From Austropuccinia psidii (taxonomy: Eukaryota; Basidiomycota; Pucciniomycetes; Pucciniales; Sphaerophragmiaceae): a stretch of DNA of 64,000 nt. The DNA lies in assembly GCA_023105745.1 (NCBI GenBank), contig JALGQZ010000006.1, positions 1,971,468-2,035,467 on the forward strand, given 5' to 3'. Shown one piece after another: positions 1-64,000 of this stretch. Within the stretch, counting starts at the first letter, position 1. Each line of letters begins with the position of its first letter. The notes beneath the pieces were generated by a model. It was not told the DNA's origin, did not search any database, and saw only the letters and a program-made list of their open reading frames with translations. Both the position numbers and the translations under genes were made by a program.

Positions 1-981
1 GGTCTGTGGACTCAATTGATGATGAGGTTTTGATACCAACTGGGGTAGTTTTAGCTGTTGCCAAGAGGGTAAAACTACCCTTAAGATAAAACAATCATAA
101 TAAAAACAGTTTTAACTGGTTTATACGCCTCTGACACACATTCTGACGTGTTTTGAAGGCTCTAGGCCTGGTATTGCTATAGTAATGGCTGATTTAAGGG
201 TCTAAAATGGCTAAAAATGGCTAAAAATGGCTTAAACCAGCCCTTTTTGGTCTAAACTAGGGTTCAATGATGCCATAATTGGCTTTTTTGTTGTCAGACT
301 GTTTTTCCCGACTGACAAGAGTAAAATTTACTTTTGGAGTAAGAGAATTGATGGCTATAAAAGAATGTCTTCTTTGCCCCACTTTTCTCTTCATGTTAGA
401 ATCTTTTCCTTTTATTAATTACTTTAAACACTGTTAAACAATCAATCAAAGATTCCAACCACCACTTTTAAATCATTTTAATCCTTTTAACCACGTGAAA
501 AAATCATTATAATCATTGTTTGTAACTCTTATAATCATTTTTACCCCTGAACCACCCCAAAAGTGAATTAAAGCATCTTTCATCACTGTAAACTTTGTCA
601 CTTTGTTTCCAAATTCACTCTGGTCACTTTTGGGCGTGTTTTCTCTTTAATATTCTTTTTAAAAGACTTTGTTCTTTAATTAATTGCTTGAAGTTCTTTG
701 CTCAATTAATTCCAATTGAAATTGCTCTTGAAGAAATTTCTTTTGTAGCCTTAAAATATCTCTTGTAGAGTATTTTTTGGATAAATTTTTATTGTTGGTA
801 AAACAATAAATTTTTATAATATTATTGTTTTATACTAATAAAGTTATAAACAATAAAATTGGCGTGTTTTCTCTTAAAAATAATATTTCATACTATTTTT
901 AATTGAATTTTACCTTATACAAATTTTGAGGACAGGAAAAGTACTTGATTTTTAATCAAAGTTTCATATCCACACCTTACA
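1..981 (+). repeat. Family-A LTR, 3' part, cut by window start
   Basis: This is about half of a family-A LTR in sense orientation. It matches the reverse complement of the LTR at 25635-27459 and ends with the family terminus CACCTTACA at 981. The following bases (ATTATGAG...) are neither a primer-binding site nor element-internal sequence. It is therefore a solo LTR or the 3' LTR of an element lying to the left. The expected full length is about 1.83 kb, so roughly 850 bp lie outside the window. Confidence 0.88.
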
Positions 982-1225
982 ATTATGAGATTGGCGAGGG
1001 AGCGGCCTATCAAATCAGGGATGGTAATACAATCTCAGCCCAATTCAAAGAGTGAGGCAGTCGGAATAGCAGCGTGATTGGTAGATAATGGTGGGGTAAG
1101 GCAGAGGACAATATACACCAGGATTGGATGGTGTCGAGTGCGGGAGATGGGGTGTCTCACATGAAAAAGGGGTGAAGTGGATTATTTACGGAGGCATGCC
1201 ATCGTACATATGCCAGGTTTGTTGC
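982..1225. other. Flanking sequence, no gene seen
   Basis: This is unique-looking, moderately GC-rich sequence between the LTR end and the minisatellite. ATTAT at 982-986 would be the right target duplication of the LTR if it is a solo insertion; the left copy lies outside the window. Confidence 0.4.
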
Positions 1226-1850
1226 TCTTGTCCAGGATCCCAACGCTTCACACGCGAATGCTTATGATTGTGCAGGTTCCGACAATGCTAAAATTTCCTT
1301 ACGCCTATGCGGGCTACCAACGCTTCACACGCCAATCCTTACGCCTGTGCAGGTTCCCGACAGCTCACACGCCAATCTTTACGCCTGTGCAGGCTACCGA
1401 CGCTTCAAACGCCAATCCTTACGCCTGTGCAGGTTCCCGACAGCTCACACACCAATCCTTATGTCTGTGCAGGCTCCCGACAGCTCACACGCCAATCCTT
1501 AGGCTTGTGAAGGTTGCCAACAATGCTGACAATTTCTTACGCCTGTGCAGGCTCCCAAAAATTCACACGCCAATCCTTACACCTGTGCAGGCTCCCAACA
1601 GCTCACACGCGAATCCTTAGGCTTGTGAAGGATGCCAACAATGCTGACAATTTCTTACGCCTGTGCAGGCTCCCGACAATTCACACGCCAATCTTTTCAC
1701 CTGTGCAGGCTCCCGACAGCTCACACGCCAATCCTTACGCCTTTTCAGGCTCCCGACAGCTCACACGCCAATCCTTACGCCTTTTAAGGCTCCCTACAGC
1801 TCACACGCCAATCGTTACGCTTGTGAAGGTTCCCGACAATTTAAACAATT
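1226..1850. repeat. 40-bp minisatellite, about 15 units
   Basis: The unit is about 40 bp, with the core AATCCTTACGCCTGTGCAGG followed by TTCCCGACAGCTCACACGCC. Unit starts at 1334, 1374, 1414, 1454 and 1494 are exactly 40 bp apart; later units vary from 37 to 41 bp. A variant containing CAATGCTGACAATTTCTTACG recurs about 118 bp apart near 1520 and 1640, which hints at a three-unit higher-order repeat. The unit lacks stop codons in several frames, so long open frames here are by-products of the repeat and not genes. Confidence 0.9.
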
Positions 1851-2259
1851 CAATACATGACTAAGATTAATAGCGTGTGACCATAGGAACGGCAATTTCT
1901 CATGAATCTGGAGTGGATTGCTCACATGCCGGAACCTCCCGCTTTTTTACAGTTAAGATTTGATATGGCTCTAAAAAATGGAGGAAGAAAATATAGGAGG
2001 CAGGAATGGTGACTATTGGCGCATTTTTGGCAAAAGATTTTCTCACATACAAATACTAACTCAAACTTTTGGTGGGGCACTTATGAAAATTATTCTCACA
2101 CAATAGTAAATATGAATCATTGAGGAATTATAATAAATTCACGTGAACAAAGAACGTAAGAGAAATTGAAAATATCTTTCATTGAATACAAAAAATTTAT
2201 CTAAAGGAGTGTATTACAAAAGGTAAAAAGAGGAAAGAATACGATTTTTTTTGTGGATT
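1851..2259. other. Intergenic, no gene seen
   Basis: AT-rich sequence between the minisatellite and the stop codon of the minus-strand gene at 2260. It probably holds the 3' UTR of that gene. No repeat or RNA gene was recognised. Confidence 0.4.
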
Positions 2260-3711
2260 TTATTTTTCTAAGAATTTTGAGACTATCCCAGTGATGTCCT
2301 CCATTGGATAAGCCTCCATCGCCTCGCCAAGGAGGGAGTTTAGTTCCTCCCAGAATTCCCGGTGCATCTCATTTCGATGAGTTGCATCCACGAAAGGAAT
2401 CATGTGGAGCAACCGACGATGCTCCAACAAGATTCGGTTGATCGATTTGTGGACGATGGCTTGAGGAATCATTAGTATTGGGCGCAGGTCGGTGAATTCC
2501 TGGCGAGCGTCATCGTAGGAATGAGAGGAGCTTGGCACCGGGGGGGAGGAGGCGGTTGGGTTCTCGGCGGCAATGGGAGGGATATCTGGGGAAGGAACCA
2601 GGGTAGGAGTGGTGGGAGGGGGAACAGGAGGGGAAGGTGGCGGAGTTGGTGAAGAAGAAGGTGGAGGGGGAGGGGGAGGGGGTGATCCGACTGGCGTATT
2701 GTCGATGATGATAATCGAGCGGGGAGTGGCGGGACAAGCTGGAGATGGTCGAAGGAGGGGTGAGGAAAAGTTGAGTTGAGTTAAAAAAGTGAAATAGGGA
2801 CTTACCAAAAGGTTCCTCCGTTGATTGCGTAGGAGCCACCTCAGGTTGAGGCTCACGAGTCGCAATGTCCTCAGGTGGTTCGGAGGATGGACTCGGGCCA
2901 GGAATAGGTGGCTCATCGTGCTGGGAGGCTTCTACAAAAGGAGGAAGAGTCAGTTAACTTGATGCGAAAGTGAAAATGAGAAAAGAGAAAGTTGGCTGCT
3001 TACCGCGGAATAAGTCCTCAGACCATTGGGTGCCACTCGGGCCTGGAGTGGGTTGCCGCGGGGTTTGCTCGCAAGGCAAACTAGGAACGGGAGAGTCTTG
3101 TCGGGGGGGATTCGGGGGGTTTGGTTCTATGAGTAATGGAAAAAATTGAGTATTATTGCGTGAAGATAAATGAGATAAGGAGGAGAAAGAAAACTTACTT
3201 TGGCGTTTGAATCCCATCGGTGACAAGACATGGTGACGATCAGCCCAAGCTCGAATGTCCTCTTTCCATCGCCATACTTCATCGGCCGGATAATCACTTC
3301 GCTCTGGTCAAGGAGTGAAGTGACCATCGGATGGTGGCCTAGGAGGGGGGGTGGACAAATTGATGCTTGAGGGGACTGGGCTAATCGTCGTGAATCGTTC
3401 CCGCTGGCCTGTTTGGGGTCCCGGGGTCCATTCCCGCTCGGAAATTGTTTCATCATCATCGGCCACAAAGGAGTCCTGGCGAGGGCGTCTTGGGCGGGAA
3501 CTCCTCTGGCAGCGGGGTCGGAAGGGGCGGACGACGAACGAACATTTCTTGTGTGCTTGTCGGCAAGCATCACAAGCGTCGGTCGTCGTTGAGGAACGAA
3601 TGCAGGGGATACCCCGCTTGGTGCATAACGTGCACGACATCTAAAAACAAATCAAAACAGGTTAGTAACTGAATAGAAAGTAAGCAATCAAGAAAGAAAA
3701 GGAAGACATAC
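2260..3711 (-). pseudogene. Zn2Cys6-like cluster protein gene, nonsense codon in exon 1
   Basis: This is a minus-strand gene with good splice signals. A 5' UTR intron (3711-3641) has donor GTATGT, branch site TACTAAC and acceptor TTTTTAG directly before the ATG at 3640. Coding introns are 3198-3127, 3003-2932 and 2805-2739 (72, 72 and 67 nt), all GT...AG and phase-consistent, so the frame runs to the stop at 2260. The N-terminus has cysteines at residues 3, 6, 13, 23, 26 and 33, which is the CX2CX6CX9CX2CX6C spacing of fungal Zn2Cys6 DNA-binding clusters. The middle is rich in proline and serine with a run of eight prolines, and the last 100 residues look helical and globular. An in-frame TGA at 3310-3308 interrupts exon 1; the same frame reopens at once and continues to the first coding donor. 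It is one transition from CGA (Arg). The gene is therefore probably dead, unless the base is an assembly error or the codon is read through. It could be a transcription-factor-like protein or a transposon-associated gene. Confidence 0.68.
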
Positions 3712-4220
3712 GATGATTTATAATTTTAAAACGGAATTCAAATTAAAAAAGCGCTATTAGGAGGTTTTTAAAAGTCTAGAAGAGAGCCATGAAGAAAGGG
3801 AATTATTAATATCGGATCATAATGTTGACAAAAGCTTAATTGGATAAAACGTACAAAGTAGATAGAAGTGGGGTTCTGAAAGTATTAGCAGGAAAAACAA
3901 AAAGCGAGCAGGAAGGGGAGTGGGGTTAGTCGAGTGCGAAAGAAAAGACTGGAAAGGCAGGAAGACAAGGGGGAATACGCACAAGAAGGACAAACGCGGG
4001 TGAGGTTGAACGAAGTGGAGCGGGTGAGAGAGAAAGTGAAGTGCGTGTCGTGTGAAGATGGTCTTTTATACCATGGTGAAGCTGAGATGATCTCAGCAGT
4101 TTCAGCAGCCGCAAAAGTCTCAGCTTCAAGGCGTGTGGGCAAAATTGAAGCTGAGTCTCAGCGAATGCTGCAACTGAGAAATGAAATGCTCGCGTGAGGC
4201 AGAAGAACAATGGGGGTCTG
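3712..4220. other. Upstream region of the zinc-cluster gene
   Basis: This holds the first non-coding exon and presumably the promoter of the minus-strand gene ending at 3711. From about 4065 it becomes rich in the words GCTGAG and CTCAGC, which continue into the next repeat. Small open frames on both strands show no protein-like features. Confidence 0.35.
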
Positions 4221-4964
4221 GCTGAGTATTGCAATTTATTGAATTGTCAAGCTGAGTCAAATCCCCTTTGTTTCCTTAAATTGCCACCCAATCACCCAGG
4301 AGGGTGGTTGTGAGGCCCTTGTTGAATGTGCATTGTGGGTGCAATGCACAAGTGACCCATGCAGATATGCACCCGGTGCATTTGGTCACAAGTGACCGCG
4401 GCAAGATCACCGGCCTTATGGCCTGGTGATAGTATTTGAACAAAGGGGGGGCTGTAAGACAAGTGAATACAGCGTGAGCTTGCCTCAACCCATTGCTCAG
4501 GTTTGCTTTCGGGTCATAATTGAAATGCTCAGTGGCTGAACATTTTAATTGCACATTAATTGAACAATTGATATAACAAGATTAAATGCACCGCTGAGTA
4601 TTGCAATTTATTGAATTGTCAAGCTGAGTCAAATCCCCTTTGTTTCCTTAAATAGCCACCCGATCACCCAGGAGGGTGGTCGTGAGGCCCATGTTGAATG
4701 TGCATTTTGGGTGCAATGCACAAGTGACCCATGCAGAAAAGCACCCAGTGCATTTGGTCACAAGTGACCGCGGCGAGATTACCGGCCATATGGCCTGGTA
4801 ATAGTATGTGAACAAAGGGGGGGGCTGTAAGACAAGTGAATACAGCGTGAGCTTGCCTCGACCCATTGCTCAGGTTTGCTTTCGGGTCATAATTGAAATG
4901 CTCAGTGGCTGAACATTGGAATTGCACAGTGATTGAACTATAGATATAACAATATCAAATGCAT
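4221..4964. repeat. Two tandem copies of a 372-bp unit
   Basis: The unit starting GCTGAGTATTGCAATTTATT at 4221 recurs at 4593. Copies agree almost throughout, with scattered substitutions (for example ATTGCCACCCAATC against ATAGCCACCCGATC). Each copy carries an antisense open frame with a similar sequence; these frames arise from the duplication and are not supported as genes. The unit is rich in TGCTCAG/CTGAGCA words. Confidence 0.85.
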
Positions 4965-6690
4965 CATGCTGAGCCATTGCTCAGTCGTTTTTGTATGCTC
5001 GCACTCTGAGCATTTGGCACAGCATCGGATGACATTTCAGCCAGGTGCAGCATTTCACACGCTTTGGTGAAGTGCTCCAAACTGAGCCTTCCAGTGAGCT
5101 ATTGCAGAATTAGTTCATTCCATGGCTTTACTGAGCACTTTCACACGGTGCTTTTGACCATGACATGCTCAGCTTGTGTGTGCAAATCAGGTGAAACGCA
5201 ATGCTGAGCATGTGGCACATGAGCTACGTAAATGCAAACGATTGGAAGGTGCATGCACATTTGCTATATGCATGCAGGCTCAAGTAGTATTACACCTTCC
5301 TGATCTGTACAGTACAGTTGACACTGTAGTACGCAGTACACCTTTGTAAATGTGTACTGCGGGGCAGAGCAAAAAGCTGTTCAACAATGTAACATGCAAT
5401 CACGTCAAGCCATCGAGTCATATCTCTCACCTGCATCCCTTTGATGCACCTTGATGGACAGCTCTGCCTAACTACGGCACAGATGCACATGTAATCCAAG
5501 CTAATGTAAGTGGGTCATAATGGGATGACTTAATATTTGGGTCATACACAAAGAGTTGATTCACTCCGGTGCCATTGTTGGGGCAAACAATGACTGGCCC
5601 GCTTGTTCATTGTCGGGCAGCCACACGCTTTCATAAGCACCCCCGATGGGTCATACGCAGGCAACTTTCACACGCCTGGAAGACATTTTACTTCCAGTCT
5701 TCCAGCTGCCTATTTTCTTGGTCGGGTTGTCAGCTTGACTGCAGACGCTCACCCGCTTGCGCGTGGAAACCTGAGGCCAATCAGTGTGGATTTGCTTCAG
5801 CCTCATCCACATTAGAATAACAATCCCAGCCTATGATTGCTGAGGCTGGTCATGTTTGCATGGGTATCTCCCACCGAGGGTCATTTTCTTCACGTTCTCA
5901 CACGCCCCGCGCAAGTTGTGGCACCTGGCTTGCAGCCAAAAAATCCCTTGGGCGTGTGGCCTCTTTCTCCGGAGTTCTGTACGCGCGTGAGGCAAAGACC
6001 CGGATGCCAATCTCGGTGGATTAGTACTCGCCTCAAATGCCATAGGGGTGAATGTATATGTGGATCACGGCTCACGGCTGGCGCCCCCTTTGATCATCCC
6101 ACACATTCCCCCCTGAAAGCCCAGTATGCATCAGTCAGCAAAAAACTTCAGGCAAAACCAAAGTCATGTTCGGTGGCATGCCACCGAACATATCTCACCC
6201 GCCCACACACAAACATCCCCACAGTGAGATTGCCCTTTGAAACTGCCAACATTTCCCAGTAGGTCCCTGTGAACAATTAACCTGGGGAGGATACGCTCAT
6301 TGCTCGCTGTCACACCAGCGAACATGACTGCATGCCTCCAATATGCCCTCCACAATAAGTTGCTACAACCCACCCAATTTCGGATGTGCTAATGTCAACC
6401 TTGTTCCACCAAAGGTTTCGTAACTCGCTGCAGATCCAGCAGTCATAATGGTGCACCCACATTTTGGCCACCTTGCCTTGATATATGCCCCAAATCGGAT
6501 ATGAAAATTATGAGCCCAAGAGGCCCACCTCCATCAAGACCATGCACGTAACCACAGGCCATCCCCCTTTTGGCCTGTTGCTGCCACTCATATAAGTTCC
6601 CCACCTGCGCTTATTCCTCTTCATTCCCTTTAGCTAACCCTTTCCAATCATATAATTTGCAACTGTCCCCAAATAATTTAAAATAGCCAT
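4965..6690. other. Intergenic region with CTGAGC and CACACGCC words
   Basis: No gene is supported here. From 4965 to about 5230 the words CTGAGC and GCTCAG recur on both strands. From about 5560 to 6240 the words CACACGCC and GGCGTGTG recur, as in the two minisatellites. Several overlapping frames of 60-140 codons exist on both strands but have neither domains nor splice signals. The last 150 bp probably form the 5' flank of the helicase gene. Confidence 0.4.
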
Positions 6691-6691
6691 C

Positions 6692-9260
6692 ATGTCAACC
6701 CCTTCACAACCACTTTGCATTGGGATGATTAATATTCGTATTCAAATAAATAGTGATATAACCTTAAAGCCTGAGAATTCCCACTTAGGTTCTTGGATTA
6801 TCCTATGGCACAGTCAACACAACATATTCGTATATCTCCCCAATCACCAGCATGCTATTGGCTCTCTCCAGGGAACCCTTTCCCAAATGTTGATACCATT
6901 CCTTGGGGCACCAAAAGCGTTCATGCACTGTGGTCCTGGTGGGGCATGGATTGAAAATTGCCAATCCAATCCTACTCAAATATTATTTGTTGAGGGAGTA
7001 TTTATGACTGATGCCAATGATCCCTCCTCATCTCAGAAACCCAATCTAGCATTGATGTTCTTCACATGGTATCCAAACATTCTATTCATAATGGAAAGCT
7101 TTCGAACACAAGATTTCCAGCTTAAAATGCCCAAAGAATATGACTGTACTACTCATTGTCAATGTCAACTCTTTACTCCGACATTTCCCGCTTCAAACTC
7201 GACGCCTGCTTCATATCCTGCTGTTTCATCATTGATTTCCAAGCAAAAACTGATACAATTACCCAGTGGATCAGACCTCCCCATGATGACCCCGCCCCAT
7301 TCCATTATTCAAACCCCCCTCCTCCCTCATCAAAAGACCGGACTAGCTTTTCTCTGGGATCGAGAAATCCACAATGGCCAATCAGCCCGTAACCTTTGGG
7401 CAACCTCACCCCCAGGATCCACTTTTAATGCCAGGCACATCATTACAAACTAGGTCGTTAGCTCATTTGAATCCCTTTCGACCAATACCCCTCTTGGAGG
7501 ACTGCTTGCGGATGATATGGGATTAGGTAAAACCATTCAGGCCATTGCTCTAATTGGTACCTCCAAGGAGCGGATGATTGCAAACCCCCATCGCTCCACG
7601 CCCACCATGATCATCTGCCCCCCTCGCTTAATTACCAACTGGCAATCAGAAATATCCAAGCATGCTCAGGCTGGAGCGCTGCATTCCAAAATCTACCATG
7701 GTCCCACTCGTCACTCATTATCCCAAGCCGACATTTTAAAATATGATATCATCATCACTTCTTACAATAGTATCACCCAAGAATTTAAGCAAACCAATCC
7801 CTCTACATCATTCATTTTTCAAATCAATTGGCATCGTATAATCTTGGATGAAGCACAGTGAGTGGCTGAGCTTAAATGATTCAAATTACCTTTTATATCC
7901 AATAACCCTTGCCCCCTCTTATACCTATATTCGCTCTCAATACACTGCCACTCACCGTGCCATTAATAGCCTCCTTTCATCCCGTCGAATATGTTTAACG
8001 GGCACACCTATTCACAACACCATTTATGACCTTTTGGGCATAATATCATTCATCACTCAACCCCAGAGCGCCGATCAAGATAACTGGTCACCATTCATCC
8101 TGAGTAGTCTTTCAAAAGGTTGCAATGATATTTTGCATTTGGCATTGCGGCATTTAAGTTTCCGCCGCACCAAAACCACACATCTCGAATCCCTCCCCAC
8201 TATTAGCCATCATTATGAGCTGCTCCCACTCAACCCAACCATGCAGCAAGAATATTCCACATTATATGAAGAATTCCTATCATCCAAAAGCAAAGGACCA
8301 GGAGAGTTTTTCAGAAATATTAATAAGCTGTGAATATGTTGTAACCATCACATCATGCTTAACACAATTGCGGAGGCGGAGTTGGAAGACCCCGAGGGCA
8401 GGAGCACTCAGGATAACTCCCCAAGAATCACACGAACTATTGTGGATGTGGAAACATGCATGATGAGTAGTAAAATTGCACACCTCCTACAAAGCTTAAT
8501 GAAGAACAAACAAACAAGGTGTGGTCCGACGAAATCGGTGGTTTATACCCAATGGACCCAATTTCTAGATTTGTGCGTTAATTCTAATATGCATCCATTA
8601 CCAATTGACTCCATCTGACTTTTTTATATTGTAAAATTGGTATTGCTCTTGCCCATAACTCTATCCTTTCAGCACGAATTGATGGAACAATTACACCATG
8701 AGCGCAGGACAAGGCACTTGAGAATTTCTTCAATAATCCTGAATGTGAAGTACTCATTGCATCCATTGCCGCGGCTGGAACTGGCCTCAATATAGCTTGT
8801 GCTAATATAGTCTATTTAATGGTGAGGGGCCCCCCAAAATTCTCCTCTGATTTTCGGACCCTGACATCCACATTTCCAGGAGCCCAATTGGAACCCAGCC
8901 ATTGAGGCTCAGGCTGTTGATCGTCTACATCGTATTGGCCAACAACGACCTGTACAGGTCATCCACTATATCACTCCTCATTCAGTTGAGGTCAACATGT
9001 GGAAGGTACCTTTCAAGCTCATCTTTCACTTGATTGTATTACTATTCTGAAATCCTTCCTTATGGGAATGCCATATTCCAATCACCAATAGGTCCAAGAA
9101 AAGAAAAAATCATTAACTGCGTGAGCCTTACTGATATTATATAATTTGTGATTGACAAAGTTGATAACTCCTGTTGACTCTCTGGCACAGGTCCACAATT
9201 ATGAACACCATGAGCTGGATTGAACTTCTTCAATATTTCCTCAATGAAAATGAGCAATAG
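6692..9260 (+). pseudogene. SNF2-family helicase (Rad5/Rad16-like), decayed
   Basis: This is a multi-exon SNF2 ATPase. Exon 1 runs 6692-7857 and contains LLPHQKTGLAFL, the Walker A ADDMGLGKT, motif Ia with ICPPRLITNW, and motif II IILDEA(H), where the intron splits the His codon. The other exons are 7925-8572 (LTGTP motif III), 8635-8821 (motif V, AGTGLNIA), 8880-9005 (motif VI, DRLHRIGQQRP), 9092-9120 and 9191-9260, ending at TAG. No RING cysteines lie between the two helicase lobes, unlike Rad5 and Rad16. The damage seen is TAG at 7451-7453, TGA at 8331-8333 (within NKL*ICCNHH) and TGA at 8692-8694. Two acceptors lack AG: the intron 7858-7924 ends in AC and the intron 8573-8634 ends in AA. 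The stops are each one transition from Gln or Arg codons. The gene lies tail to tail with the 645-aa gene. Whether it is a host gene or transposon cargo cannot be told. Confidence 0.85.
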
Positions 9261-9433
9261 AGTATTATTGCTAAGGGAGACGGTGATACATTTCAATTCA
9301 TATGGTCTATATCCTAACATATTTAGCAAGTTGTTGCATCCTTAAGAGATAATAATCAGATTTTATTACACCTGCACAAATAATTCACAAAATTTTAATT
9401 TGTCACAGTGCTATACCGTGACAAATTACAAAG

Positions 9434-11495
9434 TTATTGCATAGCATCACCATTCGGCCTAATAACTGGCATGTCAAGTATCTTGAGGGCGCTAGTCTGC
9501 ATCTTACTACAGCCTTTGAGCCAATCTTGATTAAATACCTGAAACGATAGGCCTTCCGGAATATCACCATCATCTGTCGATCGTAATTCTGGCAATCTAT
9601 CAATAGTTTTTTTACCCTTTTTTTTAATCCGATTACAAAACTCTATGTCTCTATCCATTTTCAATACCAAATCATTAAATAACTGGGAGCGCCAGCGTAA
9701 TCCCACTTTGCGGTAAACTTGACGGCCATTTTCCAGTACCTCCTCAGTATCTGAGCATACTCGAGGGTCATTGAATTGTGATGCTAGGATGGGAAATTTA
9801 GCCGTATCACACCATTCACGATGGCGCTCACAGGTCTGCACATAATCAAGTAGATCATCATCAGACTTGGTCCACAATGAAGAAGAGATACAGTAACTAA
9901 CTCTTTGACAAATCTTTGCGAGCTTTTGATTCTCTTTCTTTTTTACCAAATACTCGGCATCCTTTTGAATAGACTTCCATTCTCTTTTCAAATAAGTGAA
10001 ATATCGCTCCATTAAAGCCGCCACGACCCCATAGTTGTTATGATCCTTGTTCCAACAGTAGTGATGATACTCAGTGCTGACAAGTGCGAGACGGAATGTA
10101 CGGTAAAACACCATAGACATCAGCTTGTTGAATGGATGTTGCCATGAGCTCTCCCAGTCCCAAGTGAATCGCTTTAGTCCTAGCTTGTGGAGCTCATTTT
10201 TGCAGTAGCTTTGGAAACCCTGAGACTGAACCTGTGTTGATGGCTCATTGAAAACATCCTCGGGGACATAACCGAGATGACCAGCAACTTGAATTGCAAT
10301 TTCACGCTCTTCTGTGCTGGGTGGTGCTGGTAGTGAGGAAAAATCCTTATCCCTAACTTTGAGTAGGAACAGGCAATGTGCGTGTACTGCTGATCTCATT
10401 CCATGGACATTCTCTGGAAGTTCTGCCTTCAGCCATTTTTGTTGCTCCTTCTGGCTTGCACGTTTTGCCACATTGTGAGCTTTGCGGGCCTGGTTCCTTT
10501 GCTGTCTGACCTCCAATTGTTCAAGCATACTCTGGGCAAGGCCCAGCTGAGGATGGGTGAACTCACTATTTGATTGAGTGCCTTTCTCATGCGCTGTTAA
10601 ATTGTCCCTCCTTGGTTCATCATTTCTTTCACTTTGAGTCGGAGACATGTTCTCATCCTCATCATCCACCATTTTTTCTCTTGATGAACTGGCATGAGAT
10701 GTTCTTGGTTTGGAGGCATATGGATGATGACGTCCAGTGACTTTCTCTTTATGGACCAGAGGTGAAGATGCATAAAGTTCATCACCTGCCATGCACATCA
10801 TCAGTTAACACATCAAAACATTAATGAAGACTGGTCATCCTCACTATCTTCAATTGGCTCCTGAGACCGGACTGACTTGCCTTTAGGTGCCATATCTAAC
10901 CCATGAAACAAACATATCAAATTGTGAATAAGTTTCTACTCCAAAATTCAAATGACTTACTTTGATGAAGCGTCAATCCTGGATTTCCCTCCGACAGACC
11001 GCTCCAAGTTACATTTTCCAAAGGTCTTTTTCGTCGCCCCCCATCAAGCGGCCTTTCATTGCCCACATGAACCTGAGATCCTGATGGAATATTGAGGGTT
11101 GGCTGTTTACTTTGGCCAAAGGGATCCTGGGATGGGACTGGATTCCGACCGGGATTAAGGAGGAACTCACGTGGAGATTTTGATTGGGGATTAGCGTGTG
11201 AGGAGATTTGAGGTGTGCCTTCTGGCCCCTGAGACACATGAATTTGTGTATTAGTGGGATTCGGGGGAATTGGAGTGACGGAAATATTTGGGATCGACCA
11301 AGTGCTTGAAGTTGAAGCCTTTGGATTGCCCACATCAATGTTAAGACCTGATACATTCATTGAGGATGTGATAGGGGTTGTGAGAGGAATGTTTGGACTC
11401 AATGGTGACTGTGTTTGAACATATTCTATGCTAGATTCACTATTTGAGTCATGAACAGAACCTGAACTGGATTTATGTGACTTGAAAGATGACAT
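9434..11495 (-). CDS. Unknown 645-aa protein, three exons, intact
   Basis: Three exons (11495-10961, 10895-10845, 10785-9434) total 1938 nt, or 646 codons with the stop, with no in-frame stop. Intron 10960-10896 is GTAAGT...GTTAG (65 nt). Intron 10844-10786 is GTGAGG...GGCAG (59 nt) with TTAAC and CTGAT as possible branch sites. Residues 1 to about 190 are rich in Ser, Pro and Thr and look disordered. GGRRKRPLENV near residue 155 could be a nuclear localisation signal. A Gln/Lys/Arg-rich helical stretch follows near residue 300. The last 330 residues look globular, with WDWESSWQHPFNKLMSMVFYR, a Lys/Glu-rich helix and a final LKILDMPVIRPN. I recognise no family. It diverges from the tnp2 transposase at 12456 and could be the second protein of that transposon, comparable to TnpA of En/Spm. 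That is inferred from position only. It is the only intact multi-exon gene in the window. Confidence 0.75.
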
Positions 11496-12455
11496 AAGGG
11501 CCGAAAAAGTACACTAATATTTTTAACTAGATAAAACACCTCAGTATTATGATAAAATAGAGTGATATGAGATGAAATCTTTTCAAATTTAGAATAGAGA
11601 AATTCTATGAATAGTTGGAACTAAGTGTTGTGTGGAAGTCGGATAAGACTATTTTGAGGAGAATCCTCCCTGCCTCCTCTTGAGCTCCTCCGCTTTTGTC
11701 GGAAACCACCCTGCATGGCCTACCAGCATATAATGTGATATTTCCTTGATCTGAAAGGGGACCCATCATCCATAAGTAATCATATTTGGTAACATTTCCG
11801 CCTCCCCATTGTCACATTTTGTGAATTATCCAAACTGCCAATATATGCATTGAAATTCCACAACATTGTACATCTGTAAAGGGGTATATTCATGAAGGAT
11901 TCACCCACAAAAGAGACATCACCTTTTCACGAAAGGCAAGACAATCCAAATCACATTCCAACTGATTCAAAGCCCGCCACACTCAAACCAAATACCAAGA
12001 CTTTAGCTGCACTCCAACCCCTTATGTAATAGAGTTATATAGTTATGTCTATAATAAGGTTTAAACCATGTATGATGGCGTGCCAGCGTACATGGTTTAA
12101 ATGTTAATCCCCTCAATTCAATGGTAACACTTCACTAATGGAGCCCCCTCAATGGTCAAACCCGCACTATCACAATGTGTAAATAAACTAGAATATGTAT
12201 GAGCATTGAGCAGCATGGCATTTTACCCAATTAAACGCCTAACCAATTCCGCCATCCAGATGAGACATGTTAAACTTTATCCACTGCAGCTCATGCTCCA
12301 TTACAAATGGGATAAAATCCTCAGCTGGCTCAAATCATCTCCCCCTTCATAAATAATCACTGAATTTTATTTCCAATTAATAACACACCTAAACACTTTC
12401 ACATCAACCATAGATATTTATACACAAACCAACCGTACTCCCAATTCCTGCAACA
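11496..12455. promoter_or_regulatory. Divergent intergenic region between 645-aa gene and transposase
   Basis: These 960 bp separate two divergent starts (11495 minus, 12456 plus), so both promoters should lie here. No clear TATA box or conserved site was singled out, and no gene is seen in it. Confidence 0.4.
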
Positions 12456-15400
12456 ATGACAACCTGGCCCTATTCCTCAATGCGTATATGCATGTGTCAA
12501 CACTGCTCAACTCAAACACACTCTTCCCCTGAGGGTGATAGGCAAGGAGTTGCCTTCACACCTTTCCAATATAAACAGCACATTAAAAAGCTCAAATCAA
12601 CCATTGCACCCAAATCTCTTCCAAACATCCCTACTTCTGCATCAGGATCTGGGTGCCCACAAATTCTATTGGATCAAATCTTCCCAGCTGATTATTCACG
12701 TTTGACCCAAAGCACTTTCTCAACTCCAGCGGGTCTCAATTCAACTGCACAGAAACCATATAGTGGCAGTCAAACCCTTCCCCCACAAGACCTAGGAATG
12801 ATAATATCTGCCATTCTATCATTAAGGTATAATTTACCCCGCAGGGCTTCACACATACTCAACCCCGCCCTGAACCTGCTGATCAAGTCCAGTATCTCAA
12901 GCTTAGCTGGTCCCCCCGCTCCTGCATTCCATATACCTCAAGATCTGAGTACCATATTTGAACATCTCCAATTGGAGCCAGTGATTCAAAACTATATATG
13001 TTGTCCTCAATGTTTCTCTCTTAATGGCCTTACTGAATCAGTCACAACTGACCAACCCCCTGTCAACGCCATAATGAACCAAATGATCATGATCCCCCTT
13101 GCACACAATCATTAGGCAAATTCATCTATTCATCTGAGCCCCACACCCAAAACACAACCAACATGAAGCAAAAATTTATACCAACAAAACATTTCATTTA
13201 TCAACCATTCAAAAATTGGCTTGCCAGATTTCTCCAGCGGGCTGGAATTATGGACATTCTGCATCAACATCAACAATCCCAAACTCCCGAAGATTCCCCA
13301 AAACGGGACGTCTGGGCTGGATTGGTCTGGAGACGCTTCACTGGCACTAGAAATATCCATGACCCCCCATTCATGTCCATTCCTGGTGCATTGGCCTTCT
13401 CCATATATGTGGACTGGTTTAATGCACATGGAAAGTCAACCCGGTTGGCTATCATTGGACCTATCATGCTTATTTGTCTCAATCTCCCCCCAAGTGAAAG
13501 ATTGAAGCCCGAGAATGTCTATGTTGCAGGAATCATCCCTGGTCCAAAGGAGCCAACTGCGCTTCAATTGAATTATCTATTAATGCCACTCATCAACGAG
13601 CTCAAAGAGCTATGGCAAGGTTACCATTTTGCACCCACCTCAACAGGTCCTTCAGGTTCCTTTATCCGTGTTGCCATCCTCACAGCCATTGCGGATGTGG
13701 TTGCCATGCACAAGCTTACTGGATTTATTTGCCATTCAGGAAACCACTTTTGTAATTTTTGCACCATTCACAAAGCTCAAATTGAAGAAATTGGTCCTCA
13801 ATTTCGCTACACGCGCTCATACCAAAGTCATAAATCAACCATTGCCAAATGGCTTCGGGCAACCCCACAACAAAGACAAGCAATTTTCTCTGAGTATGGA
13901 GTGCGATATTCAATTTTGGAAGACCTTCCATATTGGGATGCAACCAGAATGGTTAATCTTGACATAATGCATAATTTAATACTTGGAATTTTGAAGGATC
14001 ATGCAACTTTCAAATTGTGCATTCCAGAGGCGAAATCAAAAATTTACTTCAGGTCCCGCAGGAAATCCAATGACACCAACAGTTCAGACTCAGATTCCAA
14101 GACCTCCAACAGCTCTCTTGATAAAATCACATTGAGAGAGGCCCGCTCCCTGAGAAGAGGCGCAGCAAAAATAATAAATGAGCCACTCCCCAGTACTTCC
14201 ACCCAAAAAAACTACTTCCCAATGCCCACCCCTAACACAGAACATCCATCTAGTGGTTCTGCGGAGATTCCTTCATTTGATGCCAATTACATCCCCACTT
14301 CTGAAATACCCTCTGAATTGGATATCACTGCACTGAGTGATCACCAGATCAAGGGTGAGGCTCTTGAGCATCTCCGACAAATCATATCTGAGACCATAAT
14401 TCCCTCATCATGGACAAGAGTTCCCTGCAAAATGGGTTCCCCCTCTCATGGTAGCTTAAAAGCCGCTGAATAGGCTCTCTTATATAAGGTCTATATTCCA
14501 TTTCTAATGCTCAGTCAACAGATGTCATTAGATGCACACCAATCTGCCAACACTCAAAGAAAAATGGGTCAGTCAGAAGAACTTGCAAATGAACTATCCA
14601 AGCATACATTCCATTTGATTAGTGCTATCAACATTGCCACAAGCTGGACTGTTTCAATAGATGATGCGACTGCATTTTCTGAACATTGGAAAAAATTCCA
14701 CCTTTCCAATCAACACCTGTTCCCAAAACAGAAAATTAAACCAAATCATCATTTTGCTGATCATATTCCCGAACTCTTCCAACGTTGGGGCCCAGCACAA
14801 GCCTCAGCCACATGGGGTTATGAGCGCTTGATTGGAGTATTTGCAAAGATGCCAACAAATAACAAGATATGTACGTCAATTAATAAGATCAATATATTCA
14901 CATTGATTAAACACCTGAACTGAATAAGACTAACTTTTTGCAACTCTGAATAGATGATATCGATAAAAGCTTACTTCAACATATCTGTCGATGTTCCAAC
15001 CTTTCCATTCTCCTGAAATCCCCATCTGTGCCATGTGAAATAAAACAGCTTTTCGAATCACAGCCACCTGCCGTGTTCAATCATCATAAATATAACAAGC
15101 CATCCCGCCATGACCAACAAAATTATGATTGCCTGGTTGAGTACTTACAGACTTTTCATGCAACAAGGGAAATAGTTGATTGGATCAGCTTAGACACTAC
15201 CGTGCAATCCACAAGTCCTCCCACTTCAAGGATTGTCTCACCTTGGTATTTTCCAGTTTCAAACATTAATATTGGTAACAATATATTTTAAACTGAATCC
15301 AAAAATATCAGCAACAGTGTGATATGTTTTCTGAGGGGCAACTCACGACAATTTGGTATTATTGATAGCATTTTTAAAGTCTCTGAGCCATCTAGCATAC

Positions 15401-15615
15401 TTAAAAATAACTTTCTGATTTTAAAAACTTTGAAGATTGATGTGAATTTCCTACCAGATTGGCCATATCTCAATATTTATAAAGCTGTTGGTTTTGATGA
15501 TGGACACTTGATTATATCAGAAGAAGAAATAGAAGGTAACTGTGGATTGTATGATAACAAAGCTCTGTCATGTGGACTGCTTGTAATGATAAAGCCGTTA
15601 TTTCATGATATTTAG
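12456..15615 (+). pseudogene. tnp2 / CACTA-type (Plavaka-like) transposase, decayed
   Basis: The N-terminus (12456 on) has clustered cysteines (CMCQHC) and a pair CCPQC near 13005 followed by a further Cys/His stretch. The core contains FSIYVDWFNAHG, IPGPKEP, a Cys/His pair in HSGNHFCNFCTIHK, and DIMHNLILGILKDH, which are typical of the tnp2 family of En/Spm-like transposases. The reading changes frame near 13060 in a run of C (probable indel). TAG at 14471-14473 interrupts the core, and the same frame continues; it is one transition from Trp. An intron at 14871-14953 has donor GTACGT, branch GACTAAC and acceptor GAATAG. The C-terminal part lies at 14954-15615 with one TAA at 15289-15291. It is a cut-and-paste transposase with an RNase H-like fold by family, not functional in this copy. 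Terminal inverted repeats were not found by eye. Confidence 0.82.
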
Positions 15616-15884
15616 TCTACAAAAATGCAAATCTCTCAGATTCATTAGCAATTTTGCTAGTGAAATAATTGCCTCAAAATTTAGTGACAGAGACATGCCA
15701 TTGTAACAAGCAAAGCCCATTATTTCACATTGCCACAAAGAACTTACTATTTTGACATTGGGTACAGTGTGAATAAGCCAAGTCCAATGATCAAATGACC
15801 CACACACTCACCTTTCACAGCATCCAAAATTTCTAACTGCGCCATCATCATCTTGGAAGCGGAATCGGCTTTTGCGTACCCACA
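15616..15884. other. 3' flank of the transposase, no gene seen
   Basis: AT-rich sequence follows the transposase and changes abruptly into the GC-rich minisatellite at 15885. No domain-bearing frame was seen. Confidence 0.35.
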
Positions 15885-16035
15885 CCCGCATGTGCACCCG
15901 CACGCGCCAATGCACACGCCCACGCACCCGCACACGCCAATGCACACGCAAACCCACCCGCACACACCAATGCACACGCACACCCACCCGCACACGCCAA
16001 TGCACCCGCCCCCGCGCATGCACACGCACACTTCA
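15885..16035. repeat. CACACGCCAATGCAC minisatellite
   Basis: About five copies of a unit close to 30 bp built from CACCCGCACACGCCAATGCAC, with variants. It shares the word CACACGCCAAT with the 40-bp minisatellite at 1226-1850. Open frames on both strands here encode His/Thr/Pro or Cys/Gly/Val repeats and are by-products. Confidence 0.85.
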
Positions 16036-16224
16036 TGGATGACCTGGTGAAGTCAAACCCCCCGCCTACATCAAGACTGGCTGAAGGACATCTTTGATGT
16101 GTGTTTGTGCAAACAGGTGGGTCTGGTGTAATTTTTACCAATCATCGGACGGTTGTGGGATGATCAGGTGGTGAGGAATCTGAGTTGAAGGCACAGGGGA
16201 ACCAATATTATTGGATGTCACAGG

Positions 16225-16330
16225 ATTTGGTGTAAGACCAGAGTGTGACGTGTGCTCGACGTTCGCTTGATTTTTGCTTGACGTGAGCTCGACTTTTATC
16301 CTGCTTGACGTTTGCTTGACGTGAAGTCAA
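16225..16330. repeat. Degenerate CTTGACGT repeats
   Basis: The words GCTTGACGT, GCTCGACGT and close variants occur about seven times in roughly 100 bp, ending at or just before the point where family-C sequence begins. They could be clustered protein-binding sites or the subterminal part of a DNA transposon. Confidence 0.6.
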
Positions 16331-16374
16331 TCGCCGACAATTGACACGAGATTTGCCCTGGTGCAAGTAAGTGG

Positions 16375-17937
16375 TTTGTCTTTTTCTGAGTTAAAAATGG
16401 CACTTTCAAAAGCATTTTCCATTTTAAACCTGCAAGAATTATTGGCCCATTTGGTAATCACTTCAGATTTCCACCAAGACCAGTCATGTTTACCATGATC
16501 AATCCTTATTTTATAATACCATTTCTTTGCAGTCCTGGTAAATAAACAGTGTAATTTTCCCACTATGATTTCATCAGGTATATTGAAGTCTTCTTGCAAC
16601 ATATCAATAGTCCTGATGAATTCAATATGGTTGTATTCTCCTTCACCAGAGAATGTTGGCCATTCTTCTATTTTTGGAATATCCCTTGTAGAGTAGGCAT
16701 TTTCTCCTAAGAATGGGGTGAGACTTTCTTTAACAGAAAGTTTCTCTTCAGTTAAAGGTGTAGAATGTCTTGGCATATGTGGTTCATGATTCTTATGAAT
16801 TTGTTCCACACTTGCAATTATTTCATTCTTCAACTTCTGCCTTTCACTGTCACTTTTTGCTAAGTGTATGGCAAATTGATTGGTATTCTCAACTATTTTT
16901 AAGACTTTGTCTTGCAAAATCTTAAGTTGATCATTCATTGTAAAAATGGAAAGATCTTCCATCTCTTCATGCTGAACTTGGCACATGTTTTCAATTCTTA
17001 TGCAAGAATTGGTAATTGAGTCAAGTTTGTCATGTGTCACTTGGTGCAATTCAGTGTATGTTTTGTCATTTTTCTTTAATTCAACTATATCTGATGCAAT
17101 TTGAGTTAACTTTCTATCAAGTTTACCAATTTCCACATTAATACTAGTCTGTACACCAATTCTTTGTGTGGAAAGTTTCTGTTCATCCTTTCCTGCTCCT
17201 TGGCTGTGAACTACATTAGAGTTCTGGCCATATTGAAGACACTGTCCACGGCTGAAGGCTCCAATTCGGGGATCCTGTACCCCTGTGGGTAAGGTCTGTG
17301 CCAATTGGCTTTGCCTTTGCCCTTTCCTTGATGGTTCTTGGGACCTTTCTGCTTCTTCTGAGGTCCCTCGGGCTTGTCTTTGGACACTTCTGGAGCTGGT
17401 TTGGAGCTGGTAGACGCCACTGGTGCCTCTGTCTCCAAAGCTGGAGTCATTTCCAACTCTTTCTTCTGGTCTATAGATAAAAGACTTTGGTTCTTCAACC
17501 AATTCTTTATCTTTTTGACCTTGTCTTTGCAAGACAGGGGGCTCCATCCTCCTAAGAGTTCTATGGTCTTCTCCTGACCCAGAAAGCTCTTGATGTGTAA
17601 GTAGGAGTTCATGGCCCCCTGCCAAAGGCTTGGGCATATTTCCCATTCCTCTTCCTTGGCTGCTCTGAACCAATTTTTGTACTGGCATTGATATATTTCT
17701 ATTGCTGCCACTTGAAAATGGTTCAGCCCTGGAAATAATATCATGAATTAGTTCAGGCTCAGAATTCACATCAAAATCTGTTGGTACAGACCTGGGGGAA
17801 TGGGGGGCAACTCTGGCATCCTCCAGATGTGTCTTTCTTGTGGAAGATTTGGCACTTCTGGATTTGGTCTTGCCTCTTCCTTTTCCACATCCATCTGGTT
17901 GGACTGAATAGTTGCTTCCATTTCTGGTATGCACCAT
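16375..17937 (-). pseudogene. Family-C gag, truncated
   Basis: The start is ATG at 17937 (MVHTRNG...). Residues 1 to about 240 read as a Ser/Gln/Gly/Arg-rich low-complexity stretch that overlaps a +1 frame. From about residue 265 a coiled coil follows (DIVELKKN, SDSERQKLKNE), then the capsid-like part with FSGEGEYNHIEFIRTIDML, LFTRTAKKWYYK and WSWWKSEVITKWAN. The C2 copy continues to a zinc knuckle and protease, whereas this copy leaves homology at about 16375 and ends by chance at 16327. The frame is otherwise open. Gag would assemble the particle that packages the element RNA. Confidence 0.8.
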
Positions 17938-18147
17938 TTTCACGTCAATTTAAAGATAAAAAGTGAAAATATAAGATAAAATACACACCTTTTGGTGGTA
18001 ATCTAGCCTTTTCTGAGTTAAATAAGGTGCCTCTTTCAGCAATTTGCACCTCAATACTTTCTTCAGATTCTGCTTCTGAAGATTCTTGACTAGTGATATA
18101 TCTTTTACTGAGTCTGTTGCCAGCTGCACAGTATTTGATTAAAGACA
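17211..18147 (-). CDS. Predicted spliced accessory ORF overlapping gag (C1)
   Basis: The model is exon 18147-17989 (after acceptor TTTTCTAG), intron 17988-17924 (GTGTGT...ACCAG, 65 nt, spanning the gag ATG), exon 17923-17792, intron 17791-17729 (GTCTGT...TTTCCAG, 63 nt, with CTAAT as branch site) and exon 17728-17211. Read this way the product is open and lies in +1 relative to gag. The second intron removes the only two in-frame stops, a TGA and a TAA. Conserved with element B are ERHIWRMPELPPIP, QYKNWF, NSYL, a Lys/Gly-rich basic stretch, YPQGYRIP and VFNMARTLM. A TAG after VFNMARTLM cuts it about 18 residues earlier than the C2 copy. No ATG lies in the first exon, whose frame enters at codon position 2, so a further leader exon is implied. 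The function is unknown; the basic stretch could bind nucleic acid. Confidence 0.55.
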
Positions 18148-18640
18148 CTAGAAAAGATTTATAAAAGAGGAAAAATTATTTTTTATACTTTTTTTAAAAT
18201 ATTTAAAGATTTTTTATAAGTTTTATATTTCTTAATATTAAAAAAATTATTCTTTTTAAAGAAAAAAAATTAAAATTTAACATTTTGAATGAAAATTAAT
18301 TCAGAGTAACTCAAAGAATAATTTTATAAGTTTTTGGATGTGAAAAAGCCACGTGTAAAAACAGTATAAAATTAAACCAAATTCCTCAATGAAAAAGATT
18401 TCCAAAACAATTTCAAAAATAAGAATTATTCTAACTTTAAAATGAAAGAAAAAAAATTATTAAATTAATATATTTTAGAGCTTAAAAATATATTAATTAA
18501 GGGTACAAGGTTCAAAAAAACACGGCCAGGCCCCCATATGTAAGATGTGGTAGGTATGGTGGTTTTTTAGAACACAAGAATGAAGTCTAGAATATGATTA
18601 AAGCCAATTCTATGGATAAAATCACGGCCAGGCCCCCAAA
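18148..18640 (-). other. C1 leader with two primer-site-like copies
   Basis: AT-rich leader between LTR and gag. On the minus strand, the LTR end (ATCTTACA) is followed by TT and then TGGGGGCCTGGCCGTG. A second ATCTTACA plus ATGGGGGCCTGGCCGTG lies about 100 bp further in (18521-18547). Element B shares AATCATATTCTAGAC in its leader. Confidence 0.7.
18621..18638 (-). promoter_or_regulatory. Primer-binding site of C1
   Basis: TGGGGGCCTGGCCGTGAT begins two bases after the LTR end. Its complement ends in CCCCA with C as the presumed discriminator base and has C at the invariant position 61 of a tRNA, as expected for a eukaryotic tRNA-Pro 3' end. The tRNA assignment is inferred. Confidence 0.6.
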
Positions 18641-20563
18641 TGTAAGATGTGACTATGAAACTGATGATAATATTACTATTGATCAACAGTACTATGTCTG
18701 TTCTTATGAAATATAATAATAAAAAATTATTATAACCCCAATTAAATAATTATAAAATTATTTCTTTCACGTGTTATACACTACTAGTGATTATAACAGT
18801 GAGCAGTAATTGTCTACAAGAATCAATTACAAGAAGAATTTAATAATAAAGACTTCTTTTATTAAAATAATAAAATTATTTTAATATATAATTATCTTTT
18901 ACAAGAATAATTATAAAGATAGTTCTTGAAGAAAACTATTACTGGAGAAAAACTTTAAGAATTAAAGATAAATGACTCACTAATACTCCAAAGAACTTAT
19001 TGATAGATAAAAGTAGAGAAATTTGATGTGGAATTGTGGATTTAAGAGATCAAAAGGATTTATAACAGTATTACAACAATATATAGTTGGATTCTATGAT
19101 GTCACGTCTTCCTGATTGATTCTGAAAGATTTAAAACACTTAAGAATAGCTTGTAACTAATACTTACTTGTTGGTAATAATGATTTAATAAATTGATAAG
19201 ATGATGATATGGAAAAAACAGCAAGAAGAGGCTTCTTTTAAGTCAACAACAGCTCACAGAGGCATTCCATGGAGCAAACTGAAAAAACAGTGAGTGAGAA
19301 AACAATAAACCTTTTTGGATTAATGATTGCATCATCTGTTATGACGTAAGATTATCATAATTACTTAATTGATGCTTTTACGTGACTACCAACCTCAATA
19401 TGGTTAAGAATAAAAGGAGTAACATCTGTAAATCTTCTTTTATTCCAAAATAATCATTGATTTCTCAAAGTTATCAATGTTATTGCCAATTTCATCACAG
19501 GTTTTAATTACTGTGAATTTTTGAAGATTCAGCGTTTCACGTAGAATGGTCAAAAATGGACTATAAGTAAACCTTTTAATTTTACTAGTAAAACTGTAAT
19601 TCTTTTTGATTTTACCATAGATAATACAGTTCTCTATTGGTCCTGAAAGTTTCATAAAGATTCATTAAGAATTGTATTTTTGATGAATTTTTGAAGTTTT
19701 TACCTCATTTCTACGTAGAATTGCAAATAGCAGTATTTAGCTGGTTGCTATGAGGTAAATCAATGAATATGGGTCCCAAAAGGGTTTTAATTACTCTTTT
19801 AGGGTCTAGTCATGGAAATTAATCAAGAATTGACGTGGTTACAGGAGTCTAAGTAGCTCATTACCTCCTTGGCACGTCAAAATAGCAGGTTATTTGCTAT
19901 TTTCTTATGATTACAGTAGGTGTAACTTGGTAACCAAGTTCCCAAAGAGTTTTGGTTTACCAATTGGGCCAAGATGAGCCATGGATCCATGCTCTGGAGC
20001 TATCCACGCCTCTGACGCCTCAGAAGTTGGGTACCCTGGCTCTCTTTGATGTCTTTTGTCCCCCTTGCTTATTTTTCACGTAAAAATAGAAATTTAAGCT
20101 TCAAGTGAGATATCCACTATGGGTGTACCAAAAGTCCATATAAGAATACCATGATATTAAGTGCTCAAAAAATGCATAACACTATTCTTAGTGTATATGT
20201 AACATGGGATTTCTCACTTTCCCATTATTTTGACTTAAAATCAAGAAAAACAAAAATTTTCACGGATCTTTTATGTGGTATTAATGATGTGGTATTGAAG
20301 TATTTTCCATTTTACCACCTCAAATACTTAAATTGAGCTTATTCACTCTATGGGGCTACCCTAGGTGAAATTTTGTGTAGAATCCAAATCTGGTCTTAAA
20401 TCCATGGATTTACTTACTCATTAAAAGGTTATTCATCTTTTCTGAAATTGAAAATGATGAATTTTGGATATATGCATGACTTATGAGTTATGCATAATTC
20501 AAAATTTCTTTTTAAGATAATTGTGGCCTATTTGGGTATGTAAAATATACCTCAAGGCTCACA
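18641..20563 (-). repeat. Family-C 5' LTR, 1923 bp
   Basis: On the plus strand it reads TGTAAGATGTG...CAAGGCTCACA, which gives TG...CA ends and the same terminal words as families A and B. It is followed inward by the primer-binding site. It holds no gene; short open frames inside have no supporting features. Confidence 0.78.
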
Positions 20564-22867
20564 GGAACTGATTCACCTCTTGCTAGTTGCTTGAGTATTT
20601 CTTTATAGTCTTTTTCTTGCCATACTTCTTTTTGAATCTTGTCCACTAAATCTGAGAAAATTTCCACTTTGATTGAGAAGAATCTTTACTCTTGAATTCC
20701 ATCTTGTTTAAGTACTTGATGAAAATTTTGAGGGTTCTTGCTGATGAAGTCCACCCTCCTCTCTGGGTACACGTCGTCCCGACGTGACATGGCATCTGAT
20801 AAAGTGGCCAGCCTTCCTGGGCGGTAAGTGATAGTGAAATGAAATTCTGAGAGAAATTCAGCCCAACAGGCCTGACAACAAGTAAGAACTTTGGAAGACA
20901 TGAAATACTGCAAGGAAGAGTGGTCTGTCAAGACCTCAAAAGGATTGGAAAGAGAAAGAAGAAATGCTCTCCAATTCTTGAGAGCCCAAACTATGCCAAG
21001 GAGTTCCTTGTCATTAATTTCATAGTTGAGTTCAGCTGGTAAGAGCTTGCGACTATCAAATGCAATGGGATTCTTTCCTGAGTCATTCACCTGACTCAGT
21101 ACAGCGCCCAATGCATAATCAGAAGCATCAGTCTCTACAATAGTAGGTAGAGATGGATTGAAATGGGATAAGATAGGAGTGGAGGTGAAAGCTTCTTTTA
21201 GTGCTTGAAACTGACTAAGAGCTTCCTCATTGAAGATGAAAGGAGAATCTTTTTTGAGAAGGGAAGTGAGAGAAGTGATTTTTTTGGAATAATTTTTAAT
21301 GAAAAGACGATAAAAATTGGCAAAGCCAAGAAAAGATTGAAGGGCCTTGATGTTTTTGGGTTGAGGCCAATTGAGGATTTGCTGAACTTATGAAGAATCC
21401 ATCTTGAGGCCATCACTTGAAACAACATAGCCAAAGTATTCCACACTTGAGGCATGGAATACACACTTGGAGGCTTTGGCAAACAGATTATTGTCCCTCA
21501 GTTTTTGGAGGACAGAGGCCACATGTTTGACATATTCCTCCTCAGAACTGCAAAAGACCATAATATCATCTACATAAACCACAACAAACACATCCAAAAA
21601 ATCTGCAAAGATATCATTTACTAGATTTTGGAAAGAATCAGGAGCATTGGTCAAACCAAATTGTATGACCAAATACTCATGACTGCCATATTTGGTTCTA
21701 AAGGCAGTTAAGTGCTCATCCCCCTCTTTGATTCTCAGAAGGTTATATGCACCACGCAAATCTATCTTGGAGAAGATAGTGGAACCGTTGAATACGGTAA
21801 GGGTATCTGTTCTTCCTAGTGACAGAATTGAGTTTGCGGTAGTCAACACACAAATGAAGACCTCCATCCTTTTTCTTGACAAAAAGGACAGGTGCTCCTG
21901 TTGAAGAGGAGCTTGGTCTAATGAAACCTTTCTCTACATTCTCTGAAATGTAGGCCCGCAGTGTTTCTGACTCTTGATTTGATAATGAGTAGATAACACC
22001 AATTGGAGGTAGAAGACCCTCCAATTTGATATGGTGATCACAGGCGCGGTGTGGAGGAAGTTTCTCAGCTTTCACCTTGGAAAATACATCCAAATATTTG
22101 TGATAAGCAGGAGGGACTACCTTCAACACAGTTTCAATTTCTTCTGGCTCTTCCTCCTCATCCCACTGCTCTTCCAGGGATGCATGAAAAGATAAGGGAG
22201 GAAGGTCCATATCCCCTTGAAAGAGATGAAGTTAAGATATGCAAACATCTTCTCCAAAATCCTTTATCTCTTTGAAGACTTCATCTCTTAATGGAAGTAA
22301 TGACTGAGAGGGAATGATGGAAGGGGTATGGACAGAAGAAGGAAGGGAAGGTGTCTTAAGTTCACCAACCAGAGCAACACTGTTTCCAGAAGTGGCTAAT
22401 TCATTACTAGTAGAAGGAATAATACCACTAGAATCCTTATGACTAGAATCATAGGTGATCAATCCATTTTTCCAATCAATAATGGGATTAAAATGGTAAA
22501 GGAAATCATATCCCAATATCAGGTCTTCTACCTTGGGTGAATCTATGATAAAGAAGTCCCATTCAAAGCTTGGAAAGGAAGGCAAGACAACTACCCACTT
22601 GGTATAATGGGTGATGAACAAGGCAGGGGGTTCATTAGAATCCAAAATGAAAAGAGGAATCTTTTCAGGGAGCTCTGACAGAGTCAATGAGTACTTGAGA
22701 ACAAAATTCTTTGCAATAAAAGAGTTTGTAGCACCAGAATCAATGAGAATACTATAAAAAATATCAGAGACAGAGGAGAAAATAAGAAACTTTACAGATT
22801 TCTTGACACTAGTATTCAGAGTGCACAATTGTGCTCTTGAAGGAAATAAGTGAGAACCATTGAACAC
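20564..22867 (-). pseudogene. Family-E protease-reverse transcriptase-RNase H, decayed
   Basis: The frame opens near 22867. It contains an aspartic protease (DSGATNSF, 22740-22720), the N-terminal RT block ([33 protein letters not shown]) and, after a frame change near 21797, [22 protein letters not shown] and the catalytic VVYVDD (about 21585). The frame change looks like a small deletion between two CTTACC-like words, because residues expected between RYP and TVFNGS are missing. TAA at 21388-21390 and TAA at 20686-20688 break it further. RNase H follows (ETDASDYALGAVLSQ, NDKELLGIVWAL, DHSSLQYF), and the start of the integrase linker is read up to 20564, where C1 begins. It would copy and integrate the element if intact. 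Confidence 0.87.
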
Positions 22868-22881
22868 ATCATGATTCCCAC

Positions 22882-24243
22882 TCAGGCTTTTCCCTGCTTG
22901 CTAGGGAAGCCTCTTGATGATGACCCAGGCTTGTTCTGAGGTCTCTTGAAGCATTTTTCAATTGGGTGCTTTCCACCACAATAAGTACACAACCCCTCTT
23001 TGATACTCCTCTCCTTTTCAGAACCGATTAATTTATTGTCCTTATTGAGGAGAGCGGCGTGGGGCTTGTCCTTTGAAGATTGAAATTGCTTGCCCTTCTT
23101 GTTCTTCTTCTGGTGAGATCTCTTTGAAGATGAGTTTTGAGGAGGCCTATATTTATTGGATCCAATGACTGGAGGCTTCTTCTCTTGATTGCCACCCTTT
23201 TCTTTTTGCCTCTCATGATATCTTGTGTCTAATTCTAAGGTGACATCCATAAGTTCTTGAAGAGTATCAAAAGTTCCAGGGTGAGAAGACAACTGATCCA
23301 ATAATCTTGATGCCAATCCTCTTCTGTAAACATGGATATAAGCTCTTTCCCCCCAATCTCCAATTCTTGACATTAAGCTTCTGAAATATGCAATGTACAA
23401 GGAAACATGACCACTTTCCTTCATCCTCAAATTGTCCAACTCTTGTTCAGCTTTCCTGACTTCATTGGAGTCACCAAACAGAGTGAATAATTGAGATTCA
23501 AATAATGGCCAATTATTGAGGAGGTAGGAAGGGTCTTCATTGGAAATATTTGAGAGATAGGGTTCAATCCACTTTCCAGCTCTACCAGTGAGAAAAGAAG
23601 TTGAGTAAAGAACTTTCTTCCTGTAAGAGAAGAGATTTGCTGGATCATTATAGAAGATTAATTGACAGGATTGCATAAATCCTCTCAATTTATGAGCTTG
23701 AGTACCATCAAAAGAATCAGGTGCCTTCATGGATGGAGTCTTGAAAGCAGGGGCTTTGGAATTGTCCCTGGGAGCAACTGCTTGAGTGAGTTGCCCCATG
23801 AATTGAGTCATCTGCTCCATCATCTTGAGGAGACTTGGATCAGTTTGAGAGACAATAGGCTGACTAGAAAGGGCTAGATTAGAACCCTGAGGCACCTCTG
23901 GAGCCTTTGCCAAGGCATCTGCCACTTCAGTTTCCCCAGAATCTTCCTCTTCCACAGACTCTTCCCCCTCTTCATCTTCAACTTCCCCTTGTCTTGCTTT
24001 TGCACCTTCAGACATGCCAGGGTAGCCACCCAAAAGTCCATAAAAGGATCTTGATCTTCTAGATTTCATTCCACCTCTTCTTGAGGGTGCTGCTCCTTCC
24101 ATTGGTGGTCCTCTGTCCAAATTTGCACTCAGTTGATGAACTGATGGTGTGCGGTCAAGAGGAGCCCTTGCTGTAGGAGTGAGAACAGCTTGAATTCTTT
24201 GGGATCTAGTATTTTTGGCTGGGGGACTATGCTGAACTGGCAT
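22882..24243 (-). CDS. Family-E gag, 453 aa, open
   Basis: I chose the ATG at 24243 (MPVQHSPPAKNTRSQ) rather than an upstream start because it opens the recognisable N-terminus. The N-terminal third has basic and acidic low-complexity parts. The capsid-like region (APDSFDGTQAHKLRGFM, RAGKWIEPYL, LDNLRMKESGHVSLY) belongs to the retrotransposon gag fold. A zinc knuckle CTYCGGKHPIEKC (CX2CX3HX4C) lies near residue 420, followed by a Lys/Arg/Ser tail. The frame has no stop. Pro-pol starts in another frame 15 bp downstream, so Gag would be made alone and Pol by frameshift or re-initiation. Confidence 0.85.
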   Translation of the reverse strand: MPVQHSPPAKNTRSQRIQAVLTPTARAPLDRTPSVHQLSANLDRGPPMEGAAPSRRGGMKSRRSRSFYGLLGGYPGMSEGAKARQGEVEDEEGEESVEEEDSGETEVADALAKAPEVPQGSNLALSSQPIVSQTDPSLLKMMEQMTQFMGQLTQAVAPRDNSKAPAFKTPSMKAPDSFDGTQAHKLRGFMQSCQLIFYNDPANLFSYRKKVLYSTSFLTGRAGKWIEPYLSNISNEDPSYLLNNWPLFESQLFTLFGDSNEVRKAEQELDNLRMKESGHVSLYIAYFRSLMSRIGDWGERAYIHVYRRGLASRLLDQLSSHPGTFDTLQELMDVTLELDTRYHERQKEKGGNQEKKPPVIGSNKYRPPQNSSSKRSHQKKNKKGKQFQSSKDKPHAALLNKDNKLIGSEKERSIKEGLCTYCGGKHPIEKCFKRPQNKPGSSSRGFPSKQGKA

Positions 24244-25034
24244 TTTGAATAAAATGAAATAAAACTTGATGGTATGAGAATAACAATCAGAACTGGGCCA
24301 AATCAATCACAATAAAATCTTGATGAATCTTGAGGAATCAATTCAAATCTTGAGGTGAAATCAAACTCAGTCAATAATAAAATCAATTCAACAGTCAACA
24401 ATCAATTCAAATCAAATATCAATGATCTTGAGTAAATAAACAATGAATCAATATTCAATCAATCAATAAATCAGTCTCTTCAATATGAAATCAAGGTCTT
24501 GAGGAATCAATCAATCAATTTAAAATCTTCAGAAATCAATTCAATATCTTGATGAGTCAAAATCAGTCAATAATCAAAATCAATTCTTGAGGATCAATAA
24601 AATATCTTGAGGATTCAAAGTCAATCAATAATCAAAATCAGCTCTTGAGGATCAATAAATACCTTGAGAAGTCAAAATCAATCAATCCAATCCAAATAAG
24701 AATCCTGAGCCTCTGAATCAATAAACCAATGAATCCCAATGAAATAATCCAATCAATTAAGCCAATAAATCAATCCTGAATAAGACCTGAATGAGAACAC
24801 AGAAAAAATTGATTTGATAAATGAAATGAAGTGAATGAAATGGTCAGCAATGATTAAGAAAGAAGAAAAAATCAATTTCATATGAATGAAATGAATGAGA
24901 TGAAATTGATGACAGAGAAAAAATCATAATCATTAAAGATCATTAAATCATAAAAAAGATCATAATTGATGAATGAAAGAAAATGAATATAAATAAATGA
25001 AAAGAAAGAATCAAATATGAGTTAATTAATTTAA
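24244..25034. repeat. Family-E leader, TCAATCAA-rich
   Basis: From about 24300 to 24790 the plus strand is built from degenerate TCAATCAAT and AATCTTGAGGA words, repeated more than 20 times without a fixed period. A purine-rich AATGAAATGAA stretch follows to about 25020. No coding frame is seen. It is the untranslated leader between the presumed 5' LTR and gag. Confidence 0.6.
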
Positions 25035-25634
25035 TGTCACAGGGGCTCTTCAAAGTGAAGAGGGCCTGGCACTCAGTAAACTGGGACTCACTTATGGAGG
25101 GCTCAGAGATATGGTAAGAAGGGATACACTTAAGAGTGTAAAAGATGAATTACTAAAAGAATAAATATAAGAAATTCAGCAATAAGAAATAAGAGTAAGA
25201 AATAGAAGAGCCAACCAAAAACAAGTCCAAGTCCACTGTTTCAACCTGTCAGAATGGAAAGAGAAGGGTTAATAAGGATATGGCCACCCAACTCATGCTG
25301 TACAGGCAAAGAGAGAAAAATGCAAAGAATGACTTAAAATTAAATAATTATAATACCCAAATATAAGGATAAGAATAATTATAAAATAATAAATAAACTA
25401 AATTAATTAACTGGGGAAAAGTCCCCAGGGGGGAGAAAGAGGGGCTGGTATATGTGAGAATCACCAGCCCTGATCCATAGGAAGAATTTTCGTGAGAATA
25501 ATTGATGATTGAATTGATTCTGGCCAATACAGGTCCTTTACAGCTGTATAGAACCTGTACAAGAGGTGTGGTCTATTTGAGTGATCATACAGTTTCATAC
25601 TGGTGTATTGAAACTGTATTGGGTGAATCCAACC
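25035..25634 (-). repeat. Probable family-E 5' LTR, left part
   Basis: It starts TGTCACAGGGGC and is continuous, after removing A1 and one CAACC, with 35719-35881, which ends GTTGTTACA. This gives an LTR-like unit of about 0.77 kb with TG...CA ends. No second E LTR exists in the window for comparison and no clear primer site follows, so the call rests on position and ends. The region 25500-25630 contains related words such as CTGTATTG and CCTGTAC. Confidence 0.45.
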
Positions 25635-27459
25635 TGTAAGGTGTGGATATGAAACTTTGATTAAAAATCAAGTACTTTTCCTGTCCTCAAAATTTGTATA
25701 AGGTAAAATTCAGTTAAAAATAGTATGAAATATTATTTTTAAGAGAAAACACGCCAAATTTTGTTGTTTATAACTTTATTAGTATAAAACAATAATATAA
25801 AAATTTACTGTTTTACCAACAATAAAGATTTATCCAAAAAATACTCTACAAGAGATATTTTAAGGCTACAAAAGAAATTTCTTCAAGAGCAATTTCAATT
25901 GGAATTAATTGAGCAAAGAACTGCAAGCAATTAATTAAAGAACAAAGTCTTTAAAAAGAATATTAAAGAGAAAACACGCCCAAAAGTGACCAGAGTGAAT
26001 TTGGAAACAAAGTGACAAAGTTTACAGTGATGAAAGATGCTTTAATTCACTTTTGGGGTGGTTCAGGGTTAAAAATGATTATAAGAGTTACAAAAAATGA
26101 TTATAATGATTTTTTTACGTGGTTAAAAGGATTAAAATGATTAAAAAGTGGTGGTTGGAATCTTCGATTGATTGGTTTAACAGTTTTAAACTAATTAATA
26201 AAAGGAAAAGATTCTAACATGAAGAGAAAAGTGGGGCAAAGAAGACATTCTTTTATAACCATCAATTCTCTTACTCCAAAAGTAAATTTTACTCTTGTCA
26301 GTCGTGAAAAACAGTCTGACAACAAAAAAGCCAATTATGGCATCATTGAACCCTAGTTTAGACCAAAAAGGGCTGGTTTAAGCCATTTTTAGCCATTTTA
26401 GACCCTTAAATCAGCCATTACTATAGCAATACCAGGCCTAGAGCCTTCAAAACACGTCAGAATGTGTGTGAGAGGCGTAGAAACCAGTTAAAACTGTTTT
26501 TATTATGATTGTTTTATCTTAAGGGTAGTTTTACCCTCTTGGCAACAGCTAAAACTACCCCAGTTGGTATCAAAACCTCATCATCAATTGAGTCCACAGA
26601 CCCTGTAACTCAATTCCAGGCCAAAAGTGATGAACTTTTGCGTGAATTTTGACATCCCACGCCTGTCAGCAAGGATTCTGGGGGTCTAGCTCCCCCTTAG
26701 AGCTGGAGTTCCTTTTCCCCCCCAAATTTAATCTTTCCAATTTATTTTTCCTTTAATTCCTCATCATGTATTATACTTATACTTTACATATGTAATTCAA
26801 TTCAATTGTACAGTACAATACAGTAATAATTGACACCTCATATGTAAATCAAAGTTCACTTATGTAATACACGCGCACATTTTGACATTTCAATTGAATT
26901 CAATTGAAAATACTTCAATTCCTCATAACTTCTAAACCAAACACAACACCTCAATTTTAACACAAAAATTGATGGTTAACACCACATGTGGTGTGAATTA
27001 AATTAAGGTTTTGAGGATTTTTAACTTTTGTATTGAAAATACTAGAAACTTAATTTAAGCTTATTTAGAGTTGAGTTACAAGAATTTCACTCAGAGGTGA
27101 CCCCACCTGATTTTTTATGAGGAATCCAATGGTGAAATAAATTTTATATGTTTATTTATTGGATAAAAAGTTATAATAAATTTTATTTAACTTTTTTCCA
27201 AATTTATTTATTTTTTCACAATTTTGTTAAAATTTCATTTTTACTTAATTTTTTCAAGTATAAATGTAATTTTATAATTTCAAAATTTGATGTAATTTTA
27301 TTTTTAAATTGTAATTAATTTTTTATTTTTGAATATGATTTTATATTCATATTTTGATTTTTATTTTAATAATATAAATAAATTTATTTTATTTATATTA
27401 ATATGTTAATTTTGTATTTGTGGTCTTTTGGGTATATGAAATTACCTCTAAGGCTCACA
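25635..27459 (-). repeat. A1 3' LTR, 1825 bp
   Basis: On the plus strand it reads TGTAAGGTGTGG...TAAGGCTCACA. It contains a perfect 22-bp palindrome at 26888-26909 (centre GAATTC) and a perfect 16-bp palindrome ACACCACATGTGGTGT at 26979-26994, both on the U3 side. AT-rich sequence borders the sense start. Confidence 0.95.
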
Positions 27460-27480
27460 TTCCCTCCCCCTAAAAAAGAA
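27460..27480 (-). promoter_or_regulatory. A1 polypurine tract
   Basis: On the minus strand this reads TTTTTTAGGGGGAGGGAA directly before the 3' LTR start TGTGAG. It is the expected primer for plus-strand synthesis. The same sequence precedes the A2 3' LTR. Confidence 0.85.
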
Positions 27481-27482
27481 TA

Positions 27483-30400
27483 TTACTTTGTAATATTGGT
27501 ATTTCTAGTGTGTCTGAATCTTCTGAGGAGTTTGGTAGCTTCTGGTATATCTTTTTCTTCTAACCATTCATCTTCACAAGTTGGGTCACTGTACCTAACA
27601 AGGTATTCCCTTACCTTCTTGGTTCTTAATTTCCTTTCTTTAAGAACTTTGGTAATTTTCTTAGCTCCAGATGTCTCAATAGGAGGTATAACTTGGGGAA
27701 TCTTATTCCTCAAGGGAAATTTCTCAGCATCACTAGATTTATATGGCTTTATCAAGCTCACTGGAAATGTAGGGTGCTTATTGCTAAGTTCTTCAGATAA
27801 CTCTACTTCAACAGCATTTTCTCCATGGAGGGCCTTAATCACAAAAGGTCCTGCAAAGGAGTCTTTCAACTTTTTACATCCTTTGATGTTATTGAAGTTA
27901 GTGGTGGATACAAGTACTAGGTCCCCCACTTTGAAATCTGGAGTTGCATGTGATTTATCCCATTTATCTTTAGCATATGGAAAAGAATCCTCCATGCATC
28001 TTACTGCATGCTTCCTAGCTTTGTCTAGCATACCTTTGAAGCTAGCAGCTGTGGGATGTATTTCAACTAAGTCTTTCCTCAGGGAATCTTGGGGTAACTT
28101 GGGGTTCCATCCTTTTTCTAGAATAGCAGGAGTCTGATTGGTACTGTCATGGATTGATGTTTTATATGCTAATTCCAGTGCTGGCAACAGAGTACACCAA
28201 TCATGGGTAAATCCATCACAATCTTTGAATTCAAGGCCATATGCACAAAATCTTCTCACCATGTCTTCTAAGGTTTGGATCATCCTTTCAGCCAGGCCAT
28301 CAGTTTGTGGGTGGTAGGCTGTAGAGAAAGACAGTTTAGTGCCAAATAATTGGTGAAGATTTGTCCATAGTGCTGAAGTGAATTTGGGATCTCTATCACT
28401 GATGATATTTGTAAATATACCAGTCCATGACACTACTCTATTCCATATCAGAAGAGCTGTATCCATGGCTGTATCATCTTTGTGACATGGTAAAAAGATT
28501 GGAGTTTTACTGAATCTGTCTACAATTACTAGGCAAGCATTATAGCTCCTGTCACCTCCTGGTGGTAGGCCAGTTACCCAATCCATATGGACAATTTCCC
28601 AAGGTATGTTTGGTTCTTGGATCTTTATCATATTTCCAAGTCTTTTGCCAGTGGATTTATTTGCCTTTTGACATCTGTCACAGGTTTTGCAATACTCTGC
28701 AATATCTTTCTGCCACATTGGCCACCATATGCAGGTCTTCACTTTCTCTCTTGTTCTGTCTTCAGACAGATGTCCTGAAAAGGGACTATCATGGCATTCT
28801 TTCAGTACAAGATTGATTAATGACCTGTCTACAACTGTCATGACACATGTGTGCTTGGTTCTGTGGTAAATTATACCATCCAGTAGGTGAAATCTTCCTT
28901 CATCATAAGATTTTCTCCATACTTCATCCAAGGCATGTATTAGAGAGTTGTCTTTATAGTCTTTGTTAAGTAATTGGAATAAGATGCTACAATTCTTATC
29001 TTGAGTATAGCTGCTTCTGACTTCTTCAAAGAAGGTGGTGTTCAAGTCTGTAACACTTATTCCTTCTATTGGAATTTGTGGTGAAGCTTCTTCTGGCACA
29101 TAAGCAGGATTATCAATATTATTTGGTAATGGCCATCTGCTTAGTCCATCTGCATTCTTATGAATATTCCCATCCTTATGAACAATAGTCATATTTCCTC
29201 TGTATTCTTGTATGGCTATTTGCCATCTGAGCATGTGTCTGTTGGGTGTTTTCATGTTTAAAAGTGATTTGACAGCTGTACAATCTGTTATTACTTCAAA
29301 AACACATCCCTCTAAGAAGTAGTTCAATTTCTCCAAGGCCCAGACAAGGCATAGACATTCCATTTGACTTGCTCCATATCTGGCTTCAGTTGGTTTGATT
29401 TGCCTGGATATGAAACATATGGGTCCTTCTACAGGCTTATCATTTATGATCTGAACTTGGTGAAGTGCAGCACCCAGTCCATCCCCTGATGCATCAATAT
29501 ACAGTTTGAAAGGCAATTTAAAGTCTGGCATCAGTAAGAGTGGAGCAGTGGTCAATGCTTCTCTTAGAGACTCAAAAGCTTTGACTCTGTCAACAGTCAT
29601 CTCAAACACTGTGTCTTTGTCATACAACTTATAAAGTGGTCTTGCTATGGATGCAAAATCTTTAATGTGTTGCCTGTAATATCCTGCAAAACCTCAGAAT
29701 GACTGAATTTCCTTCTTATTCTGAGGCATGGGCTTTAATAATACTGCTGCAACTTTGTTTTTGTCAATTCCAAGGGACAAACCAGATACAACATGTCCTA
29801 GTGCTTTAAGTTCTTTAAATCCAAAATGACATTTCTTCAAGGAGATTTTCATGTTTACTGATTGAATTTTTTTCAAAACTCTTGATAATCTGTACATGTG
29901 CTCCTCCCAAGTCTTTGAACAGATAATAATGTCATCAATGTAAATTATTAACCATCCCTCTGAGAGTTCTTCAGGGAAGATTTCATTCATCATTCTTTGG
30001 AAGTGTGAAGGTGCATTTTTGATACCAAAGGGCATCCTTAAGTATTCATACACTCCACAATGAACAATAATTCTCAAGTATTTTCTTGCTCTTGGTGTTA
30101 CCACATTTTGATGGAATCCTTTAAGGGCATCCATAGTGGTTATATACACTGCTTGAGATATTTGAGTAAGGGCAATTTGGATTTTTGGTATAGGGTATCT
30201 GTCTGGGACAGTGTAAGTGTTCAGAGCTCTAAAGTCCCCAACCATTCTGGATTTTCCATTATGCCACGCCACTATAACTGGTGTAGTTATTTCTACTTCC
30301 TCATTGTGGCCTACTTTTCTTATTACACCAAGGTCTAGAAGTTCTTTGATATGAATTTCTAGAGCTTCTCTTGATTTTGGACTTGCTGGATAAGCAGGTC

Positions 30401-33400
30401 TTCTTAAGAGTGGTGGATAAGGTCTCTCAATGTTAAGAATGATGTCAACTTCATGACCAATAATTGCTCCCAGGGGTTCTTTGTCTGTAGCAAATGCTCC
30501 TCTGTGGTCATACAAAAGGGAAGAAAGTTCATTTTCTTGTTTATCAGTCAGATGAAGGCTTATTTCAGCCTCATTTAACTGTTCAGACTTGAATTTCTCT
30601 AACTCTAAGCTGACTGGTGATACTTTGTTTACTGTAATTTGTGTTTTAAATGGTAAAAAGGCAAATTTCTGGCGCTTATTGTCCCCAATTGTAAAGTATC
30701 TGTCTTTGTTATTATGTAAATCTATCCCATACATGATTAAATAGTCATTTCCCAATATAAAATGGGTACTAGAGCAATTTTCCATAACAACAAATTCAAC
30801 TGTGATCCTTAAATTCCCATTTATGTGTGGTAATATGAAATTTGTCTCAAAGATTCCTAATGCTTTCATTGGGTTACTTGCACTGTTGAATTTTATACCA
30901 TCAATTGGTAACAATTGGTCTTCAAAATTTGGTACACAAGTCTTAAGAAAAGATTTTCCAACACAAGAGCAGAAGGCTCATGGGTCAAGCAAAAGTTTGG
31001 TGGGCTTGTTATCAATCACCACTTCTGTTATACAGGAATTACCAGCTGTATAACCTTTTCCTCTGTTTGGTTTTGTCTTCATAAGTTGTGCATCTTGAAC
31101 TTTTGATAAATCAACTTGACCATTGCTCAATTGTGGTAAGTGGGAATAAGATTCCATGATGTCAAAAGTGGCATTGATATTTTCTATATCTTTTGAAGAT
31201 TCAGAAAATATGGATGACTTATCATCTGAATTGTCTTCAATTATGTCTTCTTTTTCAATATCTGGTTCCTTCTCAATGTCAATTTCATTGATTTTCCCCC
31301 TTTTTGGGCATGTATTGGCTAAATGGGTGGTGCTTTGGCAAATATGGCAATTTCTGACTGTATCTGCAGATTTATACTTAATATTACTAGGATTTTCTTT
31401 GGGGTTTTTGTCCCCAGAATCTCTCCAAGGTGTATTAAACCTTGTTTTAAGATTCACCCTACTAGAACCAATTTTGGTTCTGGTGGTTACTTCTTCTATT
31501 ATATTGATGATATCCTCTGCTGAAGATTGTTCAGTAGTCCTGCTTTTTACAGCATGCTCTAAGTCACCCCCACATTGTCTCAGAATTTTTCTATGGATCA
31601 TAAATTCTGACATGTCAGGATATAATGCTGTTAGTTTGTCCTTTTGTTGGCAAAACCATGGTAAAGCTTTGTCTTTATCAGCATTAAATTTGGCAGATTC
31701 AAAGGCTGTTTCAACTTTAAACCTCCAAGCATCATTTGCCCATTTGTTGATGATTTGGGCTTTCCACCAAGTCCAACTCTGGTGTCCATGTGCTTGTCTT
31801 ATTTTGATGTACCATCTGTGAGCTGATCTGGTAAACAAGGTCTTAAACCTGGCTGTTACCAATCTGTCTGGTAATTCAAAATCCTCTTTGATCATGTCAA
31901 TACCTCTAATGAATTCCATATGGTCATACTCTCCTTCACCATTGAAGTGAGTCCATTCTTTAAGTTTTGGAACTTCTTTCAAGAGTGCTTGGCCCATTGA
32001 TGGTTCCATGTTATGAAAAGAAGTGGATAATCCTTTTTTTAATTGTGAATTATCAGGATCCAATCCTTGTGGATTTGGAATTCTTGTGCCCTCATTTTGA
32101 TTTAGAGGTGTAGACATTCTTGGTAAGGTGTTCAGTATTTGTTCAATGTCTTTCATTTTACTGTTGCTACACCTTTGGGAATTTCTGTATTCATGTTGGA
32201 AGCTTTGTATTAAATTGATTACTTCAATTTTATACATGTCTTCCTTATGTGTCAGTTCTTGCCATAACTCTGTTTGTCTTGTATTATCAGCAGTGACTTG
32301 ATTCAATTTCATTGATAATTTTGATACTTCTTCTTGTGAAGCATCAAAACACTTTTTCAAGGCAATGGTATATGTCTTTACTTCAGGAAATGAATTTGAA
32401 ATGTCATCAAGGACTTTCTTGTTATCTGTTTTGATAATATTTATGGCTTGTTTAATTCTTGTTTCAATTATTTCATCAATATTGAATTTAGAATATTTAT
32501 CTGTTAATTCTTTAATAATGGCAGATTGTTCATTTATTTTATTAGAAGAATTATCATTATTGGAATTTTTAATTGTTCTTAAAACTTTTTCAAAACACAT
32601 AAGTGTTTCATTAATTTGGCACAGACTCAGGTTGTTTGTTTTAATGTTGTTACAAATGGTTTCATTTTTATCAGAAAGATGTTTTTTCACGTCATTTATA
32701 GCATTATACAACTCTGGGATGGAATCAAATATGTCAGAAATCATTTCTGGAACCTTAATCTGGCTTCCTCCTTCTTCTGTAATTCCATCATGGTTCTGGC
32801 CATCTGAAATACATTTTCCATGGCATCCTGCTGAATCTTTGGGATTCTGTAGCCCTGGCTGTAAGGTTTTGGGGCTGGTGCCTTCCCTTTGCCCTTGTTT
32901 GGAGTTTGTGGCTGCTTTTTCACGTTGGAATTGCTGCTGATGGCCACTGGGGCTGTTTTTGGCACTGGTTTGGGTGGTGGAGGGTTGTTTTTCCTCCATT
33001 CTAGTGTCAAAAGCATCATGTTTTTCTTCTCCATCAATGGATGCCATCCATTGAGCAATTTGCAAGTGTTGGGATGGCCCAAGAATTTTCTTACTGTCAG
33101 GTAAGAATTCATGCAATTCTTCCACAGGTCTGCAAGGATCTGGTACTCCTTGAATTGAAGTGCATTGTTGTATGCACTGTGGCTGGCTTTGTATATGTCC
33201 ACAGAGGCTTGTTGTGGCGGTGTCAGCTCTTTTTGAAGGTAAAATAGTATTATCAGCTTCAGAATGACCCAATTTAGTTGTTTGGAAGTCATCAACTGAC
33301 CCTTTTCCTTCTGTACCTGGTTGGCTTCTGCCATAATCACGTCTATTACCTTTTTGGGAGCTGCTTGAGGGGTTGTAGCTGGCTCCTGACCTGGTTGAAG

Positions 33401-33404
33401 GCAT
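27483..33404 (-). pseudogene. A1 gag-pol, one frame with two TGA codons
   Basis: A single frame of 1973 sense-length codons runs from ATG 33404 (MPSTRSG) to 27483, broken only by TGA at 30980-30978 (codon 809) and TGA at 29696-29694 (codon 1237). Domains in order: low-complexity N-terminus overlapping the accessory frame; coiled coil (about 250-430); capsid-like region with GEGEYDHMEFIRGIDM (about 490); zinc knuckle CHICQSTTHLANTC (about 690); protease, in which the first TGA replaces the Gly codon of D-P-G-A seen in A2; reverse transcriptase with YIDD; RNase H ([14 protein letters not shown]); integrase with an HHCC finger ([10 protein letters not shown]...CKTCDRC), the three acidic sites in [15 protein letters not shown] and [13 protein letters not shown], and a GPF module (SFAGPFVI); and a C-terminal chromodomain-like part (REYLVRYSD...DEWLEEKDI). 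Otherwise it appears intact. Confidence 0.92.
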
Positions 33405-33652
33405 AATTATGGTTAAAAAAGGCTTAAAATAGTATTTTTACGTCAAAAACTTACTATTGGCCAGATTTTTAGCTTTCTGAAGGGTATTACTTATGTCCAA
33501 GTTAATCAATTCAGAAGATATTGGTTCAGGCTGGTTATTTTGAGTCACAATAATAGTACTATTATGATCAGAATTAACAGTACTGGCAGGGATAATGCTG
33601 GTTACTGTTGAGGCTGTTTCAATTTTTTCTTGTCTTACCACGTTGTCAGACA
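32741..33652 (-). CDS. Predicted spliced accessory ORF overlapping gag (A1)
   Basis: Exon 33652-33455 follows acceptor ATTTTAG and has 65 open codons. Intron 33454-33391 (GTAAGT...ACCAG, 64 nt, TTAAC as branch site) removes the gag ATG. Exon 33390-32741 is open in +1 relative to gag to a stop after KKEEARLRFQK. The product would be 281 residues from the first shown exon. Conserved with B and C are NSYL, LxGWxPL, a Lys/Gly basic stretch, YSQGYRIP and VFQMARTMM. Here the second intron of B and C is not needed because the frame is open throughout. The first exon lacks an ATG and enters at codon position 2, as in B and C. The open state of both frames over 650 nt argues for dual coding. Expression is not shown. 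Confidence 0.58.
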
Positions 33653-33856
33653 CTAAAATTAATGAGAAAGCCAATTAATTAAGTGAAAAAAGGTTATTTC
33701 AAAAAAGAAATAAAAATATAAGCCTCACTTATAATATGAAAAAAAGTTATTTTTTATGGATTTTTTGAATTATAAGTATTTTTTATATGTTTTTAAATTT
33801 TTCAATATAAGAAAAAAAGATTTAAAAAGAGTAAAAAAATATGTCACAGGTAAAAT
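33653..33856 (-). other. A1 leader
   Basis: AT-rich untranslated leader between the primer-binding site and the accessory exon. On the minus strand it ends in ATTAATTTTAG, a plausible acceptor for an intron whose donor I could not fix. Confidence 0.5.
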
Positions 33857-33874
33857 ATCACGGCTGGGCCCCCA
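33857..33874 (-). promoter_or_regulatory. A1 primer-binding site
   Basis: TGGGGGCCCAGCCGTGAT starts two bases after the 5' LTR end. It differs from the C1 site at two adjacent bases. It has the tRNA-Pro-like features described for C1. Confidence 0.6.
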
Positions 33875-33876
33875 AA

Positions 33877-35713
33877 TGTAAGGTGTGGATATGAAACTTT
33901 GATTAAAAATCAAGTACTTTTCCTGTCCTCAAAATTTGTATAAGGTAAAATTCAGTTAAAAATAGTATGAAATATTATTTTTAAGAGAAAACACGCCAAT
34001 TTTGTTGTTTATAACTTTATTAGTATAAAACAATAATATTATAAAAATTTATTGTTTTACCAACAATAAAAATTTATCCAAAAAATACTCTACAAGAGAT
34101 ATTTTAAGGCTACAAAAGAAATTTCTTCAAGAGCAATTTCAATTGGAATTAATTGAGCAAAGAACTGCAAGCAATTAATTAAAGAACAAAGTCTTTAAAA
34201 AGAATATTAAAGAGAAAACACGCCCAAAAGTGACCAGAGTGAATTTTGAAACAAAGTGACAAAGTTTACAGTGATGAAAGACGCTTTAATTCACTTTTGG
34301 GGTGGTTCAGGGGTAAAAATGATTATAAGAGTTACAAACAATGATTATAATAATTTTTTCACGTGGTTAAAAGGATTAAAATGATTAAAAAGTGGTGGTT
34401 GGAATCTTTGATTGATTGTTTAACAGTGTTTAAACTAATTAATAAAAGGAAAAGATTCTAACATGAAGAGAAAAGTGGGGCAAAGAAGACATTCTTTTAT
34501 AGCCATCAATTCTCTTACTCCAAAAGTAAATTTTACTCTTGTCAGTCGTGAAAAACAGTCTGACAACAAAAAAGCCAATTATGGCATCATTGAACCCTAG
34601 TTTAGACCAAAAAGGGCTGGTTTAAGCCATTTTTAGCCATTTTTAGCCATTTTAGACCCTTAAATCAGCCATTACTATAGCAATACCAGGCCTAGAGCCT
34701 TCAAAACACGTCAGAATGTGTGTGTGAGGCGTAGAAACCAGTTAAAACTGTTTTTATTATGATTGTTTTATCTTAAGGGTAGTTTTACCCTCTTAGCAAC
34801 AGCTAAAACTACCCCAGTTGGTATCAAAACCTCATCATCAATTGAGTCCACAGACCCTGTAACTCAATTCCAGGCCAAAAGTGATGAACCTTTGCGTGAA
34901 TTTTGACATCCCACGCCTGTCAGCAAGGATTTTGGGGGTCTAGCTCCCCCTTAGAGCTGGAGTTCCTTTTCCCCCCCAAATTTAATCTTTCCAATTTATT
35001 TTTCCTTTAATTCCTCATCATGTATTATACTTATACTTTACATATGTAATTCAATTCAATTGTACAGTACAATACAGTAATAATTGACACCTCATATGTA
35101 AATCAAAGTTCACTTATGTAATACACGCGCACATTTTGACATTTCAATTGAATTCAATTGAAAATACTTCAATTCCTCATAGCTTCTAAACCAAACACAA
35201 CACCTCAATTTTAACACAAAAATTGATGGTTAACACCACATGTGGTGTGAATTAAATTAAGGTTTTGAGGATTTTCAACTTTTGTATTGAAAATACTAGA
35301 AACTTAATTTAAGCTTATTTAGAGTTGAGTTACAAGAATTTCACTCAGAGGTGACCCCACCTGATTTTTTATGAGGAATCCAATGGTGAAATAAATTTTA
35401 TATGTTTATTTATTGGATAAAAAGTTATAATAAATTTTATTTAACTTTTTTCCAAATTTATTTATTTTTTCACAATTTTGTTAAAATTTCATTTTTACTT
35501 AATTTTTTCAAGTATAAATGTAATTTTATAATTTCAAAATTTGATGTAATTTTATTTTTAAATTGTAATTAATTTTTTATTTTTGAATATAATTTTATAT
35601 TCATATTTTGATTTTTATTTTAATAATATAAATAAATTTATTTTATTTATATTAATATGTTAATTTTGTATTTGTGGTCTTTTGGGTATATGAAATTACC
35701 TCTAAGGCTCACA
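33877..35713 (-). repeat. A1 5' LTR, 1837 bp
   Basis: It is a near-identical partner of 25635-27459 with the same ends. It carries a 12-bp duplication within a GCCATTTTTA tandem word that the 3' LTR lacks. Confidence 0.95.
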
Positions 35714-35881
35714 CAACCTCTACAGGTATTAACAGGCTGTATTGATGTACCAAACTGTATGCATGTTTCAGAATGAAGATTGCTGAAGCTGAATGCTGAT
35801 GCAGATACTGGATTTGCTGGTTTGAGGTGTTTGAGTGGGTGTATGAATGAATACCCTTACCCCTGATGGATGGTTGTTACA
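35714..35881 (-). repeat. Probable family-E 5' LTR, right part
   Basis: It begins with the right CAACC duplication of A1 and ends GTTGTTACA at 35881, directly against family-A leader sequence of A2. It is the outer (sense 5') end of the E LTR if the call at 25035-25634 is right. Confidence 0.5.
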
Positions 35882-36023
35882 AAAGCATATAAAAAATGCT
35901 CATAATTCAAAAAATCCATAAAAAATAATTTTTTTCATATTATAAATGAGGCTTATATTTTTATTTATTTTTTTGAAATAACATTTTTTCTACTTAATTA
36001 ATTGACATTTTCATTAACTTTAG

Positions 36024-36916
36024 TGTCTGACAGCGTGGTGAGACAAGAAAACATTGAAACAGCCTCAACAGTCACCAGAATTATTCCTTCCAGTACTGTT
36101 AATTAAGACCATAATAGCACTGTTATTGTGACTCAAAATAACCAACCTGAACCAAAATCTTCTGAATTGATTAACTTGGATATAAGTAATACCCTTCAGA
36201 AAGCTACGAATTTGGCCAATAGTAAGTTTTTGATGTAAAACTACTATTTTAAGCCTTTTTAATCATAAAATATGCCTTCAACTAGATCAGGAGCCAGCTA
36301 TAACCCCTCAAGCAGCTCCCAGAAAGGTAATAGACGTGATTATGGCAGAAGCCAACCAGGTACATAAGGAAAAGGGTCAGTTGATCACTTCCAAACAACT
36401 AAAATAGGTCATTCTGATTCTGATGATACCATTTTACCGTCACAAAGAGCTGACACCACCACAAGAAGCCTCAGTGGACATATAAAAGGCCAGCCACAAA
36501 GCATACAACAATGCCCTGCAGTACAAGGAGTACCAGATCCTTGCAGATCTGTGGAAAAACTGCACAAATTCTTACCTGACTGTGAGAAAATTCCTGGGCC
36601 ATCCCAATACTTGCAAATTGCTCAATGGATGGCATCCATTGATGGAGAAGAAAAACATGATGCTCTTGACACTAGAATGGAGCAAAAACAACCCTCCACC
36701 ACCCAATAAAGTGCCAAAAACAGCCCCAGTAGCCAGCAGCAGCAATTCCAACGTGAAAAAGCAGCCACAAGCTCCAAATAAGGGCAAAGGAAAGGCACCA
36801 GCCACCAAACCTTACAGCCAGGACTACAGGATGCCATGGAAAATGTGTTTCAGATGGCCATAACAATGATGGAATTACAAAAGAAAGAGGAAGCCAGATT
36901 AAAATATCAGAAATGA
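36024..36916 (+). pseudogene. Remnant of accessory ORF in A2
   Basis: The splice landmarks match A1: acceptor AACTTTAG before TGTCTGACAG, donor AATAGTAAGT at 36222 and acceptor CAACTAG in the gag start codons. The +1 frame reads KFLGHPNTCKLLNGWHPL and the Lys/Gly stretch at 36582-36863. A TAA in the first exon (AATTAAGACC near 36102), other stops and a deletion before the tail break it. Confidence 0.5.
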
Positions 36917-38504
36917 TTTCTGATATTTTTGATTCTATTCCAGAGTTGTATGAAGCTATAACTGACGTAAAAAGTCATCTTTGTGATAGAAATACATCAA
37001 TTTGTGACAATCTTCAACACATAACTTGAGTCTGAGCCAAATCAATGAAACACTTGAATGTTTTGAAACAGTTTTAAGAACAATTAAAGCTTCCAATAAT
37101 GATTATTCTTTTGGAAATAAGATAAATGAACAATCTGCCATTATTAAGGAATTGACAGACAAATATTCTAAATTCAATATTGATTACATGATTGAAACAA
37201 GAATAAAACAAGCCATAAATAATATCAAAGAGGATAAGAAGAAACCTCTTGATGATATTTCAAAATAATTTACTGAAGTAAAGACACATATAATTGCCTT
37301 GAAAAAGTGTTTTTATATCTCAAAAGAGGAAATATCAAAATTAACAATAAAGTTAAATGAAGTTATATCTGATAATACTAAACAAGCAGAATTATGGAAT
37401 AATCTGACATATAAAGAGGATGATAATAACAAGAATGTAGTAACCTCTATACAAAGCTTACAACATGAATTAAGAAATTCACAAAGGTATAACAACAGTA
37501 AAATGAATGATATTGAACAACTACTAAACACCTTACCAAGAATGTCTACACCTCTGAATCAAAATGATGGTACAGGGATTCCCAATCCACAAGTATTGGA
37601 TATTGAAAATTCTCAATTAAAAATGAATTTTCTACTTCTTTTCATAACTTGGAACCATCAATGGGCCAAGCACTCTTGAAAGAAGTTCCAAAACTTAAAG
37701 AATGGCCTCACTTCAGTGGTGAAGGGGAGTATGACCATATGGAATTCATTAGAGGTATTGACATGATCAAGGAAGATTTTGAATTACCAGACAGATTGGT
37801 AACAGCCAGGTTTAACACCTTGTTTACCAGATCAGCTCACAGATGGTACATCAAAATAAGACAAGCACATGGACACCAGAGTTGGACTTGGTGGAAAACC
37901 CAAATCATCAACAAATGGGCAAATGATGCTTGGAGGTTTAAAGTTGAAACCGCCTTTGAATCTGCCAAATTTAATGCTGATAAAGACAAAGCTTTACCAT
38001 GGTTTTGCCAACAAAAAGACAAACTAACAGCATTATATCCTGACATGTCAGAATTTATGATCCATAGGAAGATTCTGAGACAATGTGGAGGTGACTTAGA
38101 GCATGCTGTCAAAAGAAGGACTACTGAACATTATTCAGCAGAAGATATTATAAATATATTAAAAGAAGTAACCACCAGAACCAAAATTGGTTCTAGTAGG
38201 GTGAATCTCAAAACAAGGTTTAATACACCTTGGAAAGATTCTGTGGACAAAAAACCCAAAGAAAACTCTAATAATGTTAAGTATAAATCTGCAGATACAG
38301 TCAGAAAATGCCATATTTGCAAAAGCACCACCCATTTCGCCAATAGATGTCCAAAAAGGGGGAAAATCAATGAAATTTATATTGAAAAGGAACCTGATGT
38401 TGAAAAAGATGACATAATTGAAGACAATTCAGATGATAAGTCATCCATATCTTCTGAATCTTCAAAAGATATAGAAAATATCAATGCGACTTTTGACATC
38501 ATGT
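36272..38504 (+). pseudogene. A2 gag, decayed
   Basis: It starts at ATG 36272 (MPSTRSG). Several stops and frame changes interrupt the N-terminal half. The capsid and nucleocapsid part is open at 37649-38506 (FSGEGEYDHMEFIRGIDM, WTWWKTQIINKWAN, zinc knuckle CHICKSTTHFANRC). TAA at 38504 replaces the Glu codon that A1 has at this place. Confidence 0.88.
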
Positions 38505-38518
38505 AATATTATTCCCAC

Positions 38519-41500
38519 TTGCCACAATTGAGCAATGGTCAACTTGATTTATCAAAAGTTCAAGATGCACAACTTATGAAAACCAAAACAAACAGAGGGA
38601 AAGGGTATACAGCTGGTAAATCCTGTATAACAGAAGTGGTAATTGACAACAAGCCCACTAAAATTTTGCTTGACCCAGGAGCCTTCTGCTCTTGTGTTGG
38701 TAAATCCTTTCTCAAAACTTGTGTACCAAACTTTAAAGATCAATTGTTGCCAATTGATGGGATAAAATTCAATAGTGCAAGTAACCGAATGAAAGCATTG
38801 GGAATTTTTGAAACTAGTGTCATATTTCCACATATAAATGGAAATTTAAGAATCACTGTTGAATTTGTTGTTATGGAAAATTGCTCTAGTACCCATTTTA
38901 TATTGGGAAATGACTATTTAATCATGTATGGAATAGATTGACATAACAAAAAAGACATATAATTTACTATTGGAGACAATAAGCGTCAGAAATTTGCCTT
39001 TTTACCATTTTAAAAATAAATTACAATAAATCAAGTATCACCAGTCAGCTTACAATTGGAAAAATTCAAATCTGAACAGTTGAAGGAGCTTGAAATAAGC
39101 CTTCATCTGACTGATAAACAAGAAAATGAACTTTCTTACCTTTTGTATGACCACAGAGGAGCATTTGCTTCAGACAAAGAAGCTCTAGCAGCAATTATTG
39201 GTAATGAAGTTGATATCATTCTTAACATTGAGAGACCCTATCCACCACTCTTAAGAAGACCTGCATATCCAGCAAGTCCAAAATCAAGAGAAGCTCTAGA
39301 AATTCATATCAAAGAACTTCTGGAACTTAGTGTAATAAGAAAAAGTAGGCCACAATGAAGAAGTAGAGATAACTACACCAGTCATAGTGGCATGGCATAA
39401 TGGAAAATCTAGAATGGTTGGGGAATTTAGAGCTCTGAACACTTATAATGTTCCAGACAGATACCCAATACCAAAAATCCAAATTGCCTTCACCCAAATA
39501 TCTCAAGCAGTGTATATAACCACTATGGATTCCCTTAAAGGATTCCATAAGAATGTGGTGACACCAAGAGAAAGAAAAGACTTGAGAATTATTGTACATT
39601 GTGGAGTGTATGAATACTTAAGAATGCCCTTTGGTATCAAAAATGCACCTTCACACTTCCAAAGAATGATGAATTAAATATTCCCTGAATAACTTTCAGA
39701 GGGATGGTTAATCATTTGCATTGATGACATTATTGTCTGTTCCAAGACTTGGGAAGAGCACATGTACAGATTGTCCAAAGGTTTGACAGAAATTCAATCA
39801 GTAAACATGAAAATCTCCTTGAAGAAATTCCATTTTGGATTTAAAGAACTTAAAGCACTAGGACATGTTGTATCTGGTTTGTCCCTTGAAATTGACAAAA
39901 ACAAAGTTGCGGCAGTATTGCTAAAACACATGCCTCAGAACAAAAAGTCAATTCAGTCATTTTTAGGTTTTGCAGGATATTACAGGCAACACACTAAAGA
40001 TTTTGCATCCATAGCAAGACCACTTTATAAATTGTGTGACAAAGACACAGTATTTTAAATGACTGTTGACAGAGTCAAAGATTCTGAGTCTCTAAGAGAA
40101 GCCTTGACCACTGCTCCACTCTTACTGATGCCAGACTTTAAACTGCCCTTTAAATTTTATATTGATGCATCAGGGGATGGGCTGGGTGCTGCACTTCACC
40201 AAGCTCAGATCATACATGATAAACCTGTAGAAGGACCCATATGTTTCATATTCAGGAAAATCAAACCAACTGAAGCCATATATGGAGGAAGTCAAATGGA
40301 ATGTCTATGCCTTGTCTGGGCCGTGGAAAAATTGAACTACTTCTTAGAGGGATGTGTTTTTGAGGTGATAACAGATTGTACAGCTTTCAAATCACTTTTA
40401 AACATCAAAAAACCCAACAGACATATGCTTAGATGGCAAATAGCCATACAAGAATACAGAGGCAATATGACTATTGTTCATAAGGATGGGAATATTGTCA
40501 GGGTGAGTCTATGTAGAAGCTTAAAAACAGTAAATACAAGCTAGTACTATGACTGTGACACGTCAAAATAAGTAATAAAAAAAAATCTCCAGGTCCTACT
40601 GCTACGTGGTAACAGTGGTGATGAGTCTATTGAGGACCTGGGTTGCAATGTTCTAATATCTTTGACTGTAAAGAGACACTACAATAATTATATTTAATTA
40701 TATCTTTAAGTATTCTAAGGACACTACTGATGATTAACAGTCTTGTCACGTAAGAATATATAATAAAAAGATAAGATGAGGATTTTTGAAGGCAAAAACC
40801 CTTCTTTTTATATCTTTCAAGACTGTCAAGAGTTATTTACTCTTCACACGTCAGAGGAGTGAAAACTTTCACTCCATTGGCCAGTCTGTGGTTCTGGATC
40901 CTCAATTCAGACGTCAGTAGAGGCAGAATTGTGGTTTTGGGACCACAAATGATCATTCTGGATCAATACAGGATGAAAAAACTTTTCACCTGCCACGTCA
41001 GCACTTGGATGACGTTGTTCTGGTGTTTGTATGACCAATACTAGTCATTCTGGGCGGGTTTAAGCTTTGAACAACCATTATTTTGAGTATTAAGACTTGT
41101 ACTGGTTGGTACAGGTTTGGTACAGGCCAGTATTGGCCAAAATTCTTCCAACCAAGATATCTTGGTCAGTTTTTGAGATATCAAGAAACTAAGGGCACAG
41201 AATTGAAGGGCTTAATGAGCTCTTCAATTTGGTATGCTTCATGTTTACCCTTCTTTAATATAGCAAAAGTTATAAGGGTTTTAAGTTTTTGGATGTATTT
41301 TTGTACATCAGTATGAGGCTTCAAAAACTTCCATACCAGATATCTTCTTCAGTTTGGAAGATATCTGTATTCTGATGATACAGTTTTGTAGGGCTTGATG
41401 AGCCCTACAGTTTGGTATATGACACTGTACAGTTGTATGAGTGTATGCCAAAGATACAGGGGTTTGTTTATTTTCTTATTTTCAGAATATCTGTATTTTG

Positions 41501-43680
41501 GTTATTAAACCTTTGAACCAAGATCCCTCAGTCAATTTAAGAGATACAGAGGTCTAAGGTATCTCAAATTAAAGCTCTTGTTGAGATCTTTAATTTGGTT
41601 ATACTTTTGTACAGTTTTGTACAAGCCCTCTTTGACTTTCAGGGGGACTTGGTTTTGAAAATGAGGTTATATGGTATCTCCAGTTGTAGTGGTGTTACAA
41701 CAACATGGATGATATCATTGTGTAGCTCTTTATGTGAGCTTTAAGAAAAATACCATTTTGGTATAGGATAACTTAAATATGCATAAGTTATATGAGAGGT
41801 GAAAATAAGGGTTTTGACTTATTTATTTTCCTCTAGGTTTCCTTATTCTGTTTGGATAAGGTTGGTGTTTAATGTAAGAGGATTGTTTTCTCTTAATTAT
41901 TACCTGTATTGACTATGTTTGTTCAATACTTGTCATACCATTATTTATGGTATGTTGGATGTCATGCTAGTGCTCTGTTTTGAGTCACAGGCTGACAAAT
42001 ATTCATAAGAATGCAGATGGACTAAGCAGATGGCCATTACGAAATAACGTTGATAATCCTGCTTATGTTCCAGAAGAAGCTTCACCACAGATCCCAATAG
42101 AAGGAATAAGTGTTACAGACTTGAACACCACCTTCTTTGAAGAAGTAAGACACAGTTACACTCAAGATAAGAATTGTAGCATATTGTGCCAACTACTTAA
42201 CAAAGACTGTAAAGACAACTCTCTCATACATGCCTTGGATGAAGTATGGAAGAAATCTTATGATGAAGGAAGATTTCACCTACTGGATGGTATAATTTAC
42301 CACAGAACCAAGCACACATGTGTCATGACAGTTGTGGACAGGTCATTAATAAATCTTGTACTGAAGAATGCCATGACAGCCCCTTCTCAGGACATCTGTC
42401 TGAAGACAGAACTAGAGAAAAAGTGAAAACCTGTATATGGTGGCCAATGTGGCAGAAATATGTTGCAGAGTATTGCAAAACCTGTGACAAATGTCAAAAA
42501 GCAAATAAATCCACTGGCAAGAGACTTGGAAATATGATGAAAAGCCAAGAACCAAGCAGACCTTGGGAAATTTTCCATATGGATTGGGTAACTGGCCTAC
42601 CACCTGGAGGTGACAGAAGCTATAATGCTTGCCTCGTGATTGTAGACAGATTCAGTAAAACTCCAATCTTTTTTCTATGTCACAAGGATGATACATCCAT
42701 GGATACTGCTCTTCTGATATGGAATAGAGTAGTGTCATGGACTGGGATATTTACAAATATCATTAGTGATAGGGATCCCAAATTCACTTCAGCACTATGG
42801 ACAAATCTTCACCAATTATTTGGCACTAAACTGTCTTTCTCTACAGCCTACCACCCACAAGCTGATGGCCTGGCTGAAAGGATGATCCAAACCGTAGAGG
42901 ACATGGTAAGAAGATTTTGTGCATATGGCCTTGAATTCAAATATTGTGATGGATTTACCCATTATTGGTGTACTCTGTTTACAGCACTGGAATTAGCATA
43001 TAAAACATCAATCCATGCCAGTACCAATCAAACTCCTGCTATCCTAGAAAAAGGATGGAGCCCCAAATTACCCCAAGATTCCTTGAGGAAAGATTTGATT
43101 GAAATACATCCCACAGCTGCTAGCTTCAAAGGAATGCTAGAAAAAGCTAAAAAGCATGCATTAAGGTACATGGAGGACTCTTTTGCTTGTTCTAAAGACA
43201 AATGGGATAAATCACATGCAACTCCAGATTTCAAAGTAAGGGACTTATTTCTTGTATCCACCACTAACCTCAATAGCATCAAAGGATGTAAAACGCTGAA
43301 AGACTCCTTTGCAGGACCTTTTGCTATTAAGGCCCTCCATGGAGAAAATGCTTTTGAAGTAGAGTTATCTGAAGAGCTTAGCAATAAGCATCCTACATTT
43401 CCAGGGAGCTTGATAAAGCCATATAAATCTAGTGATGCTGAAAAATTCCCCTTGGGGAATAAAGTTCCCCAAGTTATACCTCCTATTGAGTCATCTGGTA
43501 GTAAGAAAATTACCAAAGTTCTCAAAGAAAGAAAGTTGAGCACCAACAAAGTAAGGGAATACCTTGTTAGGTAGTGACCCAGCTTGTGAGGATAAATGGT
43601 TGCCAGAAAAAGACATACCTGAATCTAATAAACTTCTCAGAAGGTTCAGGAACACTAGAGATAGCAATATTACACAGTAA
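38519..43680 (+). pseudogene. A2 protease-RT-RNase H-integrase, decayed and interrupted
   Basis: The protease shows LLDPGAFCSCVG, so Asp-Pro-Gly-Ala appears to be the family-A active-site form. RT keeps two aspartates (CIDDIIVC, 39715-39738) but has stops and shifts around it. RNase H is cut at 40495 by the solo D LTR and resumes at 42003. Integrase keeps [13 protein letters not shown] and ISDRDPKF, and the chromodomain-like end (VREYLVR) breaks at TAG 43572-43574. Many substitutions relative to A1 include transversions. Confidence 0.9.
40496..41997 (-). repeat. Solo LTR of family D, 1502 bp
   Basis: It reads TGTCAGGGTGAG...CAGGCTGACA on the plus strand and is flanked by AATAT at 40491-40495 and 41998-42002. 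The uninterrupted site is seen in A1 (GGGAATATTCATAAG on its sense strand). Its reverse complement matches 47371-48766 at the start (CCTGTGACTCAAAAC), near the end (CTCAATAGACTCATCACCAC) and at the end (ACATAGACTCA). No element-internal sequence is present. Confidence 0.92.
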
Positions 43681-43701
43681 ATCTTTTTTAGGGGGAGGGA
43701 A

Positions 43702-45511
43702 TGTGAGCGTTAGAGGTATTTTCATATACCCAAAAGACCACAAGAGATAAATTAAGATACAAATATTAATAAAATAAATTTATTTATATTATAAAAATAA
43801 GAATTTATATTTAAAAATCAAAAGCTAATTTTTAATTTAAAAATAAAATTGCAATAAAATTTAAAATTATCAAATTATATTTTTACTTGTAAAAATTAAG
43901 TAAAAATGAATTTTTAATAAAAATTGTGAAATTCAAATTTTTTGGTAAAAAGCTATATAAAGTATATTATAGCTTTTCATCCAATAAATAAAAATAAAGA
44001 AATTATCACACCATTGGATTCCTCATAAAAAATAAAGTGGGGTCACCTCTGGATGAAATTTCTGTAACTCAACTCTAAATAAGCTTAAATTAAGTTTTTA
44101 GTATTTTCAATGCAAAAATCGAAAATCCTCAAAACTTTAATTTAATTCACACCACATGTGGTGTTAACAATCAATTTTTTGTGTTAAAATTGCGGTGTTT
44201 TGTTTAGCTTAGAAGTTATGAGGAATTGAAGTTTCTTCAATTGAATTCAATTGAAATGTCAAAATGTGCCCGTGTATTACATAAGTGAACTTTTATTTAC
44301 ATATGAGGTATCAATTATTACTGTGTTTTACTTTACAATTCAATTGAACTAAATATGTAAATTGCAAGTATAATACATGATGAGGAATTAAAGGAAAAAA
44401 TAAATTGGAAAGATTAAAATTGGGAGGGAAAAGGAACTCTAGCTCTAAGGGGGAGCCAGACCCCCAACATCCTTGCTGACTGGTGTGGAATGTCAAAAAC
44501 CACACAAAAGTTCATTACTTTTGGCCTGCAATTGAGTTGCAGGGTCTGTGACTCAATTGATGATGAGGTTTTGATACCAACCAGGGTAGTTTTAACTGCT
44601 GCCAAGAGGGTAAAACTACCCTTAAGTTAAAAACATGTTCGTAAAAAAATCTTTAGCTGGTTTCTACACCTTTTACACACATTATTACATGTTTTGAAGG
44701 CTCTAGCCCAGGTATTACTATAGTAATGGCTGATTTAAGGGTCTAAAATGGCTAAAAATGGCTAAAACCAGCCCCTTTTGGGTCTAAACCAGGGTTCAAT
44801 GATGCCATAATTGGCTTTTCTGTTGTCAGACTGTTTTTCACGACTGACAAGAGTAAATTTTACTTTTGGAGTAAGAAAATTGATGGCTATAAAAGAATGT
44901 CTTCTTTGCCCCATGTTTCTCTTCATGTTAGAATCTTTTCCTTTTATAATTAATTTAAACACTGTTAAACCAATCAATAAAATATTCCAGCCACCTCTTT
45001 TAAACCATTTTAAGCCTTTTAACCACGTGAAAAATCATTATAATCATTGTTTGTAACTCTTATAATCATTTTTACCCCTGAACAACCCCAAAAGTGAATT
45101 AAAGCATCTTTCATCACTGTTAACTTTGTCACTTTGTTTCAAAATTCACTCTGGTTACTTTTGGGCGTGTTTTCTCTTTAATATTCTTTTTAAAGACTTT
45201 GTTCTTTAATTAATTGCTTGCAGTTCATTGCTCAATTAATTCCAATTGAAATTGCTCTTGAAGAAATTTCTTTTGTAGCCTTAAAATATCTCTTGTAGAG
45301 TATTTTTTGGATACATTTTTATTGTTGGTAAAACAATAAATCTTTATAATATTACTGTTTTATACCAATAAAGTTATAAACAATGAAATTGGCCTGTTTT
45401 CTCTTAAAAATAATATTTCTTACTATTTCTAATTGATTTTTACCTTATACAAATTTTGAGGACAGGAAAAGTACTTGATTTTTAATCAAAGTTTCATATC
45501 CGCACCTTACA
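43702..45511 (+). repeat. A2 3' LTR, 1810 bp
   Basis: It runs from TGTGAGCG after AGGGGGAGGGAA to CGCACCTTACA. It is clearly more diverged from the A1 LTRs than they are from each other. Both U3 palindrome cores (GAATTC-centred and CACATGTG-centred) are kept, at about 44236-44257 and 44149-44163. Confidence 0.93.
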
Positions 45512-47152
45512 TAAATACTATTTATATCAATATAAGAATTATTAAAAGTAATAAAAAAGAAAAATTATTATAAAAGAGAGAATAACCAACTTTTAACACT
45601 TAATATAATAATTTTGAATGATTTTATGCCAAAATAATGTAAATACAATTTATACAGACTGTAGTTTCAAATAAAAATAGAGAAATTACAAATATTCTCT
45701 TGATCTTAGGTGGAAATAGAGTTCAAAGAGATTTTTGAGAAAAGCAATTGAATAATTGAAGTAATCACATCAAGAATGATGATTATAATAAATATCATAT
45801 TTGGTATTTAATACTATAAAAGTTTTCTATATAAAGAATAAAGAGTTTACCTTTTTTCATTTAATTATTCAGTGTTTTGTAAGTGTCTGAGGGGAAAACA
45901 GAGTAAAAAGAGCTCTATTTATAGTAAATACCTCCCTTCTAGAGTCCATCAGTCTTCTAGTAGACGTTTACTGGTTATTTCTACTAGAAATGATCAATAT
46001 TTTAAGGTTTACTGTTGATTACATCATGAGAAAACCATCTTATCTCATTATTACACCATTATTTATAGTTATCACTATAACTCTACGTTTGATGACATCA
46101 TAGGCTTGGAAGAAGCCTAAAATTCATGGATTGTATTAGTATTAATCATAATCTAATATTATTCATCAGTTTTATCACTTATATGACTGTTAAACATAAA
46201 ATAAGGTTACAGTGAGTGATCATAGATGAACAAATTTAAGCTTAAACTTTGATCATTAATAACTTTCAAGTTATACACGCGCAAGCTATTCTTAGAGTGG
46301 ATTCTTATAGCTTGGCATGTCATTATTAAATTGACAAGAGCATTCCATTACATCATCAAAACTCTATTTTTGATGATTTTGCTTGTAATTCATCTTTTCT
46401 GTTGAAATTTAATATTTTGCACTTCAAACCATGATTTCAAGGGGTTCTACCTTGAATATTATAATACAAATTACGTCATTCTTCACATATCAGCTTGAAG
46501 AATCTGACTGTCTACTTTTTTAAAGTTTTGACCACTTTCACAACAAAGTGGTCAACAGCTCTATTGATTTTATTCAATAATCCATTACAAATTTTAACCT
46601 TGTTTATAGCTGGTAAAATAAAGTTCATATCTGTATTCCTACAGTGATTTTTTGGTGACTTTCTTTTTTGTTTATCTCTCTATCTTGTATATTTCAAGAG
46701 ATATTAGCTAAAAACCATGAATATATGTGTTGACCAAAAAGTGCATATATTCAGCTTAATTCCTTAAGTATTGACTTTAGAGATTAGCTTTATGACTGTT
46801 TTATGTGTATATGTTTATTGATAATCCAATGGTACAATTTCTTTCACATGTTGTTCCATTGGCCTCTGAGATAAATGAGGTCTTGTACCTTTTTAAGATA
46901 TCATTACTTATACTTCAGTAATCATTGGCTTTTCAGACATGCCATAGAAATGACATATGTGTATTGCACCATGAGGAATCTAATGGTGTAATTAATTTCG
47001 CATGTTTATTCATTAGATTCTGAGTTAATTCATCTTTTGTACTTATTTATGGTATTTTTACTAGTTTTTAAGATAATTATTATGAGGATAATTATTACAG
47101 AAATTTTGTTGTGACCTTTTTGGATATATGGCTATATCTCAAAAGGCTCACA
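45512..47152 (-). repeat. LTR-like remnant of family F
   Basis: It ends AAAAGGCTCACA at 47152, the terminus typical of antisense LTRs in this window, and separates family-C leader sequence on its right from A2 on its left. The C1 leader reads GTGGCTTTTTCACATCC where this junction lies, so an insertion occurred before CTTTTT. The left end is missing, presumably carried off by the A2 insertion. It holds no gene. Confidence 0.5.
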
Positions 47153-47350
47153 CTTTTTCACATCCAAAAACATATAAAATTATTTCTTTGAGTTACTCTG
47201 AATTAATTTTGATTCAAAATATTAAATTTTAATTTTTTTCATCAAAAAGGATAATTTTTTCATATATAAAAAAATATAAAAACTTATAAAAAATCTTCCA
47301 AAATATTTCAAAAGCATAAAAAATAATGTCTCTTATCAATTTCTTCCTAG

Positions 47351-49722
47351 TGTGCTTAATCAAATACTATTGTGAGCCTGTGACTCAAAACCAGAGCACA
47401 AGAATGACAGCCAAGATACCATAAATCAATGGTATAGTCAAGATACCACCAAAACATGGGACTGAGCCAAATCAGCTCAAAAGGTATCAAAGGAATGAGG
47501 AAACTCACCCCTTTCTGAAAATATAAGTCCCATCACCATAGGACAAAGAATAACAAAGTTATTGCTGAGCATAAACCTTAATTTTCACCTCTGATCTAAA
47601 ATCCAGAAGGGGAGGCTTAACCCCATCAAATTGGTATTCAAAATGAAGCTCTAAGCCAGGGCTATCCAATGGTACTAGCCAAACTGAGCTAGCACCAGTA
47701 TTGCTTAAGTTATGGCCAAATTCAGGCCAAATAAGGGTGAACAAAACATTCACCTCTCATCTAACCTTTGCAGTTTTAGCGTGAGATACCTAAAGTGGTA
47801 TCTTTTTGGAAAGAGCACAATCAGGGCTATCTGATGGTGTCATCCATTTCCCCATAGCTCAACTAGAACATATGTTATGGGGCAAATAAGCTCAATACAG
47901 CTTTTTTGCCTAAACCATGCAAATGTACAAAACTCTTGTACATGGGATAGCTTTGCCATATTTAATGATACCCATATCAAATGAGGGACCATTGTGTAGA
48001 GAACAGACAGGGCTACACACCGAACCAATTTTGAGGTTGATATCTCAATAATTGACAAAGTTATGCATGCTTTAAGGTCAGATTCCTACCTGCTGTCATA
48101 TACATCCTTACCATGGGATAATGTCCCATAATCATGAATATGAGGTGTCAAATAGACAAAAGAGCTTGTTTTTACTTCAATACCTCATATGTCTGTCAAT
48201 ACTGCGGTCCCATACAGTTTCTGTACAGCATTCTACGCATCATGCACGTCAGAATCGCGTTGTGAGGTCCCCAGATGAAAATTTTCACCCTGTATTGGTG
48301 AAAACTGCCCAGATGTGGTTTGAAAACCACATCTGAGCCCAATACATGTCTTTTCAAACCACAAGCCTGTCCCAGAGAGTGAAAAATCTTCACTTCCTCC
48401 ACGTGGAAAGGTCTAGCACCCTTTCCACCTCATTTCAGGATAAAAAGGAGGCTTTTCACAGCCAGAATTGTTTCCTCATCCTGCTCTTGAATACCCTACG
48501 TAGTGAACTGTCCAAAACAGTTTTACTCTTGGGTAATAATCAGGTATAACTATAATTTGAAGTATTGTAGCTCTTATTATAGTAATCCAACTGGTAAGAC
48601 TGCACCCAGGGTTCTCAATAGTGCTCACCACCACTATTCTTTGATTATATTATAAATCTTTATTTTGCTCAAAAAACTCTCATCTTGAATTATTTTCTAC
48701 ATGTCACAGTCAAATTTCTAGTTGTAAATAGCCTAATTACTGCTTCAACATAGACTCAGCCTGACAACTGTGGGGCTGGTAATAGACTCAGTAAGAGATA
48801 TATTACCAGTCCAGAATCTGAAGAGAGTATTGAAGTCCAAATGGCTAAACAAGGCACTTTATTCAACTCTGAAAAAGCTAAATTACCACCAAAAGGTGTG
48901 TGTTTTATCTTTATATTTTCACTCTTTATCTTAAACTTGACGTGAAAATGGTGCATACCAGAAATGGACGCAACTATTTAGTCCAGCCAGAAGGATGTGG
49001 ACAAGGAAGAGGAAAGACCAAATGCAGAAGTGTCAAATATTCCTCAAGAAAGACACATGGAGGATATCAGAGTTGCCCCGATTCCCCAAGGTCTGTACCC
49101 ACAAACGTTGATGTGAATTCTGAATCTGGGCTGATTCATGATACCATTTTAATGGCTGAACCACTTTCAAGTGGCAGCAATAGAAATTTATCAATGCCAA
49201 TACAAAAATTGGTTCAGAGCAGCCAAATAAGAGGAGTGGGAAATATGCCCAAGCCTTTGGCAGGGGGCCATGAACTACTACTTACACATCAAGAGCTTTC
49301 TGGGTCAGGAGAAGGCCATAGAACTCTTAGGAGGTTGGAGCTCATTGTCTTTCACAGACAAGGTCAAAAAGATAAATAATTTGTTGAAGAACTAAAGTCT
49401 TTTATCCATAGACCAGAAGAAGGAGTTGGAAATGACTCCAGCTTTGGAGACAGAAGGCCCAGTGGCATCTACCAGCTCCAAATCAGCTCCAGAAGTGTCC
49501 AAAGACAAGCCCAAAGGACCTCAGAAGAAGCAGAAAGTTCCCAAGAACCATCAAGGCAAGGGGAAAGGCAAAGCCAATTGGCACAGACCTTACCCACAAG
49601 GGTACATTATTCCCAAATTGGAGCCTTCAGCAGTGGAAAGTGTCTTCAATATGGCAAGTACTCTTATGGAACTCACAGCCAAAGAGCAGGAAAGGATTAA
49701 CAGTACTTTTCCATGCAAATAA
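47351..49722 (+). pseudogene. Accessory ORF of C2, interrupted by solo LTR
   Basis: The first exon begins after TTCCTAG at 47350, is split at 47370 by the D LTR, resumes at 48767 and ends at donor GTGTGT near 48895. The acceptor ATACCAG in the first gag codons is kept. The +1 frame at 49426-49722 reads to YPQGYIIP and VFNMASTLMELTAKEQERI, which supplies the C-terminal end missing in C1. One further in-frame stop lies upstream of 49426. Confidence 0.5.
47371..48766 (+). repeat. Solo LTR of family D, 1396 bp
   Basis: It runs TGTGAGCCTGTGACTC...CTCAGCCTGACA and is flanked by ACTAT (47366-47370) and ACTGT (48767-48771). The unoccupied C1 site reads ACTGT, so the left copy has mutated once. It is in sense orientation relative to C2. 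Confidence 0.88.
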
Positions 49723-50310
49723 TAGATGAAATACACTTTGTTAAATCTAGTATTGATGTAGAAATTGGAAAATTTGATGCAAATTTAAAAAAAATTATAT
49801 TGGACATGAGTGAACTGAAGAGAAATGTCAAAATGTATACTGAATGGTATCAATTAACAAATGTAAGACTTGATTCAATGACCAATACATGTGACAGAAT
49901 TGAGAGTAAATGTCAAGTTCAAAATGATGAAATAGAATATCTTTCCATTTTAAACATTAATGATCAACTTAGAATTCTGAAAGACCATGTCTTGGAAATA
50001 ACTAAGAATACCAATCAGTTTGCCACACATTTGGAAAAAAGTGACAGTGAAAGGCAGAATTTAAGGAATGAAATCATTGCAAATGCAAAACAAATTCATA
50101 AGAATTGTGAACCACATATTCCAAGAAATTCTACACACTTGACTGAAGAAAAACCTTCTGTTAGAGGAAGTTTGACCCCATTCTTAGGAGAAAATGTTAT
50201 CTCTGCAAAAGATATTCCCAAATTGGGAGAATGGCCAAGATTCTGTGGTGAAGGAGAATATAACCATATTGAGTTCATCAGAGCTATTGATATGTTGCAA
50301 GAAGATTTTC
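48948..50310 (+). pseudogene. C2 gag, N-terminal part
   Basis: It starts at ATG 48948 (MVHTRNG). The low-complexity overlap region is interrupted by a stop at 49377-49379, and the coiled coil at about 49720-50080 is open (SDSERQNLRNEI). The capsid part GEGEYNHIEFIRAIDMLQEDF is split in the codons after EDF by the TTTTC target duplication of element B. It continues at 63062. Confidence 0.85.
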
Positions 50311-52437
50311 TGTGATCCTGTGAGGTAAGTACAACATACCCATAAGTCCACAAATGACTTTATACACAGTTGAATTTGTCTTTAACAGACTTTTTAATTG
50401 AATTTAAAATAAAAAATAACAAAAAATAAGTATAATTTTTTTTGGATAAACAAAGTTATAAATATTATGTCATTTTTGGATTCTACACCAAAAATAACCT
50501 AGGGTACACCCATAAGGTGTTATACCCAAAAACACTTATTTCTTATGTTATTGGAAGATTTAAGAATCTCACAGTACTAATTTAACTTTTTTAAAATTGT
50601 TAAATTTAAGCTTAAATTGAAAGTTGCATAAAGCTTATGCAAACTTACCAGAATTTTAGTTAAAATTGAGGTGTTGTGTATATTTACTGAATTGGCTAAG
50701 GATTTGCCATACAGAATGTAAATCCTGCGTGAGCTCAATTTAAAGGGGTTTAAGGCCATATTATGGCTTTAAATAAATAAAAGGGCAAAATCCACGCAAA
50801 AAGGTGGGACAAAGGAAAAAGACCAAATAGAGCTGGGGTACCCATTTTTTTGGATCTGCAAGGATTCAATTAAGGTTGTCCACCTGTATTGGAGGATTTT
50901 CAGCCTTATTTAAGCTTTAATATTAGACTTTGATCCAAAATTAAAGTTTAAACTGGTTTTATCCCAATTTAGACGGGAATTTCAAGTTACCAAAGGGTAA
51001 ATCCCAATATGAAGACTTGAAGTGAAGGTTTTAAAAACTGTAAGAACTTAATTAAGCTTAAAAATTTAAGGTTACAAGCATTAAAACCTTATCGAAAGTT
51101 AAGGTTTTGTGTGTATTGCTATTTTACGTGGAAAATTAACAATCACTTCAAAATTCATTAAAAATCCAATTCTTAATGGATTTGCTTGAAGGTTTCACGC
51201 ACCTTACAATTTAATATTATCTATATATAAATCAAATTTTAAGTATCTTTTATAAATAAATTTCCTGGGTACTTAGCCTGGAAATTTACTCTTTTAATTA
51301 AAGCTCAAAGGAAATTATAATTTCTTTAAAAATTAATTAAAAATTGAGTTTAAGAGATTTCTGCTTGAAACGCTATTTTTAAGTTGTTCATGTGATGAAA
51401 TTTAATCTAAATAAGTTGATTTATATTAAAAACTTAAAATAATTAGTTTAAATGAGGATTCAAGTTACATGGAGTTAAGAATAACACTGGTGACTTTAAA
51501 TTGGAATTAAAAATAAGTTAACTTAAGTTAAGAAATTTATTTTTAAGCATGGTTTTTCATTTTTGACTTGAGAACGCCCTCTATATTCACTATGAATCAT
51601 GAGAGCTGCTCTGAAGACATAAAAAGAGTCTTTTCATCACTGTTTTTGTCCATCAATTATTATCAAATCCAATCATATTAGATATTTAAACAGGTAAAGT
51701 TTTATTAAATCTAAAACCTTATTATTAAAGTAATTCTTAAGTTATTTTATTCTTTATTAATTAAAGTTAAAGAATTTAAATCATAGAATTCCGATTATTG
51801 TTGTAATCACCAATAATATATTTTATTATATAGAATTATCATCTTAAATATCTTCTAAAAATCCACAAATTCCTCTTAAAAACTCTTTAATAATAATTTT
51901 TATTATAAAAAGTTGTTTTATCTTTGAAAATATTGATTTTTGGTGTTTTTTTAACTTATAATTATTACTTAATATAATAAATGTTGTTGTTTAACTTGTT
52001 GTATTGAATAAATATCATAAGTAGGTTTTCTCTAAAGTTCTATATTTTTTTATCTAGTATTAGTTTTTCTTTAGAATTTTTCTATAAGAATTATTTCTGC
52101 ACAGTGTGTGTTTTAATTGTTTCATAAATAATATTTATATTATTTATAAGTGGTTAATATTCATATTTTCCATGTGTAATTGTCTCATTAAGAGCTTTAC
52201 ACTTCTTATTGTTATAATTGTCAGTGACTATAGCAATAATAGAATAATTATAATTTATTATAATTATTATATTTTTATAATAATAATTAAATTTAATTTT
52301 TTTACAGAATTATTTTTAATAATTATATTTAAATTTTTGGTTATAATATTTACTTATATTATATATTTCTACTGAGGACGGTCATAGTACTCTTGATATT
52401 GCTACTATTATCAAGGGTTTCATAGACAAGCCTTACA
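50311..52437 (+). repeat. B 5' LTR, 2127 bp
   Basis: It runs TGTGATCCTGTGAGG...AAGCCTTACA and aligns along its whole length with 60898-63056. It is very AT-rich with no gene. Confidence 0.92.
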
Positions 52438-52439
52438 TT

Positions 52440-52457
52440 TGGGGGCCTGGCCATGAT
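52440..52457 (+). promoter_or_regulatory. B primer-binding site
   Basis: TGGGGGCCTGGCCATGAT lies two bases after the LTR end. It differs at one base from the C1 site (CCATG for CCGTG), which creates an ATG here. Confidence 0.6.
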
Positions 52458-52991
52458 TTTAACGAATTTTTGGGACATAAATCATATTCTAGACCTTATT
52501 TTACTATCTTTTGATGTAAAATTGCCATATTTATCTTGATATCGGCTTTTTTGGGACTTATCCCTCATAAATAATTTTTATAATATTAATAAAGTTATTT
52601 TTTTCTTAAGAATATTGTTTGAAACAATATACTATTGAGTGACTTGGAATAAATTTCTTTTGTCTAACTAGTGGCTTTTTCACATCACAGACTTGAAATT
52701 TATTCTTTGAGTTATTCTAGTATAAAGTAAATAATAATACAATTTTGATTAATAAACTTGTTAATTGCATAATTATTATTTCTTTGAAGAAAAATGGAAA
52801 TAAAATCAAATAAAAAATTGAAAAATTAAAAATCTTTACTAAAAATATTTTTTCTTTGATCTTAGACATTTTTCTTTATTTTTGACGTAATTTTCCATAA
52901 ATTACATTTAATCAACTTTATTCAATAAGTTGAGTTCATAAGTTATTTTTATTATTTGATAAAATAGCTTATAATTTTATTTTTTCTCTAG
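52458..52991 (+). other. B leader
   Basis: AT-rich leader sharing AATCATATTCTAGAC with the C1 leader. It ends in TTTTTTCTCTAG, a strong acceptor before the accessory exon. Confidence 0.5.
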
Positions 52992-55775
52992 TGCCATTAA
53001 TTAGAGATAGCTCTTCAGACTCTGAAGCCTCAGCGTCCAGTATTGAAATTCAAACTGTAAGGTGTGGATATGAAACTTTGATTAAAAATCAAGTACTTTT
53101 CCTGTCCTCAAAATTTGTATAAGGTAAAAATCAATTAAAAATAGTATGAAATATTATTTTTAAGAGAAAACACGCCAATTTTATTGTTTATAACTTTATT
53201 AGTATAAAACAATAATATTATAAAAATTTATTGTTTTACCAACAATAAAAATTTATCCAAAAAATACTCTACAAGAGATATTTTAAGGCTACAAAAGAAA
53301 TTTCTTCAAGAGCAATTTCAATTGGAATTAATTGAGCAAAGAACTGCAAGCAATTAATTAAAGAACAAAGTCTTTAAAAAGAAAATTAAAGAGAAAACAC
53401 GCCCAAAAGTGACCAGAGTGAATTTGGAAACAAAGTGACAAAGTTTACAGTGATGAAAGATGCTTTAATTCACTTTTGGGGTGGTTCAGGGGTAAAAATG
53501 ATTATAAGAGTTACAAACAATGATTATAATGATTTTTTCACGTGGTTAAAAGGATTAAAATGATTTATAAATGGTGGTTGGAATCTTTGATTGATTGGTT
53601 TAACAGTGTTTAAACTAATTAATAAAAGGAAAAGATTCTAACATGAAGAGAAAAGTGGGGCAAAGAAGACATTCTTTTATAGCCATCAATTCTCTTACTC
53701 CAAAAGTAAAATTTACTCTTGTCAGTCGTGAAAAACAGTCTGACAACAGAAAAGCCAATTATGGCATCATTGAACCCTGGTTTAGACCAAAAAAGGGCTG
53801 GTTTAAGCCATTTTTAGCCATTTTAGACCCTTAAATCAGCCATTACTATAGCAATACCAGGCCTAGAGCCTTAAAAACATGTCAGAATGTGTGTCAGAGG
53901 CGTAGAAACCAGTTAAAACTGTTTCTATTATGATTGTTTTATCTTAAGGGTAGTTTTACCCTCTTGGCAACAGCTAAAACTACCCCAGTTGGTATCAAAA
54001 CCTCATCATCAATTGAGTCCACAGACCCTGTAACTCAATTCCAGGCCAAAAGTGATGAACTTTTGCGTGAATTTTGACATCCCAGGCCTGTCAGCAAGGA
54101 TTTTGGGGGTCTAGCTCCCCCTTAGAGCTGGAGTTCCTTTTCCCCCCCAAATTTAATCTTTCCAATTTATTTTTCCTTTAATTCCTCATCATGTATTATA
54201 CTTATACTTTACATATGTAATTCAATTCAATTGTACAGTACAATACAGTAATAATTGACACCTCATATGTAAATCAAAGTTCACTTATGTAATACACGCG
54301 CACATTTTGACATTTCAATTGAATTCAATTGAAAATACTTCAATTCCTCATAACTTCTAAACTAAACACAACACCTCAATTTTAACACAAAAATTGATGG
54401 TTAACACCACATGTGGTGTGAATTAAATTAAGGTTTTGAGGATTTTCAACTTTTGTATTGAAAATACTAAAAACTTAATTTAAGCTTATTTAGAGTTGAG
54501 TTACAAAAATTTCACTCAGAGGTGACCCCACCTGATTTTTTATGAGGAATCCAATGGTGAAATAATTTTTATATGTTTATTTATTGGATAAAAAGTTATA
54601 ATAATTTTTATTTAACTTTTTTCCAAATTTATTTATTTTTTTACAGTTTTGTTAAAAATTCATTTTTACTTATTTTTTTTAAGTATAAATGTAATTTTAT
54701 AATTACAAAATTTAATGTAATTTTAATTTTAAATTTGAATTAAATTTTTTTTTATTTTGAATATAATTTTATATTTATATTCTAATTTTTATTGTAATAA
54801 TATAAATAAATTTATTTTACTTATATTTATATACTAATTTTTGTATTTGTGGTCTTTTGGGTACATGAAATTACCTCTAAGGCTCACACAAACTATCCCA
54901 GCACCAAGGGGTTTGATAACGAAAGAACCCTTCAAAGGTCCAGCAGGTGAATTCAATTCATTCTTAGTCCATTTTTTCTTACAATTGATGTGAAATGATT
55001 CCTACTAGAAGTGGAAGGAATTACTCCATCCAATCAAATGGATCTGGACCAGGACATTCCAGTCACAAATCAAAAAGACAAGAATGTCAGCCCAGAGGAG
55101 AGGCACAAATGGAGGATGCCACAACTTCCACCAGTTCCCAAAGGTTAGCCAGCACCTTTGAAACTCTTATTGAGGGTCCAGAAGCTGACATAACTGCTAT
55201 TGCTGTTAGACCTGAATCATTTCCAACAGGAAGCGGTGGAGATTTCCCAGTTTCAGTACAAGAACTGGTTCATGGCCGCAAAACAGCAAGAGTGCAAACT
55301 TCTCCCAAGTCTTTGGATAAGCACAATTAACTCTTATCTTCAAGTGAAGAAGGTCATGGAGCCAGAAAAGACAGAAGAACTTCTGAAGGGTTGGACACCA
55401 ATGTCTTGCAAAGGACAAGTCCAACAGATAAAATCTTGGTTGAAAAACCAAAGTATGTTATCAGAGGATCAGAAGAAGAAATTGGCCCAAGGCAAGGAAA
55501 ACAGCCCAGTGGAAGCTCCCCAAGCATCCACAAGCAAAAATAAGCCTCAACAAGTGCCAGAAAAGCCCAAGCAAGCCCCAAAGACTAATCAGAAGGGCAA
55601 TCAAAAGGCAAAGGGAAGGGCAAAGCCCAAATGGAACAAGCCTTACCCACAGAATTACAGAATCCCAAAGGAAGAAAAGACAGCCATAGACAATGTGTTC
55701 AATATGGCAAGAACTCTGATGGAATTCAAAAACAAGGAGGAGGAAAGATTCAACCAATCTTTGCCAAAGAAATAG
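52992..55775 (+). CDS. Predicted spliced accessory ORF overlapping gag (B), split by solo LTR
   Basis: The first exon is 52992-53055 plus 54894-54946, rejoined in frame if the solo LTR and one CAAAC are ignored. Intron 54947-55008 (GTGAAT...ACTAG, 62 nt) spans the gag ATG. The second exon is 55009-55143, intron 55144-55209 (GTTAGC...GTTAG, 66 nt, CTGAC as branch site) removes the in-frame TAG and TAA, and the third exon 55210-55775 ends after EERFNQSLPKK. The product would be about 271 residues from this exon on. It shares with C1 SNQMD, ERHKWRMPQLPPVP, QYKNWF, NSYL, QIKSWLKNQS, YPQNYRIP and VFNMARTLM. The frame survives although gag in this copy has several stops. The solo LTR now disrupts the first exon, so this copy would not make the protein. 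Confidence 0.58.
53056..54888 (-). repeat. Solo LTR of family A, 1833 bp
   Basis: It is antisense to B and flanked by CAAAC at 53051-53055 and 54889-54893. It is nearly identical to the A1 LTRs over its full length, so this insertion and the recombination that left a solo LTR are recent. Both U3 palindromes are present. Confidence 0.95.
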
Positions 55776-57666
55776 ATCTTGTTAAGCTTGTAACTCAATT
55801 TGAATCTTGTGATAAAGAAATTATGACAAAGTTTAAAACACTTGAGTATATCCAACAAAAGTTGGGTAATGAGATATTTCAAGTAAAATACCAACAAAAA
55901 ACCATTATTGGACTTGAGAATGTTAATAAAGACAATATTGAGTCTTTGATGCAAATTTGTGCAAGAATTGAGTCTAAAGCTACTTTGCTCAATCAACCAG
56001 ATGACAATTCAATTTCTTTGTAACTGGACAGTTAAGAGAATTGAAATTACAAGTTCAAAACTTGGAAAATTCAACTGGTTACAATGCAGCTCTTTTCCAA
56101 GAGCAATTGGAAAAAAGTGATAAAGCAAGACTTGAATTAAAAGAAGACATTCAATCAAGTATTAATAATATATCACAGAAAAATTAATTTCCAAGGCAAT
56201 CCACACCAATTCTAGACAGAAATGTGCTTAACTTGAATAATGATTTACATCATACCATTTAAAGTAATGATGTGGAAACTGCTTGAAATTTCAAAGACAT
56301 TCCAAAATTAGAGGAATGGCCAACCTTCAATGGTGAAGGAGAATATAATCATATGGAATTTGTGAAAACAATTGATATGTTCAAAGAAGACTTTAGCATA
56401 CCAGATGAATACATAAGTGCCAGATTACACTCATTATTTACCAGATCAGTAAAGAAATGGTATTACAAAATGAGACAGGACCATGGTAAACATTCTTGGC
56501 CTTGGTGGAAAGAACAAATTATTTCCAAATGGGAAAATGATTCCTGGTGATTTAGAATGGAAAATTCTTTTGAAGAAACCATTTTTAATATTGAGAGGGA
56601 CAGGCCCATGTCTTGGTTTCTTAAGCAGAAGGACGGATTACCTGCCCTTCATCCTAATATGTCTGAAACAATGATACATAAAAGGATATTAAGAAAGTGT
56701 GGTGGTGACCTTGAGCATGCTATAAGAAGAAGATTTATTGAGCCTTGCTCTACAGAGGATTATATCAATGCTATGGAGGACATCACTACTAGAACAAAAA
56801 TTGGACAAAATTGGTCCAAATCCCCAATAGACAACAAGACTAATGGGAAACCAATTTCAAAGCCAAATAAGACACAAGACAGATTTCCTTTGAAATGTCA
56901 AAAATGTGGAAGTACGTTTCATTTAGCAAACACCTGCCCAAAAAAGACAAGAATCAATGAGATAAATGTTGAAAAAGTGGAAGACACAAAAGAAACAACT
57001 GATGTATCTTTACATGAAAGTGATTCTGAGCCTTCAGAAGAAGAAGAAGTACCAGAAGAGCTTAGTATAGAAAACATTGATATTTCTTTTGAAGTCACTG
57101 AGGTACACACTCATTTACCAAAATACAGTGATGAATTTATGGATCTCATACATGTGCAAGATGCTAAAATGCAGAAAACCAAATCTTCCAGAGGTAAAGG
57201 GTATACAGCTGGTTCATCTTGTATCACTAATATTGTGATAAGCAATACAGAAGCCAAGATACACCTTGACGCAGGTGCGTTTTGCACTTGTGTTGGAAAA
57301 GATTATCTTGAAAAGGTTTATACCAATTGGCAAGACAAATTAATACCAATTGAAGGTATAACGTTCAGCAGTGCTAGCCAAAACATGCACCCCTTGGGTA
57401 TATTTGAAGCAGCAATAATATTTCCTCATCCTACAGGAAGTATAAGATTGAAAGTTGAAATTGTTGTCATGAATAATTGTACTTCACAACACTTTATACT
57501 TGGGAATGATAATCTCAATATTTATGGTATTGATATTAATGATCATAAAGAGAGGTATTTCACTATATGGGAAAATAAAAGACAAAGATTTGCTTTTCCT
57601 CTAAAAACAAGAGAAATTACTGTCATTAAGCAAGTGAAAAATGTTAAGAAGGAAAGATTTGTGTAA
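54995..57666 (+). pseudogene. B gag and protease, decayed
   Basis: It starts at ATG 54995 (MIPTRSG). Stops at 55328-55330 and later break the gag frame in the region overlapping the accessory frame. The capsid part spans 56290-56700 (FNGEGEYNHMEFVKTIDM, WPWWKEQIISKWEN, then TGA at 56548-56550). A zinc knuckle CQKCGSTFHLANTC lies at about 56899-56940. The protease reads LDAGAFCTCVG near 57267, so the usual Thr or Ser after the catalytic Asp is Ala. It ends at 57666. Confidence 0.88.
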
Positions 57667-57672
57667 GGTCAA

Positions 57673-60600
57673 TTGATTGAAGCACAAATTAGTCCTGAAT
57701 TAACACTTGAAATGAAGGAAGAGCTTATTGAAATTTTATTTCAATACAGGGAAGCCTTTGCTTCAGATAATGAATCACTTGGAGCTATCAAAGGCCATGA
57801 AGTGGACATTATGCTTAATTTGGAAAGGCCTTATCTGCCACTATTAAGAAGACCATCTTACCCAGCTAGCCCCAGGGCTAGAGAAGCATTAGAAAGTCAT
57901 ATTAATGAACTAATGAAATTGTTAGTTCTTAGGAACTTTGGACACAATGAGGAGGTAGAAGTCACAACTCCAGTAATCATTACTTGGCATAATGATAATT
58001 CAAGGATGGTTGGTGATTTTAGAGCACTGAATACCTATACTATTCCAGACAGGTATCCAATCCCTAGAATTCATGAAGCTTTGACTCAATTATCCAAAGC
58101 AAGATTAATTACTTCAATGGATGCTGTGAAAGGCTTTCATCAGAATGTTTTTACACCTCATGCTAGGAAATTATTGAGAATAATTGCTCATTGTGGGATT
58201 TATGAATATTTGAGAATGCCTTTTGGTATTAAAAATGCAACCTCTCATTGTAGAGAATGATGAATACCATCTTCCCACATGAATTTTCAGAAGTATGATT
58301 AATCAGTTATATTTATGAAATTATCATTTGTTCAGAAACCTGGCAATTACATTTAGAGACATTCATTAGTACTTAAGAAAATTTTCCAAGTGAACATGAG
58401 AATATTTCTTAAGAAATGTAATTTTGTGTTTCATGAGTTAAAAGCTCAAGGACATGTAGTCTCAGGACTGAGCCTTGGTGTTGACAAAAGCAAAGTGGCT
58501 AGAGGTTTACTTAAACAAATTCCCAGAATGAAAAAGAAATTATGTCTTTTTTAGGGTTTGCCCGTTATTACAGGCAGCTACTTCAAGATTTTGCAATCCA
58601 TGCTAGATCATTATACAGAATATGTGATCAACAAACTGTTTTTGAAATGACACAGGAAAGGATTCAAGCATATGATAAAATCAACTATTCCTTGACCAAT
58701 GCACCATTATTATTGATGCCAGACTGGAAACTTCCTTTCAAGCTGTATATTGATGCATGTGGTGAAGGTTTAGGAGCTGCTCTTCATCAAGTTAGAATTG
58801 TCAATGACAAACCTTATGAAGGTCCAATTTGTTTTATTTCAGGACAAATTAACCCTACTGAGGCCAGGTATGGAGCTAGCCAAATGGTGTGCCTTTGCCT
58901 TGTTTGGGCTTTGGAAAAACTTCATTACTATCTTGATAGTAGTGTGTTTGAAGTAATTACTGATTGTAATGCAGTAAAATCACTTCTTAACATGAAAACT
59001 CCAAACAGACACATCTTAGGATGGCAGATTGCTATACAAGAGTATAGAGGCAATATGACCATAGTACATAAAGCTGAAAATATTCATAAGAATGCTGATG
59101 GCTTAAATAGATGGGCATTACCTAATACACCTGACAACCCTGCCTATGTTCCTACAAGTGCAGAACCTCAAATTCCAATTGAAGGAATTAATATCACAGA
59201 TGTTGGAACAGAATTCTTTGAAGAAGCTAGAGAAAGCTATAAGAAAGATAAGAATTGTCATATTCTTACTGCTCTACTTGACAAAGATTGCAAAGATGTA
59301 GCCTTGGCTAATTCTCTAGATGATATTTGGAAAACCTCTTATGATAATGGAAGATTCCATTTATTTGATGGTATACTATATCATAGATCTAAACACACAT
59401 GTGTCATGGTCCTATGTAGTAGAATGTTAATTAATACAATACTACTAGAATGCCATCATGACATATATTCTGGACATCTGTCTGAAGACAGAAATATGGA
59501 AAGAATTAAGACATGTTCCTGGTGGTCATCTTGGAGGAAAGATGTCATTGAGTACTTTCACAGTTGTGATAGATGCCAGAAAGCCAATAAAGCTACTGGT
59601 AAAAGATTTGGTTTAATGATCCATATTCAAGAACCAAGTTCCCCATGGGAAGTGGCTCACATGGATGGGATAACTGCCTTACCACCTGGAGGTGATAAAA
59701 GTTATAATGCATGTCTTGTTATTGTGGACAGATATAGCAAAACACCAATCTTTCTACCATGTCACAAAGATGACACAGCTATGGATACAGCTCTTTTGAT
59801 CTGGAATAGAGTAATATCCCATACTGGTCTCTTTAAAAAAATCATTAGCAACAGAGACCCAAAATTTACATCAGCCTTATGGACTAATTTACACAAGCTT
59901 TTGGGTACAAGACTATCATTCTCAACAGCCTACCATCCACAAACAGATGGGCTGGCAGAAAGAATTATTAAAACCTTGAAGGACATGATCAGAAGATTTT
60001 GTGCTTATGGCCTGGAGTTTAAAGACTCTGACGGCTTTACTCATGATTGGTGCACTCTTATGCCAGCATTGGAATTAGCCTACAAGACCTCCATCCATGC
60101 TTCAACAGGAAAAACTCCTGCAATGTTGGAGAAAGGATGGAACCCCCAACTTCCAGCTGATACTTTGGAAAAAGATCTGATTGATATTCATCCAACTGCA
60201 TCAAGCTTTAAGTTATTGCCTGATTAAGTGAGACATCATGCAAATCAAAGCATGAATAATGCTTTTGAATATGCTAAACAGAAATGGGATAAAAGTCATA
60301 AGACCCCAGAATTCAAAGTAGGGGACTTTTTACTAGTTTCAACCTTGAACTTTAATAATATTAAAGGCCCAAAGAAATTAAAAGATTCCTTTGCAGGACC
60401 ATTTATTATTAAAGCCCGCCATGGGACAAATGCAGTACAAGTAGAACTGTCAGGAGAACTGGAAAACAATCATCCAACTTTTCCTGTCAGTCTAGTAAAG
60501 CATTACCCTTCAAGTGATCAGGAATTATTTCCTTTGAGAAATGAAACACCCTTAGAAGTACCCCCACTAGATCAAAGTTAGGATAAAAAGGTACTAACAT

Positions 60601-60760
60601 TCTTGAAAGAAAGAAGACTTAGAGGAAAAAATGAAAGAGAATAGTTAGTCAGGTATAAAAATCTACAACATGAAGATGAATGGATTTTAGAAAGCAAAAT
60701 ACCTGATTCCCAAATGTTCCTCAGAAGATTCAGACATGAGCAAAGACCAATTGCTCAATG
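57673..60760 (+). pseudogene. B reverse transcriptase-RNase H-integrase, decayed
   Basis: The RT N-terminal blocks are clear (GHEVDIMLNLERPYLPLLRR, MVGDFRALNTYTIPDRYP, MPFGIKNA). The frame shifts near 58250, and the catalytic YxDD reads YIYE near 58305, so RT is dead. A long open stretch, 58542-60227, carries RNase H ([14 protein letters not shown]) and integrase with the finger [10 protein letters not shown]...CDRC and acidic sites in [15 protein letters not shown] and [16 protein letters not shown] at 60225-60227 precedes the GPF module (SFAGPFII), and TAG near 60641 cuts the chromodomain-like end (LVRYKN...DEWILESKI). The remaining frame ends near 60760. Confidence 0.9.
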
Positions 60761-60879
60761 AAAAGTTTTAATTATGTGCTTTACATACTTAAAAGTATAA
60801 GTAGAGAGGTTGGACAGTGGATTATACCCCCCCAAATAACTTGGGGGTAGACTACAAGAGAAAAATTGTGGTACAATTC

Positions 60880-60897
60880 TTTTTCGGTGGTAGGGAA
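60880..60897 (+). promoter_or_regulatory. B polypurine-like tract
   Basis: TTTTCGGTGGTAGGGAA precedes the 3' LTR start TGTGAGCC. It is a weaker purine run than in family A. Confidence 0.55.
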
Positions 60898-63056
60898 TGT
60901 GAGCCTGTGAGGTATGTATAACATACCCATAAGGCCACAAATGACTTTATACAAAGTTAAATTTTTCTTTAACAGACTTTTTAATTGAATTTAAAATAAA
61001 AAATAACAAAAAATAAGTATAACTTTTTTTTGGATAAAAAAAGTTATAAATATTATGTCATTTTTGGATTCTACACCAAAAATAACCTAGGGTACACCCA
61101 TAAGGTGTTATACCCAAAAACACTTCTAATGTTATTGGAATATTTAAGAATCTCACAGTACTAATGTAACTTTTTTAACATTTTTTAAAATTGTTAAGTT
61201 TAAGCTTAAATAAGCTTAAGTTTAAAGTTGCATAAGGTTTATGTGAACTTACCAAAATTTTAGTTAAAATTGAGGTGTGGTGTATATTTACTGAATTGGC
61301 TAAGGATCTGCCATACAGAATGTAAATCCTGCGTGAGGTCAATTTAAAAGGGTTTAAGGCCATAGTATGGCTTTAAACAAATAAAAGGGCAAAATCCACG
61401 CAGAAAGGTGGGACAAAGGAAAAACACCAAATAGAGCTGGGGTACCCAACTTTTTGGATCTGAAAGATTAAATTAAGGTTGTCCACCTGTATTGGAGGAT
61501 TTTAAACCTTATTAAGACTTTAAGATTAGACTTTGATCCAACATTAAAGCTTAAACTGGTTTTATCCCAATTTAGACAGGAATTTCAAGCTGCCAAAGGG
61601 TAAATATCAATATGCAGGCTTGAATATAAGGTTTTAAGAACTGTCAAAACTTAAATAAGCTTAAAAATTTAAGTTTACAAGCGTTAAAACCTTATCAAAA
61701 GTTAAGGTTTGGTGTGTATTGCTATTTTAAGTGGAAAATTAGCAATAACTTCAAAAATTCATTAGCAATCCAATTCTTAATGGATTTGCTTGAAGGTTTC
61801 ACGCAGCTTACAATTTAATATTATCTATATATAAATTAAATATCAAGTATCTTTTATCAATAAATTTTCTGGGTACTTAGCCTGGAAATTTACTCTTTTA
61901 ATTAAAGCTCAAAGAAAATTATAATTTCTTTAAAAATTAATTAAAAATTGAGTTTAAGAGATTTCTGCTTGAAACTCTATTTTTAAGTTGTTCATGTGAT
62001 GAACGTTAATATAAATAAGTTTCTTTATATTGAAAACATAAAATAACTAGTTTAAATGAGGATTAAAGCTACATGGAGTTAAGAATAACACTGGTAACTT
62101 TAAATTGGAACTAAAAATAAGTTAACTTAAGCTAAGAAATTTATTTTTAAGCATGGTTTTTCAGTTTTGACTTGAGCACGCCCTCTATATTCATTATGAA
62201 TCATGAGAGCTGCTCTGAAGACATAAAAAGAGTCTTTTCACCACTGTTTTTGTCCATCAATTATTATCAAATCCAATCATATTAGAAATTTAAACAGTTA
62301 AAGTTTTATTAAATATAAAATCTTATTATTAAAGTAATTCTTAAGTTATTTAATTCTTCATTAATTAAAATTAAAGAATTGAGATCATAGAACTCAGATT
62401 ATTTTTGTAATCACCAATAATATATTTTATTACATAGAATTATCATCTTAAATATCTTCTAAAAATCCACAAATTCCTCTTAAAAACTCTTTCATCATGA
62501 TTTTTATCATGAAAAGTTGTTTTATCTTTAAAAATATTGATTTCTGGCGTGTTTTTAACCTATGATTATTACTTAATATTATAACTGTTGTTGTTTGACT
62601 TGTTGTATTAAATAAATATTATAAGTATGTTATCTCTAAAGTTCTATATTTTTTTATGTAGTATTAGTTTTTTTTAGAATTTTTCTATAAGAATTATTTC
62701 TGCACAGTGTATGTTGTAATTCTTTATGAATAATATTTATATTATTTACAAGTGGTTAATATTCATATTTTCCATGTGTAATTGTCTCATTAAGAGCTTT
62801 ACACTTCTTATTTTTATAATTTTCAGTGACTATAACAATAATAGAATAATTATAATTTATTATAACTATTATATTTTTTTTATTATTATATCTTTATAAT
62901 AATAATTAGATTCATTTTTTTTATATAATTCTTTTTAATAATTATATTAAAATTTGTGGTTATAATATTTCATTATATTATATATTTCTACTCAGGATAG
63001 TCATAGTACTCTTGATATTGCTACTATTATCAAGAGTTTCATAGACAAACCTTACA
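60898..63056 (+). repeat. B 3' LTR, 2159 bp
   Basis: It runs TGTGAGCCTGTGAGG...CAAACCTTACA and pairs with 50311-52437. It is followed by the right TTTTC duplication. It contains no gene. Confidence 0.92.
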
Positions 63057-64000
63057 TTTTCACATAACTTATGAAACTATAGTGGGAAAATTACACTCTC
63101 TGTTCACCAGAACTGCAAAGAAATGGTATTACAAGATGAGACAAGATCATGGAAAACATGATTGTTCTTGGTGGAAATCTGAAATGATTACTAAATGGGC
63201 CAATAATTCTTGGAGGTTTAAAGTGGAGAATGCTTTTTAAAGTTTCATTTTTAACTCAAAAAAGGATAAACCACTTACTTGGTTCTTCAAGAAGAAAGAC
63301 AGGTTATTTGCTTTACACCCAGATATGTCTGACACCATGATTAATATGAAAATATTAATAAAATGTTGAGGAGATCTGGAACATGCTATCAAGTGTTGAT
63401 GTGTAGAACCCTGTTCAACAGAAGGCTACATTAATGAAATGGAAGATATCATTACTAGAACAAGAATTGGTAAAACTTGGACTAAAATTCCTATGGAGTC
63501 CAAAATGGTCCCAAAGATTTTGAGAGAAGGCAGCAAATCTGGAAGACCTGTCTTGAAGTGTCATAAATGTGGAAGCACTTCACATTTAGCCAAAACTTGC
63601 ACCAAAAAGACAGAAATCAATGAAGTTCAAGTGATTGAAGAAGCTCAGTGTACTGAAGAGAAAGAGTAATCTGATCTAGAATCTGCAGTCTCTGAGGATA
63701 CACCAGTAGAGGACTATCCCATTGAAAACATTACAGCTTTGTTTGAGGTCACAGAAGTCCATACTCACTTTCCACAATAGAGTGAGGATTGCTATAACCT
63801 GATAAATATCCAGGATGCCAGAATTTTTAAGACTAAACCTGCTAGAGGTAAAGGATACACTGCTGTAGCATCTTGTATCACATCAATTCTGATGGATGAT
63901 ATTGAAGCCAAGGTAAATTTGGATACAGGGGCATTTAGCACTTGTGAAGTACAAGAATGAATACAGAGATAGTAGTAATGGACAATTGTACATCTCAAAA
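63057..64000 (+). pseudogene. C2 gag continuation and start of protease, cut by window end
   Basis: The capsid frame resumes after the B insertion (IVGKLHSLFTRTAKKWYYK, WWKSEMITKWANNSWRF). TAA at 63238-63240, TGA stops near 63367-63399, a stop at 63667-63669 and TAG near 63778 show decay. A zinc knuckle CHKCGSTSHLAKTC spans about 63559-63600. The protease motif reads LDTGAF near 63918-63935, the canonical form. The window ends within the protease. Confidence 0.87.

What the first reader, a model, noticed from the sequence alone, without database searches (positions are those of the whole stretch)
52992..55775. The overlapping protein is conserved between families B and C while the gag frame is not
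Seen: in the +1 frame B and C1 share SNQMD, ERHxWRMPxLPPxP (B 55098-55143, C1 17837-17792), QYKNWF, NSYL, YPQxYRIP and VFNMARTLM. At the first of these places the gag frames share little beyond EDA. In B the gag frame has several stops here, yet the +1 frame read through the introns has none. This is the pattern expected if selection acted on the +1 frame.
Basis: seen in the sequence. Interest (0 to 1): 0.9.

Follow-up and report, generated by a model that had tools for sequence, protein, structure and literature searches.

The report
Hidden protein gene inside retrotransposon gag
Three families of retrotransposons in a rust fungus appear to carry a second protein, written in another reading frame across the start of their gag gene and probably reached by RNA splicing, and evolution has guarded that hidden protein more strictly than the overlapping part of Gag.

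Summary
The window is rust-fungus DNA; all named relatives listed are Austropuccinia psidii. Three Ty3-type families (A, B, C) carry the +1-frame ORF, here X, across the 5' part of gag. The shared motifs are real; family A shares part of them. Selection on X holds: in the main overlap, differences pile up at X codon position 3 (gag position 1) in C1-C2, C1-B and A1-A2, and downstream the normal gag pattern returns (Fisher p 3e-5, 3e-7, 3e-5). dN/dS in X is 0.22 and 0.27; in the gag frame there 6.6, 1.95 and 0.85. Yet gag is kept open: 0 stops in C1 and A1 against 6.6 and 8.0 expected. So: dual coding, X dominant. Splice signals at matching places in A, B and C would remove the gag start codon and a 63-72 nt intron. 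Correction: most of B's large "intron" is a solo family-A LTR inserted in an X exon. Best reading: X is an accessory protein made from spliced RNA; its function (perhaps Rev- or CERV-like) is inference. Splicing was not observed; genome-wide DNA could not be searched.

The parts
50311..63056 (+). Family B element, 5' LTR 50311-52437; inserted in the gag of a family C copy (C2), target duplication TTTTC
   Evidence: LTR pair 50311-52440 / 60898-63059, 91%; ends and duplication read; C gag continues at 63058
52992..53055 (+). B: X exon 2, part before the inserted LTR; begins after CTAG with TG in the phase xTG
   Evidence: same exon in annotated A. psidii proteins P0003, P0007, P0067
53056..54888 (-). 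Solo family-A LTR inserted in B's X exon 2, target duplication CAAAC (not an intron)
   Evidence: 96% to A LTRs; ends read
54889..54946 (+). B: X exon 2, part after the inserted LTR (first 5 bases are the target duplication)
   Evidence: matches P0003, P0007, P0067
54947..55008 (+). B: candidate intron 2 (GT..AG); contains the gag ATG at 54995; ends inside gag codon 5 (T-R)
   Evidence: same junction in P0067
55009..55143 (+). B: X exon 3, overlapping gag
55144..55209 (+). B: candidate intron 3 (66 nt), coding in the gag frame
   Evidence: junction PVPK-DLNHFQ in annotated X proteins
55210..55775 (+). B: X exon 4 to its stop; main dual-coding stretch; gag frame here has 3 stops
17163..18147 (-). 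C1: X exons 18147-17989, 17923-17792, 17728-about 17163 (this copy has a stop at 17208-17210); introns 17988-17924 and 17791-17729; gag ATG 17937
16327..17937 (-). C1 gag, open from ATG through the overlap
48812..50310 (+). C2: second family C copy with X and gag, both frames damaged, cut by element B
32741..33652 (-). A1: X exons 33652-33455, 33390-33301, 33228-32744; introns 33454-33391 and 33300-33229; gag ATG 33404; both frames open over the overlap
30978..33404 (-). A1 gag, open through the overlap
25635..35713 (-). Element A1 with LTRs 25635-27459 and 33877-35713 (98%), target duplication CAACC
35877..45511 (+). A2: second family A copy, cut at the 5' end, both frames damaged, with unrelated DNA about 40497-41990

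Best explanation
X is a real second protein of a group of rust-fungus Ty3-type elements. Shown by sequence: its amino acids are under purifying selection over the stretch where it overlaps gag, while the gag frame there is kept free of stops but drifts in amino acids. Inferred from matching splice sites and gene models: unspliced RNA keeps the gag ATG and gives Gag-Pol; splicing of intron 2, which ends with the 14th base of the gag ORF, removes that ATG and joins upstream X exons to the +1 frame, and intron 3 is removed as well, so the splicing choice selects X or Gag. Inferred, weaker: X, with a helical middle, a lysine-rich linker and a C-terminal helix, and made only from spliced RNA, handles the unspliced element RNA (export, protection or packaging) as Rev and CERV do. 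My estimates: 0.9 that X is a selected protein, 0.75 that it is made by splicing, 0.3 for RNA handling as its function.
For: Codon-position counts switch at the border of the overlap. Differences at gag positions 1/2/3, overlap v downstream: C1-C2 29/12/9 v 30/35/57, C1-B 99/53/39 v 108/78/135 (exon 4), A1-A2 34/5/16 (exons 3-4 with intron 3) v 49/36/97 (gag1:gag3 Fisher p 3e-5, 2.5e-7, 2.8e-5). X dN/dS 0.22 [0.12-0.42] and 0.27 [0.15-0.50]; the same frame downstream, where X has ended, gives 1.06, 0.94, 1.47. It holds without CpG-type sites, p 2e-4, 1e-5, 2e-3. Gag frame 0 stops in C1 (179 codons) and A1 (221) against 6.6 and 8.0 in X-synonymous shuffles, none of 5000 as low. GT..AG introns at matching places in A, B, C; intron 3 is 72, 66, 63 nt, all multiples of 3. 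Of the 9 of 120 annotated X proteins that my pattern caught across intron 3, 8 use the site proposed here; by eye P0005, P0008 and P0009 do too, P0006 and P0013 do not. No slip heptamer shared in the X frame.
Against: No RNA or peptide evidence; gene models are predictions that favour open frames. Exon 1 and the start codon of X were not found. Exon 3 and intron 3 alone show no significant position bias. Transversions alone are not significant in C1-C2 (p = 0.1). In annotated family C gag proteins the gag-frame overlap (0.745, and 0.824 for exon 3) is more conserved than the gag-only linker after it (0.646). Four of the five window copies carry damage in one or both frames. Function has no support from Pfam, PDB sequence or fold searches, and both models are weak (pTM 0.29 and 0.31).
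Confidence: 0.75

Rival explanations
1. X is really the N-terminal part of Gag: ribosomes read X and shift by -1 into the gag frame, or a splice joins them, so the upstream gag frame need not be translated.
For: Gag lies in the -1 frame relative to X, and X is the better conserved frame.
Against: The gag frame is kept open through the overlap in C1 and A1, from an ATG at the same place in A, B and C; no slip heptamer in the X frame is shared: one in A1, none in B, C1, C2.
Confidence: 0.08
2. X is a structural part of the particle (matrix-like or capsid helper) rather than a handler of RNA; the coding and splicing anatomy is the same.
For: Helices in the models; low hydropathy in the two proteins examined, so no clear membrane stretch; Gag seems to have its own zinc knuckle (by eye; weak, below cut-off, in A1 gag), so X need not be the RNA binder.
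Against: No structural match at E <= 0.001, though the models are too weak to exclude a capsid or matrix fold; the linker is strongly basic.
Confidence: 0.35
3. X similarity is a by-product of gag conservation or of mutation bias such as loss of methylated CpG.
For: A. psidii elements are reported as CpG-depleted (PMC8063080, passages seen).
Against: Gag position 3 is the least or second least changed in the overlap, the opposite of gag-only selection; the result stands without CpG-type sites; the X frame loses its constraint after the X stop.
Confidence: 0.02
4. X was selected but Gag is now made from an internal ATG after the overlap, so the upstream gag frame is not translated.
For: Gag-frame dN/dS above 1 in two of three pairs.
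Against: Avoidance of stops in the gag frame; 93 of 120 listed gag-frame proteins cover at least 70% of exon 4 (biased by gene prediction).
Confidence: 0.07

Closest known systems
CERV of the C. elegans LTR retrotransposon Cer1 (PMC10309623, passages seen)
   Same: Gypsy/Ty3-group element; protein from a five-exon spliced mRNA with one exon in another frame; unspliced RNA gives GAG and POL; no obvious homology outside nematodes
   Different: [quoted passage not shown] X overlaps the 5' part of gag and its mRNA would skip the gag start. CERV function was tested; X function was not. No sequence comparison was made.
Retroviral regulatory proteins from spliced RNA (Rev, Rex; recalled; Rev also in passages of PMC10309623)
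   Same: Made only when introns are removed; overlapping frames; basic region (recalled)
   Different: Not placed across the 5' part of gag (recalled); no homology tested
Additional ORFs of plant LTR retrotransposons (PMC7264820, passages seen)
   Same: Extra conserved protein of unclear role, spliced RNA reported for some
   Different: [quoted passage not shown] X lies inside gag in another frame
Ty1 p22/p18 (PMC8458377, search listing only)
   Same: Extra product from the gag region
   Different: Made from a sub-genomic transcript started inside GAG; recalled as in the gag frame; X is in another frame
MLV P50 (PMC10496198, search listing only)
   Same: Accessory protein of a splice-donor-associated product; recalled as lying within gag
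   Different: Recalled as in the gag frame; X uses another frame

Membership tests
Ty3/gypsy LTR retrotransposon (A, B, C) | Paired LTRs with short target duplications | tested here: met
   A1 LTRs 98%, duplication CAACC; B LTRs 91%, duplication TTTTC. Not tested for C, whose copies are fragments in this window.
Ty3/gypsy LTR retrotransposon (A, B, C) | RNase H before integrase in pol | tested here: met
   A1 ORF 27483-29693: RT_RNaseH, Integrase_H2C2, rve, SH3_Tf2-1. Not scanned for B and C.
Dual-coding overlapping gene | Purifying selection on the second frame | tested here: met
   five window copies
Dual-coding overlapping gene | First frame also constrained | tested here: met
   Stops avoided in the gag frame; amino-acid constraint there is weak or unsettled
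Spliced-RNA accessory protein (CERV/Rev type) | Spliced mRNA observed | not testable with these tools
   Only matching splice signals and gene models
Spliced-RNA accessory protein (CERV/Rev type) | Required for export of unspliced RNA | not testable with these tools
   none
CERV | Sequence homology to CERV | not tested
   No comparison made; Pfam (X of A1, B, C1 and three annotated ones) and PDB (X of B) gave no relative
[quoted passage not shown]
   X lies within the 5' part of gag
Gag N-terminal domain made by -1 frameshift | Slip heptamer in the X frame shared among copies | tested here: not met
   One in A1, none in B, C1, C2

The most novel reading that the evidence does not exclude
A group of rust-fungus Ty3-type elements, in a species whose genome is reported to be mostly Gypsy-superfamily DNA, runs a retrovirus-like splicing programme: splicing deletes the gag start codon and makes X, a regulator of the element's own unspliced RNA, with its start codon possibly assembled at an exon junction (A|TG; exon 2 begins with TG in the same phase in A, B and C). 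Gag's N-terminal region would be a pliable read-through of the X gene rather than the reverse.
Probability: 0.3. Interest if true: 0.82.

Novelty: new variant of a known kind. Interest (0 to 1): 0.66.

Why it matters
A selected overlapping protein inside gag, reached by splicing, would put fungal Ty3-type elements alongside retroviruses and Cer1 as carriers of a spliced regulatory gene, and would offer many natural copies for studying how two frames share one DNA. It also warns that annotated gag N-termini and X proteins in this rust are two readings of one stretch. Database matches at E <= 0.001 number 389 for X of type B and 578 for type A, sets that may overlap, of which 120 each were listed.

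Tried and rejected
Relatives outside the fungus: viral contigs gave 3 pattern matches and none confirmed; genome contigs (prokaryotes) 295 and none confirmed. The protein searches listed only A. psidii among named rows, but only the best 120 of 389, 304 and 578 were shown, so absence elsewhere is not shown. Fold: two AlphaFold models were weak; Foldseek, run on the second, gave 0 matches at E <= 0.001 in PDB and in BFVD. Pfam: nothing for X above cut-off and only sub-cut-off matches for the gags of A1 and C1; many gag relatives carry precomputed PF27605 or PF27695, which the scan of one such protein (P0151) with the copy on hand did not return, and I did not learn what these are. Exon 1 of X: donor-like sites ending in A occur upstream in A, B and C, but the only one in A lies, by eye, upstream of a TATA-like box, so none is proposed. 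Frameshift idea set aside. CpG bias rejected. Literature: the listings showed me no paper on a +1-frame protein in rust gag; two A. psidii genome papers hold no word beginning with 'gag' in the main text. Subscription papers and most preprints are not in that library.

Full report
What the window holds. It is 36% G+C. All 120 listed A-type X relatives, 119 of the 120 listed B-type X relatives and 119 of the 120 listed C1-gag relatives are named as Austropuccinia psidii MF-1; the two others have no name. Element A1 lies on the minus strand, 25635-35713, with LTRs 98% alike. A2 is a truncated plus-strand copy, 35877-45511. Element B, 50311-63056, has LTRs 91% alike and sits inside the gag of a family C copy, C2. 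C1 is a minus-strand fragment at 16.3-18.1 kb.

The observation. The shared +1-frame words are real. Over exon 4, X identity against gag-frame identity, each on its own alignment, is: B-C1 96 of 181 v 57 of 182; B-C2 85 of 182 v 52 of 183; B-A1 61 of 157 v 38 of 156; C1-C2 162 of 185 v 143 of 185; C1-A1 64 of 158 v 34 of 158; C2-A1 62 of 158 v 29 of 159. X is ahead in all six pairs. A2 was not in that call.

Selection. X codon position 3 is gag position 1, and X position 2 is gag position 3. In the overlap, differences concentrate at gag position 1 in all three pairs tested, and downstream of the X stop gag position 3 has the most: C1-C2 29/12/9 then 30/35/57; C1-B 99/53/39 then 108/78/135 (exon 4, taken to 17163, past C1's own X stop); A1-A2 34/5/16 (exons 3 and 4 with intron 3, which is open in A1) then 49/36/97. 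C1-C2 and C1-B share C1 and are not independent; A1-A2 is independent of them. Threading on X or on gag gave the same order in the pairs of B, C1 and C2. A Nei-Gojobori-type dN/dS for X is 0.22 [0.12-0.42] in C1-C2 and 0.27 [0.15-0.50] in A1-A2; in C1-B synonymous sites are saturated (resampled values 0.08-0.25). For the gag frame in the same stretch it is 6.6 (C1-C2), 1.95 (C1-B) and 0.85 (A1-A2); for gag downstream 0.30, 0.40, 0.34; for the X frame downstream, the negative control, 1.06, 0.94, 1.47. A gag value above 1 here is best read as a side effect of constraint on X, not as positive selection. Excluding CpG-type sites leaves the switch significant in all three pairs; transversions alone leave it significant in C1-B (p 0.028) and A1-A2 (p 0.016) but not in C1-C2 (p 0.1). 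Exon 3 and intron 3 of family C are short and show no significant bias: C1-C2 5/5/4 and 3/3/7, C1-B 18/15/11 and 10/11/7.

The gag frame is not free. When X codons are permuted among synonyms, the gag frame gains 6.6 stops on average in C1 and 8.0 in A1; both copies have 0, and none of 5000 shuffles was as low. B, a decayed copy, has 3 against 9.25 (P = 0.0018). The reverse shuffle gives weaker evidence for X: X-frame stops 1 v 3.45 in C1, 0 v 2.30 in A1, 0 v 2.31 in B (P 0.056, 0.036, 0.033). The stretches used are stop-to-stop ORFs and include some intron bases. Of 120 listed gag-frame proteins, 93 cover at least 70% of exon 4 in the gag frame, at mean identity 0.745 to C1; exon 3 had 0.824 (41 of 120), the intron 3 part 0.764 (50), the gag-only linker after the overlap 0.646 (107) and the capsid-side region 0.826 (46). 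So within family C the gag frame of the overlap is moderately conserved, more than the linker and less than the capsid side; X constraint would carry part of this. The contrast with X on many copies of one family was not made. X synonymous divergence in the overlap is lower than gag synonymous divergence downstream in C1-C2 (0.247 v 0.598) but hardly in A1-A2 (0.223 v 0.240), so amino-acid constraint on gag there is unsettled.

How X is probably expressed. Each family has an exon 2 that begins after an AG with TG in the same phase (52992 in B, 18147 in C1, 33652 in A1), then intron 2 of 62, 65 or 64 nt, which holds the gag ATG (54995, 17937, 33404) and ends inside gag codon 5, then exon 3, intron 3 of 66, 63 or 72 nt, and exon 4. 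Intron 3 is coding in the gag frame, and in B and C1 it carries stops in the X frame; in A1 it is open in both. Annotated A. psidii proteins show the same joins. P0003, P0007 and P0067, 3 of 240 scanned by pattern, contain exon 2 sequence; P0067 has the intron 2 join proposed here, P0003 and P0007 slightly different ones. Of 120 X relatives, 9 were caught by a pattern across intron 3, and 8 of them use the site proposed here, P0007 another; by eye P0005, P0008 and P0009 also use it and P0006 and P0013 do not. Among A-type proteins several, for example P0242 and P0274, carry exon 2 joined to exon 3, with intron 3 kept in some (P0242) and removed in others (P0281). These are gene predictions, not transcripts.

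Correction. Copies without it exist in the database (P0003, P0007, P0067). B is a damaged copy; I did not read the exon across the insert in any call.

What X may do. Four annotated X proteins are basic (isoelectric point 9.3-9.8) with a positive linker; the highest 19-residue mean hydropathy in the two examined was 0.08 and 1.13, so no clear membrane stretch. AlphaFold gives helices of fair local confidence but no reliable fold, and nothing matches by Pfam, PDB sequence (X of B only) or Foldseek. The anatomy, a protein made from spliced RNA while the unspliced RNA serves as gag-pol message and genome, is that of Rev and of CERV in Cer1, which is required for export of unspliced RNA and comes from a five-exon mRNA with one exon in its own frame (PMC10309623, passages). 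That is an analogy. A structural role is about as likely.

Novelty. In the listings of eight literature searches I saw no report of this overlap. The kind, an accessory protein of an LTR element from spliced RNA, is known; the placement inside gag in another frame with the stronger constraint is, as far as these searches go, a new variant.

Noticed in passing
53056-54888: Solo family-A LTR with CAAAC duplication inside an X exon of element B.
   Followed up: yes
50306-50310 and 63057-63061: Element B is nested in the gag of family C copy C2, duplication TTTTC.
   Followed up: yes
40497-41990: About 1.5 kb of DNA without family-A match within the pol of A2, between two matching parts.
   Followed up: no
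13052-14473: Transposase_21 (tnp2) and Plavaka-type match: a DNA transposon.
   Followed up: partly
7842-8333: SNF2-related domain fragment.
   Followed up: no
20686-24306, minus strand: Another LTR-type element whose gag matches Retrotrans_gag and Ty3_capsid and whose pol matches RVT_1, unlike the gags of A1 and C1, which reached no Pfam cut-off.
   Followed up: partly
1222-1890: Tandem array of a unit of about 40 bases.
   Followed up: no
P0248, P0267, P0292, P0302, P0330, P0334: UniProt names some A-type X proteins 'No apical meristem-associa...'; the Pfam scan of A1's X shows no such domain.
   Followed up: no
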